The notes beneath the pieces were generated by a model. It searched no databases and had not been told where the DNA came from. It saw only the letters and a list, made by a program, of their open reading frames with translations. 64,000 bases of DNA from Nereocystis luetkeana. Taxonomy: Eukaryota; Sar; Phaeophyceae; Laminariales; Laminariaceae. Where the stretch lies: positions 7,881,420 to 7,945,419 of the forward strand of contig JARUPZ010000021.1 of assembly GCA_031213475.1 (NCBI GenBank), in the 5' to 3' direction. How positions within the stretch are numbered: the stretch's first letter is position 1; every line of letters begins with the position of its first letter. Below are positions 1 to 64,000 of this stretch, one piece after another. The translations under genes and the position numbers were made by a program.

Positions 1-219
1 GCCTTCACCCTCCCGGCTCCCGACGCCAACGTCGGAGTGTTCCGACGACCCCATCTGCGCTATCATCTTGAGGTTCTCGGCGTAATTCGACCGTCGACAC
101 TCCTCTGCGTCTGCGACCGCCGGCTGCAGCCCCTCGAGGGCGAGGCCCTGCTCTAATACCATCGCCCGAAGATCTTCTAGATTTGTCACGCATGATCCTA
201 TGTTCTCAACGTCGCGACT
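1..219 (-). CDS. Partial exon at the window edge, unidentified protein
   Basis: The minus strand is open for 73 codons from a possible splice acceptor (CCCTAG, just above position 219) to the window edge, with no stop. The translation is rich in Glu, Ala and Leu and reads like natural protein, for example LEDLRAMVLEQGLALEGLQ followed by ADAEECRRSNYAENLKMIAQ. This suggests an amphipathic helix or coiled coil. There is no ATG at the proposed start, so I treat it as an internal exon. The ATG-started ORF on the same strand in another frame (5-193, Arg-rich) looks like its shadow. The family is unknown; it could be a host gene or part of a mobile element. Confidence 0.35.
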
Positions 220-1350
220 CTAGGGTGTTGATAAGTCCTAGGTGAAGAACGATGATGTTTCAGGTTTTAGTAATATTCTCCCGGCAGAGTACACACATAT
301 GGGAGTAGCCATGCGGGTATGACGAACACCCACAGAAGCAACCACAAATAAGTTCATAATATTAAGCCACTATCCCGAATAGTCATGAAACCGTGAACAT
401 ACTAATCAAGCACATTCGAACCTACCCGCCGCAGGGCATCGCAGCGGCACGAACAACTGCGCCAGTACTACTCGTACCGGATTAGGATCGATTTCATTGA
501 GGTAATCGGTTTTTGTGGTGCTAAATATTTTATTGTCATTGCCCTCGACGAAATGAGTGCGAGCGCTGTTCTCATCGGCTAGCTCGTCTTGTATGTGTGT
601 CGAAGTTGGAGCTGATGAGGGTGACGAGAGAGACCCCCCGGCACCGGTACCGACGGCACCCTAGTAGGTGGGGTTTGTCTCATACTGAGATTCGCAAATC
701 GAAACATTGTTCCTATCTATGCAGAAAAATTAGATTTACTGTGCACGCATAGATTCGAGCAAACGTCGAGACCAACTGCTGTTGTCGTTGTATGGTGCCG
801 CGTATATATAGCCGCTAGGTGCGCTGCACTGCGCGTAGGACCAAAGCGTTAGAGCTAACTCTGACTGCCTTTTTTTGGTCTGGCGGCGGAGAGTCGTGCC
901 GAGTGTTGCTTAAAAGTCAACTTGTCTTGAGATTTTGCACTTCACTATGTGACTGCTGCTGCTGCTGTGCCGCTGCCGTAAACTACCAGTGCATAACCAC
1001 CTAGCGTTGCGCGCCGAGTGCGCTTCCCCTGGTCTCTAGGCCCAAACCCGCGCCAGCCGACCGTAGTCTGGCCACGAGAGATACGTCGCCCGCTGACCAC
1101 GCGTTGGGCGCGAAGCGGCGACGCTATACAGCTGTGTCGCCATCCAACGCATAGATCGATCTGCTGCTGTTTATTGTTATGAAGAGCATCTTGCAGTCAG
1201 AGAGCTAAACATTTTTCGATACTAAAAGCGCGTCACCCAGGTGTAAGCCGCAAAATTATGTCTAGGATAATGCACAAACATTGCCTGGATGTTCACAGGT
1301 GGAAATAACAGCCGACTCTCTGGTTTTATGGGTATCCCTTTGCACCTCCT
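220..1350. other. Non-coding, nothing recognised
   Basis: Only short ORFs without domain-like sequence are present. I see no repeats or RNA structure that I can name. Confidence 0.5.
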
Positions 1351-1375
1351 CATATACCAGGTATCACCCTATCAC

Positions 1376-1720
1376 CTTGCACCTTCACGTCACTCATCAC
1401 CTCATCACCTTACACCTTCAACGTATTTGTTTATTGTGTACTTGATGTCATATCGTATGTTCGTATATGGTATGATGGTATTAAACGGTTTGATATAATA
1501 TTTTCAAATATCACGGTGCACTATATGGTATATGGTGGTGGTATGGTAAATGAGAGAAACACCGTATGCGGTATGTTGGCGGTAGGGTACGGGAAACACA
1601 TTGTCTATAGTATGGTATGTTGGCGGTATGGTATGATGGTACGTTGTCGTGGATGGTTTGTATGACTAAATGTGCCTGGTGGTATGGTATATGTTGTATA
1701 CAAGGTCTGTAAGCGTTCAA
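1376..1720. repeat. Degenerate short tandem repeats
   Basis: A short TCACCT-rich stretch (1376-1420) is followed by many copies of GGTAT or TATGG-like units, such as GGTATGGTATG and GTATGTTGGCGGTA, to about 1720. ORFs here are by-products of the repeat. Confidence 0.55.
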
Positions 1721-2817
1721 TACATCGTACGAATATCAATAGTAACGACCTTGTAAATCGGCCATTGAAAAGTGTTCAAACATATCAGCTATGCGGACAG
1801 ACAGACATATATATGTGCAATTACCGATGCTGAGACTCAGTTTTTAACACTGAGAAAAATATGCCGTTTTCATCGGCAGGTGTACGTAAGATCAGTCTGC
1901 TGACAGCACATACCACTACCCTTTCAGCGGATTGATACCTACTACTTGTGGTTATATTCTGTATAACAGTTTCATGCCCCACCTTTATACCAATCAGAAT
2001 CATCGCTCCACCAATCACCTCCTCGACTACATTACAGAGCACCCGTATCTATCAAATTGTCAACGAGGTATGCTCTTGGCCATCCGCTCAAGCAATCCAA
2101 GCACATACGTTAACGCCATCAGTAAATTTGGGGGTTGTTATTAGAGATCACCTGGCTACGAATGTTTCCTGCCATCACCACCACCACCACTACCACCACA
2201 TTTCGACGATTTAAGGGCTAGGAAACTCAGCGGTAGCCCAACAGTCTTAGACCTCGGCCGTAACGGAAAGGGGGATCACCAGGATCTAAGTGGAAGTCGG
2301 CGGCGATGCTCTCAGCGTTTAAGGGGGGGGGGGGGGGGTGTACACGATAGGGGCTATGTACTTGATCTCATGCATGTCCGCAGTTGTATAGCAATAGACC
2401 CTCGCACCCCTACCATGCCGGGACGGAACATGTCAGTTTTCCACCGACCAGGGAGACATTACTTGTGCCAAGTGCAAAGCGCCGTGAGGTATCCGGCGAG
2501 GGACATGGAGGGTGGGCTGGATCCTACCAAGAACCGCCTGTGAGTTAGGGTGTGGCCACTTCCAGAGCCAGCAATGAGAGTACTAAGTATATGCTTCTTG
2601 GGTGCCTTACCATGAACACTACTACGTGATACGATCAAGTCCCTCGTGGGGATTTTGTTTTTTTTACCTCGCACAAAATATTCAACTCAACGACCAGCTG
2701 TGGGCGACCGCCAAAAAAACAAAAAAGGTAGAATGGTTGTCTAGCTCACGTTCTGAGCGGTATGTTATACTGTGTCGTTGCCAACCGTCGCCAACTCAAC
2801 CTATACATATACATCAT
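1721..2817. other. Non-coding with a 16-bp poly-G run
   Basis: There is a run of 16 G at 2323-2338 and a CACCACCAC microsatellite near 2175-2200. Nothing else is recognised. Confidence 0.5.
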
Positions 2818-3005
2818 GGGGGGGGGGGGGACACGGCGCAGGCGAAGGTGGCCACCACATGCCGTCCCAATACACGCCCAGCCGAGTACTTTCCTTTCCG
2901 GTGTTGGGTTGGAGGCAACACGCCGGCGGCGAAGGAGATCATCATAAGCCCTCCCAACAAATGCCCAGCCGATTACATTGTTTCACCGTCCAGTTTTGTT
3001 CGCCC
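2818..3005. repeat. Poly-G tract plus two-unit 87-bp tandem repeat
   Basis: Thirteen G are followed by two diverged copies of a unit with period about 87 bp (starts near 2831 and 2918). Both share GGCGAAGG, then CC-TCCCA, then GCCCAGCCGA, in the same order and at the same spacing. Confidence 0.6.
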
Positions 3006-4490
3006 AATCGACTCATTGTATGTTTTTTCCCTGGTATTTTTATTGCCCCATAAAACGTTCCTGGTACAACATTTGTCTATGATGCATGGTGCCGTCGATG
3101 TGGTGCTGCACATCGTGTCGCTGGACCAGATATGACCTATACAGCAGGAGAAACGAGAACCAGGTAAGGGAAGAAGGGTGGTTTTTCTTCAAACCTGGCT
3201 GTGCTGAAGGGTAAAGCAATGTACGTTGTTTTATCAGGCACAGACCAGACTAAGTGATTGGCCTTTGAGAGGCGTATTCTGTTTAAACATGATCGCCGCC
3301 AGGCCACTGGATGATTTACTCCTCCGCATGCTGGGCATAGAGTATCGCAGCAGGAAGACGCCTCGCTCAACGTTGCTGCAAACCGCCCCTGGCACTCCTG
3401 GTGGGCTGTCGAGGCTTCAAGGGACTGAGTGACAGCAGTGGTGTGGAGCCGTTACACGAAGACGGTCAAGGCGCCAACTGGTTCGCAGCAGTGAAACGCT
3501 CGAATCGACGTATCCTGTGGTGGGGGTAGACCAAGATCCTTTTAGGCTGTTCACTCGGGAAGTCTTAAGACTCTACCTCGCTTCAGACCGGACCTCGCAG
3601 AGGCCACATTCAAGCCCAACCCGATGCGCGATTTAATTGGCTAGGCATAGAGGACTATCGACGATGTAAAGTGGGCGCGAGGGACACTGCGCTTTGGTAG
3701 ACCATCAGTTAAGCGCCCTCCACCTCAAAGACGTATAGGCCCGCTACTGTAGTACTTCCTATCCCGTGCGAGTGTCTTGGGGCTTTCGGTTTATCATGAT
3801 CTCAGAAGTGCAGGAGGTGCTACTTTGGAAATCGAATAGTGCACCGCTCTATAGCTGCGCATATACCTGGTATGTAATACGTTTGGACAAACGCTGAACG
3901 TACTGTACCTTCCAACCACTCGCTTTCTTGGCCAGCGCTGATGGCATAGTGTGATGGTTAGATTATACGATGAACCTGTAGACTGCGCGAACTGTAGCCA
4001 TCTTCTTGACACCGCTGTCCCAGTCATGATATCTGCGCACCCTCCTCGTGTTGTCTCACCGAAGGCAGACCGGAATACACATCACGTCCGCCAGACCACT
4101 TGCTACTGTATGTATTGATTGTGCTCAAGAAACAAGACGGAGATGTTCCATCTCACATTATTCGGGAGTTCCGTATCATATTATGTTGATGTGGGATTAC
4201 AAGAACGGGAGATGTAGGCGGAAAATCAGCGGGGCAAAGGGGAGATTCGTTGTGCCGGTAATGATGTTGTGTATAATCACGTGTAAACTTCGCCCTCGGC
4301 TGTCACTTGTTAGATGTAGCTCCATATGAGGCGAGTCGGCTCGACAGCACAGATATATAGTATACAAATGGAGTTCCGTGTTATAGTCTGGAGTCAACCA
4401 CGCGTTCTCGTGCGAGCTGCGTCTATATCGTTAGAGATCAATCAACACACAAGTTGAAAACCGGTGATGTTTTATTGGCAAGCGTAGCCA
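3006..4490. other. Non-coding, nothing recognised
   Basis: No convincing ORF or repeat apart from one copy of the TACCTGGTA motif at 3864-3872. Confidence 0.45.
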
Positions 4491-4510
4491 AGGCCGACGA
4501 GAGGTGGGAA

Positions 4511-4707
4511 CCTTCCGGCATGTCTGGTTTAGATGGTGTATCAAGTCTGGACGCCAACGTGGGAAATGAGTAGAATATGCATATTATTGAGAAGCTGCTA
4601 AAGTTCCAGGAGGAGATCGAGGTCCTGGTGGAAAGGACGTGAAAGGAGAGAAAGGAGATGCCGCACCAGACGCAGCAGCGATCCCAGCAGGGCCAAGTTT
4701 GAGCTGA
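4511..4707 (+). pseudogene. Possible collagen-like (Gly-X-Y) gene relic
   Basis: Two short + strand stretches in different frames look like worn collagen repeats. At 4511-4573 the reading is PSGMSGLDGVSSLDANVGNE, where Gly falls on every third residue apart from two single substitutions (Ser, Ala). At 4606-4707 it is PGGDRGPGGKDVKGEKGDAA. Both end in stops and the spacer is not open. If the match is real, this is a fragment of a host collagen-like protein or an exon pair. The overlapping 119-codon minus ORF (4438-4797) is read as an antisense shadow. The repeat is too short to be certain. Confidence 0.3.
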
Positions 4708-4849
4708 ACCTGGTAGATTCGCTTGGCACCGGTGACAAAGGCTCTGGAGGGCAGCAGTTGCAGGGGGCAACAGCACCTCCAGTAGCACCGTCAGCAACAG
4801 CAGCAGTCAGATAATTGCTGCGCTTGTTGCGACGATGAACCGCACGCAG

Positions 4850-4940
4850 CAACCACCGTCATCGCCGCCACCGTCACCACCGCCACCGCGACCGCAATCT
4901 TCGCTACCGCCGCTGCCGTCGCTGTCGTCTCGACCGCTGC
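4850..4940. repeat. GCC/ACC low-complexity tract
   Basis: Imperfect CCGCCACCG-type triplet repeats generate the Ala/Val-rich end of a 194-codon minus ORF. There is no sign of a gene. Confidence 0.55.
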
Positions 4941-5464
4941 GTATCCGTCGATGCTGCAACACCCCAAGATAGCCAGGTATCTGTCTGAATCTATCTGTGG
5001 ATTCGTTTGGCGCTGGCGTAGTAGAAGTAGAAAGTAAGAATATAAGAGAGAGTGAAGGACGAGTTTGGCCGGGAGGAGCACTGTGGTTGATGGAGAGGGG
5101 ACGTTGCCCCCAAGAAGGAGATGCAAAAGAGAGTGAGGATGGGCGCAGGGGGTGGAGTCTGCATATTTCTGCAGTTCGGGATCAGCGCACGGGTGCGACA
5201 GGATGCACTGCCGCAAACGAAAGAGGGTGAAAGAGAAGGGACCAGACGCCACCAGCAAAGATCTACGCCCACAACAGGCACGTCTGATTTTGTGGATTGA
5301 TTGGTGATAATTGATTCCAGTTTTTAGATTGATGTTATATTGATCTAAAAAGAGTGGTAGATAATTTCCAGACATGGAAGATTGAAATTTGGGAAAGTTG
5401 GAATTTGGAATGCGATGCGCAGACGTATTCGTATGTAGTTCCCTTCACTGAAGTTGTCCTGCTG

Positions 5465-6320
5465 AGGGTGTGTCTTAACCCTCCCAGAGAGCATGGGAAC
5501 GAGTGGAACGGAACGAGGCTGCTCGTGGTCATCCGTTCCGTTCCTATCTAAAAATATGTGTATGGGTCCACGCAGAATCCTGGGCCTCGCCAGCGGAATC
5601 GGCACGAACGGTTTCTTTTGCACATGCCACGACCAATTGGTATCCATTTACATCAAATAATCTGCTATTGGTTCCCGTTCGATCGGGCCGTTCAGTCCTC
5701 CCGAACAAGAAAAAGGGGTGCAACACTTCTTCTTCCTCTTTCTAGATAATATACTGTTTTACTCGGGCTGCACTGAATCTATTCGTTTCCCACAACCAAT
5801 CAACACCAATTCATGCGGCAAATATCATTTTATTAGGCTCGTTCCAAAGCTCTTTGGGGGGGGTTAGGGTGTGTCTTAACCCTCCCAGAGATTATTATGG
5901 GAACGAGCGGAACGGAACGAGGCTGCTCGTGGTCATTCGTTCCGATCCTATCTAAAAAAACGTGTTTGGGTCCACGTAGAATCCTGGGCCTCGCCAGCGG
6001 AATCGGCACGAACGGTATATTTTGCACATGCCACGACAAAATAGGTATCCACATATTTTTCGGTGGTGTCCATCTACATCAAATAATCTGCTATTTGTTC
6101 CCGTTCGGTCGGGCCGTTCGGTCCTCCCAAACAAGAAAAAAGGGGTGCAACACTTCTTCTTCCTCTTCCTAGATATATATATACGGTTTGACTCGGGCTG
6201 CACTGAATCTATTCGTTTCCCACAACCAATCAACACCAATTCATTCGGCAAATAATATTCCATTCGGCTCGTTCCAATGCTCTCTGGGGGGGGTGAAGAC
6301 ACACCCTTAAGACACACCCT
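5465..6320. mobile_element. TIR DNA element, internally tandem (about 401-bp unit twice)
   Basis: Unit 1 starts at 5465 and unit 2 at 5866. They are near-identical over about 400 bp. The outer left end (AGGGTGTGTCTTAACC, then CCCAGAGAGCAT, then GGAACGAG) is matched in inverted orientation by the outer right end near 6260-6320 (CTCGTTCCAATGCTCTCTGG, then AAGACACACCCT). At the junction the two units share one copy of the end sequence. There is no transposase ORF, so this looks like a non-autonomous DNA transposon or MITE that was tandemly duplicated. ORFs of 60-120 codons on both strands are repeat by-products. Confidence 0.65.
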
Positions 6321-6770
6321 GACGCCCTGCAGGGCAATGACGCCTGGGCCTGTTTTATGGTTGTTAAATATCAGGTAGCATACCTCGCTTCGGCCTGCCC
6401 CGACCTCGGGGTGGGCCGGAGTCCATCGGAACCTATGACGGTCTACTGGTGATCATACGAGCCCCAGCCTCGGTAGAGAGGAACCCTGTGCGGTCTGGTA
6501 GGTGAACTACTGACGGCGCGGGGTGGTGGCGATGAGTTTATTTTCAACCCCATTGCCGAGGCGTTCGTTCCAACAGAAGAGGAGGAGCATCGCCATAGCG
6601 GAGAGCGTATTGGGTACAGCATGGGGAGAGGAGAGGTTGGGCATTGCGTGGGTAAGCAAACACCCCGACAGCGAGGACGAGAGTGTCGGGGTTGGGACGG
6701 GCAGGGACGGCTGAACCCAGCCATAGGAAACGAAGGCACTTACCGGGCTAGATAACATAGAGCCTACATC

Positions 6771-7631
6771 GTGATACAAGGAAAAATAAGGAGGAAAAAA
6801 CAAAAAAAAGACGGAGGCGTCAGTCAGACCACGCATCGGCTAGCAAAGTTTGCAGCACGAGAGGCTCGAGCGAGCAAGAAGGCGGCACTCGTGACGGTAG
6901 CGACCTACAATGGGCGTACCCTGGCTGTGAAAGGGAGGAACGGGTACGAGCATGCCGAGTGTGTGCTGGTGAAGTCCCGACAACTGGGCTGTGATTGGTT
7001 GGCCTGCAGGAAACAAGGAGACCAGGATAAACCGAGTTTTCTGCAGCAGGATACCGGGTTTTCTGCTCTGGGCAAGAATAAACGGTTTTGCACGCAAGGA
7101 CTATTATAAATTGCTTTGGCAGTGAAGGAAACGATATGCCGTGAGTCTGTTTATACCCAGAAGGTAATTGACGAACGCCTTACGTCTATGCGCTTCGAGC
7201 TGACTGGTGAAAGCATTGCGATCAACCTAGGTGTCGCCTATGCCCCCACGGAAGCCAACCTCAACGAACAGATGAAAGAGGAGTTTTCGAAAACATTGGG
7301 GCACATAGTTGAGCAGATCCCAACGAAGGAATGCCTGCTCGTGCTGGTAGACGCAAACGCACGGACTGGAAAGAGGATGGAAGGGTGCGGTGACGGTAGG
7401 GTGCTTGGAGAGTACGGACGTGATGAGCTCAACAGCAACGGCAAACGCCTGCTGGTATTCGCTTCAAACAATAGGCTCGCTCTCACGAACACGGTTTTTA
7501 GCGCTTGCAAGGGTGGAATATCCCATACGTTGAACGGCATCAGCAGCCGCAACGACCAAAACGGGATTGACTACATTCTAACCCGCCAAGCACACCGATC
7601 TCGCGTGCATGATGTTAAGGTCCACCCCTAG
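6771..7631 (+). pseudogene. LINE APE-type endonuclease domain
   Basis: This is one frame with a single internal stop (7107-7109). The N-terminal part VATYNGRTLAVKGRNGYEHA corresponds to the 'WNVRTL' start of APE domains. Downstream are the YAPTE and DANARTGK motifs and NGIDYILTRQ, which corresponds to the IDYIL block of the family. The expected SDHNIV block that should follow HPQ lies just after the stop, in another frame. The domain nicks target DNA for target-primed reverse transcription. It is inactive here. Confidence 0.85.
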
Positions 7632-8384
7632 CCTCCGCCCCCAGCGAAGGCGGTTTTCAGACCATAATATCGTATATTCAATGGTCCGCCACAGCGGTCG
7701 TTTCGCACCAAACAGACACGTGAGAACGAAAACCAAAATTCGGCCTTTCGACCGGCAGAAGTTTTGATCCGAAGGAGATTGCAGGCAGCGAGTCGTGGCG
7801 CGGATCTTTTCAAAGCTTCCCTTCCTCCCTTTGCAACCAAACAGTATCTCTGAGATGGCTGAATCCTTTGCTGATGTTATTCTTGATGCAGTAGCGAGAG
7901 ACGTACCCCCCCCCCCACCACAGCAATCACACAAACCCGGGTGGTGCGAGACCGCGGAAACCTCAGCCGCCATACAACAAGCATGGGGTGCGAGGGAGGA
8001 TGCCCGACGAGGCATGCGCATCGAAAAGGACTAAGCCGCGTGAAAGACGGTGAGGATGGCGTGCGCGAATCTACGAAGGGCGATTGATGCAGAGTTGCAC
8101 GCCTACGTCGAAGAGTACGTCGCTGAAACGGAGAGACTGCTCGCCAACAACGACCAGCGGGGTTTCTACGAACACCTGAAGGCGACAGTGGGGTTGGACG
8201 GTCGAAAGACGAGAAGCGAACAGTTCATCCGGGACGAGGAGGGCACGCTACTAATGAACAAGGTACGCATTCGTGAACGGTTGACGAGGTTTTTTCCCAC
8301 ACGCAGTCGCCTAAGCTTGACCCAATCAACAGTGCCCTGTTTCTACAACTGCCGTAGGCACCATCGCCTGTAGATGAACCGACC

Positions 8385-10126
8385 ATGGATGATATGACGG
8401 CGGTAAATCGGGGTATGCCAAACTGGAAAACGGTGGGACCAGACTCCCTTCCGGCCGAGTTACTGAAACTCGACCACCCCGAGTTCATGCGGTATTTTCA
8501 CAACCTACTTGTCAACGTGTGGAGAACGGGTGATGTCCCCCAGGAATGGAAATATGCGACCATTAAGGTCCTTCGTGAAAAGAAGGATCGCTCTGATCGC
8601 AACAATTACCGAGGCATTTCGCTTGTTGCCCATTCAGGCAAAGTTTTGCTGAAAATGGTCGCGTCCTGCCTATGTAACTACTGCGAGGCCAAAGGGATAC
8701 TCCTTGAGGAACAGTGCGGCTTTCGCCCAGCACGACCAACAGTCGACATGCTGTTCGTTGTGCGCCGACTGCAAGAACTCGGACGAGCTATAAAAATCCC
8801 CCTGTGCATGTGCTTCATCGACCTGCAGAAAGCATACGACTCCGTCGACCGTCAGCTACTGTGGGTGGTGCTCGCACGCTTCGGCGTATCAGAGAAGATG
8901 CTTCCCATTATCCGCCAGTTCCACGAAGGCATGCGAACCCGCGTGCGTACGGATGACGGCGAGCACTCGGAATGGTTCGACGTCACTCAGGGGCTGCGGC
9001 AAGCGTGTGTCTTCTCACACTGTTCAATATCTTCTTCGCTGCTGTGACACACGCCGTGCTGATACGCTTCAGTGAAGACCAAGAAATTTTGGGGGACTTG
9101 GTTCACCTCGAGGAGGACCTCGGCGAGGACGGGGTGAAGGTTGACCCACTAACTTACGTACGGAGGGCAGAGTGGGGTATGCTGTACGCGGACGATGCAG
9201 GCATTGTGTCCAAGTCGGCGGAAGGCCTTGCGAAGATGATGACTGTGATTGTGACCGTTTTCGAAGCAGCAGGTCTCACCGTATCCGAAAAGAAGACGGA
9301 GACCATGCTGCTGCGGACACCGAATCAGGCACCCCGGACCTCACCGCTCGTCATCGAAGCAACAGGACAGAGGTATAGACAGACGATGCAGTTTGTGTAC
9401 CTGGGCGGCCTTGTCGTCGCAAGCGCTGACAATATGCCGGAGATTATGAGACGGATCCGGCTCGCATGGGCATGCTACAATCGGTTCAAACGGGAACTGT
9501 GCGATATGGAGGATGCCCCGCTCACTCTAAAAGTGCGCATGCTGAAGGCCAAGGTGATGGAGACCCTGCTGTACGGGTGCGTGACGTGGACTCTTGGTCA
9601 GGAGCTCTTCGGTGAGCTCAGAACGGCACACCACAAACTCCTCCACCTCATGCCGTGCGCCAAGGCCCTCAAAAAGGCACAATGCGAGAGCGTTGAGACG
9701 ACCATCCGCAAGCGACGCTTCCTCTTTGCGGGGGCCGTACACCGGACGACCAATGAGCGGCTGACCCACCGGGTGATGTTAGGGACGATGGCTGGTGGGG
9801 AGAACCCGGGACGAGGCCGACCAGAAACGAACTGGGCCCAATGCCTAGCAGACGACCTCAGGGTTTTCCAAGCCACCGAGGGGTCAACGGAAAACTCCCC
9901 CCTGTTGTTCGGAGTAGAGACGTTGTTATGGCCGAGGGCTGCTAAGAAGAGCGGGAAGTGGTACCGGGGGGTCTTCGAAGCGGCGGACTGCTTCATGGTG
10001 AGGTGGCACATGGACGAGGCACAGAGGAGCCGGCTGCGCCACGCAGCAGAGGACGCCAGGAACGGCTACAAGGGGATGGGGCGAGGGGGGAGGGGCAGCT
10101 GTTTTGATACGGCTGTCGACGAATGA
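8385..10126 (+). pseudogene. LINE reverse transcriptase and C-terminal region
   Basis: 8385-9047 carries the finger and palm blocks ([38 protein letters not shown]). The frame then changes near 9005, and 8972-10126 carries [22 protein letters not shown] and the thumb-like and C-terminal segments. A small deletion seems to have removed the region between HHKLL and AKALKK. The domain copies LINE RNA at the nicked target. Both catalytic palm motifs remain readable, but the frame change splits them. Confidence 0.85.
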
Positions 10127-10625
10127 ATGCAGAAACGAAATTATAAATCGAGTGGCTAGGCATCGGTTCGACTAGCTCTTACAAACGTTTGCCTGTATCT
10201 CCCTCTCTTTCGTGCTACTTCGTCCGTGCAGCAGATGCCTGCCCTTCCTGAGTGCGTATGCTGTCCGTCTAGCAGCCTATCTTAAATCCTTGCGTCGTTT
10301 GCATTTTTTTTTTTTTTGTTTTTTTTTTCATCATCAGATTTTTGTTTTCGTGGTGTTATTGTCTTTTGTTCCTTTTTTTCCGATTTTGCTTGTGTCGTTG
10401 TGTTCTCGTACCCGGTACGCTCACACTTCACTTGCTTGCTGACCCTTGAATTTGCGATTTAGTTTTATTATTGGTCTTCCTTTGTCTCACAGTCTGTGAC
10501 CACAGAATCAGTATCTCTCTAGGATAGGGAAGCAGGACGGACACTGGGTGTACTGATGAAGCTGGGTAGAAATGACTATTTAATGTGACGACAACAACTA
10601 CAACAGGTCGAGCGCTATGGCTGGT

Positions 10626-12114
10626 CATCGATTCGAGTAAGAGTACGACATGTAGAAAGTAGAGTATATGAGAATATGTAAAATTCGACGACTATAGTGG
10701 CTGAGGATTCGGGAAAGAATGAAGTATCGAAGACAAGTGCGCAAAGTTGGCGCCGAGTTGAGTTGCGTTGATGTTGTACTGGGCACGGGCGGCCGATACG
10801 CGCTGTTGCTGGACGTTTTTATATTGAGTTGCTTGCCCAGCGCAGCACGATAATCTCCAATGCGTTGCTCAGCCAGCCGAGCATCACAATGTCCGTGTCT
10901 ACATGCATCTGCATCTGTATTTGATGCAATTATTGAAGAATGAACAATGAAGTTTTCGTTATGATATTCATGTTTCTGAATGCCTGCGCCCGACACATAT
11001 GGCGTTCATTTTATATGGCGTAAAAACGTATGTCCCTCAGCTCTTCCCTATCCAACCCTTTCTCCCCCATCTAACAGTGACTGAGGAGCTCAGTGGGCTA
11101 TTATTTTTAAGCTGCGCTGAATAAGTGGTCTATCAGGTAGTAATGTTGTATAATTCCCAAGGAAGGGTGGGTCGGGGGTTAAATCTCGCCGAATTTGTAA
11201 TTTGCTTTTTTCTAGCGTGCGCGCGGGAGACAATTCGAATGATTATGATAGTGTGCCTCTAGACACCAGTAGCGTTTGCCGAGGGGAGGGCCCCGGAGAT
11301 CACTGTTACTTTGTTGGGCTAAAATGGGCATGTGATGCAGGTTTCAGAGAGTACTGTCTGAGAATTACGCTTACAGACAGTAGGGAAGGGGTGGTGGTGT
11401 GTACTACAGTAGTAGTAAAATACTCCGTGTTTGATGGTATGATAAGAGAGGTACGCTGAACCAGCTGTGAATTATAAATTATTGTGAAACCTTACCCTGT
11501 GCGCCGTACGGAAGGTCTCTTGATTGTTGCAATCGTATACCATACACATGACATGCGGCTACACTACCAGCAGCATACACTGGTTGGATACCGGATAGGT
11601 ATCATCTCACGATCATCGCGTGTGTGCGAGCAGAGAGTAGATTGAGCGAGTAGTATCGGTAAGCATGATTGCATATTTTGAAACTATTAATACTACCAGT
11701 ATTGTAATAATATCGGGAGATTGACGATTGATTGCGGTGTCAGAGTATGTTCGTCCCTTCCCCCCTCCCTCCCTCCCCTCATAGCATTCATCGGAGGAAT
11801 GAGATTGCTTTGATTATTATGTAGCATAATTTTATTTATCATGTGATTGTACTTCAAACTGGGGGGATGTGGTAGTACTCTCGAGTGATTTCTGTATTAC
11901 TTTTCAGAGAGGCAGTGGTTATGAGCTGGTAGCGTTTGCTGACACGAGCGATATGCCAGGCAAGCCACGGACAGGATGTCCGTCTCAGGTGGAGTTATCA
12001 CATGCGCAGGTGACTGCGTGTGCAGGTACCCGAGGACGCAGATATGTGTCACGCTTTCGACCACCGAGATAGAAAGGGGGGATATAGTATTACTAATACT
12101 GCTGTAGTAGTGAT
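10626..12114. other. Non-coding, nothing recognised
   Basis: AT-rich with only short ORFs. No structure that I can support. Confidence 0.45.
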
Positions 12115-12480
12115 TTTTGTGGTGATATAGTTTCCTGAAGGAGGAACAAATTTTCGGGTGAATTGTGTGATATGGTTTCCGAAGGAGGACTGGATTTTCT
12201 TCAGGATATTGTGAGCTTTTGATGAGGCTGGAGAGAGACTAGGAAGCGCCTGGGGGGCGTTTGCAGTTCATATCTACTCCTACTGTGGTACTTCCCTGGC
12301 GGAATTTGATAATTAGCTTTTGAGGAGAGACTGGAGAGAGGCTAGGAAGCGCCTGGTGGCGTGTGCGGTTCATATGAAAATGTTTTTTGAGCAGGGAAGG
12401 TTTGAAAAAGCCTTCGGAAATTGAGAGAAAGGTGATTGGTGATATAGGACTGAAGAGACAAAGAAATGCCGGGGGGGGCG
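12115..12480. repeat. Degenerate tandem repeat, about 105-bp period
   Basis: 12210-12272 and 12314-12376 share GAGAGA-CTAGGAAGCGCCTGG followed by GCGT-TGC-GTTCATAT. A weaker third copy lies near 12450-12485. GTTTCC(T)GAAGGAGGA also repeats near 12135 and 12178. Confidence 0.5.
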
Positions 12481-12489
12481 CATACGGTC

Positions 12490-15090
12490 AGGGTTGAATG
12501 TTTTTGTTTTTTGCATTTTCAAAAATAACCCATTGATTTATTGTCGAGAGGGATTTGACCTATACTCGAAGTAATGACCTATAATGTAGACCACACATGT
12601 CAATGAGTGAAAGAATGGAATTTTTACAATAATTACGTTCGTGTAGAGTTTGTCCTTCTTGATTCAGTTAGGCCCTATACTAGGTGCTGATATATCCAAG
12701 TAATCGAGGATATTTAGGTAGGGCTTGTGTTCTCGTTATTGAGAGTGGACGGATACATTTGGATCAATTCCGCGGAAAATGTCGTTTCACCTCTGGCTGA
12801 ATCCGATAAGAATGTCGTTTTGCCTGGCTATTTAATTCACGATATTTTTTTTATTTTATTTTTTTCTCATCCCATTCATTATCTTCGCACATCTTCTCCT
12901 CTCTCTCCTTCCTACTCGTAACTCAGATCCGGGGTCACATAGCAGGCTTTTCTCCCCCCTTCCCGCTACGGTATAGATATACCAGGTATGCATATGTTTG
13001 TAACAGAGAGAGAGGCGGTGCATTGGAGTTTGCAACAGACAGGTAGATCTAAGAGGCTTTGGAATATTAATAATTGAGCATTTGAATACTGATTTGAGGA
13101 TTTGGGTGTTGATCAGTATGATATACCGGTACGCAAAAGTCGCCCAGACACGTTTTGCAACACAGACTGTGTAAACTGACCTCCCGAAGAAGCGCCAGCA
13201 ATACCCGGACCAATCTGCAAACTCGACTATGCAGGCAGGTAGTCAGCCCTGGTTACAATAAAACTCTACCGGATACACTGTCGCCGTTGACGATGTACAG
13301 CGCCGCCGGGATGTCGCCACAATTATTAGCTGTCTCTACGTTCGGTAGTTGAGCAGGAGCAAGGCTAGCATGATGAGAAGAGGTGTGGAATGCTATTGTT
13401 ACAACGGGCGGTATTAGAGATCAAGCAATACACCTGGTACTTCCTCTTGCCGGATGCTAGCATACCTAGCGGTGGGTGCGATGTTGACGCGGAGGGGGGG
13501 TGAAACTGGCGCACGATACCAGAGATGACACGCGCCTCGAACTGCTATGGTTATGTGCGGCACGTTCTGTTATATGATGTGAATTCCGCTCATAACAGGG
13601 CACGTTACGTCCAATCAAAAAAATGTTGTTGGTGGTGACGATGAGTAGATGAAGACAATGATCGATGGGGCGTGGAGAATGGTCGATGCGTAGTGTGGAT
13701 TAAAACAAAGGGTCTATTTAAATGACAGCTATAGCAAACACATGTACTACGACGTCGTATGGCCATGGGCTCCTGGACATGTCAGGTGAAACGTTTCGGA
13801 GACGACAACAATGTAATCTCCTACGAAACGTCAATGGTCTCGGCAATTAATTCTTGCTCTATCGGGTTGGGTTGGTTTCGTTAGTTTTCTGGTTATTATG
13901 GTAGATTATTTTGTTATTGCCGTGCATATCATCATATTATTACCTTTTCAGCAGCTAGCTGCAACTCGACCAGACTTGCTTTATTGCGGCTAACACCTGT
14001 TAACCGCTGGCATGCGAACCCTCCTCAGGTTTGAGTTGGCGGAACCCAAAGAAGGGGAAAACATGACAGCTAACACCAACGAGCCTTGCCACCGGGCCAG
14101 TGATCGCAATGGCTTCCTCTTACTATGTCCTGCACTGGGACCCATTGCACCGGCTATATTGTTGCGCACCAGGCACACCTTTGTTCCAACCTCTTTGGGC
14201 ACTTACGTTGTTTTTTTAATGTGTTCGAAGCGATGCTACCTTAACGTTACGTCTAGAGCCAAACGCGGGACTGTAATTTGCTGACTCACCGTCAGCTTGC
14301 ATAATAACCTTGCACGTACTTGCTTGCATTCAATCTTTAATATGGCATGAAGAACTGGCACGCAGATCAAACGACCGGTTTTTTTGAAGATCTCGTGGTC
14401 CATACCTCACACCCGCTCCTTGCCCGAGAAGGCCAAGTGCTACGACCCTGACTAGAGTGCATCTACATGCAGCGGACATAGCTTACTCCAGCCCCAACAC
14501 TGCAGATTTCGTATGTAATGGTATGGAGTTCTCCAAAACAGAGGCACGAATATCGAAGTATCGCCATCTCGATGTCGGTATAGCTATCTCACTACTAGCA
14601 CAGTTTTACCGATTTCCAAATTAATTCCCGATCCCCTGAAAAATAATACTCTGGAGATCGCGACTAACAATAGGGATGTCGTCCCAATGTCTGTCACTAC
14701 TGGGGGTGAATCTTGACAAACTCTAGAGGCCGAGAAGGAAGGAGGGTACTCAGGATCAACATTCGAGATAGAAACAACAAATATCAATAATAATGGATAC
14801 GTACAAATATAATGTAAAGCAGGACAGCGGGAAACGTAGGTCAACTGACTGCTGACTGCATCTGGTGTTGTTGTAGGCACATCACGTTACCCTGTGATCG
14901 ATCACTTTCACACTACTATGTCTTTTGAGAGCAGTGTCCGCACCTCCATAGATAGTCGCTTCCCCGCCTCAGGAGAGGCATAGGGCTCGTTTTCTTCATG
15001 TAGCGCCATGGCCGTCCCCATGGCTGGCCATGGCACGGTCATGTTACCAACATGGGTTTCCATGGCAATGCCGCCGTCGTCATGAGGATG
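12490..15090. other. Non-coding, nothing recognised
   Basis: Several ORFs of 60-98 codons show no recognisable domain. One TACCAGGTA copy lies at 12980-12988. A 90-codon ORF at 14012-14284 has an equally plausible antisense ORF and is left unassigned. Confidence 0.4.
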
Positions 15091-15093
15091 CTA

Positions 15094-15199
15094 TTACGGG
15101 GGGGGCATAGTTAACAGGACCTATGCTATACATAAAGACCTATATGTTTCACAATATTTACTAACAATATTTGGTGCTGCTAACTATGGCCCCCCGTAA
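15094..15199. mobile_element. 106-bp MITE with TA target duplication
   Basis: The left end TTACGGGGGGGGCATAGTTA is matched by the right end TAACTATGGCCCCCCGTAA in inverted orientation. A TA dinucleotide flanks both sides (15092-15093 and 15200-15201), as in Tc1/mariner-type MITEs. The interior has no ORF. A diverged copy sits at 46341. Confidence 0.75.
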
Positions 15200-15619
15200 T
15201 ACTGAGTCAAGACAACCCTGCCCTGACGTTCGGCTATAAACGTCATACCAGCGAGCCACTGAGATCTCTCTCGTCTATTTCTGTATCAGATTGAACCCAT
15301 AAGTCAACTCACACGCTGACTGCTTCATTTAACGTTTACAACCTAACATCTGACTGTGCAGGATCATTGATGTCATTTTGTTGGCATTCATGGTGTCCAC
15401 AACTCGTCACGGGCCCCCATAGAAAGGTCATGGCGGTGTCACCGGGCGTTCGGGGCGATGGCAGGTTTACGGCACCGACTGCCTTGGCATGCTATGACGA
15501 ACACCATCTCCATGTCCCATCGAACTGCCACTGCAGTAATATGGTAAACCCAAGGGCTGGCTGTAGTATGCATACTGGTGATCGATACCATTCCAACCTC
15601 CCCAATAAAAGGAGAAAAT

Positions 15620-16100
15620 GAAATACAGTTTTGAAAAGTAAAAATATATTGTTTTTCGTTCGTCGAACTACGCATCACCTTTGATTGGGATAGTACCTTC
15701 ATATCAAACTTGATTTGGATGAAAATCACACGAAGATCTCTGAACAATAATATGTTTTGGCTGCAAATCACATTCCAATGTGAAAGGTGACCCGACTTGT
15801 GCCGTCATGTTCACCGTTGGTCAATGCCAACGCGAATCCTGGTGATTTGATTTTATCGCATCGATGACCATGACCGAGGTGATGAAACGCGAAGCACAAT
15901 GCGAGGCCACAGGGACACCAGGCACACCCACGCAAAAAGACTATACCACAGCGTACCCCGGCGGTAGCGACTCAAACACAATCATGGCGGCCGCTATCCC
16001 AACGTTTCAACAAGCTCGATGTCCAAAACTGCGCAAGGACCGATGAGTCAACCCGACAAGCGGAGGATTTGCGTTGGGCTTTGATAGCTGTATCACCGTT
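15620..16100 (+). mobile_element. Diverged copy of the 34.86-35.70 kb TIR element
   Basis: The short ORF at 15864-16046 and the minus ORF at 35138-35428 share IKRE/MKRE, YPGG and IMAAAIP. The flanking DNA also aligns (GGTGATTT...CGATGACCA, ATCATGGCGGCCGC, GATAGCTG-ATCAC). The ends are too worn to place. The shared ORF is short and may be only a by-product of the repeat. Confidence 0.55.
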
Positions 16101-16559
16101 GCTGTCCCGCTCCTAGCGGTATAAGTTGCTCTCCTCCCACACAAGATTTTCTAAGAGCGTTGATTTTCTAGCCTGCGACGCCAATTACACAAATACCGAC
16201 TGATGGAGGCGCGCACTAACTGACAATTGCCTTCGATATCGTCTACGCGCGTTGGGGTGCTGCATAATTTCGATGTCAGAACGTTAGGAAATAATATCAC
16301 GTATTTATCATGGCATCAAATCTAAAATTATTGTCAAACATATACCAGGTAGTATGTTTGATAGTTTGAGTCGTTTTTGTGGGACCTAGCGCATTGGAAA
16401 TATATAAGCCGGTCGCCCATGGAACAGGAAGTCCTTTTGGCATGTCGTCAAGGTGCCATGTGTGGCACGTACCGTATCATCCTAATGGCACTATCATGGC
16501 ATACGCCATGGCGTGTGCCATGACATATTATCACGGGTCTTTGTGGGACCTCGATCACA

Positions 16560-16890
16560 GCACCATGTCAGGCTGCTGTGGCGTACTGCCGTTGGCATGT
16601 ATGTTACCGGTGACCGAGCCATCCCGCGGTAGGGGTGCACCAGACGTTCCTGAGCCCCTCACATTAGGAGCTCAATACCTCACCCGATACAATACTTGGA
16701 AGAAATTTGTTCGCGCCACCCGACCGGCACTTGTATGCGCTAGTCCTAAAACGAATTTACGAGTACAGTTTTCATCCTAACTGCTGATATCTCACTTAGG
16801 GAACTCAATCGGTCAGAAACCTTTTGCCCGAAGAGTGCAACCCCTGCCGTGGGGGGACTCGACCGTGCTATGGCACTGGCTGGAAAGGTC
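16560..16890 (+). repeat. Dispersed repeat R1, copy 1
   Basis: It matches the reverse complement of about 53640-53900. Shared blocks include GGGGTGCACCAGA, TTAGGAGCTCAATA, TCACCCGATA-AATAC and TCTCACTTAGGGAACTC/CCTCACTTAAGGAACTC. The short ORF readings of both copies also align (GAPxVPE, LGAQYxTRYNTxKKFVR). Family unknown. Confidence 0.6.
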
Positions 16891-17609
16891 GGTTAGTTTG
16901 AATTTCGTTACTACGCTACCCCCAGGGACATACATACCGAAATGAAAAAGTAACTACTGCAGTCACAAAAAACAAGCTCCCACGTGAAAAAGGCAAAGCG
17001 GGGTAGCGGGTGCAAGAAAGAGGCGAAACCTCGACAGAGAAACCTACGGAAGAAGAAGAGGAAGACGAGGGAAAGAAAAATTTATCATTCATATGTACGC
17101 CGTCGATAGCGATGAATGATAGTCGTATATCTGCTGTCGATCTCCCCCAAGGCAGACGAATCAGACGGAATAAAAGGAAACAAACAAAAAACACAGCAAC
17201 ACACACAGAACAACCCACACTAGACTCTCGGACAAGCTAAGACTACCCATTTCATCTCCTCATATATATTATTGGGACCACCCACAAGTTCTGGAACTCC
17301 GGATTATGATCCCCTTAGTTCCTTTCCGACGTCTTCAGGACGTTCGACCAACCAAGGGGAGCTACTGGAACGGCCGAGGCTCTGGCAACAGCACCTCCGG
17401 CACCAACAACAGAGATAGCAACCCCTCTCACAGTCATAGGCGGACATCGCTTTGTCCTCATCTGTCGCACCTCAAGGGTCATGAGACACCCTCTCGAAGC
17501 TTCTCAAGGCAGTTATTGCTGACAAAGGGACGCTCCTTTCAAACAGGGCGGGTCGAGTTTGAGGCGGAGGGTTCAGCTCGCCGCCGCGCCGACAGCTCGG
17601 CGCCCGCGT

Positions 17610-17770
17610 TGTAGCATTTTTCGATAAAGGTTCACCCCGAATTATCTAAGGTTCCTCACTGGAGGAGCTTAATATCTGACCCGAAAACAGACTTCAGCCA
17701 ATGTCCAACTTAATTCCAATCGATATTTACTTGGCCCGAGTATACCAAAAAAGTTTTTTTCGAAACAAGA
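17610..17770 (+). repeat. Dispersed repeat R2, copy 1
   Basis: It aligns with 60340-60500. Shared blocks are GGTTCCTCAC, GAGCTT, AGACTTCAGC, CCGAGTATAC and, upstream, TTCGATAAAGGTTCACC/TACGATAGAGGTCCACC. Near 17797 there is also TAACCCCTTTATTCAGAA, which resembles the left end of the 52.4-kb MITE. Confidence 0.5.
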
Positions 17771-19430
17771 TTGACATTCCGACGATTTTAGGTAAAGTAA
17801 CCCCTTTATTCAGAAACCGTTATAGCGGAGATAGGTTACCTCTATCGCAAAATGCGTCGGTTGATCTTACACAATGCCGAACTTATCATCCCTGCACCGG
17901 GGACGTTGATCCTTCATCGAACGACATAACTCGCACAGAGATGAGAGACTCCGTAGTGTCTGTTAAAAGCGTCTCGCGGGAAGTCGCTTTCGTCACCGCC
18001 CGCGCCCTCGAAGGTTTGCAAGCCTCGTAGGCTGAGGACACCAAAGGACATCATGAACACAAAGGTGCCGGAGATAATTTCGCCTACTTCCCTTTCATCC
18101 CAACCGATCCAGCGGAGCAACTGCTCTCCACTCTAGCCACTCCAACTGAGGAACTATCGATCGCTCCTAGCGCTTCATGCTAGAGCCAACCCACCGCTCC
18201 GACACCTTCCGCCTCAGGTGGCGGAAAACCCACGGTGGTGACAACTTGGGCAACCTTGGCTGCCCGGTTGAGGTCGCCCTTATATGTACAGGCACCCCCC
18301 CCCGTCAGTGTGGCCAACGTCACGGAGCACTACCGGAGGTCTGCGCGATACCGCCTTCCTAGAATGCAGAGTCACCGGCATGGCGCACGAATCCCACAGG
18401 TACTCCGCAGAGGAGGCAGCGACCGTATCCGTTGTGGCCAGTGTCCGCGGCTTCCTGCCCGAGCTTCCGGTCGAACAGCTCTCGTGAAAAATTGCGTGGT
18501 TGAAGATGACAGGGGACTCTTGGCCATATTCAAAGCCAACGAAGGTCATCATGTATCTCATGATCAGGCGTTTCAGTGCGCATGGGTCGGTTCCTACACA
18601 TGATTTATCGCTAGGCCGGCGTCGCACACGTTTCACCAAACGCGTAGGGTGCGCACCGACCACTGGAACCACAAGAATTCAATATTTGAAGATGGGTAAT
18701 GACGGTGGACCCTGACGCAGCACAGGCGATTCCAAAAGGCCGTCCCAACGCTTGGCGCAAAGAACTCGACGAAATAGAGGGCCGCGCATGAAGGGTGCTG
18801 AGGGCACCGGAACCACTTACAGGGATAACGCTACATCCTCAGTAGCTCCCGTCCCTCGGTTGACAGTAGCTACGGAGCTACCGCGCCCGAGATCACGGGC
18901 TTAAGCGGCAAGAGCAAGTAGTCCCTTCGTTAGCTATCGTTATGTCGTGTAGTGCCAAGCCCGTGCGTTCTAACGTTGTCCACGATCGAAAATCCGCTAT
19001 CGACTCCGCCGCTACAGCCGTCAAACACCATGCACTGTCGACATAAACCGAATATACAAACACCTCGACCACGCGTTGTTTGCTCGCATCTCCAACCTCC
19101 CTTTCCCCCCCTCGATCAACCCCTCGGAGGTCGCGCAACAGCGCACTCGCTCTGTTAGGCCCTCCCTGTTCGCACGAGGCCCTGAACCAGACCGCGTTAA
19201 TTCCCAGCAGGGCGTACTCTCTACAGTAAATCACTAACGCGTGCTGTCACGGCTGAAACCCTACCACCTCCCCCCCACACCGCTTCCATGGATGACGTAT
19301 TTGGACAGGCGTCGCGTGCCCTCGAGGACGGAGCCACGGGAGCGCAGGAGTTCACGCCCGTGCTGAGGTGGCTTACCACCAACTTCGGTTGCTTGGACAC
19401 GGGGGTGACCACCCCAAGGTAGAATATTTT
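17700..19430 (+). pseudogene. Decayed coding stretch, unidentified (gene or retroelement fossil)
   Basis: Relatively GC-rich with several coding-like pieces in more than one frame, mainly + strand: a Pro/Ser/Ala-rich piece near 18180-18290, a piece at 18235-18603, and an ATG-started 44-codon piece at 19288 (MDDVFGQASRALEDGATG...). Antisense ORFs of similar length exist, so the strand is not certain. No RT, integrase or protease motif is readable. I treat it as an old, broken element or gene of unknown family. Confidence 0.35.
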
Positions 19431-19924
19431 GGCAGGACAGGCAGTTTTCCGTCGACGGTTTCAAACGCACGCGACCGGCACAGCGTCGCGGTAGCGCTTT
19501 TCGTCAGTCAGGACGACTGCTAGAACGAGTAGCGAGCTGTTGGGTGGTCTTTCGCAGATATTGGAATTTCCTTGGCGACAGGAGTTGACACAATCTCTTG
19601 TCTACGCGGAATGACGTGGACGGCGTTTTTTTTTGCCTTGGTGTCTGTGGTGGGTTGTCGTAGATTAGCTTGTGTTCTGGGCCTCTTCAAGTGACGTAAA
19701 AGATTGAAGTGATATTCGGGAAGGATGGCAATAACTAAGCGGTGCCATCGTTTTTTTGTTGGTCCTTTCCTCGGTTTAGTTATTCTTGTTTATTCCCGCC
19801 CTGATGAAGGTGTCTCAGATGCATGCGATTCTTTGATTTGAGTCTGTTCTTTTGTTCTGGGGTAATCCAAGGATCCGAGGAGTTCCCAAAGAAAGGTGAA
19901 CACGGTATGTAGACAAAGGGGAGT

Positions 19925-20000
19925 AACGTGAATTGAACCCGGAGACTGTGAGGCGGGTGAGCAGACGGCCACACCGCTTCTCCACCCTTTCAGCTTCTTA
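19925..20000 (-). repeat. tRNA-like SINE head relic
   Basis: The minus strand has a B-box-like CCGGGTTCAATTC, with an A-box-like GAAGCGGTGTGGCCGTC about 30 bases earlier. The T-stem does not pair, so it is not a functional tRNA gene. Confidence 0.35.
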
Positions 20001-20830
20001 GAGCTCGTCCCGTTGTGGCAGTATCCACCTACACCAGAAGAGTATCCACTCAACCAACTAGGAGATGGCTCGGGCGTACGTTCCGCAAGCGGTGGGGAAC
20101 GACGCGAATGCCGGTGGCAGTCTTTGCAACGAACTGAAAGTGCTTGAGCGTGTGATTGTGTGCCAGGGGGCCTATGACCCTGTTTGTTCTTGAAACGAAT
20201 TCAAAAATGATGTTTTAGGGTGTGAGTACATTTGAGCAGCCTTTCTTACAACATAAGCTATACCGGCCGGAGAGCCCGACGATACAACGCGCCATTATGC
20301 ATGACACGCGCCCCGCTCGGCTCTGTGACATGGTCTCCATCCGGTAGTATAGGTGGTGCCTGCACACACCGTGGAACGTCTAAAGAGCACCCTTTGGGTA
20401 GACTCTCTATTCCATGTTACCCCATTCGGGTTGATGTTGCTCTTGGTGGTCGATGTTTCTCCGAGGGTGTAAGGGAGTTCTTGGGGACTCTTCGTTTTAT
20501 ATCCCTGTCTCCTTTCTGGATAGAATCGTACCTGGTATCTCTATATACACCCCAGCTTTCAAAAAAGGGACGGCAATAGCCAAACACTCAACTAATAAAC
20601 GGGATGTGGTAGGTCAGGCAATCGGCCACGGCTGCCTCCGGCATGCGGTGGGCTTACTCCCCGCCCGCGTGTCGGTCGGCGCCGTAGCTCCCACGTTTTT
20701 TCAGAAGATATGGTGTCACACCGCCGACGGAGGGTAGCCACCCCAGAGGCGATGACTAGCCCCGGATCCGTAGTGTGTGCTGTGAGAGGTTTAGCACGAG
20801 TGAACGAGGGCTAAGTCCGCCCCCGTGTAG
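20001..20830. other. Non-coding, nothing recognised
   Basis: Two overlapping + ORFs (20232-20579 and 20453-20737) show no domain. One TACCTGGTA copy lies at 20529-20537. Confidence 0.4.
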
Positions 20831-20849
20831 AATCGATAAAGAGTAGACC

Positions 20850-21171
20850 TCACATAGTAGGAGAATGTGAAATATGCAAGGAGGAACGGGATGTGTTCGA
20901 AGAGAAGATGAGGGAAATAAACGAATGTGACATGGAGGAGTTTGACACACTAGATAACAGCGAGAAAGCGATCGCGCTATCCTACAAGATGGATGGTGGC
21001 CACACACGGCCAAACAGTAAGGGGATCAGATTAGCAAGACGTTTCTATGTAATATATGGAAACAACATAGTGAGCGCCCAGCTGTTGGAGGTGCCTCTAA
21101 TTAATCGGAGTAGGAACGGTGCTCCGTCTCGAAAGGAATGCGTGGTTAATGATCAAAGGTCAAATGACTAA
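20850..21171 (+). pseudogene. LINE fragment, C-terminal part of a second family
   Basis: The readable frame gives HIVGECEICKEERDVFEEKM, then MEEFDTLDNSEKAIAL and SRNGAPSRKECVVNDQ, ending in a stop at 21171. An HIxGEC segment followed by a charged helix resembles the His/Cys region at the end of non-LTR RT proteins (family knowledge from memory). Only this tail is present, so it is a 5'-truncated or decayed copy. It is unlike the C-terminus of the 6.4-10.6 kb LINE. Confidence 0.5.
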
Positions 21172-21204
21172 AAAAGGCAGCAAATGCGTACGCCCCCCCG
21201 ACCC

Positions 21205-21840
21205 CCCCTCGGGTGAGGGCTGCGTGGTAGGAGGCGTTCAGCAGAGCCCGTCCTCTCAGATATTCGGTGTACACGAGTGTAGTAGTCTTACGCACACTTC
21301 ACACGCGTCAAACGGGGTTCTGTTGGACGGATTTATGCTAGAGCCCGTGCATCACATCATGTGTCTGCTCCGTGTTTCGTCGCCCAGCCCTCTTTGGTTG
21401 ATCCACAGGTGCGCGAGGTTGCTCTTGGTTCCATCTGCCGAATTCTAGACCGAACTGTATGTGGACGCGGACCTGTAACCAGAGCTTAAAAAGCAGCAGT
21501 GAACGCTAGCTTTCAGCGACGATTTCGACGCCACGTGGGGCGGGGAGGTCATGACTGAATCCGTCGTTCAAAGGCGGTAGGTCAATATCGATTCGCACCA
21601 CGGCTTCCCAAGCGGGACCGCGGGCGGACACCGCGTGGGTCTTGCAGTTGCACGCCGTGGGAGGTTTGGTGGGGGGGAATCAGAGCTGACCCCGTCCCCT
21701 CGCGAGGGGGGGGTTGCTTACTCCCCGTTTAGCAGAGTCCGTACTCTGATGAGCTTCGTTATGCGTGAGCGTAGTAGCCCCACACCCTCATGTCATGTGT
21801 TTAACGCGGGTCTGTGTAGTGCATGGAGTATCCTGCACTC
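21205..21840. repeat. Two-copy direct repeat, about 480-bp spacing
   Basis: About 21205-21345 and 21688-21835 share CGTT-AGCAGAG-CCGT, CTCTGA/CTCTCAGA, GAG-GTAGTAG and ACGCGTCAAACGGGGTTCTG/TTTAACGCGGGTCTG. They follow the LINE fragment directly and may be its 3' UTR. Confidence 0.45.
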
Positions 21841-22359
21841 TGCTGCGGGACATACTCTTTCTCGTGCGCAGCGCACACCCATCGTCAGATCTGAGTTCTG
21901 CAAACTCAGGCGAAGGAGGGGGGGCTAGACTCGTCGCCCCGCCAGACGAGACATTGTCCCCCATACTGATCACACTGAAACATGTATACCGGGTGTAAAG
22001 CGTAATGACAAGACAGCACCCGAGCAGTAAACCACACGATCATTGAGAATCCAGGCATCCAAACAGATACAACAGCAATATAGACAAGAAAATATCTATT
22101 ACGCTAGCCGACAAGAACGAGAGGCTATCGTCGCACACGATGCATGAGACCATTCCCCTTCGTACGCCCGCGGGGGACAGAGGGGAAAGGGCAAGGAGGT
22201 GCGAGGAATCGGTGAAAGGCCTTACCGCAGAGAAAAGCAGAGGGAGGAGAAGAGACGAATATGATGCGCTGCTGACGGCACCACCTACCGCATGAACGTC
22301 GCTAGACCGGTCCACAAGCTGCATACGTTTCGTGTCCATGCTTGAAGTACACTACGTGG

Positions 22360-22760
22360 TATATGGTAAGGTGGCACGAGGCTGAGGCTGAGATGAGTAG
22401 GCAGCGCCGCGCATCCGCCGTGGATGGTGCCCAAGGGAACGGGGGGGGAGGGGGCGACAGGAGAAGTGGCAGAAAACCCGACCGAGGGAATGCGGAGAGG
22501 GGGGGGAACAGGAGGGGTAGAAGGGAAACTGGGGTGGTAGACGAAAGTAGGAAGGAGATGGCAGACAGGGTAGCAAGGCACCAGGCCGACTACAAAGTAG
22601 AACATGACCATACTACTAGTGCCACCAACTGGTGCAGCTGGTTCGAACGTGGTCTTCCCTTGTCTTCTCTTTTTGTTTCCTTTTTTTTCTTTTTTGCGCT
22701 GACTCTCCGTGATTTTAATTTTGTTTTTTCTCTTCCTTTTCTGATTGATAAGCCGTACTG
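22360..22760 (+). pseudogene. LINE tail fragment, copy a (same family as 6.4-10.6 kb)
   Basis: It reads MVRWHEAEAEMSRQRRA and then DESRKEMADRVARHQADY, which parallels FMVRWHMDEAQRSRLRHAAE and the ECRNEIINRVARHR remnant at the end of the large LINE. It is followed by the same kind of T-rich 3' UTR. This is a 5'-truncated insertion. The 199-codon antisense ORF (22285-22884) is a shadow. Confidence 0.75.
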
Positions 22761-22839
22761 AAGGATCCGTGTGGCGTTGTGGTGGTTGGATGACGAACCT
22801 GCTATGCTCGTTTCGTATTGTCTGACGCCAAGGGGATGG

Positions 22840-23490
22840 GCATAGCAAGCGAACGCAGGGCGGAAACGGCAGTCTGGGTAGCAAGGTACTAGGCGGATTA
22901 GCAGGGAGAACCTGGCTATACTACTCGTACCACAAACTGCTACCGCCACCTGGAGGGTGCTTTGGGCTTCAGTCTGCGTGTTATTTTCCCTTAGTTTTTT
23001 TTTTTTCCTTGGTTATTTGTCTTACTCTGTTTACAAGCAGTGGTGTTTTTTTTTTTTTTTTTTTTCTTTTTTCCAGCTCGTTTTTTTTCAAGTGTTGGCC
23101 ACCTCGCCTCCGGAGGGGGGGCACGACAGACTGTTTCTCCTAGTTTTGCTTTCATTTTTTTTCTTTTTCTCCTTCTCTTTCCAATGGCTACTTTTGTTTT
23201 TGTTTTCTCTTTTTCTTTTCGTTTCCCTATTTCATAGATTGTGTATGTCGTGCCTGTCGTATCTAGTATGATACCATGACATTGTATTGCCCACAGCAGT
23301 GCTTACTGCATACGTGGCAACGTAGTATCTCTGTGGCGTAGCTTTGTGACCACAGAACTTGTGTCTCTTCTAGGATTGAAGAATCGGCACCGACACTGGT
23401 TGTGCTGGATGTCGACGGGTAGAAAGGACGGTTTAATATGAAGAACACACTATAATACGGAAGCGCTGGCAGTCGTACAGAAACGCGCAG
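22840..23490 (+). mobile_element. LINE tail fragment, copy b, with 3' UTR
   Basis: It begins with another worn copy of the end of the ORF (GAACGCAGGGCGGAAACGGC, GGGTAGCAAGGTAC), then a long T-rich stretch with a run of about 19 T near 23046-23065. A conserved 3' block at 23340-23470 aligns with 10490-10620 of the large LINE: GTGACCACAGAA, TCTCT-CTAGGAT, GGAC/GACACTGG, GGTAGAAA, TTTAAT. Copies a and b lie head to tail. Confidence 0.7.
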
Positions 23491-23737
23491 CATGCGAGAT
23501 ACTTTATGTTCGTAGTTAGCTATCATACCGCAGCAAGTACGGGTCGCTGTCGCTCGCTCGTCTTAGTGACTCGAGATTTGACGGTCATGTAGATAGTCAG
23601 GCAGCCATGCCCGGGGTTCGTCCGTGTACCGACCGCACCGCCTCAGTGATATTCGGGCTCGGCGGGAGTTTGTCAACTTTTGTCGCGAGAACTAGTTAGC
23701 GGCGTGTGCGGTCTAGTCTTTCACCTCTCGTAGAAAT

Positions 23738-24270
23738 CTACCGGTATACTGCGTAGTGTTTCAGCATCATCCAGTGGTTCGCGTTTTCTCTGACATATAC
23801 CGGCATGCTGAACGAATTTTCAACACTGGCGACGTAGTGCTGCATTGGCAACAATGTACCGGCGGGCTGTAGACCAATGCACTAACGTGTGGAGAACTTA
23901 TTAGCCGCGTGTGCGATCTAGGCGTTAACTTATCTTCATAAGGAAACGGCGTGCTGCACAATCGATTCATACGTCCGGTGTTGTACGTTCTTCTGACCAA
24001 TACCGGTATGCTGCAAGGAATTGCGAGTACTTAGGGCTGCACTGCTTCAACTGCACCGACGTGCTGCACGAGCGTTCAACTACGCACCGGTGTGTTGCGT
24101 ATTGTTTTAACAATGCCCAGTATTGTCTGCTCCTAGTGTAGCGGAAACATTGATGAAATTGCCACATCGTACCCCGTCATTCGGCTGCCTAATCCAACAA
24201 TATACCGGCACGCTACACACATTGCCGCCAACACCCAGCATTGCCCGTTCGCAGTGCTGTCTTGTCTGCG
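23738..24270. repeat. Minisatellite, about 30-bp unit
   Basis: There are many degenerate copies of a unit starting with CACCGGYRTGCTGCAC and ending in TTCAAC. Clear starts are near 23740, 23800, 23860, 24000, 24053, 24083 and 24204. Spacings are multiples of about 29-30 bp where copies are preserved. Confidence 0.6.
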
Positions 24271-24279
24271 TTGCCTACC

Positions 24280-24860
24280 CATCTGGGGCCGCAGCTTGGA
24301 ACCGTGTTACGTCACCTCCGCCTGAACTGCCCACTGCGCGATAATCATAGTGTTTTCCTGTAGTGCGCGATGATATTTTTCATACATTTTTCAGCACGGT
24401 GCCAGGATGAATGTGCAAATCTTTACAGATGTGCCCACGCGTACGTAGGTTTTGGTAGCGTTATAGTAAGCTTATGCGGTCTGATTAACCCCAGTTTAGG
24501 GTTGACTTCAACGTCGAGAAATTTCTAGTTGGTCGAGGCGTAATCATGGTATGTATCGTATTAAGGTACCTGCACGTAGATATGCTGAAACGGGGGCAGT
24601 ACATTCGTCCTCTCCCTTGCGTAGGTAGTGCACAAAGGGGGGGTGTTGAGTATGGCTAGATTACCGAGTCAAAGAGCATGCAGCCGGGAGAGCCCAGCGC
24701 CAGTGTTAGTCCAATTTCAGTTTCAGAGCTAAGACGTTTCATGACGCGGATCGCCTAACTCTTACCCGACATGACCGCCGAGTAACGTGTGGGCCGAGCG
24801 CCTGCAGCTGGTGGGCATGCTTCGCTTGTAGGCAAGGCACCACTGAACACGTCACCGTTC
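24280..24860. other. Non-coding, nothing recognised
   Basis: No ORF above 60 codons with domain-like sequence and no repeat seen. Confidence 0.4.
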
Positions 24861-25175
24861 TTTGTCCCGCTCAATTGAAAGAGCCATCATCACGCCGCAC
24901 GCCACCGAACCATGCTCTCCGAAACCACGCCCGCCGAGACCACGCTCGCCCCCTGAGCCCTTGCAGCTTGGAGCGATTGTTAACGGGAGCCTCCAGACTC
25001 ATCGCGGCGCCGTCTCCCTACAGACATCGGGGGATAACGGCTTGGCTGACAGGCAGCTAGGCACCCTCACGTTTCACGACAGTCTTGCCGGAGTAGGGGT
25101 AGGCATATCAGAGGTGTCGCTTCGGCAATCGACGCGTGCATCGGCGACCTCCGTGAGGCTTCGTCCGCTGCCCGA

Positions 25176-25598
25176 TCACATGGCTTGAGATTTGAGGGCA
25201 CCTTGGGCGGCGCCGTCCCCTCCTTTTCGCACGGCGTCGGCGAGTTCGCCATCGACGGGGGTGGTCGGGTAGCGTCCAAGGGGAGGCGGCGGTAGGGAGA
25301 CACATACCTCGTCAGCGGTGATGCCAACGGGTCGTGCGGTGACCTCGGCAGTACCCGGGGGTTGCTCGGGTGGACGCCCCACGAGGGGGGAAGGGTTGCC
25401 GCACGCTAGCATGAGGGCCTCAGCGTCGTCATCGAGATAGAGGGCGGGGTGACGCTCTCCAGCACGGCTTCCGCTGCATCGCTGAAGCCATTCCACACGA
25501 GGCCGTCTGATGTCCGGCACCCCATGGAGGATACGTTCAAGAAGATGGCGTGGGGAGCGAACCTGGGCTTGGAGGGCACTCAACTGCAGCAGCCCCAA
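25176..25598 (-). CDS. Unidentified 140-codon ORF in a GC-rich patch
   Basis: The ORF is MGLLQLSALQAQVRSPRHLL... followed by LDDDAEALMLACGNPSPLVG and a C-terminus with TPVDGELADAVRKGGDGAAQ. It has no signal peptide or membrane segment. An acidic segment and a Pro-rich segment are visible, and the composition is more protein-like than its neighbours. No family is recognised, and a 108-codon + ORF (24862-25188) partly overlaps. It could be an exon, or a fossil fragment of a mobile element. Confidence 0.25.
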   Translation of the reverse strand: MGLLQLSALQAQVRSPRHLLERILHGVPDIRRPRVEWLQRCSGSRAGERHPALYLDDDAEALMLACGNPSPLVGRPPEQPPGTAEVTARPVGITADEVCVSLPPPPLGRYPTTPVDGELADAVRKGGDGAAQGALKSQAM

Positions 25599-25719
25599 TG
25601 TACACCCTCCTGGACCGGAGGCGCGGGGTCAACGCGACCAGGGTAACGAGATGGGGCTACCGCTGGCGGTACCTCAACGGGGTGACTTCGGGGTTCTCTC
25701 GTTATTATTCACGTAGGTT

Positions 25720-26830
25720 TTCCAGCCGAACTTCGACTGTTGGTGGATTTTCGTTGTTCCCGATGGCTCCAAAGCCTCTGTGTGTCAACGAATTATTTGT
25801 TTAGAGAAATGTGAACACAATTTTAGCGACAACAGTTGTGGTTGTGATATAATATTGATTACTTAATGTTGTTTGTTTTTGTCGTCACTTTCATTTTCCG
25901 GCTGAACTCGTACGATGTTTTTTTCACCTATCGATCTTATGGAGAAGCCGTGACCGCAAATGTCACCCCCCCCCCCCCCGGTATGTGCCTTCGTTTTTTT
26001 GGGCATAATATATATTCAGAAGTTTTCGCCATTCGCACTGCTCAACGACTTGCATTTAATTATCATTGAAGTCACGCTGTTGGGCTTTTAGCGAACATGT
26101 TATACTTATGAAAACGTCGCTACGACTATGCACTATGTGTAAGAGACCTTAACCCACGAAATTGATATTTTAGTAGTCGCGCGGGACACCGAACTAAAAC
26201 GCCACCGAGGGCGGTAGGTATAACACATTTATATGATGACCAACACCTCTAAACTGTTTTTTTTCGCTGAAATTCATTTTTGCAAGCTGTCTGTGGTGCT
26301 TATTTAGTAGTGGCATTCGATCGCGTCTACTACGGGTTTTGTGCTGCCTCGTGCGGGATGCACAATCGGTTTGTAAGGAAGTCAAAAAGTGAACGTGCAA
26401 AATTCAAAGAGTGTTGAAAAACAATTCAAACCAATTTCCGAGGTTGCACTGAGCTCACCACGGGTGGGTGTATCTTTTCCCACTCGTAAATTCCATAACC
26501 TGTGTGTATGTTCCGAGTACTATTACATCCTATGTCGGAAAAATAAGTGGGGCGTGCCCGGACCAATTTCCACTTACGATGCAGGCGGAGACATGCCGAG
26601 TATTATCGAGGCACCGGGGAAGCGTTTATTGCATTGTTGAGTCCAGTCTAACCCAATGGCGTGCAACAAGATGTCGGATAGTACACACATCCCTGGTATA
26701 CACTAAGACGCAGAAATATGACAGGACCTGAAGGAGGATCAAGTCATCCGCGACGCAGATACTAGGACATTCATACCTGCTATATACTAAGACGCAGACA
26801 TTCCAGGAGTGGCGGCAACATAGTAGCGCG
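25720..26830. other. Non-coding, nothing recognised
   Basis: AT-rich, with a poly-C run near 25966-25979. GGTATA-ACTAAGACGCAGA recurs near 26695 and 26780, about 85 bp apart, as a small local duplication. Confidence 0.4.
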
Positions 26831-26835
26831 CTCGG

Positions 26836-29800
26836 AATGCCTTCTTAGGCCCTCACATAATACGGAATAACGTACGCAGATATCATGTAAATGTAAGGCC
26901 GCTTGAGGCGTTCTACGTTTTGTAGAGATACATAATTTTTTCGTGGTCGATACGCGTACCGCCTCAGGCCAAACGATCAGCAGGACGCGTGGTACGATAG
27001 TAGTGGTAGGATATTTTTCCCGGAAATATTAGGCCTAACGGGGTCCTTGACCCAAAATCATTGAATTGCCGTTATTAAGTTGCGAACATTTTGTCGTGAG
27101 CCTAAGTCGTGGAGTTGTTGATCGGGCTTCATTTTTTAGTTACTTGTTTAAGTCGTTTTTTAGATGTATGTTGCAGGTATTAAACTCCCCAAACAAGTAG
27201 AATCGGGAAATTCGTTGGGTGCACCCTTTGCGTAGCATTTTGTCGTAGGCATCTAACGAAGGCTGTGGTTGCACATATCATACGATGTAAAATGTTGTCC
27301 TCCGCTCCGATGATGTCGACAAGAGGTCGCAAGTCTTCCTCGGCCCTTTAGTATACACCTACCTGTCTGGCAACATCATGCTTCGCCCCCAAACTCTCTT
27401 TTGTGGACAGTTTAACTGCTGCTCCAGCCGGATCGAGGACAGTTGAACTTTATGCAGCGTCGCCCAGGCTGCGCCGTGCATAGTGGGCTTAGATATGGGT
27501 AAGTCATGATGAGCCCTGTAATATTCTAGGTCGACGACTACCATACCTGTAGGCAAGTTGCCGCTTCCATTTCCACTCCTGTTTATATTTATTTGTTCGG
27601 CGGGTTTTCTTACACCTCTTTGTCCCTGCTGCACGTAGAAACCTATCTAAATGCTCCGCGAGTGGTAACGAGTAGCGCGTCAAACATGGATTGCGTTTTG
27701 ACGTACACGAACGCTCTTGCCGTGTCATCGTTGCTCTTCGCGTGGTTTAGGCTGCCGTAGGGGGTGTAAGCCAGTTATCACGACAGCCTTTCGACAAACC
27801 GCGCGGGTGACCCTGTGCGTGTACCTTCAATCCGAAAATGTACATAAATATTTGTGTTGTCGACGCCGATTAACAGAGCATTAAAAACGGCATCCGTATC
27901 GCGGAGCCTGTACATCATTTGAAACCGTAGCATTTTGATCGTGTTGCCGCAGAAGGTGTTCGGGTTTACTTCCTATATAGTATGGGAGCTGAATGAAATA
28001 TGTGTTGACACACGTGTTGCCCACCTGAGAAACTGTTCAGTTCCTCTCTGACCCTGTGTGCGTTTGACGTCGATATTTGGTTTGCCCGGAGGTAGCCCAT
28101 GATCGTGTGTATCGAGATGACCGTGTAAAGTTGCTCAATGTCGGCATCTATCTGAGTGAAACACAGCGCTCTGTTTGCTTCACCTCTACGTACCGACAAG
28201 TAAGTCGATTTCGCCGGAGCTCGTGCTTTGAGAGGCCGAAGAGGTATTACAGCGTGTGTCCGCTTTTCCGTTATTATTGTTGTTTCTAACCTTTTGCCCC
28301 CTCTTGATAACCAAACAGACAGGCCCTACCTGCACCAACGGTCTGTCCGGTGTCCAATCAAGCTCCATCTGTTGCGAAGCTCAGTGCGAGGCCTGCGGAG
28401 GAGCCGGTTGCGGCGGGCACCGCTGTGGCGAGGTTCGTTGGTGGTTGTTGCTTTCGTCTCTCGTCCCCTGTTGTTAGCGGGCGCCCCTAGCGAAGCATGC
28501 AGCTCAGTTTTTTCCCGGCGTCGAGAGTGGCGGAAGGTTTGAAGGCGAAATCTGTCGGTCTGGAGTCTGGCAAAAAGCACTTAACTTGTAGATAGGTGCT
28601 GCGTACGGCGACAGGTAGGTGTTGCCCCTCTGAGATCAACGAGGTTTTGGCTGATGGCCATCCAATGCATTCTGAACCGATATATATCTGGTCTGACCGA
28701 GTTTCTCTTCATATACGTCAGCTTACCTTCTTCGTGGATTTGGGTACAGGGCTTACGAGTTTGCATTGCTTGAATAAAACCTTAAGTACTCGGGTGCTAC
28801 TGTGGGGGCAACGCACTCAAATCGTGGGTGCTGTGATCCTAAACCGGGACTGTACCCATGATTGCTTCAAATAGGGAGTGGGTGCGACAAGTTGAAGTTT
28901 TTAAGCGGGGAGCCTAACATTTTTTGGGTGTTGCCCGCACCGTACCTCCAGCTGGAACACACTTGCTGTGATCGCCCGCCGACACTGGCCGGTCTGACAA
29001 ACGCAATACACTCCTCGCCCTTGCCCCATCCTGTAGGAAGCCTGCTGCACCGGCCGAATCGAAGACAGTCGAGTGTCCTGCGACGTTACGATGACGGCGC
29101 CTTGCATCGTTTAAGAGGGCGCGGACGACGACGTTGGCTTCACGACAGGTATGATGTGACATACGATGCCAGCACCCTGTAGAGCGCAGCCCGAGTCGTA
29201 CCAGTAAAACAAAGACGGCAAACTCAGTTGGCAAACACGGAAGCTGCTTCGTAAATATCTGGTAGCTTGTATCTGTGTAAAGCGGATAATGTGTAGCTTC
29301 CCCAGGCCTCGAATAATCTCCACAGAATCATCCGCTGTACTTATTTTTTCGGAGTTTTGTATCGACCGTGGAATCGGAATATCATCCGTGTGCGTGACAG
29401 GATTTTCTCGACATATATATAGCATTTTCCGACGAAACTATGTTGGGTTCAAGAGATTACACTGTGTGCAAACGCCCTGTCGGTTGAGGAACTATGGTGT
29501 GTACATTTGGGGCGTTTATGCCGCGGTCGAACGAGATGAAAAACGCTGATCGAAAATAACTCTGTGAGATGGCTAGACCAGCTCGGGGTGTACGCATATT
29601 ATTGTGGAGCACAATCGTGGTATACGAGCCGGGGTGCACACCAGGAATAGACCGGGGCGCGTGCTACGACAGAGGCAGGACCGCCTTTTTTAATCATGGA
29701 GCTCCCTAATTCTTCTGGAATCGCTCGTCTTGTTTGGGGTCAGGGATGGTGCACCATATTGGTATTACACAGTTTTTTAACAGACACGGCGATGACTATA

Positions 29801-30020
29801 TGACCAAAACGAGCCGGTTTGACAACTTACATCACCAACCAGCAAAACCAGGTTGGAACTATTTTGAACGGATCTATTCAAAAAAGTTTCCCGTGAGTTC
29901 ACATGGATTCCATGTGCTGATCCCATACGCCCCCCCCCCCCCCCCCCATACAACATTGTTTGATCAGGGTGCGTACTTGGAACCGAACGACCCCCCTTCG
30001 CCTCATGTCCGCGTCTACTC
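26836..30020 (+). other. Duplicated block, copy 1 of the cysteine-gene locus
   Basis: 26836-27312 aligns with 54411-54920 (TGCCTTC-TAGGC-CTCACATA, TGGTACGATA-GTAGTGGTAG, TTGTTGATCGGGCT, GGTGCACCCTT). The exons and introns at 27.4-29.1 align with 55.1-56.4 and 59.6-59.9. AGGAATAGACC...CGCGTGCTACGA at 29650 matches 60140. TACAAC-TT-TTGA-CAGGGTGC at 29940 matches 61500. Introns align as well as exons, so this is a genomic duplication, not a retrocopy. One A+B module of the other locus (56.8-58.2 kb) has no counterpart here. Confidence 0.75.
27411..29114 (+). pseudogene. Decayed partial copy of the cysteine-module gene (exons B, A, B-terminal)
   Basis: Three exons are readable. B at 27411-27498 (acceptor GGACAG, donor G|GTAAGT) keeps CC-x10-C-x7-C and APCIV but has a TGA at 27444-27446. 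A at 28323-28432 (acceptor ACAG, donor GAG|GTTCGT) keeps TCTNGLSGV, ICCEAQCEACGGAGC, but the usual RPGG is replaced by HRCG. The terminal B at 29037-29114 (acceptor CTGTAG) reads EACCTGRIEDSRVSC, then TAPCIV and TAA. Exon lengths and phases equal those of the intact paralogue (110 bp for A, 78 bp for terminal B). There is no signal-peptide exon or upstream A exon. The internal stop and missing 5' end make expression of a full protein unlikely. Confidence 0.75.
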
Positions 30021-30024
30021 ATTG

Positions 30025-30925
30025 GTTTTGCCTAGTTTGATAATGGAACTATTAATAGCATTCGGTTGGAGACAGAAGCAATGAATGATTACGGAAATAA
30101 GCTGCATCATGAGTTTGGCAACTGGGGGTCCGCGAGGTTACTCCGCGCAAGAAGTACATTGGAGTACATCATCTCGGCCTTCGAGGTTATGTCCGTGATA
30201 TACAGTATGTAGTTGTCCACGCAACATGGGCAGGAATGCCAATTTCCCCACCAAACCTTCATGAGTATGGGTATTTGGGGCGTTAGGTTGGCTGGAACAG
30301 GGAAGCTGCAGGGGAATGAAAAGTAAGTGCTGTTTAGAGGTTTTTTGCCATTCGTTGACTTGAATTGAGTGAATACGCAAGTCGGGTATGTCCGTGGTGT
30401 TGGTGAATGGTGTTGGGCACTTCGGTAATTCGTGTACTGCAACCATCATACGTGAAAATCAATCACTACTGGAGTATATATAAATTACCAACCCTGATGC
30501 TGGCATGCGTTGTATTTTTCACACTCCCGTGGAGACTAGCGTCGGGCCTGCTGCAAGCTGGAATTGATGAGTTTATCTGTAACAGGGCCGTACAACAACC
30601 GTGCGGCGTTTTTCAGTGCAGAGTCCACACGACGTGGAGTGATGCTATCCGCAATACCATATCTACATCATGTGCAATCGGCGTTAATATTTAGTTAGAA
30701 GGTTTTACCAACATGCACTCGTTAGTAGTAGGACTTTCTCCCCTTCCTTCCCGCACTCGCTCTCTAAATATGATGGAAGATGTTTACCTTCAATTAATTG
30801 CAAAAACTGATGTTTCGACACGCTTCATATCGGGACTGCCGTTAAACTTTCGTAACGATATGTATTAATAGTGGATATTGATATCGTTATTTTAGCCGCG
30901 AGCAGGTATATATGGTAATTGTTTT
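30025..30925. other. Non-coding, nothing recognised
   Basis: Short ORFs only. A poly-C run of about 18 lies just upstream near 29931-29947. Confidence 0.4.
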
Positions 30926-30929
30926 TTTT

Positions 30930-31610
30930 GCGTCGCTTTTCCTGGCATAAACACGTATTTGGTGCTTGACCCCTGTCGTATCTCGCACCGCGAAGGAAGG
31001 TTGCGTCGGTCTACGAGGAGATTAGAGGTCTCATGTTTGTTTTGGTAACGATTTCCGGGGAGAATGTCCAGTGCCGAATGCTGAATCGACTGGGCGGCTC
31101 GCCCGCCGGGTGTCAGGAGTTAGTGGCGGGTGGGGGGGGGGGGGGGCTGGGGGGGGGGGGGTTGCAGTTTTAACCACGGTCAGCGTTTAAAGATGGGTTG
31201 TTTGTTTTCATGCGCCGCTTTAACTGCCCTCTGTCGTCTCCCACACCAAGTCGGCAGGACGCTCGAAATATTGCGATGGTTGACACCGGTCTACACGAGG
31301 AAACGCGATTTGATATTGTGTGACGAGCGCGTCTCGGAAAGAAGTGTGCCCTGTGTACCGAATGCTGCGCCGACGGGGTGGCCCGTCTTCCGGGGCCCAG
31401 ACGTCGGCGTAGGGCATCGCTGCTCGAACCACGGGCAGCCACTACGACACGGTGTCTCGATGCACCGTTTTATCGGGCGTTTGTGGACTTTAGTATTCGC
31501 GTCCACGGCAGAGTCTCCCACCTAGTGGGGACGCTGCTAGTATACCTACGGTGGTTGATCCTGGTCTAGGGGCAGATGGGGTTTGATCTTACATTAGGTG
31601 GCGATCGCTC
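30930..31610. repeat. Satellite-like tandem repeat, about 255-bp unit, locus 1
   Basis: The landmark AACCACGG(G/T)CAGC recurs at 31172 and 31427. Each unit carries CTGTCGT-TC-CACACC, GCGATGGTTGACAC-GGTCTAC, GACGAGCG and CGAATGC then GACTGGGCGG-CCGCC. About 2.6 units are present, with a split poly-G run at 31131-31160. The same unit is found at 63.4-63.95 kb. Confidence 0.7.
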
Positions 31611-33060
31611 TTAACAATAAGGGTCCGCGTCGGTGGCCGTAGAACCAAGTCATAATTGTTCAGAATTCCATGTCGTCCTTGGAGGATGTATGTATGTAAC
31701 TTTTCGCGAACCCTTGAAGGCTTTCGCCATACTATAGGGGATACAGGAAGCTGCTCAATAAAGCTTGGCCGTCGTTCCGGCCCAGCCTTGCTCTCTCCCG
31801 TCTCGTCTGCTTTGCGCAGGTACGAGCGATGTAGTTGTACCTATCGCAAGCTGCCTTGATCCTTACCCAGACCATCACTGAAGGATGGCTGGCACGACCG
31901 GTCGAAACGAGAAACACGCCGGAGAGTCGGAAAACGAGTGGTCGGGTCTACAGACGGGCCGGACCATCGCCCAAAGCCTGGCAATCGTCGAAATTTCGTA
32001 GAACCGGTCGTACATCTCTGTTCATATATAAAACTACCGCTGCAATATCCATTTTTATGCTCAAACGAGCAATATTATATATCTGTTCAGGCTGGGCGGT
32101 GCAGGTTGTTGTACTAAACATAGCAGAATTGAAGACTTGTTCTATGTACGGTGTGTATGCACGATAAAACCCCCAGTGACAGGCCATGCGAAACAACAGC
32201 AATATAGCACGAGTAGCAACAGCACTGCTGTAGATAAGCTTGTTACGAGTGTTTCTTGTACTACTTCTGTAGTATGTACCTGGTAAATTTGCCAGGTATA
32301 TACCAGGTATATGACTGTCAAATGAACATATACCAAGTACATAATACCAGGATTCTCAGTAATATTCGAGGAGTATCCGTAGACTACTATTGAAAAATCG
32401 TCTAGGACTAGAATATAAACAGCAACACGAGTACGACTAGACTACAGCCGTTTCTGGTATGAAAGAAAGGTGTAGACTCTGCCGCGTACCAGTATGAGCA
32501 GATGACAAGCACCCCATATTATTGGTAAACCCTTGTACGACGCAAAAAAACAAACCGGAGAACGAATGTGACAAGGCGAGCAGAACACACGAACAATGCA
32601 CTTTGTGGAAAACTCTCGACAGACAGGTGAAAATTATCGTCGATCGGGCTGGGCATTTATTTGCCGACTCAGTAAGTAGCGATAGTACTGTCGGCAAAAT
32701 CACATAGTATACTGGGTTGCAGCAGTATACTGACCGGGGGTGATCGGTTCTCCAACGCGGTAAATATCACGAAGAATGTCGAGCAAAACGCATGCACCTT
32801 GTGGCGATGACGTGGCGATTCGATGAACAATAAGGAGAAAGGTGTGAGCACCCTCTTTTACTCATTTCGTAGTCTCTCTTTGCTTTCCATTTTCTTCCCG
32901 GGATGCATTTGTTGGGTTTACAATATTGTGGCGTGTTTCTGAGACGTACGCAAAATAAAAGACCACAGTGACTGGCGAATATACTAGCCGGGTCAATGAG
33001 TAGAATCCTACCGCCAGTAGATTACTACTGCCAGTAGATTTCTACGGCCAATTTCGTTCT
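31611..33060. other. Non-coding, with a cluster of TACCWGGTA motifs
   Basis: TACCTGGTA at 32277 and TACCAGGTA at 32301 are surrounded by near-matches at 32291, 32331 and 32344. CCAGTAGAT-TCTAC repeats near 33010-33050. No gene is recognised. Confidence 0.45.
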
Positions 33061-33067
33061 CTGCCAG

Positions 33068-34740
33068 TCATGGAAACATCTTTTGGTATTTGTTTGCGCT
33101 CTCCCCGGCGATCAAAACACTGTTGTTGGGATAATCTGTCCTACGACCGACAGAGGACGCCAAATCAAAATCTGCGATCTTGCAAGGGCAATCTAGCGTG
33201 ATGAATATGGGCGCATCAGTCACCGTGACCCGTTGAAGGCGCCAGCCATCCACATCCGGGAGTAGTAGCGAAAGGCTAATTCCCAATGAATAGATGCACT
33301 CCGCTGGTCTACCCACCCCAACGCCATCACCCCGGTTCGTACCTTCTCCCAAACGCACAACATATCCTAGAATACAAGCCCATCGTTGTCGCTCCAACAC
33401 CCCGAGCGCGGGCCCCTTCACACCTCGTCCATCCTTTGAAGTCGCTGCGACCACCCCGCCTGACGTCGGCAAGGCCCCACCGACCGGGGGAGCCCGTGCC
33501 TCTATCCAGAGCTGGGGGCGCCGCTCCTGCTCCCACCGCACTGCACCCCCTGAGCTCCGTCTCGGGGAAGCTGACCTCACTTAGCACGAGCCCTTATCAC
33601 AACTGCGGAATATGATCCGCCCCCCCACATAAGTACCCGCGCTGTCATCTGCGCCCTGCGTATACTCCCCTCCGCCGGCTGTGTCACTGGTGTCAGCGGG
33701 TTCACGGATGTCGTAGAAAACCTTGCAGCTATTACCGTAGCTACACGTCCTAATATCGCGGAGTGCGTGACAGATGTTTGATATGCTGCGCATGAATTTC
33801 GATGTCGCCCCTATCTCCTGTCACCGTAGATTCCCGGAGCTTCTTGCTACCGTCCCACCACCTCTGCTGTCGGCCCCTAGTAGCTTGAAAAGCGTGCCTC
33901 CCCCGAGGACAAATTCATGAAGCGCGTGAAACGCTGGTAATGGGGGAATCACGAAAACCGTTTTAGCCGGCGACGGCATGGCTGGCGAGTGATCGCCCTT
34001 CACGTCCGTGGTAAGCTCACCAATCCACAACGGAAGATCTTCAATGATCCTATCGCCGAGGATTTCGTGGATCCCGCGCCACTTAGATACTCGATGTTTC
34101 TGAGCACCACGTGTGCCCGAAAGAGTCATACGCCCGCCTTGACGAAGAGCGCGTTCAGCTTGTGCACTCGCGCAAGAGAACAAAGCGTCCTCTGCCTCTG
34201 TAGCGTTCAATCCCAAGCTTATATCAGACCTCACAACCTGCCGCAGTTGGTCAAAGCGGTCCACCAATGGAATGTCGTGGTCGCTGCTAGCTCGTATGCA
34301 CGGGCGAAAATGCATCACATTGAAACTGCCCATCGACCGCAACTAGTATGCGTCAGGTGCTACTTGGAGTATGTCTCCCAGCAGAGACTGCAGGTTCGAA
34401 ACTAATGCCTCGCGTGCCTGCTGGTATCGGACCGCGAATAATCCAGTGCTTCCGGGGGGCCTACTTCTTCCATATCGCAACGCCATCGCCAGGTTAAAGC
34501 TCCTTTCATTTGACGCTCCCGAGCGTATCTTAAAAGCTGATCGATCTGCCCGTGTAGCTCACCAACCATCTCTGGCACCTCGTTTGTCTTTCAAAGCATC
34601 CAGTGCAAATCGGCACTCAACTGGCCTCAATTCCTTCGACACTTGCGCGTCCCTTCCCTCCATCGCGCTGAGTGCTATGTCGATCGTGATCTCCAGCCTC
34701 TTTAACAAGCATGTTTGTGGTGTATGTGTCTGACGAGGAT
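33068..34740 (-). pseudogene. Decayed coding stretch with a CCCH-like finger, unidentified fossil
   Basis: GC-rich, with minus-strand coding-like pieces in several frames (33068-33580, 33581-33793, 33821-34342 and a helical piece near 34400-34720). The piece at 33581-33793 reads CHALRDIRTCSYGNSCKVFY, with spacing C-x8-C-x5-C-x3-(H replaced by Y), the CCCH zinc-finger pattern. No RT, integrase or capsid motif is clear. It could be an old retroelement gag-like region or a dead host gene. It is broken and I do not assign a family. Confidence 0.35.
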
Positions 34741-34856
34741 TGATTGCGTCGAAGCTCTGTCTCCGTGAAGAGAGAGGGCAAAGGTGTCACCGAGGTAGGT
34801 GTCTGAGAAGATCACTTTTGAAGAAGAAGCGAAGAGACGGTTTGAAATTGGCGCTT

Positions 34857-35703
34857 AGGACCCATCTTAACGGGGAACGCTATAATATTTAAAAAATAAA
34901 GTTTTACTTGGATGAATTTCACTTGGATTTCGAAACAAAAACGTGTTTGGGTCCTATCGGGGAACGGCGTTTTATTGTCAATGACAAAAAAAAATAGAAA
35001 GAATGCGCCGCGAGACAAAACGCCCAGCGGACAAATAACGACGCGCGTGGACGAAAGCGAAGGTTTGGGCTGCCGCGTTTGCGCCACCGCCAGCCTCTTT
35101 TTTCTTTTTGGTCGCGCAAGATCAGACGCCATCACCCTCAAAGTGTCTTGGGTGGGCGGAGGAAGCCCTCATGCGCCACGTGCGGAACAGCGGCTGTGAT
35201 GCAGCTATCGAGGTCTCGAGCGTTTCCTTCTTTTCTTAGCTTGTGTCCTCGAGGTTCGTGATTGTTGGCCGATCGAGCAGGCCAAAGTATTGGAATTGCG
35301 GCCGCCATGATTACTCTTCTGGCGCCACCGCCGGGGTACAATGTTCTGTGGTCTGCGGGCGTGGGCGCGGCTATTGCTCCGGTCACCTCTCGTTGATGTT
35401 CGCGTTTTATTGCCTCGATCGTGGTCATCGAAGTGGCTAAAAATCACCACAGGCTCCACCGAGAGTGTTGACCCACAATGAACATGCTACATCAAGACCG
35501 AGGAACTCCGAAATTCCAAATTGAAATTGAAAAATGCACACAAAAATGTCTCAAAATATTTTTCACTCACATTCTCATATTCAAACATTCTGATTTAAAT
35601 GCTCGGTCGTTCACTCTTCGGCCAATCAGATGTAAATTATACAATAAAAAACAAAAAAAAACACATTGTGAAAGAATTAAAGGCCCCCGTTAAGATGGGT
35701 CCT
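34857..35703. mobile_element. 847-bp TIR DNA element
   Basis: The left end AGGACCCATCTTAACGGGG is repeated in inverted form at the right end (CCCCGTTAAGATGGGTCCT, ending at 35703). No transposase is readable. The minus ORF at 35138-35428 (TIEAIKREHQRE, IMAAAIPI) has a relative at 15864-16046. It is a non-autonomous or decayed DNA transposon. A clear target duplication is not visible. Confidence 0.7.
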
Positions 35704-35904
35704 TCTGTGGCCATTCTGGAATTAATCTTCATCTAGGAGGTCTAAAGAGGAGAAGAGAGGAGGGGAGAGGAGGAGTGTGGAGTGATCGAGGTAGGGCTAA
35801 CCTTCGCCTGATAATCCGGTGCAATGTCCATGCTACGGGCAGATAAGTTCTCAGGGCTGACGAACTGACTGGCTGGCTGACAGTCCGTCCGCCTATACTT
35901 GAAG

Positions 35905-36035
35905 AAACATTCCTAATGGTGAGCGCCCTACAGCAACATTCGTGATGGTGAGCTAGTCTAATCCATCATACTTCGTATAGCAACATATCCTGATGGTGAG
36001 GGTCCTATATGAACATTGTTGTGATGGTGCGCAAA
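35905..36035. repeat. Small tandem repeat around ACATTC-TGATGGTGAG
   Basis: There are four diverged copies of ACAT(TC)...TGATGGTGAG followed by CCTATA/CCTACA-type sequence, spaced about 30-50 bp apart. Confidence 0.5.
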
Positions 36036-36049
36036 TAATAGCTGCCCTG

Positions 36050-36300
36050 CTATTTGTTGTTGTTGTTGCTGTTGTTGTTGTCGTTATCACATTAACTCAC
36101 AATACAATGCAGTCCGTGGTCGCAGGACAGGCTCCATTAACTCTGGAGTGGAAGAAATACCTCGGTAGTAAAACAGAAGCAAAAACAGAAAATAAGCATA
36201 CATACTCCACCACTAAGGACACTAGGGAAGCAAAAAAGAGACTAACAGACAAACCACTCAAAACAAAAAGATGAAGCGAAGGAAATAACAAACAAAAACA
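36050..36300 (+). repeat. Dispersed repeat R3 with A-rich tail, copy 1
   Basis: It aligns closely with 43595-43780. Both have GTTGTTGTTGCTGTTGTT, then CAATACAATGCAGTCCGTGG, then GTCGCAGGACAGGCTCC, GGAAGAAATACCTC and an A-rich 3' part. A weaker reverse-strand relative is at 37940-38120. The A-rich end suggests a retroposon (SINE or LINE tail). Confidence 0.65.
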
Positions 36301-36343
36301 AAGAAGATATACTTACGGTCAACGTCTCGACAGAGATAAGAAG

Positions 36344-36438
36344 AGCCCATTTAAAACTGCGGTATCGTTTTGGGGACAAAGCACTCGAACTTCAAGACAA
36401 ATGCCCCCACAACGGGACTGCGGTCCTAAAAGGGTTAA
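36344..36438. mobile_element. Palindromic MITE, diverged copy 2
   Basis: It aligns with the better copy at 52400-52500: GCGGTATCGTTTTGGGGACAA on the left and AACGGGACTGCGGTCCTAAA, then GGGTTAA, on the right, in inverted orientation. Confidence 0.6.
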
Positions 36439-36609
36439 ACATACCATATACCGCACTCCGAGTAAGACAGACTCGTACTTTGTCCGCCTAATGCACTCAC
36501 CCGAGTATCCAAAGTAAGATACTGGTATACTTGTATCAGTGCGCAATGACTGAAGACCACAATGTATACGTGCGTAGATCTTAATGTCCATTTGCTAACA
36601 GGCACCCTC

Positions 36610-36990
36610 CCTCTCTTGCGCTTCTTCATCGCGGGGAGTGTTGTGGAACGTGCTGCGACATTCTGGTTTCATACCTATTTCAATAACTATACGCATGGGA
36701 AAGGAGCCTATGCCGAAAAAGGTGTTGTTTCGGGAGGTGGTCGGGGGTAAGGGGTACGTCGGGAGATATAAGTGTGGCTGGATGAGGTACTTCGAGGAGG
36801 ACCTCAAAGAGTTTGGCATCAAGCTCGAAGGGTGGCGCGAGGCAACACAGAAAACCAGCAGATAGCTCCGACAGGTCTAGAAGAGGGAGGAGGTCTTCCT
36901 TCAGAAATGCCGTAAGGATGAGAAGGAAGCATAGGCAGAACGGCACAGGATGGCTGCAACCGTTGACGCCAATGCACGTGTTCAGAATAA
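36610..36990 (+). pseudogene. LINE fragment, C-terminal part of a third family
   Basis: The reading is RMGKEPMPKKVLFREVVGG, then WMRYFEEDLKEFGIKLEGWR, then (after a stop near 36863) EEVFLQKCRKDEKEA and AERHRMAATVDANARVQNK with further stops. The order PKKVLF, a Trp-rich 'EDLKEFGI...GWR' block and a charged tail is typical of the C-terminal end of LINE RT proteins (from memory of the family). It is a 5'-truncated, decayed insertion. Confidence 0.55.
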
Positions 36991-37765
36991 ATAGCAGGGG
37001 AGAGGGGGGGGGGGCGAAAGGGCGAAGGGGGGCGAGGTACGGCATGGGGCGGGGGAAGGCGGGCTGCCCAACAGACTGACGCCTGCGTATGGCCATCATC
37101 GTCACGATGCACCCCCTTCTTTGGGACCCAAGTAAATCGCATGGTGCCACCCGGGAAAAAAATCATGTCTGTATGCACTAGTGCCTGCCTTTCGTAGTAT
37201 CTGTGTTATCTCCCCCCCCCACGTAAATTGATTGGCGTCGGTTGACAACGATCCAGTAAAGATGCCGCTCACTACTTGAGCTAAACGACTAGGTGACGTT
37301 TTTTTTTTTGATTGGCGGTCGCCCACAGCTGGCTGTCTAGATACATTATTTGGGCAAGGTGAAGAACCTTCACTCCGCACAATACAAGTAGTGGGAACGC
37401 TCGTATCACGTAGTATGCATAGTACTCCTTTATATTATTGCTGTCTCTGGAAGTGGCTACACCGGAAATTTGAGATAACTCATCGAAGCTGCCATTCTTA
37501 TTTATGCAAGTCCGCCTACCAAGCGGTTTATAGTAGGATGCAGCTCATCATTCATCATCATGCGACTCGCAGGACACCCCACGGCGCCTCGCGCTTGGCG
37601 CAAGCAATGTCTTCCTTGATGGTGAAATCCGACACGCTCCGTCCCTGCGTTTTAGGGATGCGAGGGTCTATGGTCATACCACTACGGCCATGCATGAGAT
37701 AGATCGAGGAAACATCTCCTATCATCAAGTACCCCCCCCTCCCCGCCCCCTTTTGTCCCTTATTA
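36991..37765. other. Non-coding, G-rich start, nothing recognised
   Basis: There are poly-G runs near 37004-37014 and a poly-C run near 37211-37218. No gene or structured repeat is seen. Confidence 0.4.
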
Positions 37766-37769
37766 ATGT

Positions 37770-38225
37770 GGTCCCTCTTTTCCTTTTCGCTTTTCGCTGA
37801 TTTTCTTTTTTTTTTCCGGTTTGCCCCTCAGTTGTGTCTCTTTCGGTATCTACCTTTTAGCTTTTTGCTTTCTGCCTTTGATTTCTGCTTTGCTTCCTGG
37901 TCTTTTTGTTTTCTTTTTCCGTTTTTCGTGTTTTGTCTTTTTGTTTCTTTTTTGCTTCCCTGGAGTTCTTGGTAGTAGTGGTGTGAAGCATGCTTGTTTA
38001 TCGGTTTTTATCTCTGTTATTCACCCCTCGCATAGCTTGCGAGCCTGCAATCTATCTGCGAACATCTGCGCAATCTCTTCTGTGTTCCCTTCTTGTTTCT
38101 CGCAATCTTGCTTCAACGGAAACATTTGTTTTCCTCATGAATGTTGACTTTCTTCTTTCAAGTCACCGGCCTCCTCAAGGGTATCAAACCCCAGCTCGTG
38201 CACACCAACGAGTAGAGTACTACAG
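37770..38225 (-). repeat. T-rich retroposon relic with tRNA-like end (minus orientation)
   Basis: Read on the minus strand, a tRNA-like head (38225-38162, with a B-box-like GGGGTTTGATACCC) is followed by a body related to repeat R3 (TTTTTTGCTTCCCTGGAG, then GCATGCTTGTTTAT on the + strand) and an A-rich stretch. That order matches a tRNA-derived SINE. A second head-like copy lies at 39955-40010. Confidence 0.45.
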
Positions 38226-38757
38226 AAGAAGAATATGGTCTTCTTCACTCACTGTTTCAACCCTTCGAAGCCTCTGTCTTCCCAGTTCAAACAACTGCAC
38301 CCGTCATCAGCGCTATAACTGTCTTGCAATATCCACTCTACTCGAGCACGCCCACGATTCAATACCTGTCCACATACCTCAGAACACATACCTCAGATTT
38401 CGTCGGTTCAATCTGCCACTTTTCCCCCGTGTTTTTCCTTTTTTATAATTTCGAATTTTACTATTTTGATTTATATTTTCCGACGTCTACTATTATTAAT
38501 AATGTTAGTTTTTTTTTCGTCCTGTCTCTTCCTTCAGGGTCTATGTGGTCTTCTCGGTTTCTGCGGCTGCTCGCACAGCGTACCGCATGTATGTATCTGA
38601 TACGTACGTCCGCGGACCTCACTTTTTGTTTTTGTCTGAGGTGTAGGTGTGCCTCAGTTATCATGAGTGACAATTGTACTCTTTTGGCTTACTTATATTT
38701 TTGCTGGCATATCCTTGCACTACAGAGGTATCGCCAATGAGTTAATAATTTGATTCA
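38226..38757. other. Non-coding, T-rich, nothing recognised
   Basis: ORFs are Phe/Leu/Cys-rich by composition only. Confidence 0.4.
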
Positions 38758-38762
38758 AACAA

Positions 38763-38805
<43 letters not shown>

Positions 38806-38822
38806 ATAACAACAACTGCAAC
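38758..38822. repeat. (CAA)n microsatellite
   Basis: About 15 uninterrupted AAC units with short degenerate flanks. Confidence 0.85.
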
Positions 38823-38877
38823 AACAATTCGTATTCGGACGTGGTTTACCGACAGGTATTTGAAGGACCCGAAACGA

Positions 38878-38905
38878 GACTCGATTTTCCCACCAAAATC
38901 GAGTC
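38878..38905. other. Perfect 11-bp inverted repeat (hairpin)
   Basis: GACTCGATTTT and AAAATCGAGTC are separated by six bases. It could be a tiny palindromic repeat. No adjacent gene suggests a terminator. Confidence 0.6.
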
Positions 38906-39079
38906 GAATAAATTAGACTTTTGAAACAATTTATCGTACCGATTCAGACCAGCATCTATCATCATCTGCCAGTCTTGCGTGTGCAGAGTGTTCATCATTT
39001 AATAGTGCAGGGCAACATCAGAGCAATACGTGCGTGAGAGCACAGTAGCACTTATTTCAGCGGCCGGACGAGTTCAAAC

Positions 39080-39760
39080 TTAGCTATCTATCTGCGATCG
39101 CAAGCCAAACGCGTGGTGACAGGACGCACAAGCAGACAGATAGACATCATCGGCAAAGGCAAAACCCGCGGAAAGGTAAGGGCGCATTTTGAAGTCCCGC
39201 GACATCTGTCTCAAGCATATTGCATTCAGACAGTTGGAGTTGCGTGGTTGGTGTTGCCGAAATACGTCCTCGGCGGGGGGGGGTGGGGGGGGAGATGAGA
39301 GCGACAACAATATGGAGTGTTTCACCTATTGTTTTATGGAGGTTCCCATATGCTTTGGTGGCTATTATTGCAGGTACCCTGGTTTTTTTTTTGGGAATCA
39401 CGATTGGTTCCTGGGGCACGCCCGCCGTTGGCACTCACCCAATTGTTTGCCAGCGTTCATACTTCGCGGCGGATCAGTAGCAAGGGTTTGAACCTTTCGA
39501 CCGTCGGTGATGCCCGAGGTTTCGCTTGCTCCAAGCGTATTACGATCATTGTTGTTTGTTTTGCTGCTGCAGAAGCTCCAGTGACTTCTTTCTGGGCTCT
39601 TGCTCGTCCCATGGAATGAGGAGCTGCAGTGTCTTCGCGCTTGCGCTTGACCCGAATTATGCAACGTACGGTCAAGATAGGTTGATATGCTATCATGACC
39701 CTCTAGCGGTTGAAGATGTAGAACGTAGCAATACGGCTTCTTCTGCTATTACTAATGCGT
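39080..39760. other. ORF-rich stretch, unassigned
   Basis: Overlapping ORFs of 80-100 codons run on both strands, among them a hydrophobic + reading at 39220-39480 and a basic minus reading at 39457-39696. A G-rich run lies at 39275-39293. None carries a recognisable domain and I cannot choose a strand. Confidence 0.3.
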
Positions 39761-39954
39761 TGCTCTGAACGAACGCTGGCTGCTTCTGTGAGTTCTGCTG
39801 AGTCTCTGCTTGTGTGCTCTGCCATGGTTTATTATGCTTGATCATGTGTTTTTGTCTGTCTGTTTTTCGTTTCTGTCCATTTATGTTTGTGCCTTTACTC
39901 TTCATTGTAGCAATATAGCATGCACAGAAAGGTATATTTCAGCACGCCGACCTC

Positions 39955-40010
39955 CCACCGGATACCATACCCATGCTCTCGTCTATACCCGCGACTAGAG
40001 TACTAACTGG
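39955..40010 (-). repeat. tRNA-like SINE head relic
   Basis: The minus strand reads TAGTACTCTAGTCGCGGGTA and then GGGTATGGTATCC, aligning with the minus strand of 38162-38220 (TAGTACTCTACTCGTTGG, GGGGTTTGATACCC). Confidence 0.4.
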
Positions 40011-40289
40011 TCTTCTTCCTCGCAGTCGGGAACACAACCAGTCATAACCCTCCCACGCCAGGAACACATCGTACCTGATCTGCCTCGATTTGGAGACTTC
40101 TTCTACGTACGTATTGATATTTATAATTCATGCCTTTGAAGGTGGCATACGTACATGATCTCCTATACGCCCCGACACAAAACCGTCTCCTCAAAATGCG
40201 TGCATCAAAATTTAGAATGACCCTTAGTGTTTTTTTTATGTACTTAGCTGATCATCACTTGTACTTTCCATCTTAATTCACTAGTTTTA

Positions 40290-40510
40290 ATAGAAGGTTT
40301 TGCCCTCAGCGATGTTTCGGACGAGCCGTGGTCACGGGTGTCGTCCCTCCTTATCCCCGCTACATGCTTCCATGTTTAACTTGCGAAGGGTTCGTCACTC
40401 GGGCTGCTCGTCGGTATGCATCAAATGTTGCTTTTTATATTATTAATAATAATATATCTTACACTCCACGCTCTCGCGCTTTCCGCATAATATCATTTTT
40501 TTAGATAAAG
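40290..40510. repeat. Dispersed repeat R4, copy 1
   Basis: It aligns with 51480-51680: GTTTTGCCCTCAGC/GTTTTACCCTCAGC, GTGGTCACGGGTGT/GTGGTCAGGGGTGT, ACTCGG-CT, GCTCGTCG and CGCTCTCG-GC-TTCCGC. The other copy ends in a tRNA-like head on the minus strand; here that end is lost. Confidence 0.5.
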
Positions 40511-40539
40511 TTACCAGTTCGTACGCACAGTCAGTGTTG

Positions 40540-40680
40540 TGAACCGAAAGTGAAAAGTGGCTCGGTCGATTTTTCGGGGTTTCCCCAAAGGGTCGGTTGG
40601 TTTCGGTCTGTTGACACCCAACGAAGCCGAAACCGAAACCACAGATTTCTCGGTCGGTTTCTCATCAAATACAATTAAAC
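40540..40680. repeat. CCGAAA / TTTCGG-rich inverted-repeat patch
   Basis: It contains repeated GAACCGAAA, GGTTTCGGTCTG and GCCGAAACCGAAACC elements in both orientations. The same words flank the MITE at 41.38 kb, so both may belong to one older element family. Confidence 0.4.
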
Positions 40681-41383
40681 GTGGTCAGTGTTTCGAAGGG
40701 TTTGATGTGCATGACATTGTGTTGGCATAATGTGACACGTGATCATATGGAATAAAATGTCCCACCTGCAGACTACCTGCGTCTGCTGCGCCTGACGGTC
40801 AGACGGGCCCCGTGAGATGTCCTAATATTTTGCCCAACAATAATAGTTACAGTTTACCGTTGCAGTTAGTTGCTGCAATAAAAGCCTTCTTGTAGGATTG
40901 TGAAGACACAACTTGCAGCATACAGCTAACAACGCCATGAGTCATTAGGAAATCTACGTTGCTCTAGGGCGGGCTGTAAATATGAAGAAGCATCTTTGTA
41001 GGCTGAGGGTGACTGTCGCAGTTCGACCGCAGTGCCGAAAAACAAAGAAGCCAGCACTGCCTTCCGCCTTCGACACGATTTACCCCTCGTAGTCTCGCGG
41101 CGCACAGTGCCATGTTGTGCCCTGTTCGACAGCTGCTGCCTGCTTCCACTGCTGTGCTTCTGTGTGCCGTGCTGCTATACCAGGTACGTACTGTTATGCT
41201 GTTGTTGTTGCGAGATGTTGGCTGCGTGCTGGCTAGAGCATGGGTGCTGTCTGTGACACGAGTGGCGCTTTTATCCAAAATGTTCTAAAGGGTCTGCATA
41301 CATATATGAAGGCTTTGTTAGGGTAGACAAGGGAGAAAAGACCGAGTCGGTTTTCTGGTTCCGTTTTTTTTCCAACCGAAAAA

Positions 41384-41778
41384 AACAGACAAGTCAGAAA
41401 AATGGGAACGAAGCCTAAAATGAGAACCAAGCCGTATCTCCAGAACCATGTGGTGTATCAGAGAAACAAAATGATCCTGCGAAACCCCTTGGCCAGCACT
41501 GTGAGAGGAGCTCGTCAGAACGGCCATGCTCCATCTCGTGCCTTCGGGTGGGCGCAAAAAGCGATATACGCTGGCTCTATTGTGATTTCTCTAGATGCTG
41601 GCTACCGCGGCGATGCCGAGGGCTTCCAGCCTGAGCGACAGCTCATTCGAAGGCTGCTGTACAGCCCCACAGGACTGTCAACTTCTTTTCTTGGAGTTGT
41701 ACACAATTGGTTTGCTTTCTAAAAAAAACCGTCCGTTCCCATTTTTTGTTTCGTTCCCATTTTTCCGTTTTGTCTGTT
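41384..41778 (+). mobile_element. TIR element T1, copy 1 (about 395 bp)
   Basis: The ends AACAGACAAGTCAGAAAAAT and (inverted) AACAGACAAAACGGAAAAAT, each followed by GGGAACGAA, form TIRs of about 44 bp. A second, near-identical copy lies in opposite orientation at 45501-45909. The 106-codon ORF inside (MGTKPKMRTKPYLQNHVVYQ...) matches the other copy's ORF until a 4-bp difference shifts the frame, so it is unlikely to be a selected gene. No transposase. Confidence 0.8.
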
Positions 41779-41869
41779 AAAACCGACAACTAAAAGTCGG
41801 TTTTCGGTTGGAAAACCCGACAAAAAACAGACCGAAAAATATGAGTTTATATATTATATTATATAGAAC

Positions 41870-42530
41870 TACATACTTAAATCACAACCCCAGGGCGTGC
41901 TCGGTTGGTGCATCCCTGGCCTCTCAGAGCTCCCACTTCCAAACCGCCTCCTTGAATTACTTGCCGGACCTTTCCAGCAGTTCTTTGTTTTCTCGGCCCT
42001 TCCTTCCTTTTTCTTCTTTCGTTTCGTGTGCGTGTTCTCCGAGCACGGCATCGCGGGAGGACCCGGCACTGTCGCGCGTGCCAGCGGGTGCTGGCGGGTA
42101 GATGGGGGGTTGCAAGGAGCGCGGTCGCCGCTTTCGTGCCTGGGCATCGCGTGTGCCTCGAGACACGAGGGATGCATGAACGGGCTTTGTCTGGCTTCGA
42201 TTAATGATTGCTGATAGAGTATGTACGAGTTTAAAAAAGGCGTTCGGGACGGCAAGATAATATTTAAGCGGTGATTATTTTTGCGACCACGCTGAAGTTG
42301 AAAGAGGGGGGTGTGCAGTTTGAACACCAACGTTATCGAGCTGGCGAACGACGGCCACGGTGAGCACCGGGCTTCACGCGGGGCGGGCGACGGGGCTGAT
42401 TGTGGCAGAGAGTGATAAAAGCTTTACCCGGACCGAATCTGTAGCGAGGTGGTCGCGAGAGGGGCGAGCGGCGTACGAGGCTGAGAGAGAAGCTCTTCTG
42501 TGCGATTTTTTCTTTTCATTTTTTCGACTG
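41870..42530. other. Non-coding, nothing recognised
   Basis: A long minus ORF (41869-42330) and two + ORFs overlap it. All are low-complexity or composition-driven, with no domain. Confidence 0.35.
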
Positions 42531-42985
42531 GTGTGGTGGAAAGCGAGTTATAGAAGCCTTAAATTCGAGTAGCGTTTGTTACATAACATTTTTAGTCTAC
42601 ATTCCCTACAATGGCGTCGCAAGCAGGGCATGAGATTCTGAACAACGAGGCCCGTGGTTCGATCCTCGCCTTCATCCCCCGAAAAAAAGAAAAAAAAGGG
42701 GAATATCTCATATGTATTCAAGAACCTGTAAAACTCACTCACTTAGAAAACACCCAGGAAGGAACGATGAGAGCAATGCGATCATTGCATACTGGGTCCG
42801 GTGCCGAAAGGTCGGAGGTAAAACTTGGATACTCAAAGTCTCATCGGGGTTCCTGACTTACTCGCAAGGAAAGATAAGTCAGGTTTAGTGAAATAGAATG
42901 TATGTGGTGGAAAGCGAGCTTATAGAAGAAGCCTTAAATTCGAGTAGCGTTTGTTACGTAACATTTTTAGTCTGCATTCCCTACA
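42531..42985. repeat. Two-copy direct repeat, about 370-bp spacing
   Basis: 42531-42612 and 42900-42985 are near-identical (GTGGAAAGCGAG, AGCCTTAAATTCGAGTAGCG, TAACATTTTTAGTCT-CATTC). Confidence 0.7.
42605..42680 (+). repeat. tRNA-like SINE head
   Basis: An A-box-like TGGCGTCGCAAGCAGG is followed by a good B-box GTGGTTCGATCCTC. Stems pair poorly, so it is not a tRNA gene. It sits inside the two-copy direct repeat. Confidence 0.45.
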
Positions 42986-43379
42986 CCGGGTGTAAGGTGT
43001 TCCAATCAGGCAGAAACATATTACACGAGAGGGGACGGGGATTTTTTTTCCTTTCTGAGTTTTCGGTTTCATTTTTATTGTTTTCGCTGTTGTGCCGTGC
43101 TGTGCTTTCGCTTTCTTCGTACATACAGTAGTACAGACATAGAGCATATCGAAAGAAGAAAATAGGTACAGACAGTAGTACCCTACCTGGGGTGTATGCA
43201 CGTATATACGACATCCACGACGCGAAGCGTATAATATGTGGCATCCAAGCTGACGTCGGAGCTGTTTTTTCCTGAAGCATGGCGGCGGGACTCTTCTTGG
43301 CGTTATCAAGTCGCCGCTTTGCAATTACGATCCTTGAAAACACTAAACTCAATCAATCGTGGACCTCTGTTCGCTTCGC

Positions 43380-43590
43380 ATAATTTGATGTACTTTTTTC
43401 CTTCCTGAGCGAGCGTAGCGGGCGGGGAAGGCCGTCCGCGGAGCGAAGCGCCTTGTATATATATATATATATATATATAAATATATTAAAAAACTGCGCA
43501 CAGTGCGAAGTGCGAGTATGAACTCGGTGAGACTCGATCTCACGACTTTGATCCCGAGTAGGCATGCGGACCACTACAGAGCTATCAGGG
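43380..43590 (-). repeat. tRNA-derived SINE relic with (TA)n
   Basis: The minus strand has TAGCTCTGTAGTGGTC (A-box-like) and GTGAG-ATCGAGT-CTCAC, a perfect 5-bp T-arm stem with a 7-base loop. It aligns with the minus strand of 51690-51760. A TA microsatellite (43455-43480) lies within the body. Confidence 0.55.
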
Positions 43591-43594
43591 AAAC

Positions 43595-43780
43595 GTACTT
43601 GTTGTTGTTGCTGTTGTTCTCACCTTAACTCGCAATACAATGCAGTCCGTGGTCGCAGGACAGGCTCCAATAACTCTGGAGTGCAGTGGAAGAAATACCT
43701 CAAGTAAAACAGAGGCAAAAACAAAAAAACAAGCGTACGCACTCCACGACTGCGGACACCAGGGAAGCATAAAGGAGACT
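43595..43780 (+). repeat. Dispersed repeat R3, copy 2
   Basis: It shares CAATACAATGCAGTCCGTGG, GTCGCAGGACAGGCTCC and the A-rich 3' part with 36050-36300. Small indels are found in the body. Confidence 0.65.
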
Positions 43781-43979
43781 AAAACTATTAGGACCCAGCA
43801 CATCGACATTCGAAGGATGCTGGGAGACCACAGATCCCAGCGTATCCTTCCCGATTTTTATGTGCGCTTAAAAATAAGATTAACGCAGCATCTCAGTCAC
43901 GAAAAGGGGTGCTAGCCATGACGAGGTGAATCTGCTTTGCTTCTTCCTTATCGTCGTACATATCCCCTACCGGGGTGGG

Positions 43980-44240
43980 GTACAGTTGACGAACGCAGAA
44001 CGGAGACGGCAGACCGAGTAGCGAGGTGCCAGACCGACTATTAGTAGTAGTAGAGAGAACCGGGCTATGCTCTACCTTGGCCTGCCTGTTGTTCCCCTTG
44101 GTTCTGTGATAGTGGTGCTGTGTCTTCTGTTAGTTATTTCAAAGCGACTGCCACATCCCCCGCGGAGATGCACGACCGCTTTTGTTTTATTCCTTTCCCT
44201 TCTTCTCTGTTTCTCCTTGCTACATACATGTGATATCTAC
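43980..44240 (+). mobile_element. LINE tail fragment, copy c
   Basis: From 43988 the frame reads DERRTETADRVARCQTDY and then a stop, the same end as DESRKEMADRVARHQADY at 22540. A T/C-rich 3' UTR follows. It is a 5'-truncated copy of the 6.4-10.6 kb LINE family. Confidence 0.65.
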
Positions 44241-44264
44241 GAAGCACTTTCGAGTTGCTCCGAC

Positions 44265-44550
44265 CAGTGCACCAGACCAGCGCAGTCCCACCAGCCTAGG
44301 ATTCCCGAGACTGATTTGGAGCGGTCGTGGCCCACACTACACCAGCGCATTCCCACTAGGAAAGGATTCCCAGTAGTGATTTGGAGCGGAAGTGGCCCAC
44401 CACCCACCATTGTACCAACGCAGTATCACCCGCCGATCCCCTAGACCGAGTTGGAGCGGTAACGATGCATCGGTATATCAGCGCAGACCCACTAGCCTAG
44501 GATTCTATACAAAGGTTTGGAGCGGTAGCGACCCACCGGAATACTAGCGC
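44265..44550. repeat. Tandem repeat, about 75-bp unit, four copies
   Basis: Each unit has GATTTGGAGCGG/GTTGGAGCGG/GTTTGGAGCGG, then CCCAC, CCAGCGCA/CAACGCAG and CCTAGGATTC. The four GGAGCGG cores lie near 44317, 44382, 44451 and 44518. Confidence 0.65.
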
Positions 44551-44554
44551 ATTG

Positions 44555-44770
44555 GATTTTGTGTCCTTTTTTGGTGTGTGTGCGCTGTCCGTTGTTTGTG
44601 TGCCCTGTGTGGTGCGTGCCGTGTCCTGTTTTCTGGGTGCCCTCGGTGTCCAGTGTTTGCGCAGTGTGTGCTGTGTGTGTGCAGTGTGCTCTGTGTTCCG
44701 TATGCTCAGGGCATTTGGTTCCTGCTGGGTGTTTGCTTTGCGCTGCGTGTTGTGTGTGTCGTGCAGTCCC
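44555..44770. repeat. GT/GC-rich degenerate simple repeat
   Basis: GTGTGC, TGTGTG and GTGCTCTGTG-type words produce Cys/Val-rich ORFs in all + frames. I read these as simple sequence, not genes. Confidence 0.6.
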
Positions 44771-44819
44771 GCGCCTGCTTCGCCTTCAAGCACATAGAAC
44801 CTTCCTCCACAGATGGGTA

Positions 44820-45195
44820 TGCTCTAGAGTTGCACCCTGGCCTCAAGCTACTAGAGTTGCACCCTGGCTTCCAGCTATGGAGCCGGGTACCCGACCGGGT
44901 GGGGGGGGGTTGATCTGGAACCGGAACGGGGTACGCGGATCCCGGTAGTCACGGGTACTCTTGTTACCAAACAATATTTTCTCCTCTTTTAGAGTTTGAG
45001 CGGTGGCGGGCAAGACGGAAACGGGTACCCGGGTGCACAGGTTATCATACACCGTACCTGTATGCTCCCCTATATATATATGCGTTTTGAGCGGGGACAT
45101 CGTATGGCGGACACGGGTGCCCAGGTATCCGGGTACACCGGTTTTCGGGTTACCATACACGTGTTGCTCTCCTTTTAGTTTTGAGCGGCGGGGTG
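44820..45195. repeat. Tandem repeats (27-bp and about 90-bp units)
   Basis: CTAGAGTTGCACCCTGGC repeats at 44824 and 44851. Then TTTGAGCGG ... GACGG-ACGGGT-CCC-GGT ... CATACAC recurs near 44995, 45088 and 45180, with many GGGTACC/ACCCGG words. Confidence 0.55.
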
Positions 45196-45199
45196 GCGA

Positions 45200-45500
45200 G
45201 TGAGATGGAATGTGGAAAGGCATTGCATCATTTCGTCTCTCTCTCGATTAACCACGCCAAAGAAAGAAGGCAAAGACAAGTAGGTACAATAATAATAGGG
45301 GTATTCTCTGTGGGATCGAGTGGAGAGGTGGGAAGTGGGATTTATCATGGAATGTAATCCTTTGAATATAATAAGTGGTTGCATCCAAGATATCATGCGA
45401 TGAAAACCCGCACCCACCCAGAAACAACAATGCCAATAAGAAGTGCTGGGGAATCATTGTTCACTCATCATGCTGCCGCAACAAAAGCAACACTTAAGTA
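45200..45500. other. Non-coding, nothing recognised
   Basis: Short ORFs only. Confidence 0.4.
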
Positions 45501-45909
45501 TATAACAGACAAAAAATATCTGAAAAATGGGAACGAAACAAAAAATGAGAACGGACGTTTTTTTTAGAAAGCAAACCAAATGTGTGCAACTCCAAGAAAA
45601 AAAGTTGACAGTCCTGTGGGGCTGTACAGCAGCCTTCGAATGAGCTGTCGCTCAGGCTGGAAGTCCTCGGCATCGCCGCGGTAGCCAGCATCTATCTAGA
45701 GAAATCACAATAGAGCCAGTGTATATCGCTTTTTGCGCCCACCCGAAGGCACGAGATGGAGCATGACCGTTCTGACGAGCTCCTCTCACAGAGCTGGCCA
45801 AGGAGTTTCGCAAGATCATTTTGGTTATCTGATACACCACATGGTTCTGGAGATACGGCTTGGTTCTCATTTTAGGCTTCGTTCCCATTTTTCCGATTTG
45901 TCTGTTATA
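45501..45909 (-). mobile_element. TIR element T1, copy 2 (inverted)
   Basis: The ends TATAACAGACAAA and TTTGTCTGTTATA flank a body almost identical to 41384-41778 but in reverse orientation. It differs by scattered substitutions and a 4-bp GATA duplication. The 79-codon minus ORF (45652-45888) is the shared ORF cut short by that difference. Confidence 0.8.
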
Positions 45910-46340
45910 TTCCGATATTATATCAAAACAGACCTCCCTCTAAAAAATCCTAAATATAAGAACCCGGACCGATGCCCGTCCAATGAACTCATAAAATGCC
46001 CACAAACAACCCCGAGGAACAAAGCATGGTGTTCGAGCTCATTGTCGCAGTCACATCGGCCTCTCTGCGAGCATTGTCATCTCGAAAGATTGGCACTTAC
46101 TTCTTGTGGTTGGTCTTTCTCCTGGCTCATCATGGTAAATAAAGTAGAGCCGTTTATGCTGGTAGGGGTATGGCGTGTCTAGCGTGTTGCGCGAACGCAG
46201 ATGATAGGGTTATTATATATTCTCGGTCTGTAGGCTGCGAGGGCGAGAGGCGAGAGTCTATCCTGGCGAAGCTGCTGCAGCGTGTGTACGAGCCGGCCCA
46301 GGCAAGACTCCACAGCTCAAACATGTTGGCTAGACTATTA

Positions 46341-46446
46341 TTACGGGGGACCATAGTTAACAGGAGGACCTATGGTATACACAAAAACCTATATATTTAC
46401 CTTTTTTTACGAACATTATTTGGTGCTATTCACTATGGTCCCCCGA
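46341..46446. mobile_element. TA-flanked MITE, diverged copy 2
   Basis: The left end TTACGGGGGACCATAGTTAA and the inverted right end (CACTATGGTCCCCC) match the MITE at 15094-15199. The interior shares CCTATG-TATACA-AAA-ACCTATAT and the ATTTGGTGCT word. The right terminus is worn. Confidence 0.7.
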
Positions 46447-46449
46447 GAT

Positions 46450-47821
46450 AGATATCCGAGACGGTTTTTGCGAATCAGAACCTGAAATTTTGACGCGTGA
46501 TTTCGATTACAGTAGTAGTAGTAGTAGTATTAAAAACAAACAGGTATACGTTTTTGTTTACCAGGTAGGTATGTTTTTTTCTTGTGAGCTAGCCTGACAT
46601 TATTAGTAGAATTGTTTTTTTTTCTCTGTTGCGAAAAGTAAACAAAAAAACCAAAAACGTAGTGTATCACGGTGAATATATTTGTTATACTAGTAACAAT
46701 CACATGTCGAATTTTTTTTAGATAAAAATAAGAAAATCTTGGCTGGGATATCGGGATTTTGTGTCCCTCGTCGTAACTTCTTGACTTGGATTTTTTTGCG
46801 GATCATGAACACACTATTATTGTTGGATCTCTTGACAGACTACGAATCAATTAGGCGATGCAGATGGTAAGGATATCGATGGTTTCGCCATGCCTCATGG
46901 AATGCTCACGCCGAGCATCAGCGTCATCCTCTGTTTAAATTCTTCGCGGTTTCGTATAATAAGCTTTAGTACGGTATTATCTACTTGTGACCGTATTATT
47001 TATCCGATTTGGCTTTTATCGACAAACAACACGCGGATTTCAAACAGTAATGTGTCTGCACGTGCGCGGGAGGCGCAGGAACACGGTTGCCAAGTAAGTA
47101 TGAGGTCGAAATATTCGCGAATGACTGCAAAACTTCCGATGAAAATCTGTTTTGGGGCTGGGCCAGCCTGTATAATCCAACGTGTACCCCAGTCTTGGGG
47201 GCTCAGTATAGAACAACTGACGGGTAACCTGATACCCGGGGTAAACAATCCGTGATTACGCTAGGTAGGCCGTGCAGGTGCCGGTTCCGAAGGCTCCGGG
47301 CACCCACCACCTGGTACCCGGTTTTCAGTCAGGCGGGGTGCAACTCTACTAATGATAGTATGCTCGTGTATACCTGGTATACGATACAACTACATACTGC
47401 ATCTCGTTGGTCCCTTTTCTTGTACCCCGGGGATGATTAAACAGTACCCCTCGATCTTACATTTTACAATGCAAATGCTATCCCCGACCTGGTAGTTTAT
47501 AGTGAAAATTGGATGCAGCGCAACAATAACAGCATTGACGAGTAACTCGTTATTGACATTGTGAAACGACCTACTACTGCTGCTGCTGTAGTTTTTAGTG
47601 GTTCATCTACTCCTCCTGTGGATTCCTTCGACCGCCGCTGCTTGTACTTCGTTCGCTTGTGCTCGACATTGTCGCCGCCAATTCGGCGATGGCCACCTCG
47701 CTGGTGCTCTTATCTCTCGAAGCCTCTGAGGTGCCTTTTGGATTCAATCGAAGTTCTATGATGGTGGTACCTGTAGCGGAGAGGGACATCTAACGAGGCA
47801 TCTCCTCAATATTCCCCCTTC
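46450..47821. other. Non-coding upstream of the main gene
   Basis: It holds a (GTA)n run near 46510, TACCWGGTA copies at 46559 and 47371, and near-matches at 47309 and 47489. Several ORFs (46890-47255; 47561-47761 and its antisense 47607-47789) lack recognisable domains. Confidence 0.4.
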
Positions 47822-47843
47822 GCTCTACTCTCTCTCTCTCTCT

Positions 47844-47895
<52 letters not shown>

Positions 47896-47935
47896 CACAA
47901 ACCTGTGTTTTCATGACAGGTGCTAAGCCAAAACC
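47822..47935 (+). promoter_or_regulatory. Long CT tract, possible 5' UTR acceptor and overlapping uORF
   Basis: A nearly pure (CT)n tract runs from 47822 to 47890, about 45 bases before the predicted start codon. It is followed by CATGACAG|GTGC, which could be the acceptor of a 5' UTR intron with the CT tract as its pyrimidine tract. If that stretch is exonic, an upstream ATG at 47913 opens an 8-codon uORF whose TGA overlaps the main ATG (ATGA, 47936-47939). Either arrangement could matter for expression. RNA data would decide. Confidence 0.4.
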
Positions 47936-50900
47936 ATGAAAGTCGGGTACGTGCTTCTGGGGCTGGTGACACTGACGTCCATTCATGTTTCGAGCGGTGA
48001 GCACTCTTCTTGGTGATGGGTTTTGATGACGCACCCACTAGCTCAGGCGTAAACAAATCGCAAGGGGGGGGACGGGGTTGGATGGTCCACTTGGCGATCT
48101 GGTTGGAAAGTTCTATTATATATATATGAGGGAATTTGGCTGGTGACTCCGATTAACATCAGACGCTCTGGCTCAACTATGGGTTCTGTTGATAGGTGTA
48201 GTCCTTCGTCTGGTTATATTTTTAGCGGAATGCCTTGGTAACCCGCGGGTTGCCAGACACATTTCGGAACTCCTAGCTGAAATCTCCTAGTAGTACTCGC
48301 TACGCCTAACACCATGCACCCGCCTGTACAGCACATCAATCTGCTTCCCTTGCCCCTCCCGCCGAATAATGACCTCTTATTATAGCTGCATACAATAAGC
48401 GCAGATTCCCAATCGAAAATACCCAATCTGTGGATCTCACAGTGGGAGCAATGTGTTGACTGACTCTAACCTCCAAAACATGTGTACCGACCACCCAATA
48501 GTGGGACTCCCAGACGGCGTGTTGAATTGAATCTGAAATTACTAACTTGAGTACCAACCACTCAATCGGTGGAACTCACAGCTGGCGTGTTTGGGTTGAA
48601 TCTAACGACCTATTATTGCCAAATAAATGCAGCTTTCCGAGGGTATGTTTCGGGGTAGGGGGTAGTTGTGGTGTTCAGCGTAAGGGATTTAGGGGGTGCC
48701 CCTGGAAGGTTTCACGAGTGGTTACAAAATATTGTCGCAACCCGCGTGGGCTACAGGTAGGCGCTCGCTTACACCCGCTGCAAAGGCGACACACTCACTG
48801 TTGAACAGTACCAGGTAGTCTAGAGAGAAACGGAATGATTTTCCCGGGTCGACGTTTTTCAAGCTATCCGTACTTGTTATGTATGCTGTATATATCGCAA
48901 CAGCACAGAAGATGGTAAAAAAACATGTAACTGGTTGAGGGGAGGGTTTTTGATATATTGTTTTTGTGCTTGCCTTCCGACTATGTGCAGCATGAACTTT
49001 AAAGTTGATCACTCAAAACATTCCTATGTTAATTTTTGCTGTAACTGTGTGCCTGACGAATAGAACATCCATTTTGCATATTACGCCCTTCCTTTGGAAC
49101 AGTAGTAGAACCTCAACACACTTCAATATCAACACAGCAAGAAATGACGTCGGAACAATTTGTGCTATATTTGAAACACTTGTTGTACATTTACCGTAAA
49201 AAGGTAGGGCCATGGGAATACTTCCTCAGATCGTTCATTATTTTTGAATGATTTCAAAGGCAGTATTTTGGCGAGTGACCTCGCTCGCGAAGCGAAGAAC
49301 CTCAGGTTATTTATGTGCACCGTTACAAGGAGGATTCGTCTGAGTAGTCTTTGAAATATCTTCCTACCCCGTGCACTTCCCGTGAGCATTCGCATAGTTC
49401 CAATCGTTTGGCGTTAAGAACAACCGTTATCGACCGTACCCACGCTCGCCGCGCTGCGTGCTTGTGATATATATATGCGGAAGGCCAATGCAGCAACGGC
49501 TTGGCGGGAGTCGACAATAACGACATCTGCTGCGATGCTGAGTGCGGCGCATGCGGAGGAAGCGGTTGCTCCAAGCGACCGGGCGGCGGGGTTAGTCGTG
49601 TTTGCTGAAATCTGGTGCAACTTTGTAGGGATGCGAAGTAGTTGGCGTACACAGCGTTACGGAGTCCAACATGCGCAACAAAAACTGTAAAAAGGCTTGA
49701 AAGCTAAATACGATACCTGGTATGCAATTGCATGAGCTACAGCTATACAGTAGGTACATCTGACGAACACCGTTGTTGTAGTACACGCATCGGATGCGAA
49801 AATATCTGGCAGCCTCTTGTCCGTTGAAGAAGCCTACCACTTCCGTTCATTGGGGCTCCAACGTGCCCTTCCTACCGTGGCCCGGCCCGTGCGCGACGTC
49901 TTATAAATTAGTAGATCGACCGGCGTAGGGCAGGCAGTCGTGCTCGACCTCCAACATCGACCTGTGTGACAAAAGCTTTCCGACGCTCTCGCCCCCCTTT
50001 TTTTGTTTACAGTCCAACTGTTGCTCCGGCATGATCAGGGACAGTGGAAGTTTGTGCAGCATCGCCCAGGTTGCGCCATGCATCATTGACGATGGCCTTG
50101 AAGGTGCGTCTCGAGAAGCTGGACCTTGACCAGCGACCAACGCCTTTCTTCCTTGAGTTCGGAGCTTTCGTGGCATCTGTTTTTTTTGTGCTTCTTCGGC
50201 TGTTACTCCTCAACGGCTGCACCAGCCAACAGGGGCAGTAGCATGGTGTCCAGCGACACCCAGGAGGCTCCGTGCATCGTCTAGAACGACGATGCATCCA
50301 ACGGAAATCTGGCTAGACCTTTAACTACCCCCAATGATAGCTTGGCATTTAGTTTTCATGGCTTCTGGTTGTGCTTCTTTTGCGGTTCACTTTGCGATGC
50401 TCTCGCTGCTGTTTGTGCCGTAGAAATGTGCCTAAATGTTCCGTGCCGGGTATCTATCTGTCTGCCGAAAAGGGGTACGTCAAACATGTCGAAGCTTGAC
50501 GAACTTACACCCCCTGCGATGCGTGCTGCTGTCGTGCAGAAGTTTGCAGTAACGGCATCCCGGGGGTCGACGATGGCGAGGTCTGCTGCAGTGGTTCCTG
50601 CGGGAGTTGCGGAGGGAGCGGTTGCTCCAGACGACCCGGCGGAGGGGTTAGTTGGTGCCTGTGAAAAACGCGTTCTGCCGTGGCGATACGAAATATTCAG
50701 CCTGAGTTCGATCAAGTTGTACAGAGTTCAATACCTCACCTGACACTACTAGGAGTATTCAAAACGTACGCTGAGCCCAATATTTTGGAATATGAACTAC
50801 CCGCGGGTAGGCCTGTGATTTTGCAATGTTGTTTTCTCAAAACATGGTCTTGGACGTTATTGGCTCGAGCAATTTCATCACAGACCGACTATTCACAGCA

Positions 50901-53900
50901 CAGCAAAGTGCCGAGCACGAACCGAGAAAGGATGTTCTTTCAAAATTTTCGAACTCTCGTATCTGCAAACCTACACACCTCGTAAAACGCGCGATCGACT
51001 ATGACGCCCGGATTTCAATTACGACGTAGTACGAGTTTTGAGAAAATGTTCCATCTGTTTTTGTCTCCGTCATAATACATGTGTTCTGCAGCCGGATTTT
51101 GAATTCTCCTGGGTTTTCTGGTTTTTCTAGAGCTGCACATACTTGAGCACCTTTATGTGACGACAGACTTTTCTTTGTTGGAGGGTCAGCGTGAGAACAA
51201 TAACAAGAAGGAAGGAGCAAATACAGCAAATAAATAGAGTAGACAAGCTGAAAGTTGGCACGGAAGGGAGGTAGACTTGGTGCATGGCTTTCCTTTTGTT
51301 TCCGAGGTTTTCTTCTTTCTTTCGGGAAAGTTAGGAGTGATCCATGATGGAAGACCATGCTGCACATTGTCGGATGGCAAGAGAAATAATAATAATAACA
51401 AGAAGAGCAGCAGTAGTGCATGGTTTCTCTCCATAATGATTGTCCTTTGCCTCCCCAGTCATGCTCATCAGTCCAACTCGTATCCAGTAAGTTTTACCCT
51501 CAGCCGGTTTTCTGGGCAGGTTGTGGTCAGGGGTGTGGCCTCTTCTTCCCCCCCGGGTACCCTCCTTCACTTACTTTTATCTCGCACTCGGCTACACTAC
51601 TGACTGCTCGTCGATTCCCTTTGGATGTTGGTAAGTCACGCTCTCGGGCGTTCCGCTCATCAATTTTTGCGCAAAACGTCCCTACGAGTATGTATGCACT
51701 CGATGAGAGTCGAACCCACGGAATTGATCTCATTAGACACGAGAACCGCCTACCAAGTTGTTATTATTGGGGAGCTTTTTGTCCCCCATTTTTTCGACAT
51801 TTATTTATTTATTTGTTTCGCGCTAATTTTCAATCTTCCATATTATTATCCTGATTTTTTGTTTTTTCCCGAATGTATGTATAGTATGTGTAAAATTTGA
51901 CAAACTCTTTTTTTTTTGCTTCTTCTGGATAGCTTCATGAATAGTGACAGAACGCCTCCGAAAATTGATTCGTATCTCTACCTTTTTTCAAGCTTCGGAA
52001 ACTATGATGGAAAAATCCCCCTCCGATCCAAATGAGCCAGGGGGGACGGGAGGTTTCGTATATTATTATTAAAAAAAAAAACTGAAAAACGACGGTGGCT
52101 GTGATATTAATAATTGAGGATTCCGTAAGAATTCATCCCCCAGATTGAGGAAAGACAGAAACGGAAGCTGCAGAATCCAAGGAGTATACGTACGTCTCTA
52201 TACCCTGAGGTTGCACGGAGTTTTCTGGTGTGTCTTTATTTTTATACATACCTCGGGATTCCGTTGCGTAAGAGATATTTTTCGGTGTGTATATTTATTT
52301 CAGATTCACTTGGTATCACAGCAGTTATATACCAGGTATTATACGTAAATATCTGCATGCCACCATTACTATGACCCGAGTAGGACCGACCAAGCGGTGT
52401 TAACCCCTTTATTTAGAACCGCAGTCCCGTTTTGGGGACAAACTACTTGAAATTTGACTGGTTTGTCCCACAAACGGGACTGCGGTTCTAAAGGGGTTAA
52501 AGAACAATTATTAATAGAGATATGACATACATGTGGTCTATATTTTGGAGGGGCGTGCGAAGATTAAATTCCACTCGCGCGGCAGGGTGAAGACATACAT
52601 ATACATGAAGACATGCAAGGACTAAATTTGTGACTTTCAATAGATGATGCGCATTCATTTTTCCGATAAAAAAGCCGAGGCACGATAACGACAATAATCT
52701 TCTAATCCTCCTGCTCTGTACAAGACTGCTACCGACCGTGAAATCGAAGCTTTCGTCGATCGAACCTCATGTATATATATTTCCAAGCCGTGTGTGTGAT
52801 AATAATGCTGATCGTGGGTATACGCCGCGGTTCTCAGCTCCGACGATAGTGGATACCTGGTAGAGTGCAATCGGTTTGTTTGTGACTTGGCGCATTGATT
52901 TTTTTTCCTGTCGTACATTGATACCGCTACATCGTTTGAGGTATTCGTAGTGAAAGCACAGATATCGCTCATCATCAGCAGTATTAACACTATTATTAAC
53001 AATAATACCTAGAAGTATAGTGTTATAGTATAACAGATACTCGTGCTCGTAAATAGTTGCTCCCAGTTATTGAGGCATTTCTCGCGGCTTTCGCCGAAAC
53101 GTCGAGTCTCAACGTACGAGAACGCCTTATACTTTTTAGACAGAAAGCGCTTGTTGGGTAGGCCCGCTGTTCTGACCGTCGAACGCTTGCTTGCATATGC
53201 CCCCGTACCCTGGTGCCATCATGTTATACCAGGTAGGTGCACGAATACCCGTAGATGTGCCACGCGCGTACGTACGATCAACAGTGAATGCTTTGTTTTT
53301 CCTGCAACAATGCTTGGTCTCGTCACCGCTCCGACGCTTCGAGGCCACCGCCCCGCAAGACGTTATTTTCGTTGGTGGTGTCGTGTCGGCGTCGTCTCTG
53401 ATTTCATAAACGCGGGCCCTTCGTTTCCCAAAGTATATACCTTTCTCGAGAGCGGCGCACACGATTTAAATTAGTGTATTCGTTTTATTTGCGGTGTCAA
53501 GTCTATTTTTTTGGACCTGGTGTGCAGTGTCTGCTTGTTGTGCGATTTAGGGGCGGTCTCATACTGGAGAGCAACAAGAAGTCGCATCAAACATGTGTCC
53601 TCTATTATACCAGGTATACGCTAAGTAACTGAGCCACCCCACACGGTAGGGTTTGCACTTTTTTGAGTCAAACAAATCTGGCCACTCGAGTTCCTTAAGT
53701 GAGGAACTACCTGTTGGGATGAAAATATTTCTCGTTGTGTTCATTTTAGGGCTAGGGCATACAGGTGGTGCCGGTCTGGTGACACGAACGAATTTCTTCT
53801 TGGTATTATATCGGGTGATATATTGAGCTCCTAATGGGGGGGACTCAGGAACTTCTGGTGCACCCCGACTGTGGGAGATGGCTCGTGTGCAGTGTCTGCT

Positions 53901-56900
53901 TGTTTGATTCAGGGGCGTTTTCGTACCGGAGAGCAACCAAACGTCGCCTTCAAACACGTGTACTGTATATATACGCTAATAAGACGCAAGGGGTTCGCAT
54001 AATTTACACCACAACCCCCTGAATGAAGCAGAAACAGTTTTGGGGTAATTTCTTTCCTGTTTACGTACTCCAAAAAAGTGCGGGGTTTCCCAATATTTGC
54101 TTGTACTGGGTCGTCGGCAGACATACGAGCTGGGGCAGCCAACGTGCTGCCCAATCGGTTGATTGTCAACACCCGGCTCGATTGTACGTATTTGGATGCG
54201 ATTTGTTTGCGCGGTGTTCATCATGCACCAACGCATTATTAGTGGAAAGCAAGCCTTTTTTCTCGTTTTTTTCCCGAGAGATAAGACCGATACAAGTTTC
54301 AAGTTCTAATTCGCAGTGGTTCACCCGACACGGCGGCCCGATGGTTTATCCGTTTTTTGCTGGCCCAGCTCGTACATACCTAGAACTGCAGTAACAGAAT
54401 CACCCTCGCCATGCCTTCCTAGGCACTCACATATTACGGGAGTACGAACACCGCAATCAAGAATTTATGTGTTGGCTTGAGGCGCTTTGGTTTTTTCGTG
54501 CATGTCGTATTTTTCTTTAAAATTTTGTCGATGCCATACTTTTTTGTGGTCGACACGCACAAAATGTTAATGTTGTTGTTGTAGTAGTAGGTCTAACAAT
54601 ACTAGGGCTTGTGGTACGATACGTAGTGGTAGCATGTTTTTTCTGAGATATGTCTGGCCGGCGGAGTCCCTAACCCACATCCGTTGGAGTACCGTTCCTC
54701 TCTTCTTACGAAATCATTTTCGTGAACATCAAGCTGTTGGATTGTTGATCGGGCTGCACTTTTTAAGATATTTCAAAATCGTTTTTTGGCCGTATGCAGG
54801 CATAAAAATCACGTGAGGAGTATGTATCGCTACACAACATTATTAGGTGCACCCTTACAACGGCATGCATCGTAGGTATCTAGTAAATAAATACTGTGGG
54901 GCATAGAACAACTCATGCGAAATGCTTTTTTTGCAAACCCTCGCCCTCCGATCAGGGGTCTTATCACATCATTTCATTTATGGGCTGAAGCGGGCACTCT
55001 TCTGTGATCCGGCTCGGGGACAGGTACCACACCTCGGTAGACCGACCATCGTATGACAGGCAGACGCGCTGCGCTCAGCCTCCCCAACATCTACTCGTCT
55101 GACAAAAGCATGCTTCGCCCTTTCCCCTTGCTTCTGTAAACAGGACAACTGCTGCCAGAGTCGGATCATGGAGAGTGAAGTTTTGTGCAGCGTTTCCCTG
55201 GCGGCGCCGTGCATTATGGACGACGTAGGTGCGTCTCTAGAAACGCGACTTATACTGTTGAGCGTCTATCACCCCTAGTCGAGTTGTTTTCGCTTTCGTG
55301 GCTACTCCCTGTACCTGTTAGGATGCTTCATTTACACAGCTGTATGTCCGCTGCATGTGGCAATGTATCCTAATCCTCTTTGGAGTGGAACGTCAAGCGT
55401 GAATTGCGGTTTGACGAACACGATAGTTCATCAATCTGTGTCATAGTTGCGCCCCCTATGATTCAGGCTACCGTACATGGTGTATCCGAATATACACAAC
55501 CGACTTTGGAAGAAACACGAGGGTGGCCGTGTGCGTTTACTCCATAAAAAAAAAAAAGACTATTGGTTTGTCGACCCCGCGCAACGGGCATTTCCTGTGC
55601 GACGCGTACCGCGGAGCCTAAACACTAGAAACCATTCGTCCAGCTGTTCAGAGACTCTGGCCCCTGTTTTGTTCTTATTTGAGATACAGACGCAGGTCAA
55701 TCCATTGTACGGTATAGGGGGGGTACTACAGCAGCTGGCCGAAAATCAAACCGACACGCGGGTCTCCCCGCCTGGGAACCTACGCATTTTCTTTTTTGAC
55801 CCCGTGTACATTTATTTGACGTCAAGAGTTGATTCACGCCTAGGTAGCCCATGTTGGTATGTACTTAGTTTACGAAAGAGCTTGCAGATTGCGTAAGGTC
55901 GGCGTCTTCGGGAATAAAGCGCTCATTGTGATGAGTAGCCTGAGGGAACAGCAGTGCTTAATCCCTACCGTAGCCCGTGTCGTTTCCGCCTGAGAACTTG
56001 TGCTCTGTGCGGCCTACGAGGAAATACACGCTGCGTCTTCGCATCTCAGATACCGTTTTGAACTCCTTGCCTCCCCTTGAAACTGATACAGAGCCTACTT
56101 GCACCAACGGTTTGCCTGGCGTGCAAACGAACTCCGTCTGTTGCGAGGCCCAGTGCGAGCTGTGCGGAGGAGCCGGCTGCAGCATTCGCCCGGGCGGCGA
56201 GGTTCGTTGGCGGCTGTTGCTCTGCCTCTAGCTCTGTTAAGAGGCGCCTCTAGAGAAACGCGCAGTTTAGCGTTTTCCCCCGTCGAACACGGGCGGAGGC
56301 TTGGAGCCACCAAAAAAGTGTTCGTGTAGCGTCTGGCAGAGAGGCGTAGACTGCTCGCCCCTCCTACATCAGCAAGTCTGACGAGCAGTGTTTGATCCTG
56401 CGGCATATTTGATTTTGTGGTGGACGAATGCTGTATGTGCGGGAAGAAAAGGTAGAAATCTGACAATTGTACTTGCAGGGGGTGTTTGCTGGGTTTGGGT
56501 TAGGTTGGCGCCATCTCCTTGTTTGTTGCCTCATGCTTGCATTGTGGGAACTCCAATTGCATGTATAGTCGCGTCCGCACACTTGTATCTTAAACAACCT
56601 TTAGGACAAAATCTAACAACCTTTACCACAATCTTGTCTAAATTGTAACAACCTTTACGACAAAATATAACAACATTGAAAACCTTTCTTATGGCTTTGG
56701 ACAGGGCGGTATGGCCCCGGCATAGCAGCAGCCTTTAATCTCAGCCTTCCTGACGAAATCATTCCTTGTCCCTTTTCTCGGCCCACAGGACGCCTGCTGC
56801 ACAACCCAAATCATGGTCAATGGCGCGAACTGCAGTACCACCATGGCCGCGCCGTGCATCGTCGACGGTGAGCATTCGTCGTGTTTTTGTACCTACAACC

Positions 56901-59808
56901 AAATCAACTCGTACAACACCTTCGAATCGTATACACTTTTCCTGGTTTCGGTTTATATGCGCTTCTTCGGCATTGGGCTTTAGACACCTATCCGCTGCAT
57001 GCGGTAGCGTACCGTTCATACCTCTGGAGTTCTCGTAGCAAGTTGTACGCCAAGTAAACGGCATGTTTCGCGGGATGTGAACGATTGAGCTGGTCGGAAT
57101 TGCGCTTCCGGTTGTGAAGCGTGCCACGATATCTAGAGGCAAGTTTTTGTTCGACAAAGTGTCACTGGGACCGACGCGTTCCCCAACGAAGGAACTACCC
57201 AACTTCGTCAGACGCTTGCTACGATATAGGTGGCCCGCTTTGGCAGGTCCTTCTCCGAATTACGGGCGCGCGCTAGAATCGTCGTTTGGTTCTGGGTGGA
57301 CGTCATTTTTTGTAGTATGTGCACTCTTATTTTGGGACGTGGGATTGTTCATCGGGTACAGTAGCAGTAAAGTTACAGTTTCGTCCAAACTTAGTTTTGT
57401 GTTTGTGAGTGAGGGATAGTGCTGCATTCCAAATCATGCGAAGAGACTCCGAAACAAATGGCGCACCTAGTACTGCAGCCCGCGTTGTTAATGTGGTTGT
57501 TGGTTTTCAATCTTTTTCGATTTTCGCCTTTAGTGGCTATTGGTGAGGCGTCCGTTTTATTTCTTTTGTCATAACCGGTTTTTCGCAGAGGCATCACATT
57601 TCTTCAAGTTGGAAGCCTCAAAAATAACTGGCGCTGCCCTTACTGAAAGAAATCACAAGCCTTGAGGTGGTGCGAGCGAGCGGGCGGGCGGGCGGGGGTG
57701 TGAGGGGAGAGAGACACCGACCACTGACGGGAGGATCTTTTGCAGCGCTCGCACCGTGTGCGTGTCTACCCAAGCGTCCGACCCACGTCTAGTCCAGTTC
57801 AACCTGGCTGGGTGTAAGGCAATCGTTCGAGGTCTACAACACTGCCTGTAGAAACCGCCTAAATAGTTGCTTCTAAAACACACGCGATTTGTTTTTCAGC
57901 AATTGTTCGTGGACGGTCATTCGCCAAAATCATAGCATCTCCGGCCTGTTGTGGATGTGTAGACGTTTGTGCCTTTTCCGGATCCGACGCTCGTGACTCC
58001 GCACTTCTGCCTGCGGTCGCCATACATATGATATTTTTTTGTCGAAACAGGGGACTTCCCCCCGGTGCCCGTGGAGTTCTGCAGCAACGGTGTGATTGGC
58101 GTCGAAGAGGACGGCTTCTGCTGCGAGGCTGACTGCGGGACATGCGGAGGAATCGGATGCAGCAAGCGTCCCGGTGGCGGGGTGCGTTGGTAGATAGTGT
58201 CAGACGCATGCTGCAGTACGGAGGCATCATTTTGTTTCCGAACTTCACCGCTTGCAGAGCTCTTACGCCTCACCCAAACATAGAGCTTCAGAAATCTCCA
58301 ACCTCTTAACAGTATTCCTAGTAGTGTGGCTCCCTAGGTACCCAAAACTATAATTTTACCCCACGTCTATAATTTGGGATTCCGACGAGTTTGGGCTAAG
58401 GAGCACCGTCATCATGATGAACGCATTATAACCAAGTTTGGCTATACCTCTATTGTGGCATGCATCGTCAAATCTCGCCTCGATGCGTGCAACGATGCAT
58501 GAGGCGCTTTTGATCTGCGTACTACAGCAGGCGTGTCTCGAGGGTGTGCCTCAACCGACGCGCTATAAACCCAGTGTCGTTGGAACCACAACTAGTTATT
58601 TACAATGTTACTCGTCGTAATACTGGGACATGTCGTTGCTCGGTGGGTGACAATGCTGGTCTTTCGTTTCCTGTAATTGGGTTTTATGGACCCCCACAAA
58701 GGGAAAGACCCTCAGAAACGGTTGGTGCACACCCCCACCGTAGAGGATGCCCACCCCCCTTTTGGCGAGCATACGCTAGAAGACTAGTCTAGCACGACTT
58801 GAATTTCTCCTCGTCGAGGTTGGAGAATATCTCGCACGATCGAGTGCGTTGACTGGCATATTGGCCATGCTAAGGTAGATATCTGCGCGTTCAAGCACAG
58901 ACGCGTGTCGCGACAGACAGGTGTACGTATATTGTTCGACCACACCGTCCTGACTGGCGGACCTCTTCACAAAAAGACGTACCAATCTTCCCCTCAAGAA
59001 TCAGGATCATTTCTGCATTATTAGCTCTGAATACGAACGGTCCTTGCGTGTGTACACCCAGGCTATGAAACTGCTTACCGCGATGCAATATACATCTGAT
59101 TGCGCGAGGAATAGAGCTCTCCGTCTAAATAGCACGAACGGATGCCGGTTCACCCCACTCGTGTCGTAAAGCATGCGCCCCTCCCTCGCCAGGCGTTTCT
59201 TGCGAACCCTGTCGGTCGAGTTCGCATGGAAAACACGGGGGCGGCTTGCACGCAGAAGTAGGAAAATGAATGCTACGTACGACGGCAGGTGTTGATCCTT
59301 CGAGGCCGAACATAGGTATCACCGATGGGACCCCTCAGCCAATGTAGCCGAGAATGCCACTTGTTGCCCTTTGGTCCGATGTCTGGTTGACATAAGTTTA
59401 GCTCAGATACCTTACTCTACTCCTGTAGTAGTGTACCGGGCCTATTCTCTTGAATTGGTTGTTTAACGCTCGTGGTACTCCAATCCCGTTCGTTGTGGAG
59501 TCAAACCCACATCAGTGTTGTTTACTTCTATCCCCGAGCAGAGAAGGTGCAGTCGTACCAGCGTCAAGTCGGGTGTTGACGCGATAATTTTCACTCCTCA
59601 TGTGAGTAGCCTCTCCCGCGTGTAACACACGGTGTCCCCTCGGCGGATAAATGCGTGCGGTGTTCAGCCCCCGACACTGGTCGATCTCACGAGCAACGCA
59701 TGCCCCGCCCCTGCCCCCTTCGTCTTGTAGGAGGCCTGCTGCACCAGCCGAATCGAAGAGAGTGGAGTGTCCTGCAACTCTACCCTGGCGGCACCGTGCA
59801 TCGTCTAG
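47936..59808 (+). CDS. Secreted cysteine-rich protein with four CGGxGC/APCI modules, nine exons, 282 aa
   Basis: Exons: 47936-47996, 49484-49590, 50013-50103, 50540-50646, 55144-55228, 56092-56201, 56789-56867, 58051-58181 and 59731-59808. Exon 1 (MKVGYVLLGLVTLTSIHVSS) is a classic signal peptide with donor G|GTGAGC. Exons then alternate A, B, A, B... Every A starts in phase 1 and ends in phase 0; every B starts in phase 0 and ends in phase 1, until the last ends APCIV-TAG. The sum is 849 bases with no internal stop. Each module fits C-x12-CC-x3-C-x2-C-x4-C-x9-CC-x10-C-x7-C exactly, giving 40 cysteines. Possible N-glycosylation sites are NCS (module 3) and NST (module 4). It is likely secreted or in the cell wall, disulfide-rich, perhaps binding or structural; no catalytic domain is seen. 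All acceptors are AG after C or T except the weak GGAAG before exon 2. Similar repeats occur, as I recall, in stramenopile hypothetical proteins; function unknown. Confidence 0.8.
48417..48616. repeat. Minisatellite in intron 1, about 67-bp unit, three copies
   Basis: GTACC-ACCAC-CAAT, then ACTC-CAG-GGCGTGTT, then TTGAATCT recurs at 48496 and 48550. A worn third copy lies at about 48419. Confidence 0.6.
50213..50283 (+). pseudogene. Relic of an extra terminal B exon inside intron 3
   Basis: GGCTGCACCAGCC, GTGTCC and CCGTGCATCGTCTAG match the last exon of the gene (59731-59808), including its stop codon. The reading frame is lost between the two cysteine pairs. It records an earlier duplication in which a terminal exon sat here. 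Confidence 0.55.
51480..51760 (-). repeat. tRNA-derived SINE (repeat R4, copy 2)
   Basis: Read on the minus strand, the tRNA-like head is at about 51760-51690: A-box-like AACTTGGTAGGCGG and B-box GGGTTCGACTCTC, with a 5-bp T-stem that includes wobble pairs. The body aligns with 40290-40510, and the head aligns with the head at 43.5 kb. Confidence 0.55.
52400..52500. mobile_element. 101-bp palindromic MITE flanked by TTAA
   Basis: Left TTAACCCCTTTA, then GAACCGCAGTCCCGTTTTGG; right, inverted, TTAACCCCTTTAGAACCGCA, then GTCCCGTTTGTGG. TIRs cover about 40 bp on each side, leaving a short centre. The ends read TTAA, so a TTAA target (piggyBac-like) is possible. Diverged copies lie at 36344 and 60249. 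Confidence 0.75.
53519..53995 (-). repeat. Dispersed repeat R1, copy 2, bounded by direct repeats
   Basis: About 53519-53630 and 53889-53995 are direct repeats (GTGTGCAGTGTCTGCTTGTT, AGGGGCG, GGAGAGCAAC-AA, GTCGC-TCAAACA-GTGT, TATACGCTAA). Between them lies the segment that matches the reverse complement of 16560-16890. The layout resembles a small element with end repeats, but no coding domain is readable. Confidence 0.55.
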
Positions 59809-60248
59809 GAGAATGCGGACGACGATTGCTAAGTGACAGGTACGATATATTTCATTAGCTCGTGGGATGCTGGTCCCGCTGTATTCAAGACCCGGTACTT
59901 TGCCGGCGTTTTCCCGACGTAGTATTGTTGCTCTAACGTTTTGTGTAGACCTTTTTCGTTAAAACAGTCGATTGCCTCTGGCCTCAAATTCGTAATATGT
60001 TATAGGAGCGGTGGGGTATAGTGGAAGTTTCAACAAAACGAAGGTCGGCAACTTGTCAAACAGCGGGAAAGAAAACGAGAAACCTCGGAATCCCAGATAT
60101 AACGCGTGGACGAGGGCATAAAAGCCGTAGTAAGAAACAGGAATAGACCAGGACGCGTGCTACGATAAAGGTAGGGATTATTTGAATGACGGGGTTCCTT
60201 ACCCCCAAAATCGGTAGAATATCATAATTTGTGGTGTACGTATCGTTG

Positions 60249-60340
60249 TGTTTAGCACTTCAGCTTCCTGCCGGGGACAAACGCTTCGAGTTTTGAGGTG
60301 GTTTGTTGGCTAAAAGGGGGACTGCAGTGGTATAAGGGAG
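60249..60340. mobile_element. Palindromic MITE, strongly diverged copy 3
   Basis: GGGGACAAACGCTTCGAG, then GGTTTGTTGGC and GGGGGACTGCAGTGG-TA-AAGGG align with the 52.4-kb MITE. It is absent from the corresponding part of duplicated block copy 1, as far as I can align it. Confidence 0.4.
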
Positions 60341-60500
60341 GCGTTCTACGATAGAGGTCCACCGCGAATTTTTTTATGGTTCCTCACCTGGGGAGCTTCA
60401 TCCCTCACTCGAAACCAGACTTCAGCAAAAATCCAGCTTCATCCCGACTAATAATTTCATGGTCCGAGTATACAATAATGATTATTTTCGCACGCGTCAG
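60340..60500 (+). repeat. Dispersed repeat R2, copy 2
   Basis: It aligns with 17610-17770 (GGTTCCTCAC, GAGCTT, AGACTTCAGC, CCGAGTATAC). Its first part (CTACGATAGAGGT) also resembles CTACGATAAAGGT at 60160 and CTACGACAGAGGC at 29668. Confidence 0.5.
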
Positions 60501-61490
60501 GGGTTAGGGCCATGAGATTGCTCATGGTGTGTACCAGTTCCACGTTCCTACTCAGGTTTTGGAGTACATGTGAACAGTTCTTGTGAGCAGATTCCAAAGC
60601 CTAAAGGGTGCACCAATTCTACTGCAGCATGCTAAATGTGCTTAAGATCAAATTAGGTCAGTAACGGTAACTAGCAACGGTGACAGCGTTTGAATCACCT
60701 AATGCGCATCGTCGAGTGACAGGATAGTAGAATCGTCCAAGGCCGGAGTTCGGCAGCTGCTTCAAATGTAGTAGTTGCAGCGACAGGTCGTGCAGAACCT
60801 GTTGATTTACATGGGAATCAATACAAGAGTCACTGGAGGGTATGCCCATATCCACGTCCTGACCTTCGACGCACACTGGTGTCTGAGCCCGAAGCAGCAT
60901 ATGGCAACGAAGCCTTGCATCGCCCAAAGAGCGGTCATTTCACCGTGCACAACCAACCAATTATCGCAGACGTCGGCGCTCTATCACTCAACATCTGGTA
61001 AGCACCCGAGGCACATCACCTCATTTAACGTCATCTTCACATATCACACCCCCAGACATTCTGGACAACCGACCCCCAACACCCAAAACAAATACGTAGC
61101 TAGACCGAAGGCGGGCCATGATACCTGCGTGGCTTGGTTTGTGCTTTAAAAAGCCGCTTGGTGCGCGTAAGAACCACCAAACACGAAAAAAAGAGGCAAG
61201 CACTGGCCACCTAGCAGAAGATCCAATTCAATAAAGACTTGACCAAACTCTCTGGGAGCGGAACCTGATGCTCCGTACTGGTACGTAACAAGCTGTGGAA
61301 TGGGCACGGCAAATGGTTGATCGAGGTGTGTGGTACTCAAACGAGACGGTTTCTTGACCAACACGTCACTGCGAACAAACCAAGAACGGGCTGGACGACT
61401 AATTCAACGCATCTACTCGAATAGTATGGCGAGTGCTTCCCTGTAGATTGCAGGTTCCGACTCACCCCCTACGCCGCGGCCGTGATCGTT
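60501..61490. other. Non-coding, nothing recognised
   Basis: A 124-codon + ORF (60775-61149) and an 89-codon minus ORF (60658-60927) overlap. Neither has a recognisable domain. Confidence 0.4.
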
Positions 61491-61892
61491 CATCGCTACA
61501 ACCTTTATTGACCAGGGTGCACTTGGATCCACCGAGCCCCTTTCATCTCATGGGTGGGCCTACGTCTGCGGCACACAAAACGTTCTACGACTTCCGCACT
61601 GGCGGTGGCGACGAGTACCCAAACGAAGGGCGTGGATGAAAAGGGACACACGGTCAAACGTTGGCGGGCAAAGCTCCCGGCTGGCCAAGGGTTACGTGGC
61701 GCATGGTGACGTTGCACGTGGGGTCTACCTGTTGTTCCCGAGCGCAATCGGGGTGCGATTAGCGCACTGCGGAATCACGAATATTCGGCAGGTGCGCCTC
61801 CTTCTCCTTAATAACGCCACACACCAACCTCCAGTGAAAACATTCAGCCGTCTGGAAAAAAATGATAAGGAGGCATTTGTGTCTGGAGGTAG

Positions 61893-61920
61893 GGGAGGGG
61901 GGGGGGGGGGGGTTGGGGGG
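61893..61920. repeat. Poly-G run
   Basis: A G-rich run of about 27 bases broken by two non-G positions. Quadruplex formation is possible. Confidence 0.7.
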
Positions 61921-62309
61921 TATTATGGTGGGCAATAACAGCTGTCGTTGAGATTGGCGTGCCGACAATTCATGCAGCCCCCAGGGGATGGGTTTTCTAT
62001 TGGGAAGGGGGTTCTTGTACATTAGTATCGTGACGCACCTCGACAGCTAAGGGAATATCGTTGTTTGGCGGGCTGGTTTGGGAACGTTTAGTGCCGACAA
62101 TGGTGGTGCGAACCCCGTCAGGCCGCATCGTGGGATGGTCCTATTTAGGGGGGGGGGTGACCCCACTTCTTGCGGAACGCGTGTCTCAGAACACGCCGAC
62201 GGCGTTTAAGGGGGGTTATCGTTGTCTGAGTTTGAGTTTAGAACGAGGATTGGTTTTGCCAGGTTCGATCTTGGGGCGAGTGTATTATAGGAGGTTAGAG
62301 AGATGGTCG

Positions 62310-62900
62310 CTATCGAGAGAGAAATCGTGCTTTTTGCGACTGAGGGTTGGGGAGAGTACCTCAACCAGGACGTACATTGGAGTGTGTCACCTAAGCCTTG
62401 GACGTCGTGTAGCTCACGAGATGTTTGAGGTTTCCCACATACCGTTGGCAAAGCAGCATGACGGTTGCCTCATTGAACCGAATCAGATGTCGTTGGTTTC
62501 GTTTTGTTCATGGGTACTAGGGGTTTTATGTTTGGTTGATCTGGATGGAACGGGGAGGTATTAGGGGAATTGGAGGTGCGGTTGGGAATTACCCATGTAT
62601 GTGTCGACTACGTCACTGCGCTCGAGGGATATGCCGATCGTCGTCTCAGCCTTCGACGGCCTGTTGCTCACGGGATGTTTGAGGTTTTCCACATACCGTC
62701 GGCAGAGCAGCATGACCGTTTCCTCATCAACCCGTTTCACATATCATTGTTTTCGTTTTTTTTCCTGGGTATTAAGGGGTGTTTGATTGGATTGAACGGG
62801 TAAGTTTTAAGGGAGTTGGAGGTGCGGGTGGGATTTACCCATGTGTCGACTAAGTCACTGCGCCCGATGGGTGTGCCGATTTGCCTTGATGAGTCGGGTC
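62310..62900. repeat. Tandem repeat, about 250-bp unit
   Basis: Landmarks recur: CTCACG(A/G)GATGTTTGAGG at 62413 and 62667; TGGAGGTGCGG at 62571 and 62817; TTACCCATG near 62590 and 62836. About 2.3 units. The short ORFs in both units align (VAHxMFEVxHIPxAxQHD), which follows from the repeat. The unit sequence differs from the 255-bp satellite next to it. Confidence 0.65.
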
Positions 62901-62929
62901 GCACACTCTGTTCAGAGCTTTGCTGAACA

Positions 62930-63400
62930 CGCCCTACATGGAAAGCAGTAACTACTGTAGTATACATGTTACCTATTATTCAGATGCAATTGTGTGTGTT
63001 TTTTGCACGCTCCATTGGCGGCTATTTAGCAGGTTGGCTACTTTAACATTTGTTTTTTTGTTTCTTAGCGGAGCCGTGATATTTATTATGATGCCAAGAG
63101 CGGGGTACACAACAACAGGCGATCATCAGGCAGTACGATATATGGGCGAAAACAATAGTAGAGCACACACAGTAGAGCACACAAAAGGGGTGCGTCCGGC
63201 AGTACGGCATTAAATTTCCGTGAAAACAGTGTTAGAGACTTTGTTTGGAGGTGCGGCCAACATGCTCGAGGTTTGCTGGACTTTATTTCCCATCCCGTAT
63301 TCAGTATTCACATACGTTGGGAGATCTAGACTGGAGTAAATACCGGCTGAGGTTCGTTACTGGGACTTCGGCTGTACTCGCCTCATCAACGATCTAAGAT
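62930..63400. other. Non-coding, nothing recognised
   Basis: AT-rich spacer between two tandem repeats. AGTAGAGCACACA repeats twice near 63160-63185. Confidence 0.4.
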
Positions 63401-63409
63401 GTAGGTTGG

Positions 63410-63955
63410 GGTCGTTGTTTCAGCCACGGGCAGCTATTTATGAGAGGTATTTTTCTATGCCCCGTTTTACCTAGCATTTGAAGTTTTTTTCCGGGACGTC
63501 TGTCGTGTCTCGCACCGAGGAGGAAGGCTGCATGAACTACTGCGATGGTTGACACTGGTCTACGTGGAGATGGAGTTGTGTTGCGTGGCGAGCGTTCCTC
63601 GGAAAGGGAGTTATGTCCGTAATGCCCCATCGACTGGGCGGCCCGCCTGCCCAGTTTTAGTAGTTGGTGGTGGGGTTCGATGTTTTAACCACGGGCAGCT
63701 AGATATGATGGTTGTTTTTTTGCGCCGATTTACCTGGCATTAAGAGTTATTTTATCGAAACCTCTGTTGCGCCTCACACCGATTAGGTCGGCTGTTTGAG
63801 ACACAGGAGTGGTTAATGCTGGTCTATATTTCAAGATGGAGTTTAATATTGTGAGACGAGTGCTTCTCAGAAAGGGGATCCTGTCCCAAGATGCCGCATC
63901 GACTGGGTGGTTGTCCTGCCGGGGTCAGGAGTTGAAAATGTAATGATAAGGGACT
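63410..63955. repeat. Satellite-like tandem repeat, about 265-bp unit, locus 2
   Basis: CCACGGGCAGCTA at 63424 and 63689 starts two units with the same order of blocks as 30.93-31.61 kb: GTCTCGCACCGA, GCGATGGTTGACACTGGTCT, GACGAG/GGCGAGCG, CATCGACTGGG. The second unit is older or worn. Confidence 0.7.
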
Positions 63956-64000
63956 CGTGTGTACCAACCAATATTCATGGAGTCGGATACTAAATTGTTA

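Follow-up and report, generated by a model that had tools for sequence, protein, structure and literature searches.

Fungal hydrophobins are secreted proteins in which eight cysteines follow the order C..CC..C..C..CC..C. WAP, granulin and hevein-type (CBM18) repeats are small disulfide modules that contain vicinal cysteines. The IMMEDIATE UPRIGHT family of the brown algae is cysteine-rich, its repeat being a Cys/His motif. Here we describe a gene whose product consists of a hydrophobic leader followed by four ten-cysteine modules. It lies in a 64-kb stretch of eukaryotic-looking DNA, referred to throughout as the window, with a G+C content of 45-56% across 2-kb steps. Introns and composition point to a brown alga as its probable source. 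Sequence comparison has shown the module to be homologous to the C-terminal domain of predicted surface proteins of bacteria. We put it a little short of an even chance that the gene encodes a secreted protein in which four tandem modules of an unnamed family, homologous to the accessory of a bacterial enzyme-like protein, act as a tetravalent binder of wall polysaccharide.

Gene structure and the ten-cysteine module

The gene runs from 47936 to 59808 on the forward strand and comprises nine exons, which join to 849 nt and encode 282 amino acids followed by a TAG stop. Each module is divided between an A exon and a B exon. These eight half-module exons were located by a pattern scan and their splice sites by reading of the flanks; all eight were found by the pattern scan, in the joined frame and in a six-frame profile search.

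47936..47996, + strand: exon 1, start codon and predicted signal peptide MKVGYVLLGLVTLTSIHVSS, phase 1 at its end
49484..49590, + strand: exon A1, first half of module 1, phase 1 in and phase 0 out
50013..50103, + strand: exon B1, second half of module 1
50540..50646, + strand: exon A2, first half of module 2
55144..55228, + strand: exon B2, second half of module 2
56092..56201, + strand: exon A3, first half of module 3
56789..56867, + strand: exon B3, second half of module 3
58051..58181, + strand: exon A4, first half of module 4 and a short Pro/Val linker
59731..59808, + strand: exon B4, second half of module 4 and the TAG stop

All eight introns begin with GT and end with AG. The A exons are entered in phase 1 and left in phase 0, and the B exons are entered in phase 0 and left in phase 1, except for B4, which ends the frame. 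The inner (A-B) intron occupies the identical position in all four modules. An A+B pair is symmetrical (phase 1/phase 1) and can therefore be duplicated with the frame unbroken. The four A-B splices are independently supported, since the x9 spacing that they create across the intron equals the x9 of the intronless bacterial module described below. For the phase-1 junctions between modules and for the leader exon, the support consists of phase and consensus. The leader exon has no known homologue; at thresholds that were set post hoc, first-order Markov sequence should yield one as good 0.03 times per 2 kb, or 0.11 times over the 5.5 kb that was scanned. A poorer signal-peptide-like candidate with a phase-1 donor is present upstream of the gene, at 44702 (+).

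The joined translation confirms the original prediction of nine exons that run in frame from a signal peptide to a stop, with the eight module exons open and the splice phases in agreement. Chance assembly of the exons was considered and rejected on the exact cysteine spacing, the agreement of phases and the existence of a bacterial homologue. The four-module gene is eukaryotic and very probably intact, with a product predicted to be secreted.

The pattern C-x12-CC-x3-C-x2-C-x4-C-x9-CC-x10-C-x7-C occurs exactly four times in the joined protein, as had been claimed from the sequence by eye. Among the four modules 25 of 57 columns are invariant, including all ten cysteine columns (P 7.6e-5 under random invariance), and the cysteine codons are kept in 40 of 40 cases (38 TGC, 2 TGT). 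The conserved core is made up of Gly, Pro and Cys (CGGxGC, PGG), and other residues are variable. The cysteines presumably form disulfides. In the six-frame search of the window the half-module exons score between E 4e-21 and 1.2e-14, with profiles built from those same exons. The six pairs of modules give dN/dS values of 0.57, 0.61, 0.54, 0.40, 0.50 and 0.62. These values indicate purifying selection between modules that is only moderate (0.50-0.62 in five pairs, 0.40 in one), which we count against our main reading. A structural model of one module had also been proposed; the AlphaFold model of the module of a bacterial protein (L001, below) was made from one sequence, has a pLDDT of 51 and is unusable for a fold search.

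The whole protein matches no Pfam or PHROGs family at E up to 10 (HMMER filters on). In NCBIfam and the PDB it finds only chance stretches of cystathionine beta-lyase (best PDB E 0.13). A profile of 19 modules, the four from the window and 15 from bacteria, gives a best PDB E of 1.3, and the PDB matches overall are to unrelated enzymes. The sole match of the 19 modules in Pfam at E up to 10, again with HMMER filters on, is a chance match of one member to SPEG_u2 (E 0.2). The Pfam models of hydrophobins, WAP, granulin and CBM18 are matched neither by the whole protein nor by the 19 modules. No description of the ten-cysteine domain was recognised in the open-access literature as far as its texts were available, including the available parts of PMC11468063 and PMC12629598. 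The suggestion that the signature belongs to no named domain is thus borne out in Pfam, NCBIfam, PHROGs and PDB sequences, where no match is credible, and by this measure the module is a domain family unnamed in any library searched.

Related copies and other elements in the window

The window contains further copies of parts of the gene, which were not mentioned in the original prediction.

26831..29679, + strand: partial, decayed segmental duplicate, collinear with 54405-60175, recognised as blastn blocks in order
27411..27485, + strand: copy of B2 (B2') with an in-frame TGA
28323..28432, + strand: copy of A3 (A3'), open, with the RPGG stretch replaced (GCGGHRCGE)
29037..29114, + strand: copy of B4, open, with a TAA stop
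3080..3410, - strand: degenerate half modules, A-like then B-like, in different frames (E 0.053 and 1.4e-4)

The blastn blocks that start at 54405, 54611, 55087, 55383, 55979, 59656 and 60138 correspond, in the same order, to those that start at 26831, 26989, 27355, 27670, 28204, 28964 and 29642. Only B2, A3 and B4 are represented in the duplicate, and no counterpart of B3 or A4 was found within it. No leader-exon candidate is present upstream of the duplicate (20001-28320, +) or of the minus-strand remnant (9000-3420). Two other matches, with E 0.43 at 14182 (-) and 0.6 at 58532 (-), do not rise above chance.

Between the gene and this copy dN/dS, calculated without the stop codon, is 0.19/0.58 = 0.33, and the cysteine codons are conserved in 14 of 14 cases, so that constraint probably acted on the protein during much of the time since the duplication. 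The exons are 72-82% identical to the decayed copy, which is not above the alignable flanks (70-87%), and we count this against constraint. The predicted selection on the cysteine framework agrees with the comparison to the copy and with the conservation of the spacing as far as bacteria. dN/dS is below 1 both between modules and against the copy, with the qualification already made that the inter-module values are only moderately low.

A truncated neighbour with a stop codon and other weak remnants could indicate that the gene is itself a relic, or a set of mis-joined exons from which no protein is made. We regard this as very improbable, as all frames are open, every cysteine codon is kept, the splice sites are consensus, the leader exon is above chance and the A-B junction reproduces the intronless bacterial x9 in four of four modules. 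A gene that still encodes its protein remains our reading of the locus.

The window also carries a broken reverse transcriptase at 7110-10126 (+), which we take to be of the non-LTR type. It consists of two overlapping frames that match RVT_1 (1.8e-12 and 1.5e-5, the second below the cut-off), preceded by a frame at 7110-7631 that appears endonuclease-like by eye and has no Pfam match. An inverted pair of dispersed repeats (53637-53885 and 16856-16615, 76% identical) has its first member within the 4.5-kb intron of the gene, and another dispersed repeat has copies at 60341-60490 and 17614-17762 (74%). RNA families and tRNAs were searched for across the 64 kb and none was found.

Bacterial homologues and their partner protein

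A scan of genome_contigs (84,980 species), with patterns that fit only one of the 15 bacterial modules, returned two candidates, L001 and L002. L001 is a 645-residue protein from the 'Deltaproteobacteria' MAG HCUG1432-5, whose phylum is probably Myxococcota, and it bears a C-terminal module with all ten cysteines. L002, from Bythopirellula, was rejected as a relative; the match covers only residues 31-58 and falls in an 87-residue frame that overlaps a longer one. When 377 genomes of the L001 phylum were searched with a profile, 16 gave a match, of which 15 are real; the remaining genome (G050) is without the ten-cysteine pattern and was dropped. With a fuller profile these 15 were recovered again, together with seven weak matches (E 0.0024-0.01) that are excluded from our count of 15 bacterial modules. 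In the order of one genome, G252, the module is present in four of 26 genomes, all four already among those known.

The module was found in none of 392 genomes of the phylum of the Bythopirellula MAG, a search that had no positive control. Viral contigs yielded no relative in three scans with alignments A1, A2 and A3; the pattern of the last scan, CGxCGGxGC, is present in every one of the 15 bacterial modules and, by eye, in three of the four in the window. No module was found in phages, queried with the window modules only, or in plasmids.

The bacterial module is single-copy and intronless, and in 15 of 15 cases it lies within 10 residues of the C-terminus of the frame. The core CC-x3-C-x2-C-x4-C-x9-CC-x10-C is present in all 15 bacterial and all four window modules. 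The loop lengths in bacteria are 8-10, 3, 2, 4, 9, 10 and 6-7. The spacing predicted to be fixed is therefore fixed in the four window modules and, for its core, in bacteria, but the lengths of the x12 and x7 loops do not hold throughout the family. The motifs CGGxGC and PGG and a terminal PC are conserved, and 18 columns are invariant over the 19 modules. In a tree the four window modules cluster apart from those of bacteria (94/87), as tandem duplication predicts; 12 of the 16 inner branches are unresolved. On these sequence comparisons we conclude that the module is real and old. The original prediction mentioned related repeats in stramenopile hypothetical proteins; a link to those alone would be too narrow because the family reaches bacteria.

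The bacterial module is attached to a partner protein that is common to 13 long frames, aligned over the whole partner, and whose C-terminal part can be recognised by eye in two short frames. Among the long frames a lipobox-like signal is clear by eye in ten and unclear in two, and in one it is lost at a contig end. Weak though consistent matches indicate that the partner is probably a pectate-lyase-like beta-helix. Of the ten partner proteins scanned, two match PF12708, with E values of 0.0016 and 0.023 that fall short of its cut-off. The other eight show no sign of PF12708 up to E 0.1, and we count this against the beta-helix reading. DUF4955, DUF6298, DUF6374 and PCB_OB also appear in the partner scans, below their own cut-offs. 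A putative pectin lyase (PDB 7chu) matches the partner with E 5.3e-5 over about 60 positions.

Relatives of the partner occur in nine plasmid records, with no detectable module. Three of these were examined; one has an F5/8 type C domain at the N-terminus and two have DUF6298 at the C-terminus. Glycan-degradation genes lie close by, namely GH95, GH140 and GH43, or one for a polysaccharide lyase. Relatives of the L001 partner at about 33% identity are also encoded in MT837463.1 and MT835659.1, two unannotated records classed as phages from human faeces. In two of the bacterial proteins (L030 and L036) Dicty_CTDC repeats (PF00526, 1.1e-17 and 1.1e-11), which are cysteine-rich and named from a eukaryote, precede the beta-helix.

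The beta-helix was found in 20 of 356 genomes of the L001 phylum. Every one of the 12 long matches with at least 48% identity is in a module-bearing genome, and one further short match is a contig-end piece in G234. The other seven, at 36-42% identity, come from genomes in which the module gave no strong match. Two of the genomes with the module (G139 and G372) are absent from the 20 and may lie outside the 356. The module thus appears, from these distributions, to behave as an optional terminal accessory of a surface protein of the cell-wall-polysaccharide type.

The module might instead be a mere cap or stability domain at the C-terminus of the beta-helix, with the eukaryotic copies co-opted for an unrelated role. 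Its C-terminal position in 15 of 15 proteins would suit a cap, as would its occurrence with only one beta-helix clade in the sampled phylum. More distant beta-helix relatives do without it, however, and by eye a short stretch, often with prolines, separates the core from the module, so we think this explanation unlikely. Another alternative is a structural protein of the wall or of adhesion, in which the modules are rigid spacers that link each other or other proteins and have no specific sugar ligand. Tandem modules with a conserved Gly/Pro/Cys core and otherwise variable residues would be expected of such a protein, but a spacer or a polymer-former has no need of a module that is single and terminal in all 15 bacterial cases. 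We give the spacer a small but real chance. A polysaccharide-binding module is the reading that we follow below.

A profile search of the six frames of the window for the beta-helix core gave nothing at E up to 1, so it is the domain and not the whole protein that belongs to the bacterial family. In bacteria the module is appended to a putative lyase-like protein, and the gene in the window has no such partner.

Proposed function and comparison with known systems

The bacterial context suggests that the module grips cell-wall sugars, and by analogy with carbohydrate-binding modules its likeliest role is to keep a surface attached to wall polysaccharide. In bacteria it would hold an enzyme-like protein on the cell-wall polysaccharide. 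In the eukaryote, probably a brown alga, it would serve by itself, repeated in tandem, in a secreted protein of the matrix or lectin-like type. A tetravalent binder could have arisen as phase-1/phase-1 units of two exons each were duplicated in tandem, and as no such catalytic part was found in the window, the four consecutive binding units would make the product a tetravalent matrix protein. Such a protein may sit in the extracellular polysaccharide matrix, or cross-link it by avidity. Of the roles named in the original prediction, 'cell-wall protein' seems to fit the bacterial context better than 'adhesion' or 'defence'.

A role in defence would make the module a small disulfide-rich inhibitor or antimicrobial unit that acts outside the cell against microbes or their proteases, in the manner of multi-domain WAP-type inhibitors. 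Predicted secretion, cysteine richness, tandem modules and variable loops are all compatible with this, and duplication with decay in the neighbourhood resembles birth-and-death families. Yet a Pfam search at E up to 10 gives neither WAP nor any other inhibitor family, in bacteria the module belongs to a surface protein that resembles polysaccharide lyases, and dN/dS is below 1; we consider defence improbable and prefer the wall-polysaccharide binder.

A broader proposal, which we hold tentatively and think somewhat doubtful as a whole, is that the module founds an undescribed disulfide-stabilised family of wall-polysaccharide binders in bacteria and a eukaryote that is probably a brown alga. 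The single-copy bacterial accessory or its ancestor would have passed between the kingdoms, in a direction that can at most be surmised, gained an intron at a fixed place and, multiplied as symmetrical phase-1 exon pairs, become a tetravalent lectin in the matrix of a multicellular alga, independent of any enzyme. The bacteria offer a single-domain form of the family with a clear context, which makes its function testable on a simple form. If the module does bind wall polysaccharide, the gene would illustrate how an alga built matrix proteins from an enzyme accessory that is also present in bacteria.

The closest counterpart is the bacterial C-terminal domain, which has in common with the window module its ten cysteines, core spacing, CGGxGC, PGG and terminal PC. 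It differs in being single-copy, intronless and fused to a beta-helix, with a first loop of 8-10 rather than 12 residues and a last loop of 6-7 rather than 7. Carbohydrate-binding modules and F5/8 type C (discoidin) domains are likewise an optional terminal addition to a beta-helix enzyme-like core, as the bacterial module is, but no sequence relation was seen, and discoidin was found at the N-terminus whereas the module is C-terminal. IMMEDIATE UPRIGHT proteins and the window module are both cysteine-rich; the spacing of the Cys/His repeat probably differs from that of the module. WAP, granulin and CBM18 repeats also differ from the module in spacing, and their Pfam models are unmatched at E up to 10. 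Fungal hydrophobins share secretion and an ordered subset of the cysteines with the module, which has ten cysteines rather than eight and no match to their Pfam model.
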